From the NCBI RefSeq assembly GCF_026000775.1, contig NZ_AP026830.1, forward strand, positions 2,069,056-2,133,055: DNA of 64,000 nt, in the 5' to 3' direction. The position numbers and the translations under genes were made by a program. Shown in pieces: positions 1 through 64,000 of the stretch. Positions within the stretch are counted from its first letter, which is position 1; every line of letters starts with the position of its first letter. The stretch comes from Vulcanisaeta souniana JCM 11219. GTDB lineage: Archaea; Thermoproteota; Thermoprotei; Thermoproteales; Thermocladiaceae. The notes under the pieces were generated by a model. The model had not been told where the DNA came from. It made no database searches and worked only from the letters and a program-made list of their open reading frames with translations.

Positions 1-1235
1 GATAATAGATATGTATATACATTGGATGAGGCGAGTAGGTAGTAAATGAGGGAGATGTACATTATCCATGCAATGAACCTGACAATGCCAATCCAAGTCG
101 CCCTGGTCCTAGTTGGGTATAGTTCTGGTTCGAGGAGCACCCTAACGGCCCAACCAAACTCACTAAATACCATGTTTAGAAATAGTAGTGCATAGAATAT
201 GGTAAGCGATGAGCTCATTTGATTACTGACTATTTTTCCATAGATCAGGAATATTGGGATCATGGTCAATAGGCCACCTAGGTATGAGAGCAGTGTGAAT
301 GTTTTTCTACTCAGTCTATCAACAATAAAACCAATGAGACCAGCTATGGAGGCACCCACGTTAGCCCACAGCAACACCTGCGTTGCTAAGACCTCATTGC
401 TAGAGGTGGGTAATGATGGGAGGTACACTATGTAGTAAGCCATCAAACCATACGTGGTCAATTGAGACACTCCAAGGAGTGATAATATGAGTGTTCTAAA
501 CCATAATGGCGGGAACTTAATACCCTGAGTCGGAGTTTCCGTTAAAGTGTATGTCAATCCGTACTCGCTGGCCACTCGTTCAGCTTCACTGACCCTACCC
601 TTGGCAAGTAACCACCTGACTGATTCAGGGGTTATTAACCTGATTATCACCGTTGCAATTAGGGTAATAACTGCAGCACTGATCATAGTGCCTGTGGCGG
701 ATAACTGTGAACTGCGCAATAGGGCAATTAGGAGGATTGCGGATGCTATTGCAGCTCCAACATTGTCAAAGTTAGTTATTAAAACAATTGCGGCACCCCT
801 TTTATTATGAGGCATTAATTCCGTGGCGGCGGCTAACGCTGGTGGTTCCTCACCACCGACACCGATTTCTGCCAAGGCATACGACACTATGAATAATAAA
901 AAAGCACTCGACCCGGGCACAACCCTTGATAAGTATATGGACAAGCCCATGCCCAGTAATCCCGCGGTGTATAACGACATCGTGTATACATATATGCCCC
1001 TCCTACCAACGACATCTGCTAGCCTACCCATGAAAACATTACCTACCATTAGGAATACAGGGCCCATGGCCGCGGAAACAGGAATGAGGAACCTAGGTAT
1101 ATAACTAGAGAAGTAGTAAAGGGTCATTACGCCACTGGTGGTTACGAAACCCCATATTAAGAACGTTAATGAATAACTCATAAACATCGCATAGTGAATC
1201 CCCGAAAATCTCACAGCCTCCTGTGAGCTGTCCAT
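1..1235 (-). CDS. MFS transporter, sugar-porter-like (partial, runs off left edge)
   Basis: The minus strand is open from an ATG at 1235 to the first base of the window, about 411 codons with no stop. The translation is hydrophobic with many membrane segments. Near residue 64 it has GRLADVVGRRG, the loop 2-3 signature of the major facilitator superfamily, and mid-protein PESVRWLLAKGR, the central-loop PESPRWL signature of sugar-porter-like members. It should carry a small organic solute across the membrane by ion coupling; the substrate cannot be read. The C-terminus lies outside the window. A related transporter sits at 46286-47644. Confidence 0.85.
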   Translation of the reverse strand, partial: MDSSQEAVRFSGIHYAMFMSYSLTFLIWGFVTTSGVMTLYYFSSYIPRFLIPVSAAMGPVFLMVGNVFMGRLADVVGRRGIYVYTMSLYTAGLLGMGLSIYLSRVVPGSSAFLLFIVSYALAEIGVGGEEPPALAAATELMPHNKRGAAIVLITNFDNVGAAIASAILLIALLRSSQLSATGTMISAAVITLIATVIIRLITPESVRWLLAKGRVSEAERVASEYGLTYTLTETPTQGIKFPPLWFRTLILSLLGVSQLTTYGLMAYYIVYLPSLPTSSNEVLATQVLLWANVGASIAGLIGFIVDRLSRKTFTLLSYLGGLLTMIPIFLIYGKIVSNQMSSSLTIFYALLFLNMVFSEFGWAVRVLLEPELYPTRTRATWIGIVRFIAWIMYISLIYYLLASSNVYTYLL

Positions 1236-1543
1236 ATCAATCAACCTGTTATTGTTAATTAATAACTAAGTTATTTTTAAGGATTACTCAAAACCTAAAA
1301 TTAAATTAATAGTTCCTGGTCTCATTGATGCACCTGGTACTTTGTATTAAATACCATGAGTAAAGCCACTGGAAAGATCATTTAATTACCAAGAGGCTCC
1401 TTATTCGTGATTAACTAAATAAGCCCCCTAAATAATAAAACCATGAACGCGAAAACCAACATCCTAAGGTAAGTGGAGGGTCAGGTAATTTACAGGTATC
1501 CTTGTTCGGAATATAATTTATCTCCTAAGGATGCTTGGTATCG
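1236..1543. other. Intergenic stretch, no gene seen
   Basis: About 300 bases between the transporter start and the L18 stop codon. It is AT-rich with short stop-riddled frames only. I see no tRNA, repeat or convincing small ORF. The part next to 1235 must hold the transporter promoter. Confidence 0.5.
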
Positions 1544-2182
1544 TCATTCCTCCGTTTCCTGTGGTATTTCTATGTTTAATCTCTTAAACCAACCCATGTA
1601 ATAATTCTTTATCTTATTCCTAACCTCATCAACATGCTTTGGTAAGTCCATAGGTTCAAGCCCCTTAGCAAGATACTGAGAAAAGCGTGCTTTATATAGG
1701 TCTTCGTTCTCGCCCTTAAGCTTCTCGGCATACTCAGCAATGTGTTTACCCTCTGCCCTATCATCTTCAGGAAGTATATCCTCACTATGCGGTACTTCAA
1801 GCCCAGCATCAATTGCGCCCTTCAGTACAGTAAAAATGCGGGTGCCCTTGATGGGCCTGTGAAGCCCAATATCGAGTATGACCTTCTTAATGCCCTTTAA
1901 TAATGCCTTATAACCAATTATTAAACCCACTAGGTATGCACTCGGTGTGTCCTTCAAGCCTCCCTTCCAACCGAAGCCCGGTAACTCCTTGGATGTGGCG
2001 CTCACGATAACCTCATCACCCATTACCCTGGGCACAACGACCTGGGCAATTATGTACCTATTCGTCCTCCTAACAACAAGCCTAGGCAAACCACTCTTAA
2101 TCATCTCCCTACGCCTGTAGTAATTAGTCTTGCCCTCCCTTCTACGCCTAAACTTAACCTTGTAATGACCAGTCCTTGCCAT
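1544..2182 (-). CDS. rpl18: 50S ribosomal protein L18 (uL18)
   Basis: A 212-residue protein starting [20 protein letters not shown], the usual start of archaeal L18. The central part ([15 protein letters not shown], then [14 protein letters not shown]) matches the 5S rRNA-binding core. The C-terminal extension is the one seen in archaeal and eukaryotic L18/L5. It binds 5S rRNA in the large subunit. It follows L19e in the same direction with 59 bases between, the usual archaeal L19e-L18 order. Confidence 0.95.
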
Positions 2183-2241
2183 GTTCGTAAAGCCAAGAAT
2201 ATAATTACTTAATAAGCATTTCTAGGATAGGGGTATATGTT

Positions 2242-2691
2242 TTACCGTTGTTGCTTAATAATGTTATTACTTACTAAATACGCCTTGAGTGAGGCTACGC
2301 TGTCAAACCTGCCGCCCTTAACCTGCAGGTAGAGCTCCCTCCAGGTCCTCGCATCAATCAATCCCATTCTCTTCAACGAACTCAAGTACCTCCTCATAGC
2401 CCTAATTTTTCCCTTCCAAACCTCCTTAGGATCAAGCCTTGCATACTTACTACCCCTCCTACTACCAACACCCCTTCTCCTACCTTTTCTTCTCTTCTCA
2501 TGCAGCTCACGCCACCTACCCCTACTAACACCCCTGGCATACTCAGCGTATATCAAACCCTCCTTAATCAAAGCCCTAACATCAGCCTTTGTGGTAACCT
2601 CCTCAAGCCTATCAAGAGCCTCAGGGCTAATCCTAACCCGTGATTCGCCAACGCCAAGTACCTCAGCGGCCAATTTCTTAACGTCAACCAT
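2242..2691 (-). CDS. rpl19e: 50S ribosomal protein L19e
   Basis: A 149-residue, very basic protein. The N-terminal MVDVKKLAAEVLGVGESRVR and the internal SRGRWRELHEKRRKGRRRG are hallmarks of eL19; length is normal. It is a structural protein of the archaeal large subunit. It is the upstream gene of the L19e-L18 pair. No other ribosomal operon members follow on the 5' side. Confidence 0.95.
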   Translation of the reverse strand: MVDVKKLAAEVLGVGESRVRISPEALDRLEEVTTKADVRALIKEGLIYAEYARGVSRGRWRELHEKRRKGRRRGVGSRRGSKYARLDPKEVWKGKIRAMRRYLSSLKRMGLIDARTWRELYLQVKGGRFDSVASLKAYLVSNNIIKQQR

Positions 2692-2799
2692 CAGTGGCTT
2701 GTTGCAAACGCGGTTTTTAAGTGTTTACTTAACGCATTTGCTCCCATGCCTAATATGCTATGTATGTGTATTATGCTATTAGTATTTGGGTAGGCATTA

Positions 2800-2964
2800 A
2801 TGTGTTCAATCGACGAGCTTATTGCCTTGGCTGGTGATAGGTTGAGTGTTGGTTATATTGGGTCTATGAGGTTTATGGATGTTAAGGCTGTTAGGGGTAA
2901 CTTGAGGCTTGGTGGCTATATGCTGCTTAAGGTTCACGGTAATTTAGATGTGGCGCCTAAGTGA
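2800..2964 (+). CDS. Small hypothetical protein (54 aa)
   Basis: An ATG at 2800 opens 54 codons ending TGA at 2962-2964: MCSIDELIALAGDRLSVG and later LRLGGYMLLKVHGNLD. It looks like a short helical soluble protein. The first part vaguely recalls the start of PaREP1-type crenarchaeal repeat proteins, so it may be a truncated copy; this is weak. The rest of 2692-3195 shows nothing else. Confidence 0.3.
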   Translation: MCSIDELIALAGDRLSVGYIGSMRFMDVKAVRGNLRLGGYMLLKVHGNLDVAPK

Positions 2965-3195
2965 CGGCATTAACACCGTCACCAACAATTGCCGAATTAA
3001 CGAGTGAGTTAGCCCTTGGGTTAATTGAAGGATTAAAAACCATAATCAAAGGCCACAGCACGGCGATTGAAGGACATAGTAAGTCTGTTCTGTATAGCAC
3101 TTATAATTTAATATAATCTAACATTAACAAAGAAGGATCGCCATAATTCTCGTTAATAGTTTTACCTTACTTAAAATAACATTACCTGAAGCTTA

Positions 3196-4212
3196 CTATG
3201 GCGCGAGCAGTACTTTGCCCGCTCTATCCTCAGCCTTAAACATGGTATCGAATGCCTCCCTAACCCTGTCAAGGCTCATTTTTGAGTAGATTGGTGCCTT
3301 GATCCTGCGTTTACTTAGCAGGTCAAGTAGCTTAATGAGCTCGGCCCTGGTACCACCCGTTGAGCCTATTACGGCGACTTCCCTTGAATAGAGTGACGGT
3401 AGGCTAAGTGTAACATCACCACCAGTTAGTGCGCCCGCCGTTACCCACCTACCGTAACGGGCAACCAATTGGAAGCTTAGGTTCCAGGTTGCTTGACCAA
3501 CGGCATCGACCACTAAGTCGGCGCCAAGCCCATTACTTAACTCGTTCACTAAGGTTTGGACCTCCTCCGGCGTCACTACGTAATCAGCGCCTAGCTCCAT
3601 CAATGCGCCCTTGACCTTGCTTGCCTTACGGCTTACCGCGATTACGACAGCACTGGCCAGTTTTGTGAATTGAACGGCATAGCTACCCACGTTACCCGTG
3701 GCCCCGAACACAACGACCAACTCACCAGGCTTTACACCAGCCCTATCAAAGACCATATGCCAGGCGGTTAATGCACCGACGGGTAGTGTCGCCGCCTCAT
3801 CGAGACCGACACCCCTTGGTATTTTTAATACATTGGTGGTAGGTACCACGGCATATTCCGCGAATCCGCCATTAGTGACAACGCCTATTAACCCGCTATT
3901 CACGCACAATTCCTCATGGCCAACCAGGCAATACCTGCAGGTGCCATCGAATAACCTGTTATAGATCACAACTTCATCACCAACACCGACACCTCTAACA
4001 TTGGAGCCGACCTCCTCAATCACACCAACAAACTCCGCACCCGGTATATGCGGCATTGGCTTACCACCCCTATTAATTGTGAAGTAGTCCACTGGGTTAA
4101 CACCCGCATACTTAACACGCACCAACACCTCATTCGGACTAGGCCTTGGCACCTCAACATCCATCACACGCACATTCTCCATGCCAGGCCTATCGAAGAC
4201 AACAGCACGCAT
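3196..4212 (-). CDS. Medium-chain alcohol dehydrogenase / quinone reductase family oxidoreductase
   Basis: A 338-residue MDR-family protein. The N-terminal GroES-like domain has KYAGVNPVDYF and an acidic IPGAEFVGVIEEVG strand. A Cys-rich lobe (GTCRYCLVGHEELC) matches the structural-zinc region but has only three cysteines. The Rossmann nucleotide motif is VFGATGNVGSYAVQ. It should oxidise or reduce an alcohol, aldehyde or enone with NAD(P)H. The catalytic-zinc Cys near residue 40 is Asn-Pro here, as in quinone-reductase-like members, so an enone or quinone reductase is possible. Confidence 0.85.
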   Translation of the reverse strand: MRAVVFDRPGMENVRVMDVEVPRPSPNEVLVRVKYAGVNPVDYFTINRGGKPMPHIPGAEFVGVIEEVGSNVRGVGVGDEVVIYNRLFDGTCRYCLVGHEELCVNSGLIGVVTNGGFAEYAVVPTTNVLKIPRGVGLDEAATLPVGALTAWHMVFDRAGVKPGELVVVFGATGNVGSYAVQFTKLASAVVIAVSRKASKVKGALMELGADYVVTPEEVQTLVNELSNGLGADLVVDAVGQATWNLSFQLVARYGRWVTAGALTGGDVTLSLPSLYSREVAVIGSTGGTRAELIKLLDLLSKRRIKAPIYSKMSLDRVREAFDTMFKAEDRAGKVLLAP

Positions 4213-4260
4213 CGTATTATTTCGTAACCAACCATAATTTAAAGTAGTATGCGGCAGTTT

Positions 4261-5106
4261 TCAAATCCTCGACACACGCAGTATGGTGTAAATGCCCATC
4301 GCTGCCGTGGCCGCGGCAACCGTGAGCTTAATATGGCGTTCTGGGAGCCTTCTTTGGGTAATTGTACCTAAGTAAATGCCAATCATTCCCCCAAGGCCCA
4401 TGGATAATCCATTAATTACGTCAGGTGGATAACCAAGGTACGCGTATGATAGCACCCCAATGAGGGATACTACCAAGGTTACCATTAGCGTTGGTCCCGA
4501 GACTATATAGGCTGGTAACCCCATGGGGCCTATCAATATTGGTGACAGTATTGATGCACCGCCTATGCCATAGGCACCGCTTGCCATGCCTACCAATACT
4601 GTAATAATCACCAATAATATGGTGTTGACCCTGTAGGTGTTGCTTTTGTTCGTTGTTATGACCAGCGATGTCTTGTCACGGCTGCACCGCACTACAGTCT
4701 CATATGTGCGGACCCGCCTTATAAGTAAAGTGCTACTTAAGATAAGTTCCGCGGCTAATGCCAGTAGTACGGCGCCCATGAAGTAGGAGAATGTATAACC
4801 GCCGGTTAGGTAGTGTCCTCTTAACCACGTCCCCACCACAGCCCCCGCTGATGCCCCTATGACTAGGATTGACGTGAACGATGCGGCGATCCTCCTTTCA
4901 CGAAAGTACTCGTGGATGCTCAATGGTATTGAGATTAGGTTGTACAATAGATTTGTGCCGCTTATCACTGGGTTCACGGTATTAAGGATGCATGATTGTA
5001 TCGGTAGCAATAAGTAAGCTCCGGATATTCCTCCCTGAGACGTTATGAAGGATATCGCCAATGCCGCCATGAACAATTCAATTAATTGGGGCAGGTTAAT
5101 ACTCAT
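4261..5106 (-). CDS. TauE/SafE family sulfite exporter-like permease
   Basis: A 281-residue membrane protein with about eight hydrophobic segments in two halves. Each half begins with a Gly-rich helix (FITSQGGISGAYLLLP and SGAYGIGGASILSPIL), the internal repeat of the TauE/SafE (DUF81) family. Members move sulfite, sulfoacetate or other small anions out of the cell. A central hydrophilic loop separates the halves. The gene stands alone between the dehydrogenase and a decayed thioredoxin reductase, so the substrate is open. Confidence 0.8.
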   Translation of the reverse strand: MSINLPQLIELFMAALAISFITSQGGISGAYLLLPIQSCILNTVNPVISGTNLLYNLISIPLSIHEYFRERRIAASFTSILVIGASAGAVVGTWLRGHYLTGGYTFSYFMGAVLLALAAELILSSTLLIRRVRTYETVVRCSRDKTSLVITTNKSNTYRVNTILLVIITVLVGMASGAYGIGGASILSPILIGPMGLPAYIVSGPTLMVTLVVSLIGVLSYAYLGYPPDVINGLSMGLGGMIGIYLGTITQRRLPERHIKLTVAAATAAMGIYTILRVSRI

Positions 5107-5221
5107 GCAGCCTCAATTATCCTTTTATCAATAAATCGTATTAAGCTTTATTCCATGTACCTCAGAAACTTATTTTCAGGGAGGTACGGCTCTCCCTCTT
5201 TTCACCAGGTATGTTGAGCTT

Positions 5222-6180
5222 TCACCAATCCGATGCCAACTTAACCTCCTTACCTTTCCTAGCCATTACATACGAATACGCGGACAATGCCGCGATAACC
5301 CCCGCGCCGCGGCAATGACTGCCTGCTTATACGGAGATACGCATACATCCCCACCCGCAAATAAGCCCTCAGTACCTGTCCTACCATACTCATCAATCAC
5401 TATCTCACCTTTCTCATTCAACTTAACTAGATTACGCACGAAGTCCGTCTTAGCCGCATAACCGATCTCAATGAATATAGCCTTAACGGGTATCTCAAGG
5501 ACCCTCCCCGTAACCCTATCCCTCACAACCACAGACTCAACCCTACCCTTACCCTTTATTTCCACGACGTCATGCCTAGGCATTAACACTACCTTACCGC
5601 TATTAAGCACTAGGTTCATGAATCCATCATCATTCACAGGCCCATCACCGGGGAATACCCAGTAAAACCTATTACAACGTTCATCGGTATTTCGGCAACC
5701 TCATAAGCCGGTTCTCCCCAGGATATAAGCGCCACGTCCTGCCCACGGTATAATGCGGCGTCACATATCGTGCAGTAACTCACGCCCTTACCCTTAAGCT
5801 CCTGCTCACCAGGTACGCCCAAGTCCCTTGGCGTCTTGCCGAATGCTAACATCACGGCTATGCTCCTACTCATCACCACTGGCGGTTTTTACAATGAAGT
5901 CACCCTCATCAACCTTATCAAGCTTAATAACCTCATTAAACACGACCTCAGCACCGAAAACCCTAGCCTGATTCTCAACCCTCCTAACCAAGTCCAACCC
6001 TTTAATACTGATGAAGCCGGGGTAGTTCTGGACCTCATCAGTTAATGACAACTGACCTCCAATGTCCTTATTAATGACCAGGGTCTTCAACCCCTGCCTA
6101 GCGGTGTATAGCGCCGCGCTAAGCCCTACTATGCCCGCGCCTATGATTATAACGTCATAGATATCAACATCTCCATCCAT
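5222..6180 (-). pseudogene. Decayed thioredoxin reductase (frameshifted, internal deletion)
   Basis: Three overlapping minus-strand frames together spell one thioredoxin reductase. 6180-5866 has the FAD-binding IIIGAGIVGLSAALYTARQG. 5879-5634 has LGVPGEQE and the redox pair in VSYCTICDA (CxxC). 5637-5266 has the second FAD motif GLFAGGDV. Frame changes fall near 5870, near 5637 and near 5300; after the last, a third frame reads a normal C-terminus to a stop at 5222. The NADPH-binding segment after the CxxC is clearly shorter than normal. With three breaks and a deletion this is a real pseudogene and not one sequencing error. Confidence 0.85.
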
Positions 6181-6309
6181 CGGTATTGCGGCTTAATCCT
6201 GTTTATAAATCCTCTTTACATGTTCAATGAAAATATTGATTTTTTATACATATAATCAGTAATTATTTATAAGTATTTTTAATTAGAAATATAACGAGAT
6301 AACGCAGAA

Positions 6310-7188
6310 TCACAGTGGCTTAACCTCGTACTTACCATCGGGGTAGACAATCGCCCTGGCCCTCCTTGTCGCCCAGCAGGAGAAGACTATACCTATTGCG
6401 AAGGTTGCCGGGTGCCTATATGTATACTCAATGTGGACGTCTAATGCCGTTACCTTACCCCCGGTTCCATGAGCACCAATGCCCAGTTTGTTAATGGCAT
6501 CAAGTAGTGCATCTTCGATCTTCGCAATATCAGGATTACTATTCCTAGAACCAACAGGTCTCAGTACTGCCGCCTTCTTACCAAGCTTTGCCGCAACGTC
6601 TAGGTTGGAACCAATACCAATACCGACAATGACCGGTGGGCATGGCATTGGCCCTGCATCTATCACTGCATTGAGTACGAGCTCGGGTAGTCTTTCCCAA
6701 GCATTACCTGGTGGCACCACGAAGGCTTTACTGGGCAGTTCAGTGCCACCACCCTTTGGTGTATAGATAAGCTCTAGGTGATCCCCATCAACTAACTCAA
6801 CGTCAAAAACCGGTATTCCGATCCCGGTATTATCCCCTGGGTTTTTCTCCGTCAGCGGATCCACGGAGTTAGACCTTAATGGTAATTCCTTAGTAACTTC
6901 CCTAACGGCCTCCGTAAGAATTGGGAATAATTTACTCCTGATTGGGAATCCATCGCCTAACTTTATGAAGAATGTTGGGACTCCAGTATCCTGGCAAACG
7001 GCAGCCGTGTACTTCTGTGCTAGCTCAATATTGGTTAATATTGCGTTCAGCTGAACCTTGCTTGGTTCATGTACCTCAATCCTAACGGCATTCCTTAATG
7101 CATTAACTACGTCCTCTGCTGGCGACACACTTGCCATCCTCACTATTTTCTTCGCTGCATCCTTTATTGCATCCTCAAGGCTTGGCAT
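6310..7188 (-). CDS. fumA: Class I fumarate hydratase, alpha (N-terminal) subunit
   Basis: A 292-residue protein of the Fe-S hydro-lyase alpha family. It has CQDTGVPTFFIKLG, with the first cluster Cys, and a later GPMPCPPVIVGIGIGSNLD with the second. The third Cys is probably in FSCWATRRA near the C-terminus. It combines with the beta subunit encoded at 7297-7920 to interconvert fumarate and malate; tartrate dehydratase is the usual alternative. The two subunit genes are divergent and share a 108-base promoter region, while most prokaryotes have them side by side in one operon. Confidence 0.9.
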   Translation of the reverse strand: MPSLEDAIKDAAKKIVRMASVSPAEDVVNALRNAVRIEVHEPSKVQLNAILTNIELAQKYTAAVCQDTGVPTFFIKLGDGFPIRSKLFPILTEAVREVTKELPLRSNSVDPLTEKNPGDNTGIGIPVFDVELVDGDHLELIYTPKGGGTELPSKAFVVPPGNAWERLPELVLNAVIDAGPMPCPPVIVGIGIGSNLDVAAKLGKKAAVLRPVGSRNSNPDIAKIEDALLDAINKLGIGAHGTGGKVTALDVHIEYTYRHPATFAIGIVFSCWATRRARAIVYPDGKYEVKPL

Positions 7189-7296
7189 GGGTGCAGTACC
7201 GATTTACTTGTATTAAAGCTTTAATCCTATGTTTGCTTATAGAAAATACTTAGGAGAATACTTAATTACACCCAGCCTGGGACTTAATTGGGGCAT

Positions 7297-7920
7297 ATGG
7301 GTACGTATCACCTTAAAACACCGATATCGGATGATGATATCATTAAATTAAGGGTTGGCGACACAATATACGTAAGTGGGGTCCTGGTCAGCGCCAGGGA
7401 TGCTGCACACGTAAGGATGATCGAATTACTGCACAAAGGCGAGAAGTTACCCGTGGACCTTAGTGGTGGCGTTATTTACCATGCAGGACCCGTGGCACTT
7501 AAGCAAGGTGATACTTGGAGGATCGTTAGTATGGGCCCAACAACGAGTGCCAGGATGGATGATTTTGAGCCGGAGGTCATTGAGAAAGCGGGTGTTAAGT
7601 TGGTCATTGGTAAGGGTGGCATGGGCTCAAAGACGACAGAGGCTATGAAGAAATATAAGGCGGCTTATGCAATATTCACAGGCGGAGCAGGCGTCCTAGC
7701 AGCCCAAGCAATAAAGAGGGTTATTGGTGTCAACTGGCTTGATCTAGGTATAGCGGAGGCAATGTGGGTTCTTGAGGTTGAGAATTTTGGGCCTTTAACG
7801 GTAATAATTGATTCATATGGTAATAATTACTATGAGGGATTAAGAAAAAGTGTTAGGGAGAAGGTTCCTGACCTAAGTAAGGAAGTCACGAATGTAATAA
7901 AGAGCGTAATTAAGATATGA
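7297..7920 (+). CDS. fumB: Class I fumarate hydratase, beta (C-terminal) subunit
   Basis: About 207 residues. YHLKTPISDDDIIKLRVGD at the start and SMGPTTSARMDDFEPEVIEK in the middle mark the Fe-S hydro-lyase beta family; KGGMGSKTTEAM is the conserved Gly-rich loop. An ATG at 7297 is preferred over an in-frame TTG at 7288. It is the partner of the divergent alpha subunit. The pair should serve the citric acid cycle or a carbon-fixation cycle. Confidence 0.9.
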   Translation: MGTYHLKTPISDDDIIKLRVGDTIYVSGVLVSARDAAHVRMIELLHKGEKLPVDLSGGVIYHAGPVALKQGDTWRIVSMGPTTSARMDDFEPEVIEKAGVKLVIGKGGMGSKTTEAMKKYKAAYAIFTGGAGVLAAQAIKRVIGVNWLDLGIAEAMWVLEVENFGPLTVIIDSYGNNYYEGLRKSVREKVPDLSKEVTNVIKSVIKI

Positions 7921-7964
7921 ATTAAGCACTGCGACGTAAAATCCTATTATTTTTCCTTACTCCC

Positions 7965-8732
7965 CTACCTTACTAGGTTTTTTACCATATCATGTTCGGT
8001 AACAATACCCATTAACCTACCGGCCTCAACGATTGGTAGGGAACTAATGTTATTCCTTCTCATGAGCTTAACGGCATCTAATACCGACGCACCGCTGTCG
8101 ATGGTTATTGGGTTATGGCTCATTAGCCTAGAGATGGGTATATCGAAGTCCACCCGTCCCCTAAGCCTATAGTACTTAATCACATGCCTCAGTATATCCT
8201 TTACTGAAACCACTCCAAGAAGCCTGTCTCCATCTGTTACTAGTAGGTGTCTAATATTATGCTTTGCCATAATGCCCATGGCGTCCTTCAATGTAGTGTC
8301 CTCACCCGCAGTAACTGGCTCCTTATTGGCTATCTCATGGATTTTATATCTGGCGAACAAGTGATCAGGCGATTTGGCAACGACATCCCTCTCAGTGATA
8401 ATACCCACTAATTCCTTCCCACTGAGTATCAGTGCAGCGTCAACATTGCTATTAGTCATTTTCTTGATCACTTCCATTGCATCATCATTTTGCGAGGCAA
8501 TAATGAACCTGTCATTACCGTACTTGTTCACGGGTTCCCTCATGGCATCATCGCCATTATTAACTAAACCGTTTATTATCCCAAGCGCAGTTAGTATAAG
8601 TCTCAATGAACCGCCCTCGAGGATAGGTATATGCCTGAACCCGTGATCAACCATGAGCTGCACCGCGGTTGTTAATTCCTCATTATGATTCATAGTCACC
8701 ACACCGCCTGTCATTAACTCATGCGCAATCAT
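7965..8732 (-). CDS. Protein with four CBS domains
   Basis: About 255 residues made of four CBS repeats and little else. Each repeat ends in a phrase of the kind VGIITERDVVAKS, LLGVVSVKDILRHV or LMGIVTEHDMVKNLV. Such proteins bind adenine nucleotides (AMP, ATP, SAM) and act as energy sensors or regulators. No catalytic domain is attached, so the target is unknown. ATG at 8732 is chosen because a TATA-like stretch lies about 26-30 bases upstream; a GTG at 8747 is also in frame. Confidence 0.85.
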   Translation of the reverse strand: MIAHELMTGGVVTMNHNEELTTAVQLMVDHGFRHIPILEGGSLRLILTALGIINGLVNNGDDAMREPVNKYGNDRFIIASQNDDAMEVIKKMTNSNVDAALILSGKELVGIITERDVVAKSPDHLFARYKIHEIANKEPVTAGEDTTLKDAMGIMAKHNIRHLLVTDGDRLLGVVSVKDILRHVIKYYRLRGRVDFDIPISRLMSHNPITIDSGASVLDAVKLMRRNNISSLPIVEAGRLMGIVTEHDMVKNLVR

Positions 8733-8831
8733 TAATAGAAATCTCACATTTCCCCAGTATAAGCATTTCTAATCATTAAACCTATATAATACAATTAGAC
8801 CCATAAGATTTATTTGAAGTTATATCAAACA

Positions 8832-10340
8832 ATGCTAATGCAGGTAGTTAACGTAAGTGTTCTCGGCCCAGTGACGCTGCCAGAATTCTCGAGGGAATTC
8901 CAAAACACCATGACAAAGTTTGGGGTTTTCCGTGCATTCATTGCTGGTTCATGGATTGACTTCGGTAGTTACATGCCAGTCAAATCACCAATAAACGGAG
9001 AGGCAATAGCGCAGGTCAGTAAGTTGGGTGCGGAACACGTTGACTCTGCCATAGAGAGGCTTCACTACTCATGGCCATTGCTCAAGGCAATACCTGCCCA
9101 TAAACGCGCCGACATGCTGATAAAGGTTGCGGACTTCATTGAGGAGTATAAGCAGTTGTTTAGGGATGTCTTAATCATTGAGGGTGGAAAGCCCATTAAT
9201 GAGGCTGAGGGTGAGGTTGAATCAACAATAACCAGGCTCAGGATGATTCACCAGGACCTGGGTAGATTATTGAACGTAGGTATTCCAGGAGAGTATGGGG
9301 TGGGCACGGAGAATAAGTACGCAATTGTGGTTAGGGAACCTATAGGCGTGGTTGCGGCGATAGCTCCATTCAATTACCCATTATTCACATCAATGGTTAA
9401 GGTGGCCACAGCCCTCCTGGCCGGCAACCCCGTAATATTCAAGCCATCGAGTTACACACCAATAACCGGCGTGTTAATAGCCAAGGCAATTGAGTACGCC
9501 GGACTCGGTAATTACTTCGCCATGGTCACAGGACCTGGCGCAGCTGTGGGTGATGCCATGGTTACTCACCCACTGGTTAGGGCAATCACGTTGACAGGTA
9601 GTACGGAGACCGGACTTAGAGTCATGAGAATGGCCGGATTAAAGAGATTACAGCTTGAACTTGGCGGTAAGGCGCCAGCCATAGTCCTTGAGGATGCTGA
9701 TCTAAGGGACGCCGCCAGGAAAATAGTCACGGGCTCACTGAGGCTCTCCGGCCAGCGTTGTGATGCAATTAGTAGGGTTATTGCCATGGATAGTGTAGCT
9801 GATGAATTGATTAATTACATAGTTAAGGAGGTTAACGGTTGGGTTGTTGGTGATCCACGTGATCCTAAGGTTAGGGTTGGCCCGCTCATTGATGCCAATG
9901 CTGTTGAGAGAGTTCACTCAATGGTTGATGACGCACTGATGAAGGACGGCAAATTAATTTATGGCGGTAAGTACTGGCTTACATACCATGAGCCAACCGT
10001 GGTTGATAACGTTAGTAGGAAGTCAAGGCTTGCGATTGAGGAGACCTTTGGACCAGTAATACCTGTCATAAGGGTTAAGTCCGTTGATGAGGCTATTGAG
10101 GTGGCCAATGAGGTTATGTACGGGCTTGACGCCGCGGTCTTTGGGCGTGACGTAGGCATGCTGTGGAGAGTGGCTAGGTCATTAGAGGTTGGTGAGGTTA
10201 CAATAAACGACTTTCCAAGACATGGTCTTGGTCTATTCCCATTCGGTGGCGTAAAGGAATCAGGATTCGGCAGAGAAGGTGTGGGCTTCAGTGTTGAGGA
10301 TGTAACGGAGTTAAAAACCATAGTAATAACGCATGGTTGA
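8832..10340 (+). CDS. gapN: Aldehyde dehydrogenase, GapN-like (non-phosphorylating GAPDH)
   Basis: About 502 residues of the NAD(P)-aldehyde dehydrogenase fold. It has VAAIAPFNYPLFTS, the glutamate motif LELGGKAPAIVLEDADL and the catalytic Cys in SGQRCDAISRV. The last motif and the overall pattern resemble archaeal GapN, which oxidises glyceraldehyde-3-phosphate straight to 3-phosphoglycerate in the modified Embden-Meyerhof pathway. ATG at 8832 follows a TATA-like AGATTTATTT near 8805 by about 26 bases, suggesting a leaderless message. A TTG at 8814 is the longer option. Confidence 0.85.
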   Translation: MLMQVVNVSVLGPVTLPEFSREFQNTMTKFGVFRAFIAGSWIDFGSYMPVKSPINGEAIAQVSKLGAEHVDSAIERLHYSWPLLKAIPAHKRADMLIKVADFIEEYKQLFRDVLIIEGGKPINEAEGEVESTITRLRMIHQDLGRLLNVGIPGEYGVGTENKYAIVVREPIGVVAAIAPFNYPLFTSMVKVATALLAGNPVIFKPSSYTPITGVLIAKAIEYAGLGNYFAMVTGPGAAVGDAMVTHPLVRAITLTGSTETGLRVMRMAGLKRLQLELGGKAPAIVLEDADLRDAARKIVTGSLRLSGQRCDAISRVIAMDSVADELINYIVKEVNGWVVGDPRDPKVRVGPLIDANAVERVHSMVDDALMKDGKLIYGGKYWLTYHEPTVVDNVSRKSRLAIEETFGPVIPVIRVKSVDEAIEVANEVMYGLDAAVFGRDVGMLWRVARSLEVGEVTINDFPRHGLGLFPFGGVKESGFGREGVGFSVEDVTELKTIVITHG

Positions 10341-10448
10341 GTATTGAGTGAATCAGCCCCTGACCCATTAATCATTCTTGTTCATTCACAGCTTTGCCTT
10401 CATCATGGCGTAAACACTATAAATTTGGAATTAAAATCATTTACTTTA

Positions 10449-11141
10449 ATGAGTACAGGGAGGGAGAGGCTTGTTAGGGCATTGATAGCGTTATCTGGGG
10501 CTGGTGTGTTTACGCTGGACGCGCTTAGGGGCTTGTCTGGTGTTGGTGATTCCATGATTAGTGAGTTCGTGGATTCCTTGATCAATGATGGCGTGCTATC
10601 AAGGGTTGGGGAGAGCTATAGGTCTAATATGCCGCCGCATAGATTGATTAGGTATTTCGTGGGTAGGGGCATATATGTGGATCTTGAGTCGATCTCTGGG
10701 TACTTGCCTTGGGATGAGTTTGAGGCTTTGATTAGGCTTGTGTTTGAGGAGTGGGGATTCAATGTTGTTAGTAGGCTTAGGGTTCCGGTGGTTGGGACTA
10801 GGGTTGAGTTCGATGTTATAGCCTACAGGAGACCCAGGGTTTTTCTTATCGAGGCTAAGCGTTGGAAGAGGGCCTCGTCGTCGATACGGCGGATCGTAGG
10901 TAGGCACCTAGAGAAGGTGGGGTTTGTTGCGAGGGAACCTGAGGTTTTGATGAGTAGGGTCGGGATTGGCTGGGGTGAGGCTCTGTTAATACCCGTGGTT
11001 ATTACGTGGCATAGGGCATTAATGGAGTTAATAGATGGGGTTCCAGTAGTCAGTATTTATCAGGTTAATTCCTTCATTAATGAGCTTGATGGGATAATTG
11101 ACAGTATAAGGTTATTTAGAGTGTCCTGGAGGCACGTATAG
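10449..11141 (+). CDS. Winged-helix plus PD-(D/E)XK nuclease-like protein
   Basis: About 230 residues from an ATG at 10449. The first 80 look like a small helix-turn-helix domain (LVRALIALSGAGVFTLDAL). The rest has the order expected of a restriction-endonuclease fold: DEFEALIRLVFEEWGFNVV, then VEFDVIAYRRPRVFLIEAKRWK, giving Asp and E-x-K catalytic residues. Archaeal relatives of this layout are mostly uncharacterised Mrr-like or DNA-repair nucleases. An upstream in-frame start at 10344 would lie inside the promoter and is not preferred. Confidence 0.65.
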   Translation: MSTGRERLVRALIALSGAGVFTLDALRGLSGVGDSMISEFVDSLINDGVLSRVGESYRSNMPPHRLIRYFVGRGIYVDLESISGYLPWDEFEALIRLVFEEWGFNVVSRLRVPVVGTRVEFDVIAYRRPRVFLIEAKRWKRASSSIRRIVGRHLEKVGFVAREPEVLMSRVGIGWGEALLIPVVITWHRALMELIDGVPVVSIYQVNSFINELDGIIDSIRLFRVSWRHV

Positions 11142-11265
11142 GTTCGTAATAGCTGTGATGATATTGATTTTTCCTGCCTGTTGTATGGCCGCATGGTGAT
11201 TGTGAATTAGCCGTTGAAAATCACTTAGATGTATATGGGTTCATTATTATGTGTTGACATGCTTG

Positions 11266-11424
11266 TTATTTCTTTTGCGTCGTGATTTTGGCATAGCATT
11301 CTGGGCATGCGTAGACCTTGAAGGTCATGCCTAGTTCCTTAACTTCGTAATCAACTATGTAGTACGTCCTGGTCCTTCTTAGGCAGAAGAAGCAAATTAC
11401 GCCCTTACTACTCGTTTTCTTCAT
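11266..11424 (-). CDS. Small zinc-ribbon protein (52 aa)
   Basis: An ATG at 11424 opens 52 codons ending at 11266. Two CxxC pairs, CFFC near residue 11 and CPEC near residue 40, are spaced as in a zinc ribbon. The start overlaps the end of the upstream membrane-protein gene by 17 bases in another frame, so the two are probably translated from one message. The role is unknown; small ribbons of this kind often bind RNA or partner proteins. Confidence 0.55.
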   Translation of the reverse strand: MKKTSSKGVICFFCLRRTRTYYIVDYEVKELGMTFKVYACPECYAKITTQKK

Positions 11425-12028
11425 TATTCTCTGGTTGTTCCGTTTCTTCTTCGCTCTTAAGCATAACTGTCATGCTCATTAACTGATCAATGTCTGGGTA
11501 TAGATTCTCTATGGCTTCTGGCTCTTTGTATAGCCATGTGCTCATTACCAGTAGTATTGCACTGACTAGGTACATTACTGAGGAGAAGCCTGAATATGCA
11601 TTAATACCCACAAGTAGCGATTGCGTTGTTGAGCCATCACTTAGGTATACCTGGGTCGGTATGGGTAGTGCGAATATGAATGCTATTATGAGCATTAGTA
11701 TTATGCCGAAGAACAGTGGGTCGGATATGTCGATCCTGCGGTTCTTCATGGTGACCAGGAGTGTCATTGATATTATGATTCCTATGAAGATGAGTATTGG
11801 CGATAGGCGATCGATCATGTCCACGAGTGATGAATAACCCTTAACTGGTGTCAGTAATAGTAGACCGTTAGTGTCATTAATTACTAGCCTCACACCTGGT
11901 GTTACATTGATTGCCTCGTTTACCTTAGGTATTACTGCACTGGGTATTATTGGCAATGCAACCCTTATATTAGACATTATGAGTATTATTATACCAATTA
12001 CAATAAAAGCAATCGTAACTTTCCTCAT
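11408..12028 (-). CDS. Hypothetical membrane protein
   Basis: A 206-residue protein that begins with a hydrophobic signal or anchor helix (VTIAFIVIGIIILIMSNI). An outside segment of about 45 residues follows, then three more membrane helices and a charged, Glu-rich C-terminal tail. No family motif is recognised. It precedes the small zinc-ribbon gene with which it overlaps. Confidence 0.6.
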   Translation of the reverse strand: MRKVTIAFIVIGIIILIMSNIRVALPIIPSAVIPKVNEAINVTPGVRLVINDTNGLLLLTPVKGYSSLVDMIDRLSPILIFIGIIISMTLLVTMKNRRIDISDPLFFGIILMLIIAFIFALPIPTQVYLSDGSTTQSLLVGINAYSGFSSVMYLVSAILLVMSTWLYKEPEAIENLYPDIDQLMSMTVMLKSEEETEQPENNEENE

Positions 12029-12049
12029 TGTCTATCGCCTAAAGAAGCA

Positions 12050-12946
12050 TCACCTTGTTTTAAGGTTTTCTCTATCAATTTCTAAATCACCACCCCTAAT
12101 CAAGCCCCTAATGATGCCTTTCATGTAGTATATTAATGAGTAATCATTATTGAGCCACCTACCCACGCTATCAAGCAACTGATCAACGGGATTCTTTACG
12201 AATAAGGGCTCAAGTAATTTCCTATTAATGTCGAGCCGCCTTATTACGTTGGATGGATCTGCCGAGAACGTTATGAAGTCATAAACCCTAGCCACAGGTA
12301 TTGCGGAGAGCTTCGTTGACCAATGCAGTGACAGAGGCACCCTATACATCTTAACCTTAAGCATTGTATTACCGCCTATTATCACGTCATTACCAAACGT
12401 CTGAAACAAATCAATGGACTTCATGCTCCTGCTCACAACCTCATTAATCATGCCCACAAGGGCCCTCATCTCCTCATCCCCAATGGCCTTAGTTAATAAA
12501 GCCATAACCTTAAACCCATTCATACCATCAAATACCACTGCATTATTGGCCAAACCAACATACTCCAGTACCGCACGCACGGCAGCAACCATTAAGTCCA
12601 TTAATTCAAGGCCCCTGTCATGCATCCAAACCTTCCTTCCACCCTTCACATCTATTATTACGGTATCAATACCCTTGGTTAAAACCGTGTTTACCGAAGC
12701 CATGAAGTCAATACCGCCTATCTTAACGAACCTTATTAATTCATCCTTGTCATTAATTATTATTGGTAATCTACTTCCATCTTCGTGGCTTACCTTAGTC
12801 ATTAAAACCGCAGAATCACCAACCTGCTTAATAATGGTAATCCTCCTATTCGCTAGAAAACTGAGCATTAGATCGCCGACTATGTCATAGTACTTAAGCG
12901 GCCTAACCGATGGCTTAAGCACCATGGGTATCAACATCTTAGGCAT
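12050..12946 (-). CDS. Primase-fold (AEP)-like protein with altered catalytic motifs
   Basis: About 298 residues. The C-terminal half carries a block like motif III of archaeo-eukaryotic primases, MYRVPLSLHWSTKLSAIPV (compare R-P-x-SLH-x-KT-G-L). Earlier, TVIIDVKGGRKVW sits where the metal-binding D-x-D motif should be, and FDGMNGFKVMALL where the Gly-rich S/G-x-H motif should be. In both, a key residue is changed (second Asp to Lys; His to Lys). It could be a non-catalytic primase relative. The fold call is my reading of motifs and is uncertain. It overlaps the GTPase gene upstream by a few bases. Confidence 0.45.
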   Translation of the reverse strand: MPKMLIPMVLKPSVRPLKYYDIVGDLMLSFLANRRITIIKQVGDSAVLMTKVSHEDGSRLPIIINDKDELIRFVKIGGIDFMASVNTVLTKGIDTVIIDVKGGRKVWMHDRGLELMDLMVAAVRAVLEYVGLANNAVVFDGMNGFKVMALLTKAIGDEEMRALVGMINEVVSRSMKSIDLFQTFGNDVIIGGNTMLKVKMYRVPLSLHWSTKLSAIPVARVYDFITFSADPSNVIRRLDINRKLLEPLFVKNPVDQLLDSVGRWLNNDYSLIYYMKGIIRGLIRGGDLEIDRENLKTR

Positions 12947-13739
12947 TACCAATCACCCCCGGCCTATAGTAATAAACTAACTTGCCAATTACCCAGTCCC
13001 TAATCACGGCAACTGCAGCGTTCCTAGTATTTACCTTACCACCCTTCACTAATAACCCCCTCCTCCTTCCAATTAATTCCAGGAGTTCCATTGGATCTTC
13101 CGCATCAACACCATACCTATCCATAAACGCCTTGGGGTTGAATGTCTTAATTCTCATTATTAACTTTATCGCCGGTGGTACAGGGTCATCGATCTTTGAG
13201 GGATCTATGGCACCCTTAATAATCAGCAATGCCTCATCCTTAATTTCCTCTGGTGGTATGACACCGGGCGTGTCTATGACTACTAGCCACTGCTTGGCCT
13301 TAACGACTTGCTCGCCAATTGTCCAGCCAGGTATTGGGCTTGTCTCTGCAACGTGCCTGCCCCTGAGGTAGTTAATAATTGTTGATTTGCCTACATTTGG
13401 GTAACCAACCACTGAAATCCTGACCGGCAACTTGGGCGCATGTTGTTTAATACTGGTAATGAGTTTCCTGGTGCCCAGCCTATTCTTTGCACTTATGAAT
13501 ACCGTGGGGTGTTCCCTCTCTAGGTATTCCTTCCATTCCTTAAGTATGTTCATTGGAACGAGGTCAGCCTTATTAATGACTATTATTAATGGCTTACCCA
13601 ACCTGTTGAGTAGTTCCTCTAACTTTCTATTCCTAGTCTCCATCGGGTCCCTCGCATCGACAACCTCAAGTACTAGGTCACTTAACTCCAGGACACCCCT
13701 AACCCTCCTCCAAGCCTCGCTCTGACTTACCCTGCTCAT
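12939..13739 (-). CDS. Circularly permuted GTPase of the YlqF/RbgA/MTG1 type
   Basis: A 266-residue GTPase with permuted motif order. VVDARDP and the G4 motif VINKADLVP come first, then the P-loop G1 GYPNVGKSTIIN and G3 DTPGV. This order defines the YlqF/YawG group, which helps assemble the large ribosomal subunit. The gene overlaps the primase-like gene behind it, and the divergent gene on the other side is A-ATPase subunit D. Confidence 0.9.
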   Translation of the reverse strand: MSRVSQSEAWRRVRGVLELSDLVLEVVDARDPMETRNRKLEELLNRLGKPLIIVINKADLVPMNILKEWKEYLEREHPTVFISAKNRLGTRKLITSIKQHAPKLPVRISVVGYPNVGKSTIINYLRGRHVAETSPIPGWTIGEQVVKAKQWLVVIDTPGVIPPEEIKDEALLIIKGAIDPSKIDDPVPPAIKLIMRIKTFNPKAFMDRYGVDAEDPMELLELIGRRRGLLVKGGKVNTRNAAVAVIRDWVIGKLVYYYRPGVIGNA

Positions 13740-13796
13740 TTCTCGACACTGTGACTATGTAATAATGTTTAAAAATATAAAACGTTCCTTAACTAC

Positions 13797-14423
13797 GTGG
13801 CCCTTGAGAGACCAATACCATCAAGGCTAACCCTATTGAGACTTAGGAACCAGGAGAGGCTGTATAGGAGTATCAAGAAGACCGTGGAGGATGCCAGGAA
13901 CGCCACCATACAGAGGATAAGGGCAATAATACCTAAACTAGAGATAGCGAGAAAAAGCGTCTATGATGAGTTGGGAAGAGTGTCATTAATACTCAAGGCA
14001 GCAGTATCAAGAATGGGCATAGAGGAATACGGTAAACTCAGCGAGGTCATAAAACCATCTGTGGACGTTGAATTCATAGACATAACAATGGAAGGACTTA
14101 AGTTCAGGGGATTGGAATTCAGGGGTGTTTTAAGCCCTAATTACGGTATTTATGCAATACCGCCAGAACTCGACAGCGCCCTATACGGAATATACAGTAA
14201 CTTTAAGGTTATTTCGGAAATGATGAACTTAGAGAACCTATTCTACACATTACTTGCCAGGATCAGGGAGTACCAAAGAATGGTCAACGCCATAGACAAC
14301 GTACTACTACCCAGGATAATGGATAACTCAAGATTCGTCAGGCTTAAGCTCGACGAAGATGAACGTGAGGAATTCGTTAGAAGAATAGTAATTAGCAAGC
14401 TCCTCGAGGCAATGGGCAGATAA
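13797..14423 (+). CDS. atpD: A-type ATP synthase subunit D
   Basis: A 208-residue, mostly helical protein. It opens IPSRLTLLRLRNQERLYRS and ends with a long helix, the antiparallel coiled coil of the central rotor stalk. Length and ends match archaeal AtpD. GTG at 13797 is the only good start; a TATA-like AAAATATAAAA lies about 20 bases upstream. Other A-ATPase genes are not in the window, so the operon is split, as is common in Thermoproteales. Confidence 0.85.
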   Translation: MALERPIPSRLTLLRLRNQERLYRSIKKTVEDARNATIQRIRAIIPKLEIARKSVYDELGRVSLILKAAVSRMGIEEYGKLSEVIKPSVDVEFIDITMEGLKFRGLEFRGVLSPNYGIYAIPPELDSALYGIYSNFKVISEMMNLENLFYTLLARIREYQRMVNAIDNVLLPRIMDNSRFVRLKLDEDEREEFVRRIVISKLLEAMGR

Positions 14424-14471
14424 ACACAAACAAGTAAGACTTAAGTACCTCCTTAACGGTCCCATACTACA

Positions 14472-14582
14472 ATGAAGAAAGGAGGGATGTACGGATTGAT
14501 GACGAGGGATTTGAACGCTGAGATAGCCTTAAGGCCCCCTCCTCAGGTAATAATGATTGTAGTGATTGATCATGAGATTTGA
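14472..14582 (+). CDS. Small ORF (36 aa) translationally coupled to the DUF95 gene
   Basis: An ATG at 14472 opens 36 codons (MKKGGMYGLMTRDLNAEI, Pro-rich, then hydrophobic). Its TGA at 14580-14582 lies 8 bases past the start of the next gene (ATG 14572), in another frame. The overlap suggests translational coupling. No family is recognised and it may be a leader. Confidence 0.35.
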   Translation: MKKGGMYGLMTRDLNAEIALRPPPQVIMIVVIDHEI

Positions 14583-15141
14583 TCTAAGGAGGGTCATCAT
14601 AGTATATGCAATTGAATTACTGGTACTTACGGTACTATCAATAATTGGTTTCTACATAGGTCCTCTATTCGTAAACGAATCTATGATCACATCGCTAGAA
14701 AACGAACTAAGGGGCGCCACAGGACTAGGACCGAATTATATATTCCTCCATAACCTCGTAATAGATACCCTAATGGCAATTCCGGTGGTTGGTCCATTCT
14801 TCTTCGTATTCACCCTTGCAACCACCGGGTTCGTATTGGGCGTTTTCGTTTCATATGCGCTCAATTCACCAATAGGTCTTGTACTATCATTACTTGTAAC
14901 AATGTTTTTTCCGCATGGTATAATCGAGCTCTTCGCCTATGCTTTCTCCACATCCGGTTCATTACTATTCACAGGTGGAATCATTAATACCATACGAAGA
15001 AGAGGGTCGGTGAATAGGGATGGGGTTATTGCCTTCATTATTTATTACGTAATTTCAGTGATCCTCCTCTATATTGCTGCAAATGTTGAATATTTCGAAA
15101 TAACAGCACTGAAGGGGATAATAAGTGGCATGTTTAGTTAG
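14572..15141 (+). CDS. Stage II sporulation protein M (DUF95)-like membrane protein
   Basis: About 189 residues with five hydrophobic helices. The centre has VLGVFVSYAL followed by FFPHGIIELFAYAFS, the conserved P-H-G-x-x-E motif of the SpoIIM/DUF95 family. Archaeal members are common and have no known function. ATG at 14572 is preferred; a TTG at 14566 is in frame. Its stop overlaps the end of the convergent secreted-protein gene by 4 bases. Confidence 0.75.
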   Translation: MRFDLRRVIIVYAIELLVLTVLSIIGFYIGPLFVNESMITSLENELRGATGLGPNYIFLHNLVIDTLMAIPVVGPFFFVFTLATTGFVLGVFVSYALNSPIGLVLSLLVTMFFPHGIIELFAYAFSTSGSLLFTGGIINTIRRRGSVNRDGVIAFIIYYVISVILLYIAANVEYFEITALKGIISGMFS

Positions 15142-16034
15142 CCGTTCAGGTTTTGATACATGAAACTCTGTGTCATTAGGTTTTGTACAAATACTGGTAA
15201 TTGAATGTTATTGGTAGTATCGTCATAAGCCCCACTCACTGAGTTATAACCTAGCATGAAGAGTATCGGCAGGTTTGGTAGGTTGGAGGGTACTTGGTAA
15301 GTTAGCGGTGTTGGTGTTAGGAATGGTTGTACGTAGTATCCATTGATAACAGAGACAATCATTGCCTGATACGCATTGCTGGAAACGTACGGTTCGTACT
15401 CACCCACGCATTCTGAGGCATTCACGTTAATACCCAACTCATTAAGCATTTCCTGTATTGTGGATATACTTGTTAGATTGGCTACATTGGTCGTATTGGC
15501 ACCGATGAATGAACCAACTTTACTAAGGAATAGTAGTGCGTTGTCCATATTTGTTGAATTATGGTACAGGCAATAGGCCACTGAGGCCACATTTGCCTCA
15601 GCCAATACCAATGGTGATGAAGAACCAGTATAATTGAAGGAGAGTATGTTAAACGCTATTTCGTACTGAACTAATCCCTCTTCTGAGGTACTGAGTATAT
15701 AGTTGGTATTGATTGCGGAGAAGTTTGTAGCTGGTGGCATAACAGGGTTATACAGGATCAGAACCTTAATTGGTGCTGTGTTTGATCCGTAAACCAGACT
15801 ATAATTCCTGAAGACATTGTATATTCTTGATGCGCTAAGTAGTTGGAAGTATGGCGGCCACGCAATAACACTAGCCCCACTAGATGTACCAAGCGGGTAT
15901 ACTATTATTGGTGTTCCTGTGTGTAGTTTTGACGGTGGTGCAATGACCCTTGCTAGTATGAAGTACGTTAACACCGCAGCCAGCACCAGCACCAGTGCAA
16001 GTATTGCAATGCTTATTGCCTTGTTAATGTTCAT
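15138..16034 (-). CDS. Hypothetical exported or membrane-anchored protein
   Basis: A 298-residue protein with one N-terminal membrane helix (ISIAILALVLVLAAVLTYFI) and a long outside region rich in Asn, Ser and Thr with several N-glycosylation sequons. A middle segment VLILYNPVMPPATNF is where a thioredoxin-fold protein would have its first strand and active site, but no Cys pair is present. A degenerate DsbA-like fold is a guess only. Confidence 0.5.
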   Translation of the reverse strand: MNINKAISIAILALVLVLAAVLTYFILARVIAPPSKLHTGTPIIVYPLGTSSGASVIAWPPYFQLLSASRIYNVFRNYSLVYGSNTAPIKVLILYNPVMPPATNFSAINTNYILSTSEEGLVQYEIAFNILSFNYTGSSSPLVLAEANVASVAYCLYHNSTNMDNALLFLSKVGSFIGANTTNVANLTSISTIQEMLNELGINVNASECVGEYEPYVSSNAYQAMIVSVINGYYVQPFLTPTPLTYQVPSNLPNLPILFMLGYNSVSGAYDDTTNNIQLPVFVQNLMTQSFMYQNLNG

Positions 16035-16128
16035 CTCGGAATCATAGGTGCCTGGATTTATTAAGGATTACTCACGCATTAATGACGTTATAGAAATGTT
16101 TAAATTATTGGTAACTCCACGGTATGCA

Positions 16129-16341
16129 ATGGCAATACCCAATGTTGAGAGACCAAAACCAGCACTTCATGGACCAACCGTGCCCGTATGCACTTCATGC
16201 GGTAAACCAATTAGACCATATGAAAGAGCCACGCACTTCCTATGCCCAAACTGTGGTAAGGCCGAGATATGGAGATGCGAGCACTGCAGGAGAATAGGAA
16301 ACCCATACAAATGCCCAGTCTGCGGCTTTGAGGGGCCCTAG
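16129..16341 (+). CDS. Zinc-ribbon protein (COG2888-like)
   Basis: A 70-residue protein from an ATG at 16129. It has four CxxC-type pairs: CTSC, CPNC, CEHC and CPVC, building two zinc knuckles around [18 protein letters not shown]. It matches small archaeal Zn-ribbon proteins (COG2888), thought to bind RNA. A TATA-like TGTTTAAATT near 16098 lies about 26 bases upstream, so the message is probably leaderless; this rules against the GTG at 16048. Confidence 0.8.
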
Positions 16342-16552
16342 TCACATTAATACTTGCAATATTTACCGTTTATTCCCACTTCAATACTAATCTTAAGTAA
16401 AGCACTATTACTCATAATCTACCGTAATTCCCAACTACACAAAACATGAGCAATAGTACCCCTGTTATCCTCCAACATGACGACACTGAACCTAACAATG
16501 TATTTTGATCCAATATTCCCTTTTTCCAAGAAACCTCCAGGCAAGTACAGAA

Positions 16553-16623
16553 TGGTGCGGCCGCCGGGATTCGAACTTACCCCGTACGCCCAATCGGACG
16601 CACGGCCGGGTTCTGCGGCTCGG
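16553..16623 (-). pseudogene. Displaced 3' part of tRNA-Gly with intron (left att site)
   Basis: Read on the minus strand, it starts with the last two anticodon bases, runs through the 3' half of the anticodon stem and variable loop, then the T-arm and acceptor strand, and ends with encoded CCA at 16553-16555. It lacks the 5' half, so it cannot make a tRNA. It matches 32091-32132 exactly except for the inserted bases 16577-16605. Confidence 0.9.
16577..16605 (-). other. 29-nt tRNA intron between T-stem positions 52 and 53
   Basis: An insertion that breaks the T-stem. On the minus strand CCGTGCG pairs with CGTACGG (7 base pairs, one G-U) around a 10-base loop, followed by GGTAA. This hairpin is what the inner helix of a bulge-helix-bulge splice site would look like. 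Thermoproteales are known for introns at such non-canonical places, removed by the splicing endonuclease and sealed by RtcB (a copy of which is at 51934-53388). Confidence 0.8.
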
Positions 16624-16687
16624 CAGAACACAATTTCGTAACTTCACGAGCGTGCATTAACGCGGTATTCTGTAACAAATGTATCCA

Positions 16688-17590
16688 TTAACGCAGTTCT
16701 TCAAGGTTGGGATTGAGTTGCGCATTACTGCTCTGTGAGTTCGTAACACAGGAATAGTCGTACTTATACAACATCTTATATAAACAGTCAAGTGTCCTCC
16801 TCATGAAACGCTTACTTTTAAAGACAAAATATTCTATGATCTCCTCCGTTAAATCACTAGTTATCCTAAGAGCCCACCAAAGCCACTTTAAATCAAGCTC
16901 TCCAAGCAATTTATCATCAATTGAGGATCTCCCAATCTCCTCAAGAGTATTCCTAACGAGTGAGTACACATAATTCTCCATGAACTCCCTCGAAAGCTTC
17001 CCCTTCTTTCTCAAGTGGTTAAAATAGTCAATTGTCCACTTATCATACTTACCCACTGCATCACCCATAAGCCACCATCCCCTATCCAAGTGGCTAATAA
17101 TATATTTTATAAGGCCCTCATTAATACTACTCGTGAGGAAGTAAGTACGAACAATCCCTAGGATCATCCTCATTATGTCGATAGTTATGCCAGACTCAAT
17201 AATGCTAATAATATCCTCTAAATAAGCAAGGGTACCAAACAAATCAGGGGGTAATTCTCCCCTAATTTTTAACTCATCAATTAAGTCCTTAAGCTTAGCC
17301 CTATATTCCCTATTCTCTAGGAGAGCCAGCAGGCCCGCAATGGTTGGCTCGCACTTTACCCTGTTCCTACCCTGCGAGCCCCTGCGGCACCTAATCCACT
17401 TTAAATCCTCACACAATTCCATCCTATCTAAGACCTTATCATACCTCGAAGTATTCACGCCGAGCTCCCTCCTAATGTCATCCAGCCTAATCGTTTCCCC
17501 CACGAGCCATGCCTTGAATATCCTATAAAGGACTTCGTAATGAAGTCTCCTTGTTTCTTCACTTAACTCATTGATGTTGCAATTAACCAT
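16688..17590 (-). CDS. Hypothetical protein at left end of the element
   Basis: About 300 residues. The N-terminal 70 look like a winged-helix domain (YRIFKAWLVGETIRLDDI, then LGVNTSRYDKVLDRMELC), and the rest is helical and charged. It may be a DNA-binding regulator of the element; no family is recognised. ATG at 17590 is chosen because the TATA box AATATATAAAA lies about 30-40 bases upstream; ATG at 17656 would lie before it. It is divergent from 17745 and shares an operator-like region. Confidence 0.5.
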   Translation of the reverse strand: MVNCNINELSEETRRLHYEVLYRIFKAWLVGETIRLDDIRRELGVNTSRYDKVLDRMELCEDLKWIRCRRGSQGRNRVKCEPTIAGLLALLENREYRAKLKDLIDELKIRGELPPDLFGTLAYLEDIISIIESGITIDIMRMILGIVRTYFLTSSINEGLIKYIISHLDRGWWLMGDAVGKYDKWTIDYFNHLRKKGKLSREFMENYVYSLVRNTLEEIGRSSIDDKLLGELDLKWLWWALRITSDLTEEIIEYFVFKSKRFMRRTLDCLYKMLYKYDYSCVTNSQSSNAQLNPNLEELR

Positions 17591-17644
17591 GCAAAAACCC
17601 CAACTGTAGCAAATAAAGCAGAGTTTTATATATTTTTCTGCAAC

Positions 17645-17692
17645 TATCTCTTTCATGAGATATTACATTTACAGAAATCTTTTGTAGAGATA
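17645..17692. promoter_or_regulatory. Operator-like inverted repeat in a divergent promoter
   Basis: TATCTC at 17645 and GAGATA at 17657 form a perfect 6-base inverted repeat with a 6-base spacer. A third half site GAGATA is at 17687. They sit between the TATA boxes of the divergent genes 16688-17590 (minus, TATA near 17625) and 17745 (plus, TATA near 17705). A repressor binding here could control both directions. Confidence 0.5.
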
Positions 17693-17744
17693 AACAAACA
17701 AGAATATATATACCTCTGAGAAAACAGCGTTAATGTGAAGCTGA

Positions 17745-18083
17745 ATGTGGGGTCAAAATGAAATTAAGGCCTTAGGCAAAGGAAGAGTTGGGAAGCGAGG
17801 AGCGCAGTATGTCCTGTATTTTGATAAGTATACAACTGAGCTTCTAAGGCCGTTTATTGGTAAGAAGGTTATCGTGTACATAATGATGAATAACAACGTG
17901 CCATATAGCGAGGGGATAAGCGTTGAGGGTAGACTCTCGTACGAAAGATCGTTTAGGCCACCGCGTGTCGCGGTTTTCTTGCCGAAGGCTTTGAACCCAA
18001 CATTGATGACGCTGTACGATAGGGAATTGATCGTTATGATCACTGTACGGGGTGAAGATTATGGCAAAGAAAAAGCGTGGTGA
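17745..18083 (+). CDS. Hypothetical protein, first gene of the replication block
   Basis: A 112-residue protein, basic, beta-rich by appearance (RGAQYVLYFDKYTTELL, GKKVIVYIMM). It has no motif I know. It starts the plus-strand run that continues with the 49-aa ORF and the helicase, overlapping the next start by 23 bases. A TATA-like AATATATATACC lies at about 17703. Confidence 0.45.
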   Translation: MWGQNEIKALGKGRVGKRGAQYVLYFDKYTTELLRPFIGKKVIVYIMMNNNVPYSEGISVEGRLSYERSFRPPRVAVFLPKALNPTLMTLYDRELIVMITVRGEDYGKEKAW

Positions 18084-18210
18084 GGGACGAACGAAACTTA
18101 CCATTGAGGAATTATTGGAGTACGAAAAAAGGAGGGTCACGTGTGTTGCTACGGGTCATTGTGTCCACCCAATGCTTGACGTTGTACACATCATTCCGGG
18201 TGATCCCTGA
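18061..18210 (+). CDS. Small hypothetical protein (49 aa)
   Basis: An ATG at 18061 opens 49 codons, starting with a basic patch (MAKKKRGEGRTKLTIEELLE) and ending with two Cys and several His residues (TCVATGHCVHPMLDVVH). The stop overlaps the helicase start (ATG 18210). Overlaps on both sides argue it is translated. It may fold around a metal through the C-x-H-like residues. Confidence 0.5.
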   Translation: MAKKKRGEGRTKLTIEELLEYEKRRVTCVATGHCVHPMLDVVHIIPGDP

Positions 18211-20372
18211 TGGAAACTAGAGTTTGTGAATTTAAGGTTAGTATTAAGGATATCGTGTTCATTATTAAGCGTAAAAAGTATGGTTGGTTCCTGACTGTTG
18301 ATGGTGACAATGAATTTGCGTTAACGTTTAGGCGGGCTCGTGACGTCATAAGTAATAAACTACTTCAAAGGATACAGACCTACCTGAGGGATAGGGGTGT
18401 CGAGGCTTCAACTGAGGAGATCCTCGACAGTTTCGAGAGTCAGTTTGTGGATAAGGTGCTGTTGAGGAGAAGGCCAGTGCTTGTGCAGGCCGATGTTGAC
18501 TTCGTGAAATTGCCACTATTTTACTCAACGAAGTCTGGTCTGGCCTTTGCATTGACGTACACTGCTTACAATGAGGATGACGAGATAACGTATAGGGGAA
18601 AGGTGCTGGTTAGTGATGGTGGTAACGTAACTGATTATGACCTAGCAGAGCTCGTTAAGGGCACGGTGATTAATGGCTACTTCGTCAAGGTTATTAGCCC
18701 GTACTTCGAGCCTGGTGATGAGTCGATAGACACTATTGAGTATGACGAGAAGACGTCCCAGAAGATACTCGAGTTGTTATCACTTTCGTCGGAGTCGATT
18801 GTTAGGTACGAGGATGTGATGAGGTGGTTAAACGAGATAAGCCTGAGTGGGGTTGATGCGTTGGAGTGGCTTAGGGCTGTGATCAATGCCATTGCAGAGA
18901 CTGTAAGGAAATACGTGTGGAGTAACATTAAGTATAGGGACATTATAGCACTACTCCCTGTCCTGGGCATTATCGCACCTGTTGTGGATTACATCATCAG
19001 GGTTATCTTCTCCTCAAACCTACCTGGCTCGGGGAAGTCATATCACATATCGCTGATTTCGGCATTTATCCCATACACGTTTTTCCTTGAGGAAGCAACC
19101 CCAGCATCGGTCTCGAGGCTCCTCAGTGTTGCCCTGAACATCGCGATTGATGAGCCCAAGATAAATGAGGATTTGGTCAGGACGTTGATTGCATCGTTTA
19201 GGAAGGACGCTGTGAGGGTGATTGTCGATACGTCGAAGTCATCGATAATGAGCATACCACTCTCGGGCATCATCCAAATACCCGAGTTGGGCAATGCACT
19301 TGATGAGTACTCAATATCGAGCGCATTGAGGACCAGGTCACTTGTGATTTACGTCACGAGGGACAGGAGAATCGTCTATGTCAAGGACCCATACAAGGAC
19401 ATTAAGGAACGCGAGGTTGTTAAGTTCACAATCAATAATAAGGAATACTCACTCAGGGTTAGGGAGTTGTACCCACTCCTCGTGGCATTGTTCCTACTCA
19501 CAGCGAGGAGACTTAGGGAGTTGTATGACGAGATTAATAATGAGTTATCGGCACTGGCCAGGGAAGGTAAGTTAACATTCGACGGCAGGACTGCCCAGGC
19601 TTATTCTCCGTTACTCGTCATTGCCAGGGTACTCAGTGAGCCATACTTCTCAAGTGTTTGGAAGTTCCTGGAGAACATGGGCAGTGGGTTAACACTGCCT
19701 GCCCTGGACCTACTCAAAGAGGTTGGCGAGTACGTACTGACCAAGCCAGGTGATTACGATGATTACGGTTACGTGTTTAGGGATGGTGATTACCCAATTA
19801 TCCTCATGAGGCCATTAGGCCTGATACGCGCTGCATTAATCATGAAGTATGGCGAGGTGCCTCAGTACGTGATTCGTGAGAGGGTTGAGGAGGGCGAGAA
19901 TGCTGTGCTGAGGGACATTGAGAGGTGGATCAGGACAAATCTACCAGAGGAGTTCTCGTCACCACGCAAACTAGGCGAGTTCCTGAGGAGGACACCAATA
20001 CTCAGTGACCTCTTTATTGACGCAAAGGAGAAGGACAGTGCACGTGTGGTTGGTCACCTAATCATAACGAGGGAGTTCAGTAAAATCATTGATTACCTGC
20101 AAGTTGGGGAGACAAGCGAGGCCGAGAGGCTCGTGCAGGAAGTAAGGAGTAGGGTGTGTACCGAGTTAAAGGAATTGATTAATGAGGGTAAGGTATTACT
20201 GAACTGCAGTGAGTTAGAGAGGGGGTCTTTCTCCGGGGAGAATCGTGAAGTACTAACGAGTAGTACTCACGAAAGTACTGGCGATTCCACGGTTACGAAA
20301 GCCACGAGTGAGGGGGAAAGCCCGTCAGTACTTCCAACAGTACTTCTAGTACCCCCAACAGTACTACCGTAG
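18210..20372 (+). CDS. P-loop helicase-like replication protein (SF3/AAA+ type)
   Basis: A 720-residue protein. Residues 1-250 are an unrecognised N-terminal region. A Walker A loop NLPGSGKSY lies near residue 271, a Walker B-like ALNIAIDEP near 310, a sensor-like segment near 345 and a possible arginine finger in SSALRTRSLVIYV near 385. This order fits a hexameric replicative helicase of the SF3/AAA+ kind. Its C-terminal tail is Ser/Thr-rich and ends abruptly at 20372. A longer tail continues in the -1 frame (20312-20533). It heads a block with primase and polymerase genes. Confidence 0.6.
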   Translation: METRVCEFKVSIKDIVFIIKRKKYGWFLTVDGDNEFALTFRRARDVISNKLLQRIQTYLRDRGVEASTEEILDSFESQFVDKVLLRRRPVLVQADVDFVKLPLFYSTKSGLAFALTYTAYNEDDEITYRGKVLVSDGGNVTDYDLAELVKGTVINGYFVKVISPYFEPGDESIDTIEYDEKTSQKILELLSLSSESIVRYEDVMRWLNEISLSGVDALEWLRAVINAIAETVRKYVWSNIKYRDIIALLPVLGIIAPVVDYIIRVIFSSNLPGSGKSYHISLISAFIPYTFFLEEATPASVSRLLSVALNIAIDEPKINEDLVRTLIASFRKDAVRVIVDTSKSSIMSIPLSGIIQIPELGNALDEYSISSALRTRSLVIYVTRDRRIVYVKDPYKDIKEREVVKFTINNKEYSLRVRELYPLLVALFLLTARRLRELYDEINNELSALAREGKLTFDGRTAQAYSPLLVIARVLSEPYFSSVWKFLENMGSGLTLPALDLLKEVGEYVLTKPGDYDDYGYVFRDGDYPIILMRPLGLIRAALIMKYGEVPQYVIRERVEEGENAVLRDIERWIRTNLPEEFSSPRKLGEFLRRTPILSDLFIDAKEKDSARVVGHLIITREFSKIIDYLQVGETSEAERLVQEVRSRVCTELKELINEGKVLLNCSELERGSFSGENREVLTSSTHESTGDSTVTKATSEGESPSVLPTVLLVPPTVLP

Positions 20373-20389
20373 TACAAACTGTCAGTACT
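20249..20389 (+). repeat. AGTACT repeat cluster, possible replication origin
   Basis: Seven copies of the palindrome AGTACT lie at 20249, 20262, 20274, 20327, 20339, 20360 and 20384, with AGTAC also at 20348 and 20371. Apart from one gap the spacing is 9 to 13 bases, about one helical turn, so copies face the same side of the DNA. They fall at the end of the helicase gene, just before the primase gene. Iteron-like origins of plasmids often sit here. The repeats also encode a Ser-Thr tract in one frame, which is the other explanation. Confidence 0.6.
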
Positions 20390-20533
20390 TCACGAGACTC
20401 CCCAGAGGGAGAGACCCCCCTAGAGTTTAGAGTAGTGCTTACACGTGATGAGCTAATAAGGAGACTTAGGGAGTTGGCTTCACGTTCAGTTTCCCAGGAA
20501 TTGAACGGTGACGAGAAGAGGGGCGGCCAGTGA
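20312..20533 (+). other. Possible C-terminal continuation of the helicase in the -1 frame
   Basis: This frame opens at 20312 just inside the helicase gene and runs to TGA at 20531-20533, touching the primase start. It begins with a Ser/Thr-rich stretch and ends with a convincing helical tail, LEFRVVLTRDELIRRLREL. It has no ATG; a GTG near 20432 is the only usable start. The helicase's own tail is Ser/Thr-rich up to 20312, so the two look like one protein joined by a -1 shift near the run GGGGGAAAG at 20311-20320. Confidence 0.45.
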
Positions 20534-21090
20534 TGCTGGACTTAGTGACTCAATTTCTTGATTCACTGACCTGGGGATATAGAAGGTACAATTACTGGGC
20601 TGGCAATACCTGGCTCACTGGTAAACTCCCAATCAATAGGGATGACGCGATTAAGCTAGTCAGGGGTGGTGAGGTCATTGGTGTTTGGCAGTGCTTTGGT
20701 TATGACGTTAGTGAGCCATGCATACTGAGGGACATACTGGTCTTCGAGGCTGACGTGAGTGAGTGCGAGGGTAGGGAGAGCCTGGATTGCGTGCTGAATT
20801 GGGCTAGGTCAAACATGGATGTACTAAGGCCCGTGCTTAGTTACGGGCCCGTGCTTTATTGGAATGGTGGTAAGTCCCTGTACATAATCATCTACTTCAC
20901 TAACCCAGTACCCGCTGATTATGTTCTTAGGGACGAGTGGGTTGAATTCTCGAAGGCAATTGGGTTCGACATGCAGGAAACCCAGGCTAGGCACGCGATT
21001 CGTGTCCTGGGCACGAGGCACCACAGGACTAATAAAATAGGTACACTACTCGACACCAACCTAAAACCAATTAATACCTTTAATAATTAA
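20533..21090 (+). CDS. Primase-polymerase-like protein (archaeo-eukaryotic primase type)
   Basis: About 185 residues. ILVFEADVSECEG near residue 70 fits the metal-binding strand (acid-x-Asp). LYWNGGKSLYIIIYF near residue 110 fits the Gly-rich motif. QARHAIRVLGTRHHRTNKIG near residue 155 fits the R/H motif III region. Together they suggest a short primase-polymerase. ATG at 20533 overlaps the preceding stop (TGATG). The next frame encodes a PriL-like domain, so the natural product may be one PriS-PriL fusion split by a frame change. Confidence 0.5.
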   Translation: MLDLVTQFLDSLTWGYRRYNYWAGNTWLTGKLPINRDDAIKLVRGGEVIGVWQCFGYDVSEPCILRDILVFEADVSECEGRESLDCVLNWARSNMDVLRPVLSYGPVLYWNGGKSLYIIIYFTNPVPADYVLRDEWVEFSKAIGFDMQETQARHAIRVLGTRHHRTNKIGTLLDTNLKPINTFNN

Positions 21091-21214
21091 TAGAGTAAAC
21101 CCATTCCTATTCCTGGCGCCGAAGAGGCAGGAGAGGCAGGTTGGCATTGCTAGGGTTCCCAGGGACAGCAATGAGGGTGATAAAGGCAGGCAACTTCCTG
21201 CCTGGGTTCAGCAG

Positions 21215-21490
21215 TTGATTAATTACCTGAGGGAGACTGGTGAGTTGTGTCACTACGGTAGGCTCGCGATTGCCGAGTGGATGCTCTTCAAGGGGTACAG
21301 CGAGGACGAGATCCTCGAGGTGTTTAGTCACGCGCACAATTTCAAGCCAGACAGGACTAGGTACCACATTAGGTACGCGTACGAGCACTGGATTGCCCAG
21401 GGCAGGAAGCTCATCTCCTGCAAAACCGTGAGGGAGAAATGCAATGGCCACAACATCCCAGAGTTGAGGTGTTGGGGTGACCCACAGTGA
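21215..21490 (+). CDS. PriL C-terminal (Fe-S) domain-like protein
   Basis: The translation has CHYGRLAIAEWMLFKGYSED, then FKPDRTRYHIRYAYEH and LISCKTVREKC. These follow the C-terminal domain of the primase large subunit (R-x-x-x-A-x-x-L, T-R-Y-x-I, S-C-K-T). Four Cys (in ELCHY, ISCKT, EKCNG and RCWG) could hold a 4Fe-4S cluster. The only standard start in frame is TTG at 21215, but PriL similarity (LPAWVQQLINYL) begins just before it, and the frame is open back to 21065. The true start or a fusion point is therefore upstream. It ends TGATG into the polymerase. Confidence 0.6.
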   Translation: MINYLRETGELCHYGRLAIAEWMLFKGYSEDEILEVFSHAHNFKPDRTRYHIRYAYEHWIAQGRKLISCKTVREKCNGHNIPELRCWGDPQ

Positions 21491-21642
21491 TGTTTTACGT
21501 GACCGAGAACATATTCGTGAGGGATGGTGAAGTCACGAGGTTCTTCCCTTACATGTACGTCATTGGCGAGGAGGCCCAGGGTGTTGGCGATCGACGTCGA
21601 GGTCAGGGGTGGCAAACCAATCTATGGCTATACGCTTGGTGA
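21490..21642 (+). other. Out-of-frame N-terminus of the DNA polymerase
   Basis: An ATG at 21490, sharing a base with the preceding stop (TGATG), opens a frame beginning MFYVTENIFVRDGEVTRFF. That is how many archaeal family B polymerases begin. After about 30 residues it turns into a meaningless stretch and stops at 21642. The polymerase continues from RPRVLAIDVEV in the +1 frame. The change should lie around 21555-21580. Confidence 0.6.
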
Positions 21643-23389
21643 TGACGTGAACATAACTAGTGATGTTAGGGATATTGCGGGTGTTGACTTCGACATTGCC
21701 GTGACTTACAATGGTTGGTCATTCGACGTTAAGTACCTACCCATGTACAGGAATAGTAGGTACGCACTGTACACGGATGACGGTGTTAAACCGTTGATGG
21801 ACCTGTACGTGTTTGTTGAGTCAGGGTTCAAGTCGAGCCTGGGCATCCAGGAAGAGGCTAGTAAGTTGTACGACGTAGCGATACAACTAGGCATACACAG
21901 GTCACTGGGTATTGGCGAGGCGGAGTTACTGAGGCTTAAGTCCCTGCAGTCGAGGGTTGACCAACTCACCACGAGTGAGTTAACAACGTACCTAGGCCTC
22001 GACGTATTAATAACGCATCAACTAGCCATGAGGTGGCTACCAGTGCTCCAGGCATTGGGCGCAATCACTGGCAGTAACCCAATGGTGATTAACCAAGTAG
22101 CCGAATCAGCAAGCCCTGGGCACCTGGCTGAGGCTCTCATTCACAAATACTTACAATTCAACGGAATTATACTCCAGGATAGGAGACGCGAAATGGATTA
22201 CGAGGCTGGCGATAAGACTAGGGCTAGGAGCTACGGATTGTTCAGGAATGTTGGTGAGTACGACTTCAGTGCTATGTACCCGAGCCTCTACACGCAGGAT
22301 AATGTTGATCCGATCAACATTAGGGAATGCCAGAGTGGATTCCCAGTGAGGACTACGAAGGGTACAAAGAGGGTTTGCTTCGAGCCTGGTGGCCTCGTTC
22401 ACAAAGTCCTATCCAGCCTGTACAGGGCTAGGAAGGTGACTAAGGCTTTGAAGGCTACCTACGGCGATGCCCCTGACCAGGCTGTTAAGATTTTGGTTAA
22501 TTCGGCATACGGTGTGTTTGGTAAGAGTGGTATTGGCATGGTCAATGAGTGGGTGGCTGCCTACATAGCCCAGAAGACCCAGGCAATATTTGATGACCTG
22601 TGGCAGAGGTACCAGCCGATTTACGGAGACACAGACTCGATGTATATCCAACTCGATGGTAGGGACGCAGACAAACTGCTCATGGAGATCAATGACTACC
22701 TGCACAGGGCCTATGGACCACTCATGGAAATGAAGCTCGAGGAGGTCTGGGACGTTGTGTATATACCACGTAGCAAGGCAGGTGGTGCTGCGGAGAAGAC
22801 CTACATCAAGATGAGAGGCGATGAGTTGGTCATTAAGGGTGGCGCGTTGAAGCCACGTGACCTGCCCAGGGGCTTGAGGTACGGGGCATACAGGGACTGG
22901 GTCAGGGCATTACTACTCGGTGACGCAAGGCTCGACGATTTGATTAGCAAGTTCATTAGTGGTGCAAGCCTTGAGGACCTCTTCATTGAGTACAGCATTA
23001 GCTTTAGGGACCTGCTCTATACTCACGAGGGCTCGCAAATAAGGACGATCGATAGGAGTAGGTTCCCCGCACTTGCATACTTGGCAGTGGCAAGCGGTAG
23101 GGAGGCCCTCATTGACCTGAGGGCTAGGACAATCAACGCAAAACCAATCGACCTGGACGCCTTCGTTGACGTGCTCTACCTACCAATTGAGACGCAGGGC
23201 GAGACTAAGGCATTCGCCTTCCTAATCAACAACGAGCCAGTCATCGCAAGGGTGAGCATTCAATTCGACCAGAAGCAGGGCAAGATACTGACTAAGGTCG
23301 CGAACCTAGTCAGGGCAAGCAGGGAGGACATTGAGAAGTTGAGCATAAAGGCAATAAGGGAGTCTGGACTATTTAGTCACATTGCTTAA
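21524..23389 (+). CDS. Family B DNA polymerase
   Basis: A 621-residue polymerase. The 3'-5' exonuclease motifs are LAIDVEV near residue 22, YNGWSFDVKYL near 65 and TTYLGLDV near 155. The polymerase motifs are A, YDFSAMYPSLY near 247; B, KILVNSAYGVFG near 320; and C, YGDTDSMYI near 367. Spacing between A and B is ordinary, with no sign of the insertions of protein-primed enzymes. It is shorter than cellular PolB (about 780) and should copy the element's DNA. The ATG at 21524 is out of the frame of the real N-terminus at 21490, so the annotated start is probably artificial. Confidence 0.9.
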   Translation: MVKSRGSSLTCTSLARRPRVLAIDVEVRGGKPIYGYTLGDDVNITSDVRDIAGVDFDIAVTYNGWSFDVKYLPMYRNSRYALYTDDGVKPLMDLYVFVESGFKSSLGIQEEASKLYDVAIQLGIHRSLGIGEAELLRLKSLQSRVDQLTTSELTTYLGLDVLITHQLAMRWLPVLQALGAITGSNPMVINQVAESASPGHLAEALIHKYLQFNGIILQDRRREMDYEAGDKTRARSYGLFRNVGEYDFSAMYPSLYTQDNVDPINIRECQSGFPVRTTKGTKRVCFEPGGLVHKVLSSLYRARKVTKALKATYGDAPDQAVKILVNSAYGVFGKSGIGMVNEWVAAYIAQKTQAIFDDLWQRYQPIYGDTDSMYIQLDGRDADKLLMEINDYLHRAYGPLMEMKLEEVWDVVYIPRSKAGGAAEKTYIKMRGDELVIKGGALKPRDLPRGLRYGAYRDWVRALLLGDARLDDLISKFISGASLEDLFIEYSISFRDLLYTHEGSQIRTIDRSRFPALAYLAVASGREALIDLRARTINAKPIDLDAFVDVLYLPIETQGETKAFAFLINNEPVIARVSIQFDQKQGKILTKVANLVRASREDIEKLSIKAIRESGLFSHIA

Positions 23390-23413
23390 CCGTATGATTA
23401 CCTCCATGGGGTT

Positions 23414-23450
23414 ATCTAGCTAGCTGGCTATTTGGATATCTAGCTGGCTA
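23414..23450. repeat. Short direct repeat (ATCTAGCTGGCTA type)
   Basis: ATCTAGCTAGCTGGCTA at 23414-23430 and ATCTAGCTGGCTA at 23438-23450 lie between the convergent polymerase and 162-aa genes. The reverse form AGCCAGCTA recurs at 26737. Function is unknown; a terminator or protein-binding site is possible. Confidence 0.4.
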
Positions 23451-23510
23451 AATGGTGCCGATGTTTTTGGTGGTGTTGGTTAGGGGTTTGTGCCGACTTG
23501 ATTAATGTCG

Positions 23511-23999
23511 TCATTGCTTATCTAGCCTGTCTATGTAGACGTGAACGTTGCCAAACTCATCCCTCGTAACCCTAACCCTAACACCCTCATTAACCATTAT
23601 GGGCCTCCTCGGCAACTCACTCATCCACTCTATAACGTACCTCATGAACTTGCCCAGCCTCTCCCTAGGTATTGCATGTAGTACCGTGAATCCATGCCAT
23701 ATGAATCCACCGCCAATTACCCTACCATTATCTTGAATGTACCCAAGCTCCTCATCACTCAACTCAACCCAATCATTTGCCTCTGGATCGTAAATGTACA
23801 CCCTCAGGTCCGGAATACCACTCGTATCCACTATAGTCTTCGTCCTAACAACACCATACCTACCAGCCCCGGCAATGCCGGGGCTTGGTTTGTTGGTTGT
23901 TGCGTCACTCTTCATGACTATAATTGTTTTCCTAACTTGTTTTAAGTAATTATTGCCTGTTTGGTTTGCGGTGACTTGCTTCGTCGCTAGCTTAGGCAT
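23511..23999 (-). CDS. Hypothetical protein
   Basis: A 162-residue ORF. The first 40 residues are low-complexity and basic; the conserved-looking part starts near RYGVVRTKTIVDTSGIPDLR and ends RVRVTRDEFGNVHVYIDRL. It looks like a soluble alpha/beta protein. An ATG at residue 29 (MKSDATTNKP) may be the true start. No family is recognised. It is convergent with the polymerase. Confidence 0.4.
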   Translation of the reverse strand: MPKLATKQVTANQTGNNYLKQVRKTIIVMKSDATTNKPSPGIAGAGRYGVVRTKTIVDTSGIPDLRVYIYDPEANDWVELSDEELGYIQDNGRVIGGGFIWHGFTVLHAIPRERLGKFMRYVIEWMSELPRRPIMVNEGVRVRVTRDEFGNVHVYIDRLDKQ

Positions 24000-24064
24000 A
24001 GTTATTTGATAACCCTCGTGGCGTCAGGCTTATAAGTAATTGAATTGTATTTAATACAACCCCA

Positions 24065-24283
24065 ATGGGTTGGGAGTCGCCGAGGAGGTGGCTCGCCCTC
24101 GCCACCACCCTAACAATACTAACACCACTCTTTGTACCACTGTTATTCTTCGCCATCACCGCATGGATAGCCTACTACAGGACACGAAGGCTGGCTAGGG
24201 CATGCAAAGACCCTGAGGAGGCAAGGCGAATGGGCATCCTACGGCTTTGCATGAGGTACTACTACAAGGATCGCGACCCATGA
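24065..24283 (+). CDS. Small membrane protein (72 aa)
   Basis: One long hydrophobic stretch (LALATTLTILTPLFVPLLFF and following) that could be one or two helices, then a basic, Arg-rich tail with two Cys. It is 4 bases before the start of the next membrane protein, so the two form an operon. Function unknown. Confidence 0.55.
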   Translation: MGWESPRRWLALATTLTILTPLFVPLLFFAITAWIAYYRTRRLARACKDPEEARRMGILRLCMRYYYKDRDP

Positions 24284-24287
24284 GACT

Positions 24288-25544
24288 GTGGGTGGTGGCG
24301 AGGACCTCAAAACCCAACGTGAAAGCCTAATTAGTCAGTTTATTAAATTGAAAGTGACCAGTATGAGGCTTGAAAGCCTAGGCAGGGTAATGGGAGTAAT
24401 AACCATGGCACTGGTAATAGCCACGCTACTGATTGCCAACCACGCAATGGCAATGCTCTACTGGCGCTTTGGCGGTGGTGTACCACACGTGGTGACCAGC
24501 AGCGGCAGTACGATAGGCACTGGCACCATAGTCTACCAGCAAAACCCAGGAGGCTATGTAGGACACGGCACAGGCTCCTACCAGTCGAGCACCACCACGG
24601 TCACGATACCAGTGAATACGCAGGTGGTCACAAAGACCGAGACCACGACGTATGTCGTGTCAACGACAATAACCACCACCTACTACCCAATCATCACATA
24701 CACAATCCAATACCTCATGACATGGATGACGCCAAAGGGCATGTGCCAGAATGGGCTTTGTGGCTTAAACCCAAGCCTACTAATACCAACAATGCCCTTC
24801 ATGGGACATGGAAGCAATGGCAATGAATGGGGTCACTACATCTACATCCCAGCGGTCACGGCAGTCTTCAACTACACGGGCTTTGGATTACAAGTGACTA
24901 TGAAGCTAGTCCCACAAATCACTGGCTGGACAAGCAAGACCAGCACTAGCACTAGCACTAGGACATTCACCACCACAAGCCAGAGTGTACAGCAAATCAC
25001 GCAGTACATACGACAGACAGTCACGGGCATCCAGCCGACAGTCAACGCCCAATTCATAAGCTACAATGGCGGAGGCAGTGGCACGAATACTCGTCCTAAT
25101 CCAGGCACTGTGAAGTACCCAGTGTACAACACCGCACTGAGCCTAACCACAAGCGCCACAAAGGCACTACTCTTCACGGGCGCCACAATACTCGACGCTG
25201 ATGGCGACTTGATGAGCATCGTTGGCAATGCCCTCACCAGCGCCGGTAACTGGCTGAAGGGCACTGGCAACCCAATCGGGCAGGCGATTGGCAGTGCCCT
25301 CGCCTGGGCTGGGAGTGGACTCTCATGGCTAGGTAATACACTAGCCACAGACGCGAAGCTCATTGGCAATTACGCCCAGGCATACGGCACGACAGCCAAT
25401 TGGCAGTCGGTGCAGGTACAGCCTGGGCAGGGCGTGAACATTGGCTCCACGTACAGTATTACCTACAATGGTGCTGGTAACCCACTATTTAGCGGTCCAT
25501 TCAATGTCTACCCAGCGCCATCGCCAGTGAACCTGGGGTGGTGA
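24288..25544 (+). CDS. Thr/Ser-rich membrane-anchored surface protein of the element
   Basis: A 418-residue protein. A short cytoplasmic start is followed by one membrane helix (VMGVITMALVIATLLIANHA). The outside region has Thr/Ser-rich tracts (TTTVTIPVNTQVVTKTETTT and STSTSTRTFTTTSQS), two aromatic-rich patches and a Gly/Ala-rich segment with amphipathic helices (GNALTSAGNWLKGTGNPIG). The composition suggests a glycosylated surface or virion-like protein. GTG at 24288 or ATG at 24363 could be the start. It does not match a known capsid family. Confidence 0.5.
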   Translation: MGGGEDLKTQRESLISQFIKLKVTSMRLESLGRVMGVITMALVIATLLIANHAMAMLYWRFGGGVPHVVTSSGSTIGTGTIVYQQNPGGYVGHGTGSYQSSTTTVTIPVNTQVVTKTETTTYVVSTTITTTYYPIITYTIQYLMTWMTPKGMCQNGLCGLNPSLLIPTMPFMGHGSNGNEWGHYIYIPAVTAVFNYTGFGLQVTMKLVPQITGWTSKTSTSTSTRTFTTTSQSVQQITQYIRQTVTGIQPTVNAQFISYNGGGSGTNTRPNPGTVKYPVYNTALSLTTSATKALLFTGATILDADGDLMSIVGNALTSAGNWLKGTGNPIGQAIGSALAWAGSGLSWLGNTLATDAKLIGNYAQAYGTTANWQSVQVQPGQGVNIGSTYSITYNGAGNPLFSGPFNVYPAPSPVNLGW

Positions 25545-25564
25545 GGGTGTAAGCCCCTCAAAAC

Positions 25565-25625
25565 CAAGATTCAAAATTCTTTTTCATTCTTCTTTCTCCC
25601 TTCTCCCTCCCCATCTTACTTTTTG
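25565..25625. terminator. Pyrimidine-rich terminator between convergent genes
   Basis: About 60 bases almost wholly C and T on the plus strand, with several T runs (TTCTTTTTC, CTTACTTTTTG). It lies just after the stop of the 418-aa gene. T-rich tracts of this kind end transcription in Crenarchaeota. Confidence 0.5.
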
Positions 25626-25769
25626 ATCCTCATAATCCCCAGGCTGTGAATGGGATGTGGTGGACCGGCTGACGCGTGATGATACACCGGCACCGAGGGG
25701 GCCAGCCCACCCCGCCAAGCCAATTCACCACACACTGGCTTTTAATCCTTACTCTGGAGAAACACGCCC

Positions 25770-26648
25770 TCACGGTGTGAAGCCTGGCGCCGGCACTGGT
25801 GGTGTTTGGTTAATGGGCTGTGGCCATGAGACCACAGCAATGCCGTTGCTCCAATAGAGCCATGCGTTACTAACGTACTCCGCGGTTCCGCCACCCACCC
25901 CAATGCTTGGGGCTGGGAGCCACGTGGTTCCATTCCAGTAATACAGGGCTAGGACCACATTGGCACTGGTGAGGTTTATGGAGTATTGGTTTGCGCCTGG
26001 ACCGCCAATCACTATGTTGGTCATTGGCACCCCATTATTACCAGTGATTATGGTCACATTACCCACTGGGTAACTGTAGTACCAGTTAACATTGACGCCG
26101 TCTAGGCTGTAGCCGAAGTATGCAGTGCCACTCTTGATGGCGATCACGAGCCAGGCGCAGGTGGCTCCGTAGTACGGGATGCCGTAGGCGCTTGCCAGGT
26201 TTGTGTTGCAGACAATCCCATTACCCTCTGTGGTGCACGTGCCAGGCACCCAAACATTCACACCGAAGCCTGTGAAGCCCGAGGGTTGCATAGCCCACAC
26301 GTCCTGTATCCAGTAGCCATTACTCAATTGGGCATTGAGTTGTATTGAGTAGGATTGTGGTTGTATATTGTTTATGCAGTAGTAGCCGGCTAGGGCTGTG
26401 GTTGGTGGTCCAGTGTAGCCTAGGCCCACTGGGTTGTTTGTGATTTCCTCTAGGCCACTCGTGGGTTGTTGTGGTGGTTGGGATTGTGGCTGTGGGGTTT
26501 GGTTTTGTTGGCCTTGGATTTCGTGGATTAGGTTCACTATCACGGGCCAGTCCGTGACTAGGACTATTACCACTGACCCAATTATGAATATGAGGAATAG
26601 GGTGAGGATTGCCAAGCCAATTACCTTGAGCACCCTCATCCACACCAC
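25770..26648 (-). CDS. Exported thermopsin-like protein
   Basis: A 292-residue protein with an N-terminal membrane helix (VIGLAILTLFLIFIIGSVVI), a Gln/Pro-rich linker and a beta-rich outside domain. SNGYWIQDVWAMQ and later NVNWYYSYP, with VTIITGNNG, resemble the A5 thermopsin/concanavalin-like fold seen in thermoacidophile proteases and virus proteins. I do not see the acidic residues of a working thermopsin, so binding instead of proteolysis is possible. It resembles 28745-29566. Confidence 0.45.
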   Translation of the reverse strand: MVWMRVLKVIGLAILTLFLIFIIGSVVIVLVTDWPVIVNLIHEIQGQQNQTPQPQSQPPQQPTSGLEEITNNPVGLGYTGPPTTALAGYYCINNIQPQSYSIQLNAQLSNGYWIQDVWAMQPSGFTGFGVNVWVPGTCTTEGNGIVCNTNLASAYGIPYYGATCAWLVIAIKSGTAYFGYSLDGVNVNWYYSYPVGNVTIITGNNGVPMTNIVIGGPGANQYSINLTSANVVLALYYWNGTTWLPAPSIGVGGGTAEYVSNAWLYWSNGIAVVSWPQPINQTPPVPAPGFTP

Positions 26649-26742
26649 CCAAGCCTCCAGTTAATACCCAGGGCTTTAAATAACTATCAAGCCCCAAGCC
26701 CGAAGGCCAGCCAGTCAGCCAGCCTACCAACCACCCAGCCAG

Positions 26743-26802
26743 CTAACGCAATAAGCACGGGGCATGCCTAAGGTACCACTGCCTAGGCTCCTCATGCCCT
26801 GG
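26743..26802 (-). pseudogene. Relic of a second integrase C-terminus
   Basis: On the minus strand 19 codons plus a stop read PGHEEPRQWYLRHAPCLLR. The intact integrase at 30716 ends PRHEELRQWYLRHAPCLLC. Sixteen of nineteen residues agree, and the DNA is similar as well. Upstream, only a weak trace of the catalytic Tyr region remains. A former integrase gene therefore ended here. Confidence 0.75.
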
Positions 26803-26859
26803 TATTGATAAAACTTCTTGGGCTTGGTGGGTGGGTTTTAAATCGGCTCATTATGGATT

Positions 26860-27147
26860 ATGGCGATGCCCATTTGGGTTTACCACCTCGATGAGTTTAG
26901 GTTGGTCAGTGATTATGACTTCAATTACACGATTAATGAGTTAATAGGCATCGCAGTAAGCAAGGCCGAGGAGCTAGGCATGAAGCCAGTCGCGGTATGC
27001 CGCCTAGAGATTGGTGATGACACAGTGATAGAGGTGAGGGGTGAGGACGGGCAAGCAATGAAGTTGATTAAAGCAAAGGACTCAATTGAAGCATTGAGGA
27101 GGTTCTACGAGAACGAAAGGGGGTTGACCTGTTTCTCAGTTAGTTAA
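26860..27147 (+). CDS. Hypothetical protein (95 aa)
   Basis: A compact, acidic soluble protein beginning MAMPIWVYHLDEFRLVSDYD. It has an alternating helix-strand pattern and ends near two Cys. It stands alone after the integrase relic. No family is recognised. ATG at 26860 or 26866 could be the start. Confidence 0.45.
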   Translation: MAMPIWVYHLDEFRLVSDYDFNYTINELIGIAVSKAEELGMKPVAVCRLEIGDDTVIEVRGEDGQAMKLIKAKDSIEALRRFYENERGLTCFSVS

Positions 27148-27884
27148 GTTGCGTAGTGCCTTTTCGTGAGATTCTGTGATAACACCATTTTTTGTTAATG
27201 TCCTGCCGGTCTCTTACCAGACCTCAGTATGAATTCTTTGCCCGTGTTTGGGTCTCTGTAGTGGTTGAATGTGCCGCCACAATAACATCAACATCCTTAT
27301 TAACGCCGTAGTAATCCCTAACGATATCGCTCATGCGCCTAACAAATTCGGAGGCAAGTACCTTAAGGACCCCCTTCCGGCAGCCGCCCCTTCAACCGCG
27401 GGGCTTATCCGAAAGTTTCTGCGTGCATTACGTAAACGGGTTAAAAGACCACAAAATCGAGAATGATACAAGCGTAGAATCGAGAATGAGGCCCACGCTC
27501 GTGCCATTAAATGGCTGGTTTCCTAATTATGCCTCTACAGTTTCCGATAAACCGTAAAGTTCATATTAAATGCTATTAAGTAAACCCATTGGGCAAACCC
27601 TCCTCTAGTAACTCCCTCCTGGACTCCTCAACCCCGTCATCAATAATTACCCTAGCAGCCATAATGCTTAGTTCATGGTCTTAAACGAGACCTTTACTAG
27701 ATTCGTAATACATTAGTCTAATGTGTGGCTTTTATGTTAATATCCTTAATCGTTAGATATCACGTCAAGCCTAAGAAATGCATATGGATGAATATTCATA
27801 AACCGTAAAACTCCGCTCAATTCCGCTCGAATCACTTTCTCCGAACACCCAAAGTAAAAAAATCCCGTGAAATAAAAGATTCTG
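27148..27884. other. Decayed region without an intact gene
   Basis: No complete gene is visible. On the minus strand, between about 27370 and 27200, broken frames read like protein: VLASEFVRRMSDIVRDYYG in one and FNHYRDPNTGKEFILRSGK in another, as if one gene had a frame break near 27285. A 28-codon minus-strand ORF at about 27595-27680 (MAARVIIDDGVEESRRELL) looks like the start of a lost gene. None can be named. Confidence 0.4.
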
Positions 27885-28739
27885 ATGGTTATGGGTCCAA
27901 GAATAAAGTGGTTGGTGGTGGCTATGGTGGTTGTTGCTGCAGTTGCCTCCCTGCTCATCAAGGCCTTATTCTTCCCCGCACATCCGAACTTTGTCGCTAC
28001 CATGCCCACCTATTATGGCCGAGTCGCCTGTAATGATGGTTATGACTTAGTTATTCCAGGCAATACGACAATAGTCCTCATTTACCACGTCCACGGCAAC
28101 CTAACAATCAACTACGCATCCCTCGAAATCGACTTCCCACTGAGTATCATAAACAAGACACTCTCAGCATTATCCAGCGTCAACCCCGGCAATGCCATGT
28201 GGTTTGGAGTTTACCTAAATGGTAGGTTGATTGCCGTTGGTAACTACACAAACCCCGTGGATGCCTTACTCTACGCCGTAAGTCAGCCATACCCATATGT
28301 CTACTACAACACGACAGTGAATAGGTACGAGACGATTCCCAATAGGACAATGACCTTCTGGCAATTCATGAAGGCCGAGAACATCTCGGTATTCCACACG
28401 GCAATCATTGCCAGATTACCCACGGCGATTAACGTTAGACCTGGCGATACCATAGCCCTCATACTCTACTCCGCAGTCCCTTACGCATTGCCGGTCTGCA
28501 GCATTACGAGCGAGGCCGAGGAGGTGCAGTTAATGGCTAGGTATGGCTGGGTTGGTAAGCCTGGCACGCCATTAACGGCCCAACAATTGATTGAGGCTGG
28601 TCAGTACATAACCGAGGTACCCACGATATACCTAATGAGCAAGCCACCAACTGCCGGAAGCCAGGAGGCAATAAGCATAAGCGGCGTAAAGCCATACATG
28701 AACAACACAGCACCAATATACGCATTAGCATACTGGTGA
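27885..28739 (+). CDS. Exported membrane-anchored protein
   Basis: A 284-residue protein with an N-terminal helix (WLVVAMVVVAAVASLLIKAL) and an outside beta-rich domain with many N-glycosylation sequons and two pairs of widely spaced Cys. GDTIALILYSAVPY near residue 190 looks like an Ig-like strand. No family is recognised. It overlaps the long-frame start of the next gene, so the two secreted proteins are likely co-expressed. Confidence 0.5.
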   Translation: MVMGPRIKWLVVAMVVVAAVASLLIKALFFPAHPNFVATMPTYYGRVACNDGYDLVIPGNTTIVLIYHVHGNLTINYASLEIDFPLSIINKTLSALSSVNPGNAMWFGVYLNGRLIAVGNYTNPVDALLYAVSQPYPYVYYNTTVNRYETIPNRTMTFWQFMKAENISVFHTAIIARLPTAINVRPGDTIALILYSAVPYALPVCSITSEAEEVQLMARYGWVGKPGTPLTAQQLIEAGQYITEVPTIYLMSKPPTAGSQEAISISGVKPYMNNTAPIYALAYW

Positions 28740-28744
28740 TAAGC

Positions 28745-29566
28745 ATGATGGCGAGAAAATCAAAGATAATCACTATACTCACTCTAACGTTTATAATGAT
28801 GCTAACGATGGTAGTAACGTCCACTAAAGTAGCCATGGCATGCACATCACCAGTTGGTGGATGTAATTATGAGTTTACGACAAATGGTGTGACGCCAAGC
28901 TATGTCGGTGTTCAATCAGAAATAACCAACACAATGACTGTGGAGTCCTACACCTCGTCATCAACGAATTGGCTATCGTTACAGTATAACCCAGACGTGA
29001 GTCTCGTTCTTCAGAGCAATCCATTTGGAGGAAATTGGATCCAAGCAGTAATTGCGTACTATGTGGTAACGAATCCGCCAGGTGGGCCGCTTAGTACTGT
29101 ATATGCATATTTTGTATTACAAGTGTGGAATTTATGGCTTGGATTAGATGCAACCCTTAATTCAGCATGCAGTGTTAATTATGTTATTAACAACGGTAAT
29201 CCCATACCGTGGCCCCTTATCCCCGGAGGCTGGCAAGCCATTACGTACTACGTTGGTAGTAATGGTGAAGTATCTTCGGTTTATGAAGGATTATACGTAC
29301 CTGGTTATGGATCATGGGGCATTTCTATTTCTATCTCATCATCTTGTACAAATCATTGGTTTAGGTCTAATGTTGTTTGGGCTGGCGCTAATGGTGGTTC
29401 TGTGACTTTTTACTCTGGTGGTTCTGGCGTGTTTTATTACTGCTCTAATGTGGATCTATACCAAGGACCGTTGGCTGATAACACGGCTGAGAGCTCAAAC
29501 GTGATCTACACCCAAATGTACAACCAAGGAACAACATGCAGCATGTACCAGGACTTCCAAACATAG
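28745..29566 (+). CDS. Secreted thermopsin-like protein
   Basis: About 273 residues with an N-terminal signal peptide (IITILTLTFIMMLTMVVTS). The mature part is beta-rich with aromatic patterns GGNWIQAVIAYYVV and ends NTAESSNVIYTQMYNQGTT. The T-A-E-S-S-N-x-x-Y phrase is common near the end of thermopsin-family (A5) domains. Six Cys could form disulfides outside the cell. It resembles 25770-26648 in plan. Confidence 0.5.
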   Translation: MMARKSKIITILTLTFIMMLTMVVTSTKVAMACTSPVGGCNYEFTTNGVTPSYVGVQSEITNTMTVESYTSSSTNWLSLQYNPDVSLVLQSNPFGGNWIQAVIAYYVVTNPPGGPLSTVYAYFVLQVWNLWLGLDATLNSACSVNYVINNGNPIPWPLIPGGWQAITYYVGSNGEVSSVYEGLYVPGYGSWGISISISSSCTNHWFRSNVVWAGANGGSVTFYSGGSGVFYYCSNVDLYQGPLADNTAESSNVIYTQMYNQGTTCSMYQDFQT

Positions 29567-30118
29567 TCTGATTATATGATTAAAGCCTAATTTCAAAACC
29601 GCCCCATTTCTTCCCTTCTAACTCCTTTTGCATTAGTTTGTTTGTGTTTTCCGTGTCTCTCTGTCTGTGTTATGTCTTGGATTGAGCATGGATTGTGTAC
29701 GGGTCTTTGGTCTCCTAATGCACTTATTAATCACGATCCTCCACGCACCATGCTAATATGCCATGCCCTTTAAGACCTCACCATCAACAATACAATTAAA
29801 TACCGAGCCCGAACCTAGCATGAGAGAATAACCCAAGTAAAACCCACGAAGAGTAAGGTGCAGGGCAGGATAAGGGAGTTACAATACTTCTTAGCAGTCT
29901 AGGATCCTTACGTATATTGGCTTTATCCTCATTCTAAGTTCGCGGGCCTTCTCCGTGATTGCCTTTATTACGAATCGTATTGCGGGCTTTCTGGATCTCC
30001 TTCTTCCTATTAGGATCTCGATTATTGGTTTAGCGTCCGTGAACCAAATGACATTAAATGAGGCAAGTCTCGCCTTTCGGGGTTATGTTTTTAGGTTACT
30101 TCTTGCTACTTCTGTAGT
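29567..30118. other. Mostly non-coding region with a gene remnant
   Basis: Starts with a pyrimidine-rich terminator-like stretch (about 29610-29680) after the secreted protein. No intact gene follows. The only protein-like reading is the minus-strand remnant listed at 29891-30081. Confidence 0.4.
29891..30081 (-). pseudogene. Unidentified C-terminal gene fragment
   Basis: A minus-strand frame open for 63 codons with no start codon. It reads FNVIWFTDAKPIIEILIG, then many Arg and Lys (GRRRSRKPAIRFVIKAITEK) and ends IKPIYVRILDC. The strong alternation of basic and hydrophobic residues looks like a real nucleic-acid-binding protein end. The 5' part is gone. I do not recognise the family. Confidence 0.4.
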
Positions 30119-30277
30119 ATGCCTGTTACTGAGCCGATTAGGGTTAGTAGGGATACTAAGGAGGAGTTGAGGAAGTTGAAGATACACCCCAGGGAGACTT
30201 ACGACGACGTGATTAGGAGGTTGATTGAGGTTTACGGAATCCAAACAGGGGCAGGGTACCGGTCGTTAAGACGCTGA
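30119..30277 (+). CDS. VapB-type antitoxin-like small protein
   Basis: 52 codons from ATG 30119. EPIRVSRDTKEELRKLK and ETYDDVIRRLIEVYG match the small archaeal antitoxin-like family in which a strand is followed by two helices (S-x-x-x-x-x-x-L-x-x-L, then E-T-Y-D-D-V-I). The last residues run into the adjoining TnpB fragment, so its end may be altered. No toxin gene follows. Confidence 0.55.
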   Translation: MPVTEPIRVSRDTKEELRKLKIHPRETYDDVIRRLIEVYGIQTGAGYRSLRR

Positions 30278-30444
30278 GGATGTGGCTAACGCCAGGCGAC
30301 GGGTATAGGGTTAGGGATGGTTACGTTGAGTTGACTGGTGGTTTTAGGCTCAGGGTAGTTGGCTGGGATAGGAGGTATGACCAATATGAGAGTGGGGAGG
30401 CCAGCCTGATTATGCCAAGGATTAAATCACGTAACTTGTCTTGA
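30256..30444 (+). pseudogene. TnpB (IS200/IS605 OrfB) fragment
   Basis: A 62-codon frame overlapping the antitoxin end. It reads VVKTLRMWLTPGDGYRVRDG and then GGFRLRVVGWDRRYDQYESG, the N-terminal-to-middle part of archaeal TnpB (G-W-D-R-R-Y-D). The RuvC catalytic region and zinc finger are absent. Only an inert scrap of the transposon protein is left. Confidence 0.7.
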
Positions 30445-30528
30445 AACGCCGTCTCACGCACTGACTGCATTAACTAAATTCTGCAAGTTGATGCTTAAAT
30501 ATTAATTAATCATTATCAGTACCATATT

Positions 30529-30618
30529 ATGCCTCAGGGTCTTAGGTTCTGCCCTAGGTGCAGGAGTGTCTTATGCCCTATCGTGGTTATGAGGAGGCTG
30601 TTACTGGCTCCACCATGA
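30529..30618 (+). CDS. Tiny zinc-knuckle ORF, possibly truncated TFS-like
   Basis: 29 codons from ATG 30529: RFCPRCRSVLCP near the start is like the N-terminal ribbon of archaeal transcription factor S. A TATA-like TTAAATATTAATT lies about 26 bases upstream. The rest of such a protein is missing, so it is either a truncated gene or a tiny peptide. Confidence 0.3.
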   Translation: MPQGLRFCPRCRSVLCPIVVMRRLLLAPP

Positions 30619-30715
30619 TTAAGTACTCATCAATACAAAACTCCTTAACAGGAAAGCCATTAAGAACAAGACACAGCAAGACCAATAAAACAAATAACCT
30701 CACTAACAAAGCATA

Positions 30716-31972
30716 CTAACATAACAAGCACGGTGCGTGCCTTAGGTACCATTGGCGTAGCTCCTCATGCCTTGGGCTCCAGTAATGCTCGATGAGGACT
30801 CGGTACTCAGTGGGTGGTGCCCTGCCCTGCAGGGTATTCACAATTGACTCTGGTACGCCTCTTGAAATCATCCAGGTTGCGAAGAACTTCCTAAGCTCAT
30901 AAAGCTCAAACTCCCTACCCAGGACATGCCTAGCCGAGTCCTTAATCTCACGCCTTAGCCTACCTTGGTCGAAGGGTAGGAATCTCTGTTTTAGGTTGTC
31001 CACGTAGTTCCTGGACCACTCTGCCGCTTCCATCCCCTTCACGATCATGCTTAGGAACCTATCCCTGTAGGGCAGGTATTGGTTTTTAATGAAGTCGATG
31101 GTTTCGGGTCTCAGGAAGGCTATGAATGACCTCTTGGTCTCCTCAACCTTACCAATCCTGAGCATCCCATGTTCCAAGTCAATATCATCCATACTTACTA
31201 AGAAGGGCTCTGAGGGTCTAAGGCCTGTCTCCGCGAGGATCAAGAAGTAGGTTTTTGTCTCGATTGACTCAATCCTTTGTAGTATTTGCTTGAGCTCCTC
31301 AATCGTGGGTAATTTAACCTTGCCGTGATTCTTCGGTTTAATAGTTCTAAAGCTGTTGTATAGTATTGCAAACAGCCCTGGGTCCTTGGCTTGCAATGTG
31401 TTCTTGATGAATGATTTCAAGCTCACCGTTATGTGCCTAACAACGTGTGGCGACTCCTCCTCAATAATACTTGCCAGGTAATCACGAATGCCTTCAGGGC
31501 TGAGCACCCAATTCATTTCTGATAGGGCACGCTGGATGTAGTGGAGTCTGTCACGTAGAGTCTTCTCTTTAATGCCCTTAAGCCTCATTGCCTTGATGTA
31601 GGCGTCAATGTCCTCCTTAGTTACGACCCACTGCCTGCCAACGCTCCTAATGTACTCGCCGAGGTACCTATCGAGGTATGAGAGGAGGAGTTCGCGGAAG
31701 GCTGGGTCAGCCCTCGCCCTAACAACCACCTTAATAATATCATTGACTGTGGCAGGCTCAAGCTCTGGCAACTCACCAAGCAGTTTAGCAAGCTCATCAG
31801 ACGATAAGTAAGCCATAGCCCTACAAAGCAAATCCTCAGTAACCCTACGCTTACCACTCCTAATCATGCTGATTAAGTTAAGCGTGACGCCAAGGTCACG
31901 AGCCCTAACATTCTTATTCTCCATAATATAGTTAATGATTTTAACCCTAACATCATTCGAAATCCTGCTCAA
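30716..31972 (-). CDS. Tyrosine integrase of the element
   Basis: An archaeal tyrosine recombinase of about 418 residues from the chosen start. Catalytic residues are visible: the first Arg in ILAETGLRPSEP, the YxxR block in LYELRKFFATWM (Tyr in place of the usual His), and the nucleophile Tyr in LIEHYWSPRHEE. The N-terminal half is the core-binding domain. The open frame extends into the tRNA (ATG 32143), but the TATA box at about 32023-32029 makes a start after about 32000 likely, such as TTG 31972 or ATG 31924. The gene is intact beside the tRNA, so it is not the split SSV type. Confidence 0.85.
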   Translation of the reverse strand: MSRISNDVRVKIINYIMENKNVRARDLGVTLNLISMIRSGKRRVTEDLLCRAMAYLSSDELAKLLGELPELEPATVNDIIKVVVRARADPAFRELLLSYLDRYLGEYIRSVGRQWVVTKEDIDAYIKAMRLKGIKEKTLRDRLHYIQRALSEMNWVLSPEGIRDYLASIIEEESPHVVRHITVSLKSFIKNTLQAKDPGLFAILYNSFRTIKPKNHGKVKLPTIEELKQILQRIESIETKTYFLILAETGLRPSEPFLVSMDDIDLEHGMLRIGKVEETKRSFIAFLRPETIDFIKNQYLPYRDRFLSMIVKGMEAAEWSRNYVDNLKQRFLPFDQGRLRREIKDSARHVLGREFELYELRKFFATWMISRGVPESIVNTLQGRAPPTEYRVLIEHYWSPRHEELRQWYLRHAPCLLC

Positions 31973-32009
31973 ATCGTAAAGCTCGCAATCAACAATATCT
32001 GTAATAGGT

Positions 32010-32041
32010 GTTACAGAGGATGTATTTAAGGGTTCTGTAAC
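32010..32041 (-). promoter_or_regulatory. Integrase promoter inside an inverted repeat
   Basis: GTTACAGA at 32010-32017 and TCTGTAAC at 32034-32041 form a perfect 8-base inverted repeat. The 16-base spacer holds the TATA-like CCTTAAATA of the minus-strand integrase. A near-copy TCTGTAAT is at 31998. A protein bound to both arms would cover the TATA box, so repression, perhaps by the integrase or an element regulator, is likely. Confidence 0.6.
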
Positions 32042-32093
32042 AAGAAGTGCATCGAATTGTAACACGATGACGGAGGAATTGAATGATTTTTGG

Positions 32094-32169
32094 TGCGGCC
32101 GCCGGGATTCGAACCCGGGTTCTGCGGCTCGGAAGGCCGCCATCCTAGACCAGGCTAGACTACGGCCGC
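32094..32169 (-). tRNA. tRNA-Gly(UCC), integration target
   Basis: A 76-nt cloverleaf. Acceptor GCGGCCG pairs with CGGCCGC; the anticodon stem GCGGC/GCCGC closes loop CTTCCGA, giving anticodon UCC; the T-arm is CCGGG-TTCGAAT-CCCGG. Encoded CCA follows at 32091-32093. It has no intron. Its 3' half was supplied by the integrated element, while the original half is at 16553-16623. Confidence 0.95.
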
Positions 32170-32204
32170 GATTTGAGTTACCCTGTTTTAGGTTTTAAGC
32201 TTTT

Positions 32205-32340
32205 CATTATTGTGTTTTAATTCAAGAAATTCATTAATAATAATTATTATATTTCTTAATATAATTTTTATTAAAAGATATATAATTATTTAGTTATTAA
32301 ATATTAATAATATTATTAATCTCTATTTTGGGAAACTTTA
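32205..32340. other. Strongly AT-rich stretch beside the tRNA
   Basis: About 135 bases made nearly only of A and T, rich in ATTAAT and TAATAA. It lies between the tRNA and the unknown gene ending at 32450. No ORF is seen. It may be an easily melted region, promoter-rich DNA or a sign of acquired DNA. Confidence 0.4.
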
Positions 32341-32449
32341 TCTTACTATCGTAATGTTTTGTATAACTGTACGGAATAATGAGCTAGGAAGTGTTATGCC
32401 ATTATACTTCGAAAATGAGAGCAGTCCCTATGGTGTGGGGTAGTTGGTC

Positions 32450-33889
32450 TTACTCGTCCTTAAGGTGTGGATTTTGCGCTTCAAAGAATTCGCTTATTAA
32501 TTTGCAGGCATTGTCTTGGTCGTTCTTAGCCACCATTTTTATGAGATCCCATATTTTTCTACTTGCTACTTCGTTATTAATTATTACGTTTACTAAATCT
32601 CTAAGTTCGTCACTGCTTAATTTCTTTTCTATCTCCCATAACAGCTCATCCTTACCTATATGTCTTGCAAGCATTTCTAGTGCGTCATATAATAATTCCA
32701 AGTCATTGTTCTTCAATGCCTTAATTATTCTTTTATATATTGGGCATAATTCTTCTGGGCATTCGACGTCACCAACCCTTAACCTATACGTCCTAGGTTT
32801 GTATTCCTTCATGTACTCAGTATTTGTTTCATCTATGGTAATTATTGCCTTAGAGGCATCATGCTCATTATGCATCCCCTCGATTAACGTCACGGCCTCT
32901 TCGACATTATTATCCCTAATGGCCCTAATGACCCTGCTCACTAGGCTTTTGCCGGCTTCAGGGCTTAGTTCTTTGAGTTTTTTGGATAGACTAGCCAGGG
33001 TACGTTGCGTTAGCTTGTCTAGATCCCCTAGATCATTCAGCGATGCATTGATGCGCTTGGCTATTTGTATTATGTATATCCTCTTGGAAATATCTAACTG
33101 ATTCTTTGTTGTTGCTTTCGGTATCGTATTATTGATTGCGCTTGCATCGTTAATTCCATAATTAGTAAAGTCATCCTGTGACACTCCATTCTTAACTATG
33201 TTTCTTAGTTCATTTATGAAGTCATCGTTTAGTACAGCTATGATGTATCTATGGGCGTTTCTTTCGCTCATGCCCAGGATATCTGCAAGTTCCTTAACTA
33301 TTACCATAATTCCCTCATACTTTCTTAGTCCCTCTATTACAGTCTCAGCTTTGTCCCGGTCTTTCTCCGCAACCTTAAGTACATAATTTTTAATCAATTC
33401 CTTAGCAAACTGTAGCTTAACATCCTTCAGGACCCTGTTCTTGTAGGCTACGCATATTGTGGCGGCTATAGCCATTGCTACATACCTATCCTCCTTATCA
33501 AATTTACCAAGATCCCAAACCTCAGTCCAGACCCTATCAAGTACGTAATTCATATTTCCTGATAATGCTGATAATGCGTTGTATATACACACATCAGCAA
33601 TCAGATAATTGGCATTATCTAGGTGTAACACGAGCATTGGTTGGAGAAGTTTACCGCCAATCCTAGCCAACTCCTCAATATGGCCCTCAATGATTGCCCT
33701 TTCCGTCTCGCCATGTGGACATGCGCATGGATGCCAATTAGGTATGGTAAAATACTTCATTAAATCCCTGAGTCTCATTTCGTATTTCTCCCTTACGATG
33801 CCGAGCTTGATGATTAGATCCTTGACTTCCATTAACCTCTTTATTTTGACTATTAATGCTTTTATAAGGCTAGCTTTAGTGATGCTCAT
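32450..33889 (-). CDS. Hypothetical helical protein
   Basis: A 479-residue, mostly helical and charged protein. Near residue 55 it has HPCACPHGETERA, a Cys/His cluster that could hold a metal. ADILGMSERNAHRYIIAVL near residue 215 looks like a helix-turn-helix. The remainder resembles repeated helical hairpins. No family is recognised. It and the next gene share strand and AT-rich surroundings and lie divergent to the pilus operon. Confidence 0.5.
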   Translation of the reverse strand: MSITKASLIKALIVKIKRLMEVKDLIIKLGIVREKYEMRLRDLMKYFTIPNWHPCACPHGETERAIIEGHIEELARIGGKLLQPMLVLHLDNANYLIADVCIYNALSALSGNMNYVLDRVWTEVWDLGKFDKEDRYVAMAIAATICVAYKNRVLKDVKLQFAKELIKNYVLKVAEKDRDKAETVIEGLRKYEGIMVIVKELADILGMSERNAHRYIIAVLNDDFINELRNIVKNGVSQDDFTNYGINDASAINNTIPKATTKNQLDISKRIYIIQIAKRINASLNDLGDLDKLTQRTLASLSKKLKELSPEAGKSLVSRVIRAIRDNNVEEAVTLIEGMHNEHDASKAIITIDETNTEYMKEYKPRTYRLRVGDVECPEELCPIYKRIIKALKNNDLELLYDALEMLARHIGKDELLWEIEKKLSSDELRDLVNVIINNEVASRKIWDLIKMVAKNDQDNACKLISEFFEAQNPHLKDE

Positions 33890-34053
33890 GAATTATTTTT
33901 AATAACTTGAGAGATTAATTATATAGTTATTGACAAATCTTCTAAATATTACTATGGTGTAGAATCATAGTACATATGCTAATTACGATGACATCCATGC
34001 ATTAATGTCATCATTAAGTTAGAGGTAATTCATGAATCGCGACTATGGCATCA

Positions 34054-34752
34054 TCAGAGGCCGTATAGTGTATCTATAATTTTAATGAGTTCCTCCTTAC
34101 CTAATTCCCTGAGTATATCTTCGACAGTATTTCTATCCGAGTTCTCAAGTAGTACTGCAGTTATGGCGAGCTCTATGAGCGTTCTTCTGTAAAGATGCCT
34201 TCTCCTGAATCTCGTTACCCTGCTGATGTCAATGTATTTATTAAGAACGTCATTAACGTTAATGACATTCTCTAGATCCCATTCCCTAAGAACCCTGTTT
34301 ATCTGTACACTAATTAACGAACCAAAGACTTCGTTAAACGTGTTCTCAATAAGTCTCCTGAGGCCAGGATTATACTTAATGCAACCTGGATCCAGAACGC
34401 ACTCAAGGACTTCATATGGTGTCGGTCTCTTTACAGGCCATTTACCCCTTAGTGACATGGCAAGCGCCACTACTTGTCTCTCATTGTACGGTATGCCAGC
34501 CTTATCGAGAATTATCTTGAACTCGGTTACCCAATTCCTGACAATGTCTTCAAGATCCCTAATACCCTCCACGGGCATAAATGCTCTCTTTATTGCCATA
34601 ATATGCCTAAAAGTTTCACTTGAGTTGTTCCTTATGATGGTATTATTATAGTATTTTGGTAGGGCTGGGTAGTACTCAGTGCCTTCATAAATTATGTCTG
34701 TCACCTCGCCGTTCTCAGTAATCACCTCGCCGTTATCATTTACAAACCTCAT
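34054..34752 (-). CDS. Hypothetical protein upstream of the pilus operon
   Basis: A 232-residue helical protein beginning MRFVNDNGEVITENGEVTDI, then Tyr-rich, then several amphipathic helices; RFRRRHLYRRTLIELAI near residue 190 is strongly basic. Its start is 113 bases from the first pilin gene on the opposite strand, so both promoters share that gap. A regulatory role for pili is possible only by position. Confidence 0.45.
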   Translation of the reverse strand: MRFVNDNGEVITENGEVTDIIYEGTEYYPALPKYYNNTIIRNNSSETFRHIMAIKRAFMPVEGIRDLEDIVRNWVTEFKIILDKAGIPYNERQVVALAMSLRGKWPVKRPTPYEVLECVLDPGCIKYNPGLRRLIENTFNEVFGSLISVQINRVLREWDLENVINVNDVLNKYIDISRVTRFRRRHLYRRTLIELAITAVLLENSDRNTVEDILRELGKEELIKIIDTLYGL

Positions 34753-34835
34753 TATGTATTAAAAGTGTGGCTGTAATTACATAAACTTTTTCACTATATA
34801 GCCTATAATTTTTTGTTTCAATTTCACCTAAGAGC

Positions 34836-34845
34836 CCTTATAAAT
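34836..34845 (+). promoter_or_regulatory. TATA box of the pilus operon
   Basis: CCTTATAAAT lies about 26 bases before the ATG at 34866, the spacing of a leaderless archaeal message. It is the likely promoter of the first pilin-like gene. Confidence 0.55.
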
Positions 34846-34865
34846 GCAGCAACAGCAACTAAATA

Positions 34866-35150
34866 ATGGCATCAAGAGGGATATCGGCACTATTAATTGC
34901 AATAATAATGGCATTAACAATAATAGCCATAGTGGGGCTAGTTACAATAAGCATGCCGCTTCTAAAATCTAATGCAGACAAGACGCAGTGGGCCGGCTCA
35001 ATGGGAGCATACAAACCACCGAGTCCAATAAACTCCAGCAATGCTGTTGGGTTTCCCCAGACTGATGGTTACTGTCTATATTACAGCAGCAATGGTATGA
35101 CGTATGTTTCATGCCCATCAACACCAATTAACCAAACAACTACTCCCTGA
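34866..35150 (+). CDS. Small type IV pilin-like protein
   Basis: 94 residues. Close to the N-terminus, SRGISALLIAIIMALTIIAI gives a short positive stretch followed by a long hydrophobic helix, the class III signal of archaeal pilins cleaved by PibD. The short outside part is Ser/Asn/Pro-rich with two Cys. It could be a minor pilin or a core pilin. First gene of the operon. Confidence 0.6.
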   Translation: MASRGISALLIAIIMALTIIAIVGLVTISMPLLKSNADKTQWAGSMGAYKPPSPINSSNAVGFPQTDGYCLYYSSNGMTYVSCPSTPINQTTTP

Positions 35151-35179
35151 CACTCTTTTAAATAATGCATTACTAGCTA

Positions 35180-35974
35180 ATGATGGCCTTTGATGAAATA
35201 CTAACAGGTACCATGGGCTTTGTATTAGCGATGGTAATTGCATCATTGGTGCTCGGCAGTGGGCTCTATGGTTACTACGTCTATGTACATAAACAAGTCC
35301 TCGAGAATTACCTATGGCCTGTGGCTGACGTTGTGCCCTATAACAACGGTTATTACATGGGTATTGTGAATACGGGTCATGAGCCCTTCATTATTAAGGA
35401 AATATTCTTGGCCAATGGTGAAATTATCAATGTGAGTAGCAGTGCGCTCGATCAGAACCAATGGTGGTTCTACCAAACAAGTCAATTACCAACCGCGGCA
35501 CTTGTGTGCTCGGCGATAGATCCAAGCGTGTGCACAATAACCAGTGCTAATGGTTGGGTGACTGATGATGCAGGTGCTGGGAGCTCAATTAGGATCGTTG
35601 TGAATGATCCATACAATGCCACTTGGGTAATTACATGGAACTACCTGAGTTTTACGAATTTGGGGGGTTGGTACTTGATCACAGGACCCGTGTATCAATA
35701 CTACATAATAAGCGGGACTGGTTCATCCACGGTTTATCTAAATCCTCCATATACACCAATACAAATAAACATGAGGGCATCGTTAGCCAGTGATCCAGAT
35801 GGTTATGCATGTCAAGTGCAGCCATACTATATAAGTAATACGTACAGTGCAGGTAGTGCTATAAATATCAATGTTAATTGCACCCAGGTAAACGAGACAT
35901 GCTTCTCAATACCAGTATTATTTGGTGACTTCCCACCTCCGCCACCAATATGTTTCCCACCCTTACCTCCTTAA
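35180..35974 (+). CDS. Pilin-like membrane-anchored protein
   Basis: A 264-residue protein. GTMGFVLAMVIASLVLGSGL forms the N-terminal helix, followed by a beta-rich outside domain with several Cys and sequons, and a Pro-rich end. It is much larger than a core pilin and could be a tip or minor subunit. A TATA-like TTTTAAATAA precedes it by about 20 bases, so it may have its own promoter. Confidence 0.5.
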   Translation: MMAFDEILTGTMGFVLAMVIASLVLGSGLYGYYVYVHKQVLENYLWPVADVVPYNNGYYMGIVNTGHEPFIIKEIFLANGEIINVSSSALDQNQWWFYQTSQLPTAALVCSAIDPSVCTITSANGWVTDDAGAGSSIRIVVNDPYNATWVITWNYLSFTNLGGWYLITGPVYQYYIISGTGSSTVYLNPPYTPIQINMRASLASDPDGYACQVQPYYISNTYSAGSAININVNCTQVNETCFSIPVLFGDFPPPPPICFPPLPP

Positions 35975-36048
35975 TCATCAAAATTTACCTAATTAAACAA
36001 ATACCATGTACTAGTTACCTTATTAGGGTCTTTTCAGGAATACTCTCA

Positions 36049-37011
36049 ATGGGATGGTTGGGCGAGTGGTGGTACTACACAGAGACAGCAACCAAGGTTT
36101 TAATCATAATATTAATTGCGTTGCTGGTGATAATAGTGACTAGCCCTCACCTTAGGCCTTTACGGCCTATTGCCAAGGCCCTAGGTCTTATTGAAACTAA
36201 GGAGGTTTATAGGATCATGAACAATACTACCTATGTAACCAAGTACATAAACCAAGCGATCCCTATTTACATAAATAGGGCGATCTTCATACCTATGAAT
36301 AACGTGAGCTCTGGCGATACTTGGTGGAACTACACGGGTTACCTAATGGGAACTGGGTGGTGCTGGGGCAGGTTGCTGGTGCTGCCGAATAACACAGCGT
36401 GGTTCATAACCACGTGGATAACACCCGAGTGGTTGCTGCAGGAAATGGGTTTGTCCACCTGTGGTGCTGGGTGCTATAATTTCTCAATGCCATATGGGAC
36501 AGAACACCTACGTGCGGTTTACTTACCCATATACCTGCCAATAAATGGAACGATAAATCTCCTAGCAATATATGGAATGTCCTATACTGCGGTCAGCAAT
36601 GTAACGGTTAACTACCCATTTCCTGGATTCACGGTGGTTGTGATAGGAGATGTTACTGGGCAAGGCCCTATCCCGGTGGTCCATGTCGTCAGTATGAGCA
36701 ATAATGACGTGATAGTTAGTGGACTGGCGTCTAACGTTACGCTTGCATTAAACACCACATACTATGGTTACTTGGTTCCCATTAACTCATTTAATGGTTC
36801 TCTCTCGGTATTGTACATAGTGCCCTGCAGGCTTGACACAATTTACATTACTAATCCGCAAGCCTCTCTTAATATTACGGTGCCATTTAGTACATACGTA
36901 GCCTCGGTGCATAACTATGTGTATTACGGCAAGTTAAGCCCAGAACCAGCGATCTATAGGGAGACCTTTGGTTGGTGGGTTTGGCGTACAGGAATTAGCA
37001 GTGGGTCTTAA
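36049..37011 (+). CDS. Membrane-anchored exported protein of the pilus operon
   Basis: About 320 residues from ATG 36049. A membrane helix (VLIIILIALLVIIVTS) is followed by a Tyr/Asn-rich outside domain with aromatic, sequon-containing strands. CWGRLLVLPNNTAWF and GDTWWNYTGY recall other archaeal surface proteins. It may be an adhesin or a pilus-associated protein. The open frame goes up to 35950 and overlaps the pilin gene, but the later ATG avoids that. Confidence 0.45.
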   Translation: MGWLGEWWYYTETATKVLIIILIALLVIIVTSPHLRPLRPIAKALGLIETKEVYRIMNNTTYVTKYINQAIPIYINRAIFIPMNNVSSGDTWWNYTGYLMGTGWCWGRLLVLPNNTAWFITTWITPEWLLQEMGLSTCGAGCYNFSMPYGTEHLRAVYLPIYLPINGTINLLAIYGMSYTAVSNVTVNYPFPGFTVVVIGDVTGQGPIPVVHVVSMSNNDVIVSGLASNVTLALNTTYYGYLVPINSFNGSLSVLYIVPCRLDTIYITNPQASLNITVPFSTYVASVHNYVYYGKLSPEPAIYRETFGWWVWRTGISSGS

Positions 37012-37201
37012 TACGAAATTGTAATTGGTAAGGGTGTATTTACGTGGATAAAAGCTCAAAGTGGCTTCTGTAATATGAATTTAAAAGTTCATAGGACCCG
37101 TACTGGGTAATTACGAAGCAGAGTAACTAGTCTGGGGAAGTTCATGGGACTTTACGTTTAATTTCCCCTTAAAAATAAATTCAATACTAATTTTGACCAA
37201 T

Positions 37202-37627
37202 ATGGGTAGGTCGACTAGGGGTGAGTTCAATCTGCTATGGATAGTGGTAACCGTGGTAGGTATAACAATGGCAATAGTAATACTATACCTAGTGTATGGC
37301 GGCGCAATGAGGTCTTTAGGAATGACTAATTTCCTCAGTGGGCAAGCAACTACCACAGGTGATCAATTAATTATTAACCTGAAAACCACGGGGGTTGGTA
37401 CAATAACCATAGATAGTGTTACGTTATATGCAGGAAATAGTGCTGTAACGTCAGGATGCTCACTGAGCTCAGTAACACTTAATGGAAACTCGATATCTAC
37501 TACATTGCCATGGAGTCTCAAGCCTGGCGATACATTATCTCTCATTTACACGGGCTCCAACTGCACAAATGTTACATATGTTGATGTGTCCACAAGCACG
37601 GGCTCGCAATCAATACAGGTAACGTAA
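37202..37627 (+). CDS. Type IV pilin / archaellin-like major subunit
   Basis: About 141 residues. RSTRGEFNLLWIVVTVVGIT is a typical class III signal plus hydrophobic helix. The rest is a Thr/Ser/Gly-rich beta domain (LNGNSISTTLPWSLKPGDTL) like the globular part of archaeal pilins. Size and composition make it the best candidate for the main fibre subunit. ATG 37202 follows a TATA-like CCCTTAAAAATAA by about 30 bases. Confidence 0.6.
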   Translation: MGRSTRGEFNLLWIVVTVVGITMAIVILYLVYGGAMRSLGMTNFLSGQATTTGDQLIINLKTTGVGTITIDSVTLYAGNSAVTSGCSLSSVTLNGNSISTTLPWSLKPGDTLSLIYTGSNCTNVTYVDVSTSTGSQSIQVT

Positions 37628-37699
37628 TGATCCACTGCATTAAGAACCAATAAAAATTCATTTATTTTTTGTTTATCATCTCCCTTTTAAAGTAATTAC

Positions 37700-38785
37700 A
37701 TGCTTACTTCGATGAATCTTAAAGAAAGTGTCTCGGATCTAGTATTCATAATTAGAGTGCCTATTGAGGGAGTTGAATTTGCCGTTAATGAATCAGCCAA
37801 GTTAAGCAAGGCATGGGCTAAGATAGCCACTATACTTAATTCCCTTGGTAATCCATGGATGCTTCCCAGGAATTACAGACGCGAATTAGTGGCCTTAGCT
37901 AGTACCTACTTCTCAGCAGGTTCTGACCCCGGCATAACCTTCCTAGCCCTAATGAATAAATACACATCCTTACTTAATCAGCAGATTGACTTTCAAACCC
38001 AAGCCCTAGTGGCAATAACGGTATTGAGCATTATGATTGGTATCCTATCCTTTCTGATAATACTGGGTGTTCCATCAATTGTGGGTGTTCTCGGGATTGC
38101 CCTAGTACCTGTAATACATTATTTTCAGGTTGAGATTACAAAGTATGATTACAAGAAGCCCAGCATTGCTGGGGCGATCACTGGCACGGTTGGTTACGCA
38201 ATAAGTTATCTGTCGCACTTGGGCATTGAGAGAACGGTTATAGTGACGTTACTCGGGTTTGGAGTTGGCTTTGCCGTGTTCTATGTACCGCAACTTCTTA
38301 GGTTTGCCAGGGATTATGCTGGTCTGGGTTCGAGGGTCCTGAGGTCCTTTGGTGAGTTACTTAGTTCACCAAGTCCGGAATCTCCAAGGCCCATAACAAT
38401 TATTGAGAAGGAGTTAATGCCGCTATGGGATTATGCCTACTCGGTGGGTGTTCGCGATTTCGTTGAGAGAATAGTAATGGTGGTCAGCGCATTCATTGAC
38501 TATGTTAAGCGATCAATAATGACAGGTTTAATTTACGGTCCATTCATAACAATTGGTTATGCATTTATGCTATTTACGGTATACGTGCTTGCATCACTGA
38601 ATGCAGGTACAGCCCTCATTAACGTCCCAATGCCCATTACATTCAACATAAGTAACTTATCAACTGCACTAGTGGTGTTGGCAGTATCCACAGCCATACT
38701 CACAGGCAAGGCCATGCACTCAGTGGGTCTCGGCATAGTCCTGATGCCAATATTCCTGGCGCCATTAATACCTTTGGTCTGGTGA
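37700..38785 (+). CDS. Type IV pilus inner-membrane platform (TadC/ArlJ-like)
   Basis: A 361-residue protein. A cytoplasmic helical stretch is followed by a cluster of membrane helices (VLSIMIGILSFLIILGVPSI), a second cytoplasmic part and a C-terminal set of helices. This matches TadC/ArlJ platform proteins that work with the secretion ATPase. Its stop overlaps the frame of the ATPase gene, a typical order in such operons. Confidence 0.6.
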   Translation: MLTSMNLKESVSDLVFIIRVPIEGVEFAVNESAKLSKAWAKIATILNSLGNPWMLPRNYRRELVALASTYFSAGSDPGITFLALMNKYTSLLNQQIDFQTQALVAITVLSIMIGILSFLIILGVPSIVGVLGIALVPVIHYFQVEITKYDYKKPSIAGAITGTVGYAISYLSHLGIERTVIVTLLGFGVGFAVFYVPQLLRFARDYAGLGSRVLRSFGELLSSPSPESPRPITIIEKELMPLWDYAYSVGVRDFVERIVMVVSAFIDYVKRSIMTGLIYGPFITIGYAFMLFTVYVLASLNAGTALINVPMPITFNISNLSTALVVLAVSTAILTGKAMHSVGLGIVLMPIFLAPLIPLVW

Positions 38786-38790
38786 TCAAT

Positions 38791-40356
38791 ATGCATGTAT
38801 CCAGGCCTAAGGTTATTGGTGAGGAGTTGGTTAAGCATTACGTTGTTGAGGTCGATGGTATTAAGACAGATATTGAGGTGTATAGGGTTGTTGATCCTCA
38901 ATATGGTGTTCACGACTATATAGCCTACGTTATTGACAACGTCCCGGATTGGGCAATCGCATTGCCGATTGAAAGAATGGTTGAGTTAATCGGTTCAGGG
39001 ATGGAACTTAGGAAGGCAGTGATCAGGGCACTCAGGGAAATCAAGATCAAGGCTGACCAAGATAGTGTTACCCTAGTTGCTAATTTATTTTTACGATGGA
39101 ATAATCACTACGGCCCACTCACGTCGGTCCTCATGATGGATGATGTGACGGATATTTACATAAATAAGGAGGGAAATAAGTTTGGCTTGGGCGGTATATA
39201 CTTAGATCACTCAGAACTTGGTCTTGTCAAGGTCCTCATTGGCTGGGAACCATATGAAGTTAAGAGGGGCAGGAAAGTCGTTAGAACCATTAGGTTTGAC
39301 TTTAACAACTTCGTGAACTACGTAATGAGGAGGGCTAGCCGTAGAGCAGGAACACCAATCACTGCCTACAACCCGGTGGCGTCTGTGGTTGATTCCGAGT
39401 TCGGCGTGAGGATTAGTGTTGAGTCTGAGCCTGTGAGTATGGGCTCCATAAGCATTAGGGTACTACCCAGGAGACCATGGACACTCCCTGAAATGGTAAA
39501 CAGGGGCATGGTTAACATTGAGGATGCAACAAAACTTTGGCTCCTTGCTGAGCATAAGGTCCCAGTACTCATCATTGGCCCCATGGGCGCCGGTAAGACC
39601 AGTCTGCAGAATGCGATTGTTTATATGCTTGTGAATAGACCCATGGCCATAATAATGGATGTGGCCGAGCTCTTCCTACCATACCATAAGGTTGTTAAGC
39701 CCATGTTCGAGAGAGTTTCCTATGCCCATGGTATAAGGAGTATTGATAAGGCCGAACTAATTAAGCAAGCCCTTAGAAGTGGTGTGGACATAATAGTCCT
39801 CAATGAGGCAAGGTCTAGGGATGAATTTAGAGCCCTTGCAGAGGCAATAACACTTGGACACGGGGCCCTAACAACATTCCATGCAGATAATATTAAGGCA
39901 GCTGAGGTTAGGCTCGAAAATCTTGGTTTAGAGGCCAGGGATCTCCTGAATATTGCAGTCGTTGTTGAGGTGGGTCTGTCTAAGCAATCTAGGTATAACC
40001 AAACAACCAATGTGTATGAGCTAATTACGCATAGGTCCGTGAAGGCGATCTACAACTTCAATGAGTATCTGCAAATCCTGAGTAAGACATATGGTGAGGA
40101 GTACGTGACTAAGCAATTGCAATACAGGAGATCCTTCTTAGCAAAGGCAGTGAGCTCGGGGCTGAATTACGAGCAATTAGCCAGTTTGTTATATGCCTTC
40201 TATAAGGACCCGGAGAAGTTCATTAAGGATGTCGAGGGCAATTCCACTGCTGCAAATGAAACGGAGCCAGCTGCATCGAATAATCAGGAAATTCCGGAGG
40301 ACGTGCTTAAGCTGGATGAGGAATTCACAAATCCTTTTAAGCATGAAATACAATAA
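38791..40356 (+). CDS. Type II/IV secretion ATPase (TadA/ArlI-like)
   Basis: About 521 residues. Walker A is IIGPMGAGKTSLQNA near residue 265; the Asp box is IIMDVAELFLP; Walker B is DIIVLNEARSRDEFRALAEA; the His box is LGHGALTTFHADN. These identify a hexameric pilus or secretion ATPase. The Walker B reads N-E-A-R where family members often have G-E-x-R. A GTG at 38782 overlaps the platform stop; ATG 38791 is preferred. The C-terminal tail is acidic. Confidence 0.85.
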   Translation: MHVSRPKVIGEELVKHYVVEVDGIKTDIEVYRVVDPQYGVHDYIAYVIDNVPDWAIALPIERMVELIGSGMELRKAVIRALREIKIKADQDSVTLVANLFLRWNNHYGPLTSVLMMDDVTDIYINKEGNKFGLGGIYLDHSELGLVKVLIGWEPYEVKRGRKVVRTIRFDFNNFVNYVMRRASRRAGTPITAYNPVASVVDSEFGVRISVESEPVSMGSISIRVLPRRPWTLPEMVNRGMVNIEDATKLWLLAEHKVPVLIIGPMGAGKTSLQNAIVYMLVNRPMAIIMDVAELFLPYHKVVKPMFERVSYAHGIRSIDKAELIKQALRSGVDIIVLNEARSRDEFRALAEAITLGHGALTTFHADNIKAAEVRLENLGLEARDLLNIAVVVEVGLSKQSRYNQTTNVYELITHRSVKAIYNFNEYLQILSKTYGEEYVTKQLQYRRSFLAKAVSSGLNYEQLASLLYAFYKDPEKFIKDVEGNSTAANETEPAASNNQEIPEDVLKLDEEFTNPFKHEIQ

Positions 40357-40362
40357 TTAACA

Positions 40363-41169
40363 ATGCTTAAACCCAGGTTTGTCGTAATTTCATTCTTTAG
40401 TGGACTAAAGGGTGGAACAGGAAAGAGCACTCTAGCGAGTAATACTGCCATAGCTCTATCGCAGACTCTGAGGAGTAATGTATTGCTTATAGACCTCGGG
40501 CTAGACTCCACGGCAACATCCAGTAGAATTCTAGGTATAAACCCTGATAAGCAGGGCGTGGTGGATTACATAAATGGCGCCGTGGATAACGTAGACCAGT
40601 TAATCTCGAGATCACAAGTAATCCCAAGCATTTATGTAATACCACCCGGTACACTTAGAACATGGCAGCTCAACATGGACCCAGAGACTACACAGGCTAG
40701 GTTTAATAATCTTATAAGCTCCTCTGTGGTGAAGACAATATCTCAGGTCGTTATTATTGACCTACCGGCGCACATGGACCAGGTAATAACCGTAAATTCT
40801 CTCCTTCTCTCGTCAATAATCAATGTGGTCTTGGACTACGCCACGTACAGCGACTCGGTGGCCGAGGAGATCGACAATTACTACATACAGCCTATGATTG
40901 GGAAGGGCTTTAGAAAGATCATCAATGTCATCCTAAACAAGGCAATACCTGGTTTAGACGTTATGGATCAAAAAATTAGGGGTTTCATTCATAACGGTGA
41001 GTTTTTCGTGTTGCCGATGAGTCCCATAGTTCATTATTTAACGTCAACAATGAAACCACTGGTGATTTACGTTCCTAAGGGTTCCCTTGCAGATTTCAGG
41101 ATACCCTTCGATAAATATGTAGATACCTTAACCAAGCAGATAAAGACGATGCTTACGGGAACTTATTAA
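40363..41169 (+). CDS. ParA/MinD-type ATPase in the pilus operon (TadZ/CpaE-like position)
   Basis: A 268-residue deviant-Walker ATPase: FFSGLKGGTGKSTLASNTAI at the start, LLIDLGLDSTATSSRILG next, and VVIIDLPAHMDQVI in the middle. MinD/ParA relatives act as membrane or pole switches; TadZ/CpaE versions help to place Tad pili in bacteria. The gene starts 6 bases after the secretion ATPase, so it belongs to the operon. It has the signature Lys, unlike many atypical TadZ proteins. No ParB partner or receiver domain is attached. Confidence 0.75.
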   Translation: MLKPRFVVISFFSGLKGGTGKSTLASNTAIALSQTLRSNVLLIDLGLDSTATSSRILGINPDKQGVVDYINGAVDNVDQLISRSQVIPSIYVIPPGTLRTWQLNMDPETTQARFNNLISSSVVKTISQVVIIDLPAHMDQVITVNSLLLSSIINVVLDYATYSDSVAEEIDNYYIQPMIGKGFRKIINVILNKAIPGLDVMDQKIRGFIHNGEFFVLPMSPIVHYLTSTMKPLVIYVPKGSLADFRIPFDKYVDTLTKQIKTMLTGTY

Positions 41170-41203
41170 TAACCCTTTTAAGCAATTATTCACTTGTGAA
41201 TTA

Positions 41204-41545
41204 ATGAGTAATCCTGTGGATCTCTTCTTAAGTACGGCTAAGAAGGATAGGACCGAGGGGCAGGGAGGTGCTCGTGAACAGGTCATGGCACAACCACAGC
41301 AAGCATCCGCATCTATAACTGGGCATAATGTACTAAGGACTTTACTTGATGAGGTTAAGAAGTTAACGAAGATAGAAAAGGCAATATTGGCGCAGGAAAT
41401 GTTTGGGACTGATGATGTTTTTAGGCAGGTTACAGTTGATGATTGGGTGAAGCTACTTGAGGAGCGCGTGGGTAGTGAGTATGCAACGGCGTTTAAGACG
41501 TGGGTAACAATCATAAGTTGTGGTGGATCGAATGAACATAGATAG
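41204..41545 (+). CDS. Hypothetical soluble protein of the pilus operon (113 aa)
   Basis: An acidic-basic helical protein. The first 40 residues are likely unfolded (Gln/Ser-rich), then helical: LRTLLDEVKKLTKIEKAILA and DDWVKLLEERVGSEYATAFK. No family is recognised. A TATA-like CCCTTTTAAG lies about 26 bases upstream, so it may have its own leaderless transcript. It overlaps the next gene. Confidence 0.45.
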   Translation: MSNPVDLFLSTAKKDRTEGQGGAREQVMAQPQQASASITGHNVLRTLLDEVKKLTKIEKAILAQEMFGTDDVFRQVTVDDWVKLLEERVGSEYATAFKTWVTIISCGGSNEHR

Positions 41546-42038
41546 ACAGGAATTGAAGGATCTAAAAAAGATAGACAGGAAAGTGAAGGCTGATGAGGTA
41601 AGGAAGGTAAAACTCAAGGCAAGACCCATTAATGTGAAGATCGTTACGCTGGGTAAGGAGGAGCAGAAACTAATAAGGAAATGGAGTTCCTGGTGTGCAG
41701 CCCCATTCAGGGAATTCTGTACCTCGGTCCTTACCAGACTCCTTACCTACTTTACATCAAAATCGGTTGATGACCTACTAAACGAAATAGTAAGGAAAGG
41801 TCTCAGTATTGAGGTATCCCTGATCCTGCTTAGCCAATATGACTTAATGAACAATAACGATACTTCAATTAAGGATTACTTAAACACTGGAAAGACAGAC
41901 ATCAATCTTCTCATAAGCATTCTATCAAAAAATGGTGTAAATATCAATCCAGAGGAGCTTAAGCGGATCATTGAATTAAATAAGGGCAAGGCGAAGAAGA
42001 GCATGTTCAGTCTAATTCCCGGTTTCCTTAAACGCTAA
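41532..42038 (+). CDS. Hypothetical soluble protein, last gene of the pilus operon
   Basis: About 168 residues, very basic at the N-terminus (KADEVRKVKLKARPINVKIV), followed by helices and a C-terminal basic segment. It may be a cytoplasmic partner of the platform or ATPase; no family is recognised. ATG 41532 lies inside the end of the preceding gene, suggesting coupling. Confidence 0.45.
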   Translation: MNIDRQELKDLKKIDRKVKADEVRKVKLKARPINVKIVTLGKEEQKLIRKWSSWCAAPFREFCTSVLTRLLTYFTSKSVDDLLNEIVRKGLSIEVSLILLSQYDLMNNNDTSIKDYLNTGKTDINLLISILSKNGVNINPEELKRIIELNKGKAKKSMFSLIPGFLKR

Positions 42039-42112
42039 TTCCCTTATCCTTGTTAGTAAAGGGTATCGTACTAAGCTCCAGCGCAAGGTACTGACTTATT
42101 TAATGGTAAATA

Positions 42113-42179
42113 AGAACTGTTTTGCGGGGCATGAGGAATAAACTGACGGCTCCCCGCCCTAAAGGGCGAGGCTTCCTAA
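42113..42179. repeat. Orphan IS200/IS605-like end
   Basis: GCGGGG near 42124 pairs with CCCCGC near 42152, and CGCCCT-AA-AGGGCG forms a hairpin at 42155-42168, followed by AGGCTTCC. This pattern is what follows archaeal TnpB genes at the right end of IS200/IS605-type elements and belongs to the guide-RNA region. No tnpB is adjacent. The rest of 42039-42378 is AT-rich with no gene. Confidence 0.55.
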
Positions 42180-42378
42180 CCCTTTGTGATCCTAGTCCTA
42201 TGAATTATCCTGACTAAATTATGCAATAATTTGATTGTGTATAATAAGTTTATGTGGTAAAATTTTAATTTAATATAATTAAAATAACATATATAGATAA
42301 TTTATTGATTAGATATCTTTAACCAGGTAGTATTTAAAGAAAACCTTTAATTAAGTGAAACTAACTTAGATAAATACC

Positions 42379-43233
42379 ATGCTTATCCCTAGGGTTAGGA
42401 CCTACGTACCTGGTTTAGATGAGGTGCTTTATGGTGGTATTCCAGACAGGAGCGTAATCCTTATCTCTGGCGGGCCAGGCACTGGAAAATCAATATTTGG
42501 TAAGCAATTCCTCTACAATGGACTTGCTAGGGGTGAGGGTGGTGTTTTTGTGACCCTTGAGGAACATCCCGTTACTGTTAGGAGAAGTTTTAGACACTTT
42601 AATTGGGACATAGCAAAGTTTGAGAAGGAGGGTAGGTTCTTAATTGTGGATGCATTCACGGCAGGTATTGGTTCGACTTCACAGAGAGAGAAGTACGTGG
42701 TTAAGGATGTGGATAATGTCCATGAACTCGTTGATGTGCTCAGGCAAGCAATTAAGGATGTCAACGCCAAGAGGGTAACAATAGACTCAGTTAGTACGTT
42801 ATATTTAACAAAGCCGTCCATTGCTAGATCAACGATTATGCTCCTCAAAAGAGTTATTGCGGGTCTAGGTACAACCGCTCTATTCATAAGCCAGGTGCCA
42901 GTTGGTGAGCGTAGTTTTGGCGGGCCAGGTGTTGAACATGCGGTTGATGGCATTATCAGAATGGATCTCGATGAAGTGGATGGTAAGCTGTACAGGTCAA
43001 TAATTGTTTGGAAGATGAGGGATACTAAGATATCCATGGTTAGGCACCCAATGGATATCACGGACAATGGAGTAATCGTTTACTGGGATAGGTATCTCAA
43101 GCTAACTGCCGCATCAGTATCAATACAGCCGTTACCCAAGGAGATGGTTGATGAAATGAGGAGGGCAGTCGAGGAAACTGAGAATGCAACCAGGGAGACT
43201 AAAGCAACGGCTCAAGAGGCTGAGGAGGAATGA
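42379..43233 (+). CDS. KaiC/RadA-like ATPase
   Basis: A 284-residue RecA-fold ATPase. [20 protein letters not shown] leads into Walker [33 protein letters not shown] is the KaiC-type continuation; [11 protein letters not shown] is Walker B-like. The end is acidic and coiled-coil-like. Single-domain archaeal KaiC relatives act as regulators; ArlH of the archaellum is one. It sits 340 bases after the pilus genes with its own TATA-like TATTTAAAG, so a link to pili is possible but unproved. Confidence 0.75.
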
Positions 43234-43351
43234 TGTTGCTAACAAATTAATATTTTTAAATATATAATATGAGTCATCATGAGTCTAGTTCATTCAAGGC
43301 TTCATTAAACAAGGATCATTTTAAGGTTAATCTTCATTTTTGTATTTTTAT

Positions 43352-44545
43352 TCATGCCCTCTGAAGAATTATTGCATAGCCCTGTCCACCGCCAACACAT
43401 GCAGTTGCAAGTCCATACTCCTTACCAGTTAATTGTAATTGCCTTGCCACTGTGCCAGTAAGCCTTGCACCTGTTGCACCCAGTGGGTGTCCAATGGCTA
43501 TTGCGCCTCCCCTTGGATTAACCCTATTTTTCTCTATACCCAACTCCTTAATTGCGTTTAATGTAACTACGGCAAATGCCTCGTTTATTTCCCAAATATC
43601 TATATCCTCGACCTTAAGTCCTGCCTTGGCTAATGCCTTCTTTGATGCTGGTACTGGGCCTTCGCCCATTATTGATGGATCAACAGCGGCCCAACCAAGG
43701 GATACAACCTTTGCCAGTGGTTTTAGACCAAGTTCCTTAACCGTTCTGCCGGACATTAGGACGACTAACGATGCGCCTGAGTTTAGGGGGGCTGAGTTAC
43801 CAGCCGTTATTACGCCACCGGGTTTAAAGGCAGGTGGTAACTTAGCCAGTGCATCCATTGATGTATTGGGCCTAACGCTTAGGTCTTTGTCGACTACGGT
43901 CTTCTGCCCATCCTTAACAACCTCTATCGGAAGTATCTCGTCCTTGAAGTAACCCTCCTCGTATGCCTTACTGGCCAATATGTGGCTCCTGTAGGACCAC
44001 TCATCCATTTCCTCCCTGCTTATCTTCTTGAGAGCTGCCAACTTCTCTGCTGTTAATCCCATTACGTATCCAGTGGCCATATCGTACATAGCATACTCGG
44101 GATTCGTGGCTAGATCAAGGTGTGGAACTACGTAAGGATTATTATACATTGGTACTCTAGACATGTGCTCGTAACCGCCGGCAAACACTATGTCTGATTG
44201 ACCTGTCCATATTTCCATTGTTCCAATACCTATTGCATCAAAGGATGAGGCGCATTGCATGTCCACGGCCATTGCAGGTATAGTAACTGGGAACTTCGCC
44301 AGGAACACGGGTATTCTACCGCCCATGCTCCAGTTATCACCGCCCTGAAGTGCATTACCAACTATTACATGGTCTATTTGTTCGGGTTTTATGCCAATGT
44401 CCTGGACTGCCTTTACGAGTAATTTAGATATCAATGTTGGACCACTTATTTCATAGAAGACATCGAATTTCGGATCTTCCCTCTTAACTCTGGAGAATGC
44501 TGTCCTCTTGAAGTAAACTATGTATGCTTCCCTATCCTCATTCAT
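43352..44545 (-). CDS. Acetyl-CoA C-acetyltransferase (thiolase)
   Basis: A 397-residue thiolase. The acylated Cys is in MQCASSFDAIGIG near residue 92, the His in GGAIAIGHPLGATGARL, and the C-terminal catalytic Cys in ATACVGGGQGYAI. It condenses or cleaves acyl-CoA, for example two acetyl-CoA to acetoacetyl-CoA. No OB-fold partner gene (DUF35) is adjacent, as seen with many archaeal thiolases. It is divergent from the Fur-like gene. Confidence 0.9.
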   Translation of the reverse strand: MNEDREAYIVYFKRTAFSRVKREDPKFDVFYEISGPTLISKLLVKAVQDIGIKPEQIDHVIVGNALQGGDNWSMGGRIPVFLAKFPVTIPAMAVDMQCASSFDAIGIGTMEIWTGQSDIVFAGGYEHMSRVPMYNNPYVVPHLDLATNPEYAMYDMATGYVMGLTAEKLAALKKISREEMDEWSYRSHILASKAYEEGYFKDEILPIEVVKDGQKTVVDKDLSVRPNTSMDALAKLPPAFKPGGVITAGNSAPLNSGASLVVLMSGRTVKELGLKPLAKVVSLGWAAVDPSIMGEGPVPASKKALAKAGLKVEDIDIWEINEAFAVVTLNAIKELGIEKNRVNPRGGAIAIGHPLGATGARLTGTVARQLQLTGKEYGLATACVGGGQGYAIILQRA

Positions 44546-44669
44546 TCCAATCGAGCCTAGGTATTCTAGGCGTAATTAATATTGCTTATTCACATATAAA
44601 CTATATAGTATTCAGTTGAGGTATGGTTCTAGAAAGATTTTATTATCCAGAAGTAATTATTATCTCGAA

Positions 44670-45098
44670 ATGAATGGAGCAGACGAAATAGTAAGCCTTC
44701 TAAGGAGTAAGGGGCTTAAGGTAACGCCGCAGAGAATTGCCATACTTAGACTATTAAGGGGTGGTGGGCACTTTAATATTGACCAAGTGCTTAATGAATT
44801 AAGAAAGACGGAGCCGAACATTAGTATATCTACTGTGTACAATGCATTAAACACCTTCGTGAAGTTGGGTATACTAAGATCCTTTGAGGCTGATGGAAAG
44901 ACTTGGTATGAAATGCGTAAGGAGCCGCACATCAATGTTATCTGTGAGAACACGGGGCAAATAATTGATGTTAATGTCGATATATCCACAATAGAGAAGA
45001 GGTTAAGTAGTATGGGTATAATTATTGAGGATCTCATAATTGTTGTTCACGGTAATTGCGTAAACCGCCCTTCTTTGGGTGGTGATCTTCCGAAGTAA
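44670..45098 (+). CDS. Fur/PerR family regulator
   Basis: 142 residues from ATG 44670. The winged helix is clear: LLRSKGLKVTPQRIAILRLL and ISISTVYNALNTFVKLGI. The dimerisation part has EPHINVICENTGQIIDV, where the usual C-x-x-C structural zinc pair is reduced to one Cys. It may sense metal or peroxide. The next gene is rubrerythrin, a natural target. A TATA-like ATTTTATTA lies 26 bases before the ATG. Confidence 0.85.
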   Translation: MNGADEIVSLLRSKGLKVTPQRIAILRLLRGGGHFNIDQVLNELRKTEPNISISTVYNALNTFVKLGILRSFEADGKTWYEMRKEPHINVICENTGQIIDVNVDISTIEKRLSSMGIIIEDLIIVVHGNCVNRPSLGGDLPK

Positions 45099-45107
45099 GT
45101 TCTAACC

Positions 45108-45124
45108 CGAAATATTTATAAATT
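45108..45124 (+). promoter_or_regulatory. Rubrerythrin promoter (BRE and TATA)
   Basis: CGAAA at 45108 followed by TATTTATAAATT fits an archaeal BRE plus TATA. It lies about 35 bases before the ATG at 45154. Being just behind the Fur-like gene it is a likely operator for that regulator. Confidence 0.55.
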
Positions 45125-45153
45125 AGAGCATAAAAACATTACTCAGACCAGGC

Positions 45154-45627
45154 ATGGATTCAAAAAAGATTCCAAAGGGTACGAAAACCTATGAAAACTT
45201 GAAGATCGCCTTTCAGGGTGAATCAATGGCAAATAGGAGGTACCTATATTATGCGAGGATGGCTAAGCAGTTAGGGCTTAATGACATAGCTGAGGTCTTT
45301 GAAAAGACTGCAAACGCGGAGACTGGGCATGCCTTTGGGCATCTAATGTTCCTTGGTGTTGATCCTGTTGCCGAGATTGAAATAAATACGATGGAGGACG
45401 CACTGAGGGCTTCAATATATGGGGAGACCTACGAGTGGACACAGATGTACCCAGGCTTTGCCAAGGTGGCTAGGGAGGAGGGCTTCCTGGAGGTTGCCGA
45501 GTGGCTTGAGGCGGTGGCTAAGGTAGAGAGACTCCATGCAAATAGATTCAACGAGGCACTTGAGAAGTACTATAAGAGTAAGGGGGTTAAAACGGAGGTC
45601 GAGGACGAAACACTGGGTAGGTTATAA
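45154..45627 (+). CDS. Rubrerythrin (di-iron domain only)
   Basis: A 157-residue ferritin-like protein. [19 protein letters not shown] and [10 protein letters not shown] in the first half, and [18 protein letters not shown] with VERLHANR in the second, supply the Glu and His ligands of the di-iron site. The C-terminal rubredoxin domain is missing. It reduces hydrogen peroxide using an unknown electron donor. It is followed 10 bases later by the DUF3501 gene. Confidence 0.9.
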
Positions 45628-45637
45628 GGCGTTAACC

Positions 45638-46234
45638 ATGGAAAGTGACCTGCTTAAAATCATAAACCGTGTATACCCACCGTCACAGTACTCAGGTATT
45701 AGGGAGAGGGTTTACGAATTAATAAGTAATTACAAGGCTAATAGGTATGTTAAAGTGGATGACAGAGTAACTGTATTATTTGAGGATGCAGCGACGGTAT
45801 GGTTCCAAATAGAGGAAGCTGTGTATCTAGAGGGAGTTGACGATGATGCCGTGCTTAAGGAAGCAATAAGGACCTATAGCCCTATGGTACCGAGGAAGGA
45901 CGAGGTATCATTAACGGTATTTGTTCATGTATTTAATTACGATGAGATGAGGAACCTATTGCCTAAATACAATGGTATTGAGAACAGCGTGAACCTAGTA
46001 ATTAATGATCATGCAATACCCGCCAAACCAATATACCCAGAGGATTACGGTCCAGACGCATTGCCCAGGAGTATTCACTACCTAAAGATCAGTGAACCTG
46101 GCCTTGATTTGGCACTAAAACAGGCAACTGCAGTGGCAATCTCGGTGATGCATCCAATGGTAAATAAGACAGTAAAATTAACCGACAGGGCATTGGAATC
46201 GCTTAAATATTTAATCAAGGATATACAATGGTAA
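45638..46234 (+). CDS. DUF3501 family protein
   Basis: 198 residues. RVTVLFEDAATVWFQIEEAVYLEGV is the N-terminal hallmark of DUF3501 (F-E-x-x-x-T-x-x-x-Q-x-x-E), which is often found beside rubrerythrin. The biochemical role is unknown. ATG 45638 is 10 bases after the rubrerythrin stop; the longer in-frame start at 45536 lies inside rubrerythrin. Confidence 0.75.
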   Translation: MESDLLKIINRVYPPSQYSGIRERVYELISNYKANRYVKVDDRVTVLFEDAATVWFQIEEAVYLEGVDDDAVLKEAIRTYSPMVPRKDEVSLTVFVHVFNYDEMRNLLPKYNGIENSVNLVINDHAIPAKPIYPEDYGPDALPRSIHYLKISEPGLDLALKQATAVAISVMHPMVNKTVKLTDRALESLKYLIKDIQW

Positions 46235-46285
46235 TTAATTAAAATATTTACAAATTACTTTAATTAAATAAAAATAATAATTGGA

Positions 46286-47644
46286 TCACCTTGATAATTT
46301 TTCGACCACTATTTGGGATGCCCGGGGGCCCAGTATTGTGACATCGAGAAACGTAATTATGGCAAGTATTAGTACTATGGTGTACATGGCCGTAGCGCCA
46401 TACGTGGTTAATACTATTGGTAATAATGTCAACCATACGTAATTACCCAACCTACTTAGGCCATATTGAATTCCGTCTGCAAAGGCCCTAATCCTAGTTG
46501 GGTATAACTCAGCTGCATACTGATGGAATGCATTCGAGAATATATTAGCCAATAATGCAAATAGGAATCCAGTGCTTACGGCCTCTGCTGGGGTTAATGA
46601 AAAACCGAAGGCTAATCCAACAAAACCCATGACCAACATTATGATCGCCGTCTGCCACTTCCTATCGAACTTGACGCTGTCTATTATGAACATGGATATT
46701 AATGAAGAAATGAAGTAACCGGTGTATATGAGTAACGAGTATTGAAGCGTCTTCACCAGGGTTATGCCTTTAACAAATAATACTGACGGAGCTAATGACG
46801 CAAAGCCATAGTAAACGCCTGTCTGCAGGAACTCAAAAATCCAGAGCATTATTGTTCTTCTCCTATACTCACCCTTGAATAGATCGCCTATCGGTACTCT
46901 TTGTACCGTAGTAACCTCAACAGGAATTGGTTGTGGTAACTCACCCTTCTCTCTCCTAGCTACCTCCTCAAATATACTCACTATCCTATCGGCCTCCTCA
47001 TACTTACCCCTACTCTCTAACCACCTTGGTGACTCAGGTATTAAGAACCTCCATGGGATTATTAAGACAATACCGATACCTGCGATTATGTATAACCACT
47101 GCCAACCATAGAGAAGATACCTATGCGGTAATAAGGCATAGGCAAGGGCAGCAACGACTATTGGCGCTACCCAGGCAGCCGTATAAGCCCTAGCCAATGC
47201 CCTACCCCTAATTCTGGCTGGGAAGAATTCCGTAGTCAATACGTCAACCACGAGTATTGACTCAGGACCAACGCCAAGACCTGTTATGAACCTTATCAAA
47301 CCATATAAGTATATGTTTGGCATGAATGGCGTTATTAAGAAACCAATACCCGCTATGACCATGTTAATTATTAAGGCCGTCCTCCTACCCATGGAATCAC
47401 CAATGTACGTAAACAATATGCACCCAACGAAGGCGCCTAGGTAAAATATGGCCACGGTATAGTACAAGGAGGTGGTGAGGGGTACATGGAAGTACGAAGC
47501 CAGGGGAACTGCGACAAAACCACCAACAAACCAATCATAAAGCTCAAAGAACTCACCAAGAGTTAAGAGCGCAAGTAGTTTTGTGTGCATTGAAGTCCAG
47601 GGCAACCTCTCTAAACGACTAGCTATTGAAATTCTGGAGTTCAT
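46286..47644 (-). CDS. MFS transporter, sugar-porter-like
   Basis: A 452-residue transporter with about 12 membrane helices. YIGDSMGRRTALI (loop 2-3), GVGPESILVVDVLTTEFFPARIRGRA (helix 4-5 region) and PESPRWLESRGKYEEAD (central loop) place it in the MFS sugar/metabolite porter group. It is related to the transporter at 1-1235. The substrate cannot be told. Confidence 0.9.
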   Translation of the reverse strand: MNSRISIASRLERLPWTSMHTKLLALLTLGEFFELYDWFVGGFVAVPLASYFHVPLTTSLYYTVAIFYLGAFVGCILFTYIGDSMGRRTALIINMVIAGIGFLITPFMPNIYLYGLIRFITGLGVGPESILVVDVLTTEFFPARIRGRALARAYTAAWVAPIVVAALAYALLPHRYLLYGWQWLYIIAGIGIVLIIPWRFLIPESPRWLESRGKYEEADRIVSIFEEVARREKGELPQPIPVEVTTVQRVPIGDLFKGEYRRRTIMLWIFEFLQTGVYYGFASLAPSVLFVKGITLVKTLQYSLLIYTGYFISSLISMFIIDSVKFDRKWQTAIIMLVMGFVGLAFGFSLTPAEAVSTGFLFALLANIFSNAFHQYAAELYPTRIRAFADGIQYGLSRLGNYVWLTLLPIVLTTYGATAMYTIVLILAIITFLDVTILGPRASQIVVEKLSR

Positions 47645-47887
47645 GGTGGAATGAATCTATATAAAATATTTTTATGTTTTATCACTTAGTTCATATAAAG
47701 TATATCTCAACGATGAATGCAAATAAAATACCTAGAATGGAAATAGAGAAATAAAGAAAATAAGTATTATAGTCATAGATTTATTAAGTTATTAATTTGT
47801 GAAAATGCATAAGGTTATAAATAGTTTATGAATACTTATCAATTATACATGATATATAAATATAAGATTTCATATAATATAGAGAAT

Positions 47888-49771
47888 TTATCTACTATTT
47901 CTTAAGTATTCATTAATTGCAGCCATTATGTCATTTGGGTCAGCCCTACCCCTCAGTTCTTTCATTAACGCATTCATGAGCTTATTCCTATCATTTATGC
48001 CGAGTTTAGGTGCTTTCTCCATTACGTACCTCCTAACTTCCTCAGGACTCATTCTCCTCAACCCCAGTTTATTGATTATGTCGTTGATGGGTTTGTTGGG
48101 TTCCTTACTCCATGCTGCTATTACGTCGGGTATTGCCTCCTTGGTTATTACGCCCTGGGAATACTCATTAAATATTGCCTTAAGGTGGTCCTCAGTTATC
48201 ACGGATACATCAACGCCATCCCTTTGGAGTGACTTCATGGTGTTCACCACCGTGTTTGCTATTAACGTAGCTGGAACCTTACCCTGTAACTCACCTATTA
48301 GGTAATCAATCAAGTCATAGAATGGGGACTTTATAACCTGCATCGCCAGTTCCCTACTCATGCCATAACCCACATACCTACTCACCCTGGACTCAATCGG
48401 TTCTGGTATTAGTGCCCTAGCCCTGGCCAGTGCTTCCTTGGTAATCCTTATGGGCCTAAGGTCAGTCTCTGGATACATCCTAGCGGCACCGGGTCTAGGT
48501 CTCATGAACCTCGTCGTACCGTCTGGATTAGCCGCCCTAGTCTCCTCAGGAACGCCATGCAGTGTCTCCCTAATCCTGCCAACAATTACATCCACGGCAT
48601 CCACCAAGTCCCTATTCGACGTACCCGCAAGGAGTATGAATGAGTCAACACCAAGCCTCGAGGATACCTTGGAAACCTCCTCAGCGGTTATTCCATAGCC
48701 AGGCAATTCATCACTATGTATTAGACCGGATAGGCTAGTCCAAACCCTAACCCTATCCGCCAACTCCGTGCCAAACCTCCTATTTGGCTGAACCTCCTTA
48801 CCCAATATGCCCTTTAGGCCTGGCGTCTTTATGGCTATCACCCTACCGCCATTATCGAGGACCTTCCTGATTAGGTTGGATTTAGTGGATGAGAATATGT
48901 CAGTGACATCAACGAAATCCTTAACAAGCCAGTCCTCCCTCACGCCTCTCTTGATTAATTCATCACGGATAGCCAATAGATTCAATTGGCGCTGAACCTC
49001 GTACTCAATGACCTTGGGTATCAGGCTGAGGTCTGGAACACCCTTAATCTCCGTCTTAGCACCACCCTCAATGGATACATTCACGTCCTGCCTAACCGTG
49101 CCAAGACCCCTCTTGGCCTTACCTGTCATCTTAATACTATGCCCAATGTAGTAGGCCACCTCCATAACCTCCTGGGGACTGTACGTGAGTATTCCCGTGG
49201 ATATCTCGATAAGTGGTATACCGAGCCTATCAAGCCTATAAACAACCGTGTCACCCCTCTCCTCAATCTTCCTAGCCGCATCCTCCTCAAGGGCTATCGT
49301 CTGTATGGGCACCTTATAATCAAAGAATTTAGCGAGACCATCATGTGCAATGAGCATGGTCCTCTGGAAGCCCGAGGTGTTTGAGCCATCTATGACCGTC
49401 TTCCTCATTACGTAAACCTCATCAAATATCTTGGCATTGAACATCATGGCAACGGCAAGGGCAACCTCAAGCGACTCAGGGTCTGGGTCATGCGGCGGCT
49501 CCTCATCAAGCTCCACGAGGCATGTGGTGTCGTAATAACCCTCATAAACGAAGGTCTTACGCTTCCTAAACTCCCAAATAGCTGCCGGATCAACCTCACC
49601 AAGCTCACTCATGCTAGGCCTCAACCTCCTAATAACCCTGAAGTGAGGCTCGTCATTCCTAACAATGGGTGGACAATTACAGAATAACTTCCTACCCGTA
49701 TTCAATTGAACGTGTATCTCCAAGCCGACCTTAAGCCCAACAGCCCTATAATCAATCGGCATAATGCTCAT
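47888..49771 (-). CDS. gatE: Glutamyl-tRNA(Gln) amidotransferase subunit E
   Basis: A 627-residue protein, full length. GLKVGLEIHVQLNTGRKLFC at the start is the GatB/GatE signature; an inserted AspRS-like domain (near residues 290-410) and a C-terminal tail of YqeY type (TPDVIA-like helices) mark GatE. With GatD it converts Glu-tRNA(Gln) to Gln-tRNA(Gln) in archaea. GatD is not in the window. Confidence 0.95.
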   Translation of the reverse strand: MSIMPIDYRAVGLKVGLEIHVQLNTGRKLFCNCPPIVRNDEPHFRVIRRLRPSMSELGEVDPAAIWEFRKRKTFVYEGYYDTTCLVELDEEPPHDPDPESLEVALAVAMMFNAKIFDEVYVMRKTVIDGSNTSGFQRTMLIAHDGLAKFFDYKVPIQTIALEEDAARKIEERGDTVVYRLDRLGIPLIEISTGILTYSPQEVMEVAYYIGHSIKMTGKAKRGLGTVRQDVNVSIEGGAKTEIKGVPDLSLIPKVIEYEVQRQLNLLAIRDELIKRGVREDWLVKDFVDVTDIFSSTKSNLIRKVLDNGGRVIAIKTPGLKGILGKEVQPNRRFGTELADRVRVWTSLSGLIHSDELPGYGITAEEVSKVSSRLGVDSFILLAGTSNRDLVDAVDVIVGRIRETLHGVPEETRAANPDGTTRFMRPRPGAARMYPETDLRPIRITKEALARARALIPEPIESRVSRYVGYGMSRELAMQVIKSPFYDLIDYLIGELQGKVPATLIANTVVNTMKSLQRDGVDVSVITEDHLKAIFNEYSQGVITKEAIPDVIAAWSKEPNKPINDIINKLGLRRMSPEEVRRYVMEKAPKLGINDRNKLMNALMKELRGRADPNDIMAAINEYLRNSR

Positions 49772-49841
49772 GACTAACCTCCATACCTATTTAATTACTT
49801 AACGCTGTTGCAACGCCGTAATTACTTTAAAGTGTTCGTTC

Positions 49842-51128
49842 TTACCCCTTCTTATCCTTCTCTTCCTCGAGGCTTACCTTGCCGTAAGCCATATTAAATA
49901 TGAGGGATGTTATCATGCCTGTTGCCATGGCGATTACCATAGCTTTTGGCGCACCAGTGACTGAGCCTATGAAGGCCCAAATAACGGCGCTCGCTATCTG
50001 CGATGCTGTGAATAATACCCATGCAGATGAGTAAACGATCCTGAATTCACCACGTGGAACCACGGAAATAAGGGTGCTCCCCACCACCGTGAAGAACGCA
50101 TTAATGAATATGTTGTAGATGAGGTTTACCATGAATAGCAGTGGTACGGCAATAATCATGCTCCTAATGAGCATGGGTATTATACCAAAGCCTAAACCGA
50201 CGATTAACGCAGCGGTTAGGATTGTGTAATCAACCCTCAACTTACCGACCCTAAACCTAGGCGTGAGCATGGAGCCAATAATTGCACCGGTATAACCAAA
50301 TACACTATCAATACCTGCAAGTAGAGCTACATTGTAGTATAGGGATAATATGCTGTAGCTCAGTATGTCAAGAGATATTATCAATAGGTAGATGACTGTT
50401 ACCGTTAGGATTATAGCCCTGAAACCGGTATTCTCCTTAAACGACTCCCCAAACCTAACAAAGCCCTGCTTAATGACTTGTACGTTGGCTCCAGCAGTGG
50501 CTCTACCGTGATACCCCATGAGAGTTAATGGGGCTAGGGCAATTATGGAGAGTAGGGCTGAGGATAGGATCAAGTATTTAGTGATGTGGATGCTTAGGAA
50601 TAGTAGGTAGCCTGAAACCACTGTTGAAAATACCGAAATTATCGACCTCAATGTGTTGTTTAATGACGTATACAGTGTTATTTTCTCATTATCATTACCT
50701 AGTAAATCCTTAATCAGCGCACTCCTTACAGTCCCCATCGTTGTATATAGGCTCATGCCAATGACAATAACTATAAGCACTAACACAAGGCTCAGGGCAT
50801 TAATCCCCATTACAGTTAATACGAGGAAGGCAATTAGGTAAAGCATGGCTATTAAGGCATTACTAATCACCAACGCCTTCCTCTCACGACCAAATATGTC
50901 GATTACCATGCCACTAAATAATCGCGCCATTGACGATAATGCGTAAAGCACGTAGACCAGAGCAACGCCAAAGACACTCATGGTATCAAAACCCAAGATT
51001 GTCAACGCAAACTGTGTAACATTATAAACAATGTTATTAATTATGTTGGAGTAAATAAGTAAAGAGACATCCCTGATGTTTAGGATACTTCGGTACCTAC
51101 TGAATAGGCCGTTTAATGGTTTAGTCAT
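49842..51128 (-). CDS. MFS transporter
   Basis: A 428-residue membrane protein with about 12 helices. GMVIDIFGRERKALVISNAL is the MFS loop 2-3 motif. Long hydrophobic stretches alternate with short loops. It differs from the other two MFS genes. Its start overlaps by 8 bases the end of the broken radical-SAM gene, which suggests a former operon, maybe for export of a modified product. Confidence 0.8.
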   Translation of the reverse strand: MTKPLNGLFSRYRSILNIRDVSLLIYSNIINNIVYNVTQFALTILGFDTMSVFGVALVYVLYALSSMARLFSGMVIDIFGRERKALVISNALIAMLYLIAFLVLTVMGINALSLVLVLIVIVIGMSLYTTMGTVRSALIKDLLGNDNEKITLYTSLNNTLRSIISVFSTVVSGYLLFLSIHITKYLILSSALLSIIALAPLTLMGYHGRATAGANVQVIKQGFVRFGESFKENTGFRAIILTVTVIYLLIISLDILSYSILSLYYNVALLAGIDSVFGYTGAIIGSMLTPRFRVGKLRVDYTILTAALIVGLGFGIIPMLIRSMIIAVPLLFMVNLIYNIFINAFFTVVGSTLISVVPRGEFRIVYSSAWVLFTASQIASAVIWAFIGSVTGAPKAMVIAMATGMITSLIFNMAYGKVSLEEEKDKKG

Positions 51129-51828
51129 AGCCCTCCTTACTAAATGCTGGGCATGCCGCTATTCTTAAATTATTATTTATGATACCCCTAGCCCACCATA
51201 ACAGCTTATCCTCATCAATCGTTAGCGTCATATCGCCATTTAACTTGCCGATCCTATTAATGTCCTCGTAGAACCTAACCGTACACTTACTCAGTGTTCC
51301 ATCGGGCATTATTACGAATGAGTTTAACCACGACACATAGCATATGTACGGTGATGGTAACTCGAAGAACTTCAACCCAAGCGACCTTGCGTACCCCTTA
51401 ACCTCCTCAACAACACCATCACTGACTGGATAAACCCTATCATCATTTGGACTACCCAACCTTGATATGGACCTTATGTGAAAGGAGAACCTCTCATCAC
51501 CCCTTAGTGCATCGGCGAATTTCCTAAGTAGGGACTTAACGCTCTACGTTCTTAATATTATCCCTATGAAGATGAACCCTAATGACCATCCTGAAGTCTA
51601 TGTCTGAGTTATGCGCATTAATTACATTGTTCCATATCGTGTCAAAGGTAGGCAATCCCTTTATCCTAACCCTTACCCTATCGTGGAAGTCCCTATTACC
51701 ATCAAACGTGACTTGGTAATGCCTAACTCTTAGTATAACCAACTCCCTCAGCTTACCAATTGTTAGTGAGTAACCATTGGTCGCGGCCTCACCGTCAATT
51801 ACTAAATTTGGAATTAACCTTACCCATC
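51121..51828 (-). pseudogene. Broken radical SAM / SPASM enzyme
   Basis: Two frames make one protein. From about 51828 to 51536: IDGEAATNGYSLTIGK, then RHYQVTFDGNRDFHDRVR, the core of a radical SAM barrel (V-T-F-D-G-x-x-x-x-H-D). From about 51540 to 51121, one base shifted: FADALRGDERFSFHIRS and NSFVIMPDGTLSKC with later CPA, the SPASM part. The N-terminal Cx3CxxC of radical SAM is missing. A frameshift near 51540 and loss of the N-terminus make it inactive. Confidence 0.8.
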
Positions 51829-51933
51829 AAGCCAGGTCTAAACCTTTCATAACCATAAACACACCTAAAATTACAAGCCCACTGGATATAGAGTGAAGTT
51901 TTATTAACCCATTGATGAATTAATGGCTTAATC

Positions 51934-53388
51934 ATGGTTCCACCGTTAAAGAAAATAAGCGATTATGTATGGGAGATACCGAAGGGGTATAAGCCATGCA
52001 TGAAGGTACCTGCTAGGATATTTGCTGATGAGACCTTGCTTGAGAAAATGAAGACAGACATGACGTTGGAGCAAGCAGCTAACGTCGCGTGCCTGCCAGG
52101 TATTTACAAGTACAGCATTGCACTGCCAGATGCACACCAGGGCTATGGATTCCCAGTGGGTGGCGTGGCGGCTATGGACATGGAACAAGGTGTGGTAAGT
52201 CCAGGAGGAATTGGTTATGATATTAACTGTGGCGTAAGACTCCTTAGGACAAATCTAACGGAAAAAGACGTTAGGCCTAAGTTAAGGGAGCTCGTGGACA
52301 CCATATTCAAGTTAGTCCCCGCTGGTGTCGGTGAGACCGGGTTGCTTAAGCTATCCTTTGGTGACTTGGATAAGGTGCTTGATGAGGGTGTTGATTGGGC
52401 GTTGAGTAAGGGTTATGGTTGGGGTGATGATAAGAACTTCATTGAGGAGTTTGGGCATTACGAGGGTGCGGACTCGAGTAAGGTTAGTCAGAGAGCTAAG
52501 GAGAGGGGTAAGGATGAGCTTGGTACGACCGGTAGTGGCAACCACTTTATTGAGATCCAGGTCATTAATAAGATATTTGATACGGACCTGGCCAAGAGAC
52601 TTGGTATTGAGCGGGAGGGTCAGGTGATGGTCCTAATACACACTGGTAGTAGGGGTCTTGGTCACCAGGTCGCCACTGACTACATAAGGGTTGCCGAGAA
52701 TAAGATGAGGCAGTGGAACCTAATTCTGCCGGATAGGGAGCTAGCGGCAATGCCTCTCACCACTAAGGAGGCCCAGGACTACTTAGCCGCTATGAAGGCC
52801 GCAGCCAACTATGCATGGACGAATAGGCAAATAATAACGCATTGGGTTAGGGAAGCCTTCAGGAGGGTCTTTGGTAAGGACCCTGATAAGTTGGGTCTAG
52901 AGATAGTCTATGATGTGGCTCACAATATTGCTAAGATTGAGGATCACGTAGTCGATGATGAGGGCCACGTTAGGAAGGTGCTTGTGCATAGGAAGGGAGC
53001 CACCAGGTCATTCCCAGCGAGCAGGCCAGAAATACCGCCTAAGTATAGGGACATTGGGCAGCCTGTCTTGATACCCGGTAGCATGGGTACCGCCTCGTAT
53101 GTATTAATTGGGCTACCTACGTCATTCCAAGTGACCTTTGGCACGGCGCCTCACGGAGCGGGCAGAACACTGAGTAGGTCTGCCGCGGTTAGGATGCTGC
53201 CGCCAAATAAGGTCAGGAGTTCTCTAGAAGGTAGGGGAATAATTGTTAGGTCTGCCGAGAGCGAAATAATATCTGAGGAGGCCCCTGAGGCGTACAAGAA
53301 CGTTGATAAGGTGGCGGAGGTTGCCGAGGCCACGGGCATGGCTAAGAGGGTTTCAAGGCATGTACCAATTGGTGTCGTTAAGGGTTAA
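51934..53388 (+). CDS. rtcB: RNA ligase RtcB
   Basis: A 484-residue, full-length RtcB. It has PDAHQGYGFPVGGVAAMD, GGIGYDINCGVRLL (Mn-binding Cys), GSGNHFIEIQ, LIHTGSRGLGHQV and HRKGATRSFPAS (His that takes GMP). It joins tRNA halves after intron removal using GTP. This suits an organism with many tRNA introns, such as the one left at 16577-16605. A TATA-like TTTTATTAA precedes by about 35 bases. Confidence 0.95.
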   Translation: MVPPLKKISDYVWEIPKGYKPCMKVPARIFADETLLEKMKTDMTLEQAANVACLPGIYKYSIALPDAHQGYGFPVGGVAAMDMEQGVVSPGGIGYDINCGVRLLRTNLTEKDVRPKLRELVDTIFKLVPAGVGETGLLKLSFGDLDKVLDEGVDWALSKGYGWGDDKNFIEEFGHYEGADSSKVSQRAKERGKDELGTTGSGNHFIEIQVINKIFDTDLAKRLGIEREGQVMVLIHTGSRGLGHQVATDYIRVAENKMRQWNLILPDRELAAMPLTTKEAQDYLAAMKAAANYAWTNRQIITHWVREAFRRVFGKDPDKLGLEIVYDVAHNIAKIEDHVVDDEGHVRKVLVHRKGATRSFPASRPEIPPKYRDIGQPVLIPGSMGTASYVLIGLPTSFQVTFGTAPHGAGRTLSRSAAVRMLPPNKVRSSLEGRGIIVRSAESEIISEEAPEAYKNVDKVAEVAEATGMAKRVSRHVPIGVVKG

Positions 53389-53564
53389 AAGTGGTACAGA
53401 ATGTCATTCTTCGCCTTAATTAAATCTCGCGTTATCGTGATTTCGTGGTAAATAATCATTTTAATTACGGAGATAACCCTCTTATTGCCATGGATTAGTG
53501 CTGTGATATTCGCGGATAAGTATTGGATTGGTTGTGGTGGCTGTATTGTAGTGTCGTGTGGCAA

Positions 53565-53576
53565 ATCTTTAAAAAG
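53565..53576 (+). promoter_or_regulatory. TATA box of rps7
   Basis: ATCTTTAAAAAG lies about 25-30 bases before the ATG at 53600 and matches the archaeal TATA pattern. Confidence 0.5.
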
Positions 53577-53599
53577 GTGCTCGTTTCCTTACCGATGTA

Positions 53600-54268
53600 A
53601 TGAGCGATCGAGGAATTACACTATCCAAGGAAACAGTTACTTACCAAGTTGGTGGAGTAACGATAATTGAGGAGTGCCCAAGGGACCTGAAGACACTGGA
53701 TGGCGAGCCCATTAAGTTATTCGGTAAGTGGACCTTCGATAATGTGGTTATTAAGGACCCAGGTCTCAGGAGGTACCTATGCATTAAGCCCACGTACTTA
53801 CCCCACACAGGCGGTAGGTATCAGAAGAGGAAGTTTGGTAAGGCCAAAATACCGGCCATTGAGAGATTAATAAATCAATTAATGCACCCTGGTAAAAATG
53901 CCGGTAAGAAGCACAAGGCCTATAACATAGTCAAGAGGGCCTTTGATATAATACACCTAAAGACAGGGCAAAACCCAGTACAGGTTTATGTGGATGCTTT
54001 GGTTAATGCGGCTCCAAGGGAGGAGATCACCAGGGTGGTGTATGGTGGTATAGCCTACCCAGTATCTGTAGATGTTTCACCAACGAGGAGACTTGACATA
54101 GCCATAACATGGATCACCGAGGGTGCCAGGCAGTGTTCCTACAATAATCCAAAGCCCATTGAGGAGTGCCTTGCTGAGGAATTAATCGCCGCGGCACAGA
54201 ATGACCAGAAGTCATTCGCAATTAGAAGGAGGGACGAAACGGAGAGAGTTGCAGCAAGCGCAAGGTGA
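53600..54268 (+). CDS. rps7: 30S ribosomal protein S7 (uS7)
   Basis: A 222-residue protein. [20 protein letters not shown] and [20 protein letters not shown]-like text in the middle, with [18 protein letters not shown], mark archaeal S7. It ends [14 protein letters not shown], the conserved tail. It organises the head of the small subunit. It stands without S12 or elongation factor genes. Confidence 0.95.
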
Positions 54269-54283
54269 GGATGAGGCCGTTGG

Positions 54284-54421
54284 ATGAATAATTGGTTGGC
54301 GATTTTTCTACATCACTACTTATCACTTATCTTGGCGGTCCTTGTAATTATCCATTCGTTTGTTCCGGTCGCCATAGGAGCGCCATTAGTCATGCACACA
54401 TTAGATAAATTATCTCAATAA
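54284..54421 (+). CDS. Small single-helix membrane protein (45 aa)
   Basis: An ATG at 54284 opens 45 codons with a strong hydrophobic helix (HHYLSLILAVLVIIHSFVPV). It begins 16 bases after the S7 stop, so it may be co-transcribed. No family is known; chance ORFs seldom keep such a helix. Confidence 0.4.
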   Translation: MNNWLAIFLHHYLSLILAVLVIIHSFVPVAIGAPLVMHTLDKLSQ

Positions 54422-54563
54422 ATTGCGTGATCAAGGGCTAACGAAGTCATGAAACTCCTAAACCTTGGAAATGAATAATTATCTTTTAATTCTGATTGGA
54501 ATGAATACAAATATATTTAATTTTAGCAAATTATTAATTGGCAGATTTTCTTTGGTTCTGCAG

Positions 54564-54590
54564 CACGAAGGGAAACCCCTTGGCGACCCC
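54564..54590 (+). other. GC-rich hairpin in the S7-RFC gap
   Basis: In an otherwise AT-rich gap of about 280 bases, AAGGG and CCCTT form a small hairpin followed by GGCGACCCCC. It may be part of a small RNA or a terminator. No other gene is seen in 54422-54699. Confidence 0.3.
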
Positions 54591-54699
54591 CTCTATTTAT
54601 GGCTAATGCCCTAGATACTCTATTCCGATCCTATAACAATATTTCCTCTAAATTAATCCTAGGAATACTTATTTAGCCGGGACTCAATAATTAATCGCA

Positions 54700-55728
54700 A
54701 TGTCAATCGCAGAATTGATATGGGTTGAGAAGTATAGGCCTTCTAGGATTGATGACATTATTGACCAAGAGGAGGTTAAGGATAGAGTAAGGCAATTCCT
54801 TAAGGCAGGTAATATGCCTCACATGCTCTTCTACGGTCCTCCTGGTACTGGTAAGACCACCATGGCCCTTGCCATAGCCCATGAGCTTTATGGTGATGCT
54901 TGGCGTGAGAACGTCCTGGAGCTGAATGCAAGCGACGAAAGAGGAATAACCACGATTAGGGAGAGGGTTAAGGAGTTCGCAAGGACGGCACCGATGGGTA
55001 AGGCACCGTATAAATTGATTATTCTTGATGAGGCTGATAACATGACCTCCGACGCCCAACAAGCCCTTAGGAGGATGATGGAGATGTATGCTAACATTAC
55101 TAGGTTCATACTAATAGCTAATTACGTATCTAGAATAATTGACCCAATACAGTCTCGTTGTGCTATGTTTAGGTTTTCTCCATTGCCTAGGGATGCGGTG
55201 CTTGGTAGGCTTAGGGATATTGCCTCAAGGGAGGGCGTTAAGGTAACCGACGAAGCCCTAGAGGCCATCTGGGACATAAGCCAAGGAGACATGAGAAGAG
55301 CAATAAACACACTACAGGCGGCTGCAGCCACGTCTAGGGAAATAACACCTGAGGTCATTTATAAGACGGTGGGTTACATAGAGCCTAAGGACATTGTTGA
55401 CCTAGTTAATACCGCGTTCAGCGGTGACTTCATTAAGGCGCGTGAGAAGTTAAGGGCGTTGATGTATGAGCACGGTGTATCTGGTACGGAAATACTAAGG
55501 GCCATACAGAGGCAAATATTGAGTGGCGCCATTAATGTGCCTGAGGAAGCTAAGGTGGAGGTTGCGGAGATTGCGGCTGACATTGATTATAGGCTTACCG
55601 AGGGCTCTGATGAGGAGATTCAACTCTCCGCATTCTTGGCAAGATTAATGCTGGTTGGTAAGAAGTATGGGTTAGGAGCCGGTAAGGAGGCCAGTAAGGA
55701 AACCAAGGCACCCAGTAAGAGGAGGTGA
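54700..55728 (+). CDS. rfcS: Replication factor C small subunit
   Basis: A 342-residue clamp loader AAA+ ATPase. [20 protein letters not shown] (RFC box II-like start), Walker [16 protein letters not shown], Walker [12 protein letters not shown], and the SRC motif in [12 protein letters not shown] are present. It loads PCNA with RfcL. A TATA-like ACTTATTTAG lies about 30 bases upstream. Its stop overlaps the start of rfcL (GTGA). Confidence 0.95.
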
Positions 55729-57038
55729 CCCTGTTGTCAAGGAGGATTACTTGGATTGAAAAGTACCGCCCAAGAAGGCTTTCTGATGTCGTTAACCAGG
55801 AGGAAGCCAAGAGGGCATTACTTGACTGGATAAATAGTTGGGAAAAGGGTAAACCAAGTAAGAAGGCCGTGATGCTCGTGGGCCCACCCGGCACCGGTAA
55901 GACAACACTGGCCTACGCATTAGCCAATGAAAAAGGTTACGAGGTCCTCGAGCTAAATGCCAGTGACATTAGAACCGGTGATAGAATTAGGCAGGTAATT
56001 GGCGGTTCAATGAAGATGGGTTCACTATTTGGCTTTAGGGGTAGGATAATACTGTTTGATGAGGTTGATGGACTTAATGTTAGGGAGGATAGGGGAGGCT
56101 TGGCGGCTATTGTGGAGTTGATTAGGGAATCCACGTGGCCCATTATAATGACCGCGAACAATCCATGGGATCCCAAGTTCAGGGAGTTAAGGGATGAGGC
56201 TGCAGTCATTCAACTAAAGCCCTTGGGCGAAGACGATATCTTAACGATACTAAGGAGGATTTGCAATAGTGAGGATATTAAGTGCGAGGAAGATGCGTTG
56301 AAGTTGATTGCTGTTGCCTCTGGTGGTGATGTGAGGGCGGCAATAAATGATCTACAGGCCGCGGCCGAGGGTAAGAAGGTCTTGACCAGGGATGACGTTA
56401 CTGTGACTGAGAGGGCTCATCAATTCGACATGTTTAAGGTACTGGATAGGGTTTTCCATGCGAGGAGGTTTGACGAGGCCAGGTCAGTAACATTCCTACC
56501 TAGCTTTGACTGGGAAAGCTATTATCCCTGGGCTCTGGATAACATACCGTCAGTATATGCAAAGTCAATGGATGCAATTAGCAGTGCACTCGACAACCTA
56601 TCCCTATCTGACGTAGTTAAGGGCAGGATAGCTAGGACGCAGGAGTGGGAGTTAATGCCCTATATGCTTGAGTTAATGACGGCGGGAGTGGCGCTGGTTC
56701 ATAACAAGCCTCCACTGGCTAGGTTCGTTAGGTTGGCATTCCCAGAGAGGATTAGGTTGATGGCGAAGACGAAGGAGATTAGGCAATTAAGGGATACGCT
56801 GATAAACAGGCTTAGGATTGAACTTCATGCAAGTAGCTCCGAGGTTACGCTTTACTACGTGCCACTGCTCAGACTAATGGCATCCAGTGACGCCTTTAAA
56901 AAGAAATTACTTGAGCGCCTAATGAGGGTGATGGGTTATTCCCTAGAGAGTGTGGAGAAGGCTTTGGGTATTGGGGTGAGCACCGGTGGTGAGGGTGGCG
57001 GGGCTGAACGTGAGTCGACGAAAAGAACCAGGAGGTAA
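55725..57038 (+). CDS. rfcL: Replication factor C large subunit
   Basis: A 437-residue protein. [20 protein letters not shown], Walker [17 protein letters not shown] and the Walker B-like [11 protein letters not shown] are followed by a helical collar and a charged, Lys/Arg-rich end. It starts with GTG inside the end of rfcS, so translation is coupled. It lacks the SRC motif, as large subunits do. Confidence 0.95.
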
Positions 57039-57042
57039 TTAC

Positions 57043-57216
57043 GTGGCAGTAATGGACAGGGAAACGTATGAAAGATTAAAATCCACCATAAGCAAACTGG
57101 GGCTTGATGTGGAGGTTACGGGTAACATTGCTATTGTTAAGGATAAATCATGGAACCACATGAGGAGACTTATGAATACTGCCCGTGAATTGGGAATAAA
57201 TGTGAATGAGGATTAG
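57043..57216 (+). CDS. Small conserved-looking protein after rfcL (57 aa)
   Basis: GTG 57043 has a strong Shine-Dalgarno GGAGGT six bases upstream, overlapping the rfcL end. The protein has one strand-helix unit (RETYERLKSTISKLGLDVEV) and a C-terminal helix. It looks like a genuine small alpha/beta protein coupled to the clamp loader genes. No family is recognised. Confidence 0.55.
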   Translation: MAVMDRETYERLKSTISKLGLDVEVTGNIAIVKDKSWNHMRRLMNTARELGINVNED

Positions 57217-57235
57217 CTCGAACCATGGGTCTTTT

Positions 57236-57880
57236 TTATTGTGTTTGTGACGTTATGCGTATTGATATATAGGTTTTATCGAGACCCCTCATTATTATTA
57301 CGAACCTAATAACAATGACAATTATTGCAGTTGCCAGTACGGCAGTTTCACTGCCCATTAGTGACCTAAAGACCACGTATATAATACCACCCATCATGGC
57401 TACCGTGGCGTAAATATCCCGTTTAAAGATCACGGGTACTTCACCGGCAAGTACGTCCCTAATAACGCCACCACCCGCCGCCGTCACTGCAGCCATTAGA
57501 ATTACACCGAGTATATTGAGACCATGTTCAACAGCAACCTCAGCGCCCACAGCCGAGAAAGTACCTAATCCAATTGCATCTGCATACATGAGGGCATTCC
57601 TAAACCTAGAAATGCATGGGTAAAACACGTATGCAGCCAATGATGCCACTATCGCGATTATTGGATAGGGTAAGTAAACAATGTTGGTTGGTGGGAACAC
57701 ACCAATGAGTACGTCCCTAATTATACCACCAGCAAGGGCAACAGAGGAGCCAAGGACAATGCCACCCAGTATATCCAGTTTTTTCTCATAGGCCTTGAAG
57801 GCGCCTGATGCCGCGAACGCCACTATCCCAATATAGTTAAATATATTTATTAATAGGTTTATGAAACCCACGAAAGACAA
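57236..57880 (-). CDS. UPF0126 (TRIC-like) membrane protein
   Basis: A 214-residue protein with seven hydrophobic segments in two repeats. Each contains a Gly-rich turn of the form GGIIRDVL: ALAGGIIRDVLIGVFP and AAGGGVIRDVLAGEVP. This is the UPF0126 signature, related to TRIC cation channels; some bacterial members may carry glycine. Its stop faces the small gene after rfcL. Confidence 0.85.
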   Translation of the reverse strand: MSFVGFINLLINIFNYIGIVAFAASGAFKAYEKKLDILGGIVLGSSVALAGGIIRDVLIGVFPPTNIVYLPYPIIAIVASLAAYVFYPCISRFRNALMYADAIGLGTFSAVGAEVAVEHGLNILGVILMAAVTAAGGGVIRDVLAGEVPVIFKRDIYATVAMMGGIIYVVFRSLMGSETAVLATAIIVIVIRFVIIMRGLDKTYISIRITSQTQ

Positions 57881-57930
57881 AGCACGTACTAAGTATTTAA
57901 TTCTAACTATCTATGTAAAACGCATCCCAA

Positions 57931-59061
57931 CTAGGCACTCTGCTTAAGAATAATCACGCCCCTAGGATCCTTAATCCTAACTGCCAGCGTCTCCCATAGT
58001 ACGAAGCCGTGAGTCCCATCCTCAGGGCCTAGGTATACCAATGCCGTGTCCGCACCCACGGCTATATCAATGACTGAATGATGGGCAGATAGTAACAGTG
58101 CAGTGTCGTCCCTTAACTGGGGAATAATGACTATGTCCTTAACCAGAGACTTAACCCTTGTTAACTCCATGACGCCTGTCCTCTCAACAACCATTAAAAG
58201 CTTCGTATATCTGCCAGGACTTACGAATAAGACATGTGGTTCGGGTATGTAATTACCATATAACGTATTAACGGCGTTCGACACCTCAGTAACCGCTGAG
58301 CCAGGTGTATCCCATGATGAGATGCCCATGGTTTTAACCTTGGGATTACCCAGAATATCATTAAGTATTGTTGAATCCTCCTCATAACTAAGCCTAATCG
58401 TTGCCTGATCAGCAATTACCGAGTAAACTCTCTCGCCCCTAGCCCTAGTATACTCAATCTGTCTCTGTGATATTGAGAACTTCACGCTTAATTCCTTAAG
58501 TGGTATCACGGACCTCGTAGCAGTTACTGGAGGACCAGTAACAGCCTCATCGAGCGGTACGGCATCAAGCCCAGGACCAGCCTCGTAAACGGTTAAGTGC
58601 TTCCTAAACCTCCTCACTCCATTAGCTGCTTCCTTAACCCTATCCTGTATGTACCTAAGTTCTTCAGGGCTTAAATTCGATGATGAAACCACGTCAAGTG
58701 GAGGATCAGTAGCATTATTGGTCGAGCTTAACCCCCTCTGATCATTATTAGGGTCATTTGCTGATACCTTAATGCCAGTCAATTCACTAACCTCTGTTGA
58801 ACCAGACTTTAACTGCTCGGTTTGCTCTGGATCATAGGACTTAAGTAATGTGAGAAACTCACCGAAGTGTGTCTTCTCCTCTTTTGCGATATCCTCAAAG
58901 ACTCTCCTAACTTTTTCGTCGTCAATCAACCTAGATAATTGCAGGTATAGGTTTATGGCGTCAAGCTCTGCTATAATTGCAAGCCTAAGTGAGTCGGCAA
59001 CCTCGCCTTGCGAGAACTTTCTATCTCTAATAACATCCACCGGATTTTTAGAAAGCACCAT
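57931..59061 (-). CDS. Encapsulin fused to a ferritin-like domain
   Basis: A 376-residue protein. Residues 15-85 are a ferritin-like domain (LRLAIIAELDAINLYLQL and AKEEKTHFGEF, with the E and E-x-x-H metal ligands). A Ser/Asn-rich linker of about 45 residues follows. From residue 130 on is the HK97-fold shell protein of family 1 encapsulins (KHLTVYEAGPGLDAVP, then RQIEYTRARGE and DIAVGADTALVYLG). Such fusions build an iron-storing shell whose cargo is part of the subunit, as in Pyrococcus furiosus. Linker and cargo would face inward. Confidence 0.9.
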   Translation of the reverse strand: MVLSKNPVDVIRDRKFSQGEVADSLRLAIIAELDAINLYLQLSRLIDDEKVRRVFEDIAKEEKTHFGEFLTLLKSYDPEQTEQLKSGSTEVSELTGIKVSANDPNNDQRGLSSTNNATDPPLDVVSSSNLSPEELRYIQDRVKEAANGVRRFRKHLTVYEAGPGLDAVPLDEAVTGPPVTATRSVIPLKELSVKFSISQRQIEYTRARGERVYSVIADQATIRLSYEEDSTILNDILGNPKVKTMGISSWDTPGSAVTEVSNAVNTLYGNYIPEPHVLFVSPGRYTKLLMVVERTGVMELTRVKSLVKDIVIIPQLRDDTALLLSAHHSVIDIAVGADTALVYLGPEDGTHGFVLWETLAVRIKDPRGVIILKQSA

Positions 59062-59182
59062 AGATTTAAAGTTCTTATAATATATTTAAGCATTATTACA
59101 ATATTCGCCAATCTATAATTGTGAATTGTAATATGTATCACAGTATAAGGGTTAACATATGTTATGTTCAATGTTAATTTTA

Positions 59183-59896
59183 ATGGACTTCAAACACAAA
59201 TTATTAAAGACGATTCGATTCAGCAAGATTGTGAGTAATGTAAATGATGAAGTCTTTAGGTTGGCATTAAACAGGCCATGCAATAAATTAACCTATAAAC
59301 GCGAATTGCCTCCAAACCAGAGGGTCATTCCTCGCTTCATAATTTATGACGTTCATGATCCTCCAAAAGACATTGATCTACTTAGCTATAGGCTTAGGGT
59401 GATGGGTCTCGTCGAGAATAAGGTTGAGATTGCATACGTGGATCTACTCACGAAAGTGCCCTGCATAGACCTAGTTACTGATTTCCATTGTGTTACGGGC
59501 TGGAGTATTCAAAATGTGGCATGGAGAGGAGTACCCACTAGATACGTAATGGATATGGCAAAACCCAGAGACAATTACGTAATGGCCGTGGGCATCGACG
59601 GATACACAACAAACCTACCATTGAGTGCCTTGCTTGAGGAAACAACAATAATAGCCTATGCAATGAACGGGAAAATACTGCCAAGAGAAAATGGCTTTCC
59701 ACTGAGGCTAGTTGTACCATCGCGCTATGGCTGGAAAAGCGCCAAGTACCTTAGTGAGTTAATAATCATGGACAGTAATGAGCCTGGTTACTGGGAATCC
59801 CTTGGCTATCATGATAATGGTGATCCATGGCTTGAGGAGAGATTTAATGAGGGTGGTCCAGTGACGATGAGGAGGAGGGTTAGGGTGGTGAGGTGA
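59183..59896 (+). CDS. Sulfite-oxidase-fold molybdopterin protein
   Basis: About 237 residues. ELPPNQRVIPRFIIYDVHDPP starts the fold and TDFHCVTGWSIQNVAWRGV carries the Mo-binding Cys of the SUOX/YedY family. The C-terminal half has GWKSAKYLSELIIMD. It lacks the heme and dimerisation domains, so it is a single-domain oxidoreductase like MsrP/YedY. Its substrate is unknown. ATG 59183 is chosen; a longer frame goes to 59159. It is divergent from the encapsulin and coupled to the DUF89 gene. Confidence 0.8.
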   Translation: MDFKHKLLKTIRFSKIVSNVNDEVFRLALNRPCNKLTYKRELPPNQRVIPRFIIYDVHDPPKDIDLLSYRLRVMGLVENKVEIAYVDLLTKVPCIDLVTDFHCVTGWSIQNVAWRGVPTRYVMDMAKPRDNYVMAVGIDGYTTNLPLSALLEETTIIAYAMNGKILPRENGFPLRLVVPSRYGWKSAKYLSELIIMDSNEPGYWESLGYHDNGDPWLEERFNEGGPVTMRRRVRVVR

Positions 59897-59901
59897 TTGT
59901 A

Positions 59902-60753
59902 ATGCGTGATCCATGGTACATAAGCATCAGTGACTGCCTGCTTTGCGTCCTTGAGTCTAGGTTTGGTGAGTTGAGGAGGTTGGGTATTAACGACGCTAGA
60001 TCCTTCACTGACTTGGGTAGGGTAGTGATGAACCTGGCACCTTTGGGTAGGGCAACTGTGTTTATTGAATCGTTTAATCACATGACAAGGTCCCTTAATA
60101 TTGTGGAACCGCATGGTTATGAGAAGTTAATGCTTGAGAAAACGGCAAGGGAATTAATAAATAGGTTAAGCCTTAGTGATGATATTATTGATTACGTGAG
60201 GCTCGCGACATCGGCAAACTCCGTTGATATACCAATGAGGGGTTACGACTTTAACATTGATGATTTCATGAGGAGTATACTTGAGGAGCCCACTTGGTTG
60301 GGCACAGACCCTACGGACCTAAGGAATAGACTTACCCATGCTAGAAATATTGCATACCTGGTTGATAATGCCGGTGAGTTTCAATTTGACCTACTTCTCA
60401 CCAAGAAATTAACCTCGATGGGTATTAAGGTTATAGTGTACGTAAAGAGTAAGCCGTATGAAGTTGACGTCACGCATGATTACGTTGCCAATAAGGCAGG
60501 AAGCACCAATGCAGAGACCAGGGCATTACCAAGTAATTACTCGGCATTTTGGTATGACGAGGTGGTCAGGGAGTTGATGGGCTATGATCTCGTTATTTCC
60601 AAGGGGCTTGATAACCTGGAGACATTCATGGAAAGGAGACCTAGACTCAGTAATGTTCTCTTCCTATTTAGGGCCAAGTGCCCATTGATAGCTAGGGTGT
60701 TTAATGTTGAGAGGAATAGGCCCGTGGTGATGATGAATTTAAGGGATAATTGA
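59902..60753 (+). CDS. DUF89 family metal-dependent phosphatase
   Basis: About 283 residues. CLLCVLESRFGELRRLG near the start holds the C-x-x-C of archaeal DUF89; YLVDNAGEFQFDLLLTKKL in the middle is the D-N-A-G-E-x-x-x-D metal-site motif; VISKGLDNLETF follows. DUF89 enzymes remove phosphate from sugar phosphates and damaged metabolites. GTG 59893 overlaps the stop before it; ATG 59902 is preferred. Confidence 0.8.
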   Translation: MRDPWYISISDCLLCVLESRFGELRRLGINDARSFTDLGRVVMNLAPLGRATVFIESFNHMTRSLNIVEPHGYEKLMLEKTARELINRLSLSDDIIDYVRLATSANSVDIPMRGYDFNIDDFMRSILEEPTWLGTDPTDLRNRLTHARNIAYLVDNAGEFQFDLLLTKKLTSMGIKVIVYVKSKPYEVDVTHDYVANKAGSTNAETRALPSNYSAFWYDEVVRELMGYDLVISKGLDNLETFMERRPRLSNVLFLFRAKCPLIARVFNVERNRPVVMMNLRDN

Positions 60754-60770
60754 AGGGTACCTGCTGTATT

Positions 60771-62690
60771 TCACCAGCCGTAATTAACCATATTGTTCAG
60801 GTTCATGGTAATTATGTAAAACGTAACATTACCACCGTTCCCTAGGTATAATTCACCATTAATTACGGCTGGTGAATATGGCGATAGGAGTTGCCCAGTG
60901 CAACTGGCCGTAATGCCCTGAGGCGCGGAGATACTGCCGAAAACGCCTATGTTCTCCATTCCAATGAACTCGTAGTTTGCCGTGATGAGACTCGCCTCAA
61001 TACTACCATGAGCATTACCACCTATGGTAATTATACTTGAGAATTTGCAGGATAATCCTCCAATACCGAGCCCAGTTATGTATATTGCGGTTTGGGTTGG
61101 GTTGACTACATTAATTATTAGTCTGGAGGTTCCATTGTCGTAAATCAGCATTTTACCGGTTACTACAGGAAGTGTTGTATTCCAAGCCGAGGTTGGTACG
61201 TGGATACGTGGTGGTCCAATATTTATGCCGAGACACCCAGCCACCATCGATTGCGATGAATTAAGTAAGCTGTTCAGGTACTCATTTATTAAGTACTGTG
61301 CCTCAATTGGCGTAATTGTGCCATTAAGCGCTTCCCTCAGGATAGACGTTATGTTACTCATTACACTATTATTAAGTTTAACATAACATAGGGTTGGGGT
61401 TACGCCACTAATGCCATATTGCCTGACTAGGTTACTGATTGTGGAATTCACGTAGTATAGGTAACCCCTGGTTATGTTCATTACCTGGCCTGCGTACTGC
61501 AGGTTATACATGTAATCATGTAGCCTTAACCTGCATTGCTCTAATGTCTGCTTAATGAGCGTTATATTACCGCTATTAAACGCATTTAATAGCTCATACC
61601 TGCACTGATTGTATGCATTAAGTACATATGGCGTTAGGTTCGTCAATCCTTCACTATTTAGTTCATTACTTGCGTTTATGAAGCCTGCAATCAGTGCATG
61701 GGTGGTGTTTGATGCATTGATTAGGGCATTAGTCTGGGCTAGGCATGAGGAGTATTCGTTAAGTAATTCACTGGTATTTACGTAAGTCTCGCCAGTCGAC
61801 GAGTTAGTTAACGAGTTTAACAGTTCCCTTAATTGAAGGTAGCACTGCGCCAGTTGCTGCGGTTTGGGTAATGTGGTGTTTAGTTCCATGGATAACTGCC
61901 TTAAGGAGGCAAATGCGCTGGCGTTAAGCTGCTCAAGTCTTGGGGTCACAATGTATATAATTACGGTGCCTCTCTCCTTTACTGGCAGTAGTAATGATGC
62001 CATGGTCAGCTCAGCCCTTAAGATTGCTAATTCCTTGGCCGTGGCGTTTGAATAAATACTAGCATTACTTAGGTTATTACTTACACTGGTTAGTATGTAT
62101 ATCGCAGTGCTTAAGCCGGTTAGTGTTCCAGGCGTTGCATTTGCGCCCAGCAGTGTCCTTGCGTTACTCAGGGCTGTCAAAACCACGTTCATTATAATTG
62201 GCGTGCCATTTATTACAGGGGAGGAGAGAGTCTTGATCACGAAATTAGCTATTGTTTCGTTATTAGCCAGGTTATTGATAACCGTCGAGTTCACACTGGT
62301 GGCCATTTCATGGAGATTATTTAACACCGATTGGGTCACATTGTAGTTAACGCCAGCCATTAACCCAGTCGCTAGTTTTATGGCTGAATTAAGCGTGGCA
62401 ATGGCATCAACGTAATCACCCTCCGAGGCATAGGCCTCGGCTTTATTAATCAATTCAACAACAGTCGTTGAGTTAATACCAGAGGCATTCAGAGCAGTGA
62501 CCCAGTGCTCGGCAATAAGTAGGTGCACATTATACGAAGTAATCAAACCACTGGAACCAACAGAGATGCTTGAGGACGCGTTGTTAGTAGTTACAGTCTG
62601 TGTTGCCATACCCTGAGCATGTAGGTTTGCTCCAAGGGCTAAGGCAATTATTACCGCACCAATCAGTAGTAATGTTGGTAGACGCATCAC
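60771..62690 (-). CDS. Large secreted protein of unknown function
   Basis: A 639-residue protein with an N-terminal signal peptide (LLLIGAVIIALALGANLHAQ) and a long outside region very rich in Asn, Ser and Thr with dozens of sequons. The middle is helical with Leu/Tyr repeats (ECRYELLNAFNSGNITLI-like units), perhaps a bundle of helices; the C-terminal 130 residues look beta-rich. No C-terminal anchor is clear. It could be a surface or S-layer-associated protein. Confidence 0.55.
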   Translation of the reverse strand: MMRLPTLLLIGAVIIALALGANLHAQGMATQTVTTNNASSSISVGSSGLITSYNVHLLIAEHWVTALNASGINSTTVVELINKAEAYASEGDYVDAIATLNSAIKLATGLMAGVNYNVTQSVLNNLHEMATSVNSTVINNLANNETIANFVIKTLSSPVINGTPIIMNVVLTALSNARTLLGANATPGTLTGLSTAIYILTSVSNNLSNASIYSNATAKELAILRAELTMASLLLPVKERGTVIIYIVTPRLEQLNASAFASLRQLSMELNTTLPKPQQLAQCYLQLRELLNSLTNSSTGETYVNTSELLNEYSSCLAQTNALINASNTTHALIAGFINASNELNSEGLTNLTPYVLNAYNQCRYELLNAFNSGNITLIKQTLEQCRLRLHDYMYNLQYAGQVMNITRGYLYYVNSTISNLVRQYGISGVTPTLCYVKLNNSVMSNITSILREALNGTITPIEAQYLINEYLNSLLNSSQSMVAGCLGINIGPPRIHVPTSAWNTTLPVVTGKMLIYDNGTSRLIINVVNPTQTAIYITGLGIGGLSCKFSSIITIGGNAHGSIEASLITANYEFIGMENIGVFGSISAPQGITASCTGQLLSPYSPAVINGELYLGNGGNVTFYIITMNLNNMVNYGW

Positions 62691-62723
62691 ATTATGAGTT
62701 GAGTGGGTGTATTTAAGGAAGCC

Positions 62724-62852
62724 GTGGTGAAAAGACCGTGGAAGGCCAGGGAGTACCGTGAAAAGTTAAAGTATATAATGGGCACAGTTAGGGCGCCAGC
62801 CACTGTCAAGGTCTCGAGTAGCGCAAGACAGTTGGACAGCATTAAGCCCTAA
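62724..62852 (+). CDS. Small basic ORF (42 aa)
   Basis: GTG 62724 opens 42 codons with a basic, helical start (VKRPWKAREYREKLKYIMG) and a Ser-rich end. It is the only reading in the 340-base gap 62691-63029. It may be a fragment of a lost gene. No family is recognised. Confidence 0.25.
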   Translation: MVKRPWKAREYREKLKYIMGTVRAPATVKVSSSARQLDSIKP

Positions 62853-63029
62853 GCTTGGCAGTGTCATTGCTACCGTCCAGGAAAACAGTATGATACCCAC
62901 GGTATTTCACCCAGAACTAACAATAACGAAGAACCATAAACCCTTGCTCGAATTAACACAAGGTAAACGATGAATCCTTAATAATTTCAATAGGTCTTCC
63001 AAAATTAAGTCTAAAATCAACACCATGCA

Positions 63030-64000
63030 TTATCGACTTATCTTTTTAGGAGCCTCGTACAGCCTTGTACCCCTCCAAAATTCCTCCTCGGCCTCACTTG
63101 GTAGGTCATACTCCACGGGATCTCTAACGCCATTAATCTTAAACGCCCACCTCCTCATATAGCAGGGTCCGCATCTGCCGCAGTGTTTCTCGCCATTGTC
63201 ATAGCAACTCCAGGTCAGGTGAAGCGGTGCACCAGTCTCGAGACCCAGCCTAACGATTTCATGCTTAACCAAGTGCCCCACGGGCATTATCAACTCCACA
63301 TGCTTATTAGGCCCAACTGCGTACGGCATCACTTTATTGAGCAATCTAATGAACTCCATCTCATTGTCTGGATAGGCACCAGCCTCCTCCAAGTTAATTC
63401 CAGTGGCTATGTAGTCAAAACCGTAAGCCTCAGCAATGGCTGTTGCCAGAGCTATGAAGACGAAGTTCCTAGCCGGAACCCACTCATGCGCAAACTCCGC
63501 CCCTTCCCTACCTCTGTCAATCCTATTGATCTCACCATCACCAAGGAGTGGCGAGTGCCTAACTACCCTGAAGAAGTCCATGTTTATCTCGAGCAATGGA
63601 ACACCGAGAAACTCCACAATCCTCCTGACAGCCCTATCCTCCTGAGTCTCAGCCCTATGCCCATAATTAAAGTGTAGCAGTGTCACATCGTAACCCTGCC
63701 TAAGTAGGTACGTGGCCGCTGTGGTTGAGTCAAGCCCACCGCTTGCTATTACGAGAACCCTCCTCCTACCCTGCTCCTCCCTCCTCAGCGATACCGTGGA
63801 CCAGGTACCGTCAACCCCAACCTCCATGGCCGTGTACGGCTCCACACGCCTTATGGCCGGCGTGTCCCAAATGGGCCTGCCTTGATCATCAATTAAGTAA
63901 TCATCTAGGCTCGCGAAGAATAGGGCCTTCAGGTCACTGTACCAGGCCATGTACAGCGGTTTAAAGTTTGTGACGAACCATACCCTGCCGGGCCTGTGGG
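63030..64000 (-). CDS. queC: QueC-like 7-cyano-7-deazaguanine synthase with N-terminal amidotransferase domain (partial)
   Basis: The QueC part is clear: VIASGGLDSTTAATYLLRQG (PP-loop), then GHRAETQEDRAV, SPLLGDGEINRID and the Cys cluster CGRCGPCYMRR. The frame stays open past ATG 63950 to the window edge and reads WFVTNFKPLYMAW and FFASLDDYLID, which match the end of a class II glutamine amidotransferase domain. Crenarchaeal GAT-QueC proteins have this layout and are thought to help make archaeosine in tRNA where ArcS is absent. The start lies outside the window. Confidence 0.85.
   Translation of the reverse strand, partial: HRPGRVWFVTNFKPLYMAWYSDLKALFFASLDDYLIDDQGRPIWDTPAIRRVEPYTAMEVGVDGTWSTVSLRREEQGRRRVLVIASGGLDSTTAATYLLRQGYDVTLLHFNYGHRAETQEDRAVRRIVEFLGVPLLEINMDFFRVVRHSPLLGDGEINRIDRGREGAEFAHEWVPARNFVFIALATAIAEAYGFDYIATGINLEEAGAYPDNEMEFIRLLNKVMPYAVGPNKHVELIMPVGHLVKHEIVRLGLETGAPLHLTWSCYDNGEKHCGRCGPCYMRRWAFKINGVRDPVEYDLPSEAEEEFWRGTRLYEAPKKISR

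What the first reader, a model, noticed from the sequence alone, without database searches (positions are those of the whole stretch)
16553..16623. Displaced tRNA-Gly half keeps an intron that the rebuilt gene lacks
The left att copy equals the 3' part of tRNA-Gly(UCC) except for a 29-nt insert with a 7-base-pair stem, as in a bulge-helix-bulge intron, at T-stem position 52/53. The working tRNA at the other end has no intron. The simplest reading is that the chromosome had an intron and the element brought an intron-free 3' half, so integration removed a tRNA intron. This bears on the idea that tRNA introns shield genes from integrases.
Basis: partly seen in the sequence, partly recalled or inferred. 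Interest (0 to 1): 0.85.

Follow-up and report, generated by a model that had tools for sequence, protein, structure and literature searches.

The report
Intron-bearing displaced tRNA half at integration scar
A plasmid-like element in a heat-loving archaeon inserted into a glycine tRNA gene and swapped its 3' half; the discarded half still carries an intron that the working gene now lacks, so the insertion probably erased a tRNA intron, although no empty-site copy that proves it is available.

Summary
The left copy (16553-16626, minus) is not "UCC plus an insert". It is letter-for-letter the 3' half, from anticodon-loop base C32, of the genome's intact intron-bearing tRNA-Gly(GCC) 0.5 Mb away: G34 and the same 29-nt 52/53 intron. 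The rebuilt gene at the other end is tRNA-Gly(UCC) without intron. The integrase is pNOB8-type; its family sits beside 20 rebuilt tRNA genes in Vulcanisaeta genomes. All these anticodon arms are uninterrupted, and displaced halves in this genus and attPs of circular Sulfolobales plasmids start at the anticodon loop. The crossover is therefore at the loop, and the intron 18 nt further 3' lies on old chromosomal DNA: the element brought an intron-free half, and an intron-bearing one was pushed aside. But the nearest empty-site relative (Vulcanisaeta sp. UBA163) has a different intron (37/38) and none at 52/53. The 52/53 intron must have reached this locus from the GCC gene, most likely before integration (0.6), possibly by later conversion of the dead half (0.2). 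The intron did not shield the gene; only anticodon-arm introns could. Intron loss at this gene also occurs without integration in two relatives. Mirror image of the Caldiarchaeum intron-gain model.

The parts
16553..16626 (-). Displaced tRNA-Gly 3' half (attR-like end), from C32 to CCA, GCC-type (G34 at 16624), with intron
   Evidence: sequence; identical over 74 nt to the intact tRNA-Gly(GCC) gene of the same genome
16577..16605 (-). 29-nt BHB-type tRNA intron at position 52/53 (T-stem)
   Evidence: comparison with intron-free tRNA-Gly and identical intron in tRNA-Gly(GCC); hairpin fold
16627..16633 (-). TTGTGTT, element's left core-type flank directly before the anticodon loop
   Evidence: similar TTGTGGT/TTGTGGC/ATGTGGT/TTGTC before C32 in four other displaced halves of the same integrase family
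32091..32169 (-). Rebuilt tRNA-Gly(UCC), intron-free; 5' part chromosomal, 3' part from the element
   Evidence: ARAGORN and Rfam; integrase adjacent on the same strand
32170..32204 (-). Upstream (promoter) region of the rebuilt gene, of GCC-gene type rather than UCC-gene type
   Evidence: 0.83 identity to GCC upstream regions of G002/G003/G008/G009, 0.66 to UCC upstream of the closest relative G001
30716..32143 (-). pNOB8-type tyrosine integrase (mechanical ORF; true start probably near 31996, as homologues begin around residue 44-50)
   Evidence: PF00589 and PF16795, PHROG 5127, 34-37% identity to integrases of pNOB8, pARN4, pAH1 and related plasmids
16627..32130 (.). Integrated element, about 15.5 kb, with PolB-like ORF 21524-23389 (+) and thermopsin-like ORF 25770-26648 (-)
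   Evidence: absent from the empty site G001:C44, where both flanks adjoin the tRNA; Pfam
15138..16341 (.). Left chromosomal flank (298-aa ORF on minus, 97-aa ORF on plus)
   Evidence: 88% identical DNA in G001:C44, where it adjoins tRNA-Gly(UCC)
32450..33889 (-). Right chromosomal flank ORF (479 aa)
   Evidence: 77% identical protein directly upstream of tRNA-Gly(UCC) in G001; also next to UCC in G002, G003, G008

Best explanation
A pNOB8-type integrative element recombined with tRNA-Gly(UCC) at the anticodon loop. Its attP carried an intron-free 3' half preceded by a GCC-type loop (G34). The host gene at that time carried a 29-nt intron at 52/53, previously copied from the paralogous tRNA-Gly(GCC) gene (conversion or intron transposition), and had already lost the 37/38 intron seen in relatives. 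Integration joined the host 5' half (with T34, so still UCC) to the element's intron-free 3' half, and left the intron-bearing 3' half with the element's G34 loop at the far end. Integration thus removed a tRNA intron. Shown: the copies, identities, empty site, integrase family and att boundaries. Inferred: that the intron reached the UCC locus before rather than after integration.
For: Displaced half is identical over 74 nt to tRNA-Gly(GCC) including intron and G34. In the empty site of the closest relative both flanks adjoin tRNA-Gly(UCC), and homology of the left flank runs up to the 3' end of the displaced half, so it lies where the old gene's 3' end was. The integrase is pNOB8-type; attPs of circular pNOB8-family plasmids are intron-free tRNA 3' halves starting at the anticodon loop. 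Displaced halves beside the same integrase family in Vulcanisaeta start at the loop after a similar TTGTG motif. In G003 a rebuilt tRNA-Trp has a displaced half with a Lys-type loop (CTCTTAA) and a Trp-type remainder, the same loop mismatch as G34 here. UCC/GCC exchange has precedents in the genus: G002 and G003 UCC share 35 nt of upstream sequence exactly with their own GCC gene, and UCC and GCC of G009 carry the same 16-nt 37/38 intron. Introns at 52/53 have spread over several tRNA genes of this genome, four of them nearly identical. The displaced half ends in CACCA like GCC, while UCC in G001, G004 and G006 ends in CACTA.
Against: No tRNA-Gly(UCC) found in the 12 genomes of the genus has an intron at 52/53, so the pre-integration state was never seen. 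None of the other displaced halves examined carries an intron. The upstream region of the rebuilt gene is GCC-like but diverged (0.74 to its own GCC gene), so the upstream conversion and the identical intron are not from one recent event. The tRNA-Gly(GCC) 3' half of the closest relative is a 55-base run of N, so that comparison is missing. No circular form or close copy of the element was found.
Confidence: 0.6

Rival explanations
1. The displaced half was intron-free when it was formed and was converted later by the intact tRNA-Gly(GCC) gene, which copied the intron into a non-functional fragment. A form of this: conversion between the ends of two elements, one at the GCC gene and one here.
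For: The displaced half is identical to the GCC gene over all 74 nt. The closest empty relative has no 52/53 intron in UCC. Conversion between these isoacceptor genes is documented in the genus.
Against: Only 21 and 24 nt of homology flank the insert in the fragment. The fragment is not a working gene. The time available is only that since a recent-looking integration (integrase and PolB ORFs open, no substitutions in the displaced half).
Confidence: 0.2
2. The crossover was in the last 24 identical bases, and the intron with G34 belongs to the element's attP, captured earlier from an intron-bearing tRNA-Gly(GCC). The host UCC gene never had the intron and integration removed nothing.
For: Would explain G34 and the intron in one stroke and needs no intron at the UCC locus. 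The 24 nt after the intron are identical in both copies.
Against: In this integrase family the tRNA homology of attP starts at the anticodon loop, which is only needed if the exchange is there. The six circular attPs read are intron-free. An intron at 52/53 would break the T-stem core that such a crossover would need. SSV1 integrase cuts at the anticodon loop edges (PMC8371274).
Confidence: 0.1
3. The two copies are not a cognate pair: a rearrangement between elements at the GCC and UCC genes, or an assembly error, put a GCC-derived end here.
For: Synteny breaks around this tRNA are common in the genus, and the integrase family occurs at many tRNA genes.
Against: The flank next to the displaced half is the original 3' flank of tRNA-Gly(UCC) in G001. 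Both copies are in direct orientation with the integrase next to the rebuilt gene. The genome is a single contig.
Confidence: 0.06

Closest known systems
Caldiarchaeum subterraneum tRNA-Thr(GGU) locus (Sugahara et al. 2012, PMC3293823)
   Same: pNOB8-like element at a tRNA gene, direct repeat of a tRNA piece, and an intron difference between the rebuilt gene and the fragment attributed to attP/attB recombination
   Different: There an intron-bearing attP is proposed to have added an intron; here an intron-free attP would have removed one. There the fragment is a 5' piece; here it is a 3' half.
pNOB8-type integrative plasmids of Sulfolobales (pNOB8, pARN4, pAH1, pSOG1, pYN01, pKEF9)
   Same: Integrase 34-37% identical over most of the length; attP is a tRNA 3' half starting at the anticodon loop just upstream of the integrase gene
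   Different: They carry 3' halves with other anticodon loops (Glu-type in most, my reading); the rest of this element (PolB-like ORF, thermopsin-like ORF) was not matched to them
[quoted passage not shown] 2010, cited in PMC4033280)
   Same: The same intron at the same position in different tRNA genes, as for the 52/53 introns of this genome
   Different: That describes gain; here one copy is stranded in an integration scar and is missing from the working gene
Integrated elements in intron-containing tRNA genes of Thaumarchaeota (PMC6563490)
   Same: 10 of 39 tRNA integrations are in intron-containing genes
   Different: The passages read there do not describe loss or exchange of the intron

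Membership tests
pNOB8-type integrative element | Tyrosine integrase related to that of pNOB8 | tested here: met
   tblastn 35.8% over 92% to pNOB8, E 2e-83, and 13 further Sulfolobales plasmids; PF00589/PF16795
pNOB8-type integrative element | Intact integrase gene next to the rebuilt tRNA on the same strand, not split by att | tested here: met
   one open ORF 30716-32143 minus, rebuilt tRNA 32091-32169 minus
pNOB8-type integrative element | attP is a tRNA 3' half starting in the anticodon loop | tested here: met
   displaced copy starts at C32; same in six circular plasmids and in other Vulcanisaeta displaced halves
pNOB8-type integrative element | Circular or conjugative form | not testable with these tools
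   no circular form found in viral contigs; no conjugation genes recognised in the ORFs scanned
Archaeal BHB tRNA intron | Insert at a known intron position with a bulge-helix-bulge possible | tested here: met
   29 nt at 52/53, hairpin fold, same intron in an otherwise complete tRNA-Gly(GCC)
Archaeal BHB tRNA intron | Cut by the splicing endonuclease | not testable with these tools
   needs RNA or enzyme assay
Split (trans-spliced) tRNA half | Separate 5' half gene and pairing leader | not tested
   no search for a partner half was made; a complete tRNA-Gly(GCC) gene exists elsewhere

The most novel reading that the evidence does not exclude
Integrative elements of the pNOB8 type act as erasers of tRNA introns: their intron-free attP halves replace intron-bearing host 3' halves, and introns resist only if they interrupt the anticodon arm where the integrase acts. 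This locus would be a case in which the erased intron is still visible in the scar.
Probability: 0.5. Interest if true: 0.7.

Novelty: new variant of a known kind. Interest (0 to 1): 0.52.

Why it matters
Introns and splits in archaeal tRNA genes have been proposed to keep integrases out, and an element has been proposed to bring an intron in. This locus points to the reverse traffic, loss of an intron by integration, and separates two classes of intron: those in the anticodon arm, which break the integrase site, and those further 3', which do not protect and are replaced. The scar makes this testable in strains with and without the element.

Tried and rejected
IMG/VR: no relative of the integrase, no intron-bearing or intron-free tRNA-Gly half matching the patterns. 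Phage records: only weak streptococcal phage integrases. A second PolB copy (86% identical protein) at 1.638 Mb of the same genome shares only the PolB region and a piece of integrase, with no tRNA-Gly ends. Idea that G002 and G003, with intron-free UCC, also hold an element: rejected, ordinary chromosomal genes follow (SixA-like, ribonucleotide reductase, reverse-gyrase-like by my reading), as in G008. General intron removal: tested weakly. Most target tRNAs are intron-free in element-free genomes too, and the other displaced halves have no intron, so a general trend is not shown.

Full report
What is there. The window lies at 2069056-2133055 of a single-contig genome of 2432148 bases. Two genomes of the same genus have the sizes I recall for V. 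distributa and V. moutnovskia, and its closest relative in the sets, G001, is on the same 23350-bp contig as the record named Vulcanisaeta sp. UBA163. The rebuilt tRNA-Gly(UCC) is at 32169-32091 minus. The left copy is at 16626-16553 minus: C32 at 16626, a 29-nt insert at 16605-16577 between positions 52 and 53, CCA end at 16553. The insert folds as a hairpin and its borders fit a bulge-helix-bulge by eye.

Base 34, just outside the given interval, is G in the left copy and T in the rebuilt gene. The left copy matches letter for letter, over 74 nt, the 3' half of an intact tRNA-Gly(GCC) gene at 1584491-1584599 of the same genome, with the same intron. V. moutnovskia-like G004 has this intron in tRNA-Gly(GCC) with one difference; seven other GCC genes in the genus have no intron.

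The empty site. In G001:C44 the left-flank gene (90% identical protein), tRNA-Gly(UCC) and the right-flank gene (77%) are neighbours. The left flank aligns up to the last bases before the tRNA end. So the target was tRNA-Gly(UCC), and the displaced half lies at the old 3' end. In G001 that gene has a 16-nt insert at 37/38, with inserts of similar kind at that place in G004, G005, G006, G008 and G009, and nothing at 52/53.

Where the strands were exchanged. The integrase is 34-37% identical to those of pNOB8, pARN4, pAH1 and other Sulfolobales plasmids. Six of those circular plasmids carry, upstream of the integrase gene, an intron-free tRNA 3' half starting at the anticodon loop. Within Vulcanisaeta the same integrase family, intact or in pieces, sits behind 20 rebuilt tRNA genes of 15 anticodons. 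The displaced halves with a clear border start at the loop after TTGTGGT, ATGTGGT, TTGTGGC or TTGTC (G000 Lys, G003 Lys, G003 Trp, G002 Arg), and TTGTGTT in the window. The G003 tRNA-Trp case has a Lys-type loop on a Trp-type remainder, so the loop in the displaced copy is the element's and the rest is the chromosome's. Published work places SSV1 integrase cuts at the edges of the anticodon loop (PMC8371274). By this pattern G34 in the window comes from the element, and the intron from the chromosome.

How the intron could have reached the UCC gene. Exchange between UCC and GCC genes is visible in the genus: in G002 and G003 the 35 nt upstream of UCC are identical to those of their own GCC gene, and the 37/38 intron is gone without any element; in G009 both genes carry the same 37/38 intron. 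In the window the upstream region is GCC-like too (0.83 to G002, G003, G008 and G009 GCC; 0.66 to G001 UCC), but it has diverged, so it is an older event than the intron. Introns at 52/53 have spread to several other tRNA genes of this genome, four of them nearly the same sequence. Order of events, inferred: loss of the 37/38 intron and upstream conversion; gain of the 52/53 intron from GCC; integration with an intron-free attP.

What remains open. The last step but one was not seen in any genome. Conversion of the dead half after integration explains the same sequence and cannot be excluded with one genome of the species. A crossover downstream of the intron is unlikely because of the att borders.

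Shielding. In this genome a script found 15 of 45 tRNA genes with an interrupted anticodon arm, and two further genes it passed look interrupted by eye, so 15-17. None of the 20 tRNA genes beside this integrase family is interrupted there; the chance of that at random is 0.0003 at 15 of 45, lower at 17. The cases are not independent, so this is a trend, not a test. tRNA-Arg(CCG) has an anticodon-loop intron in the window genome, while rebuilt Arg(CCG) genes in G002 and G003 have none. The 52/53 intron lies outside the core and gave no protection.

Verdict. Observation confirmed and corrected. Interpretation partly supported: intron removal by integration is the best reading at about 0.6, with the intron derived from the GCC paralogue. 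It is the mirror image of the intron-gain model of Sugahara et al. 2012 (PMC3293823).

Noticed in passing
L180 (G003:C2), rebuilt tRNA-Trp and displaced half in L237: The displaced half has a Lys(CTT)-type anticodon loop on a Trp-type 3' remainder; attP loops may record tRNAs used earlier by the element.
   Followed up: partly
G002:C14 / G003:C18 tRNA-Gly(UCC) (L134, L135) and their GCC genes (L151, L152): 35 nt of upstream sequence are identical between the UCC and GCC genes, and UCC has lost its 37/38 intron without any element: gene conversion between isoacceptor genes.
   Followed up: yes
G000:C1 1204400 and 1250858 (L173, L231): Another element of the same integrase family, about 46 kb between a rebuilt tRNA-Lys(TTT) and an intron-free displaced half.
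   Followed up: partly
window 31994-31996, minus: Where relatives start the integrase with ATG GTT GAT TGC, the window has ATT GTT GAT TGC: a non-standard start codon or a start mutation.
   Followed up: no
G001:C43 6538-6592 (L150): The 3' half of tRNA-Gly(GCC) in the closest relative is a run of 55 N, so its intron state is unknown.
   Followed up: yes
L292, L294, L295, L298 (G000): Four tRNA genes carry nearly the same T-stem intron at the same position, (T)CGCGGGTYAACCGCGGGGAA: intron transposition.
   Followed up: no
G000:C1 1637984-1639822: A second PolB-like ORF, 86% identical to the one in the element, in a different setting.
   Followed up: partly
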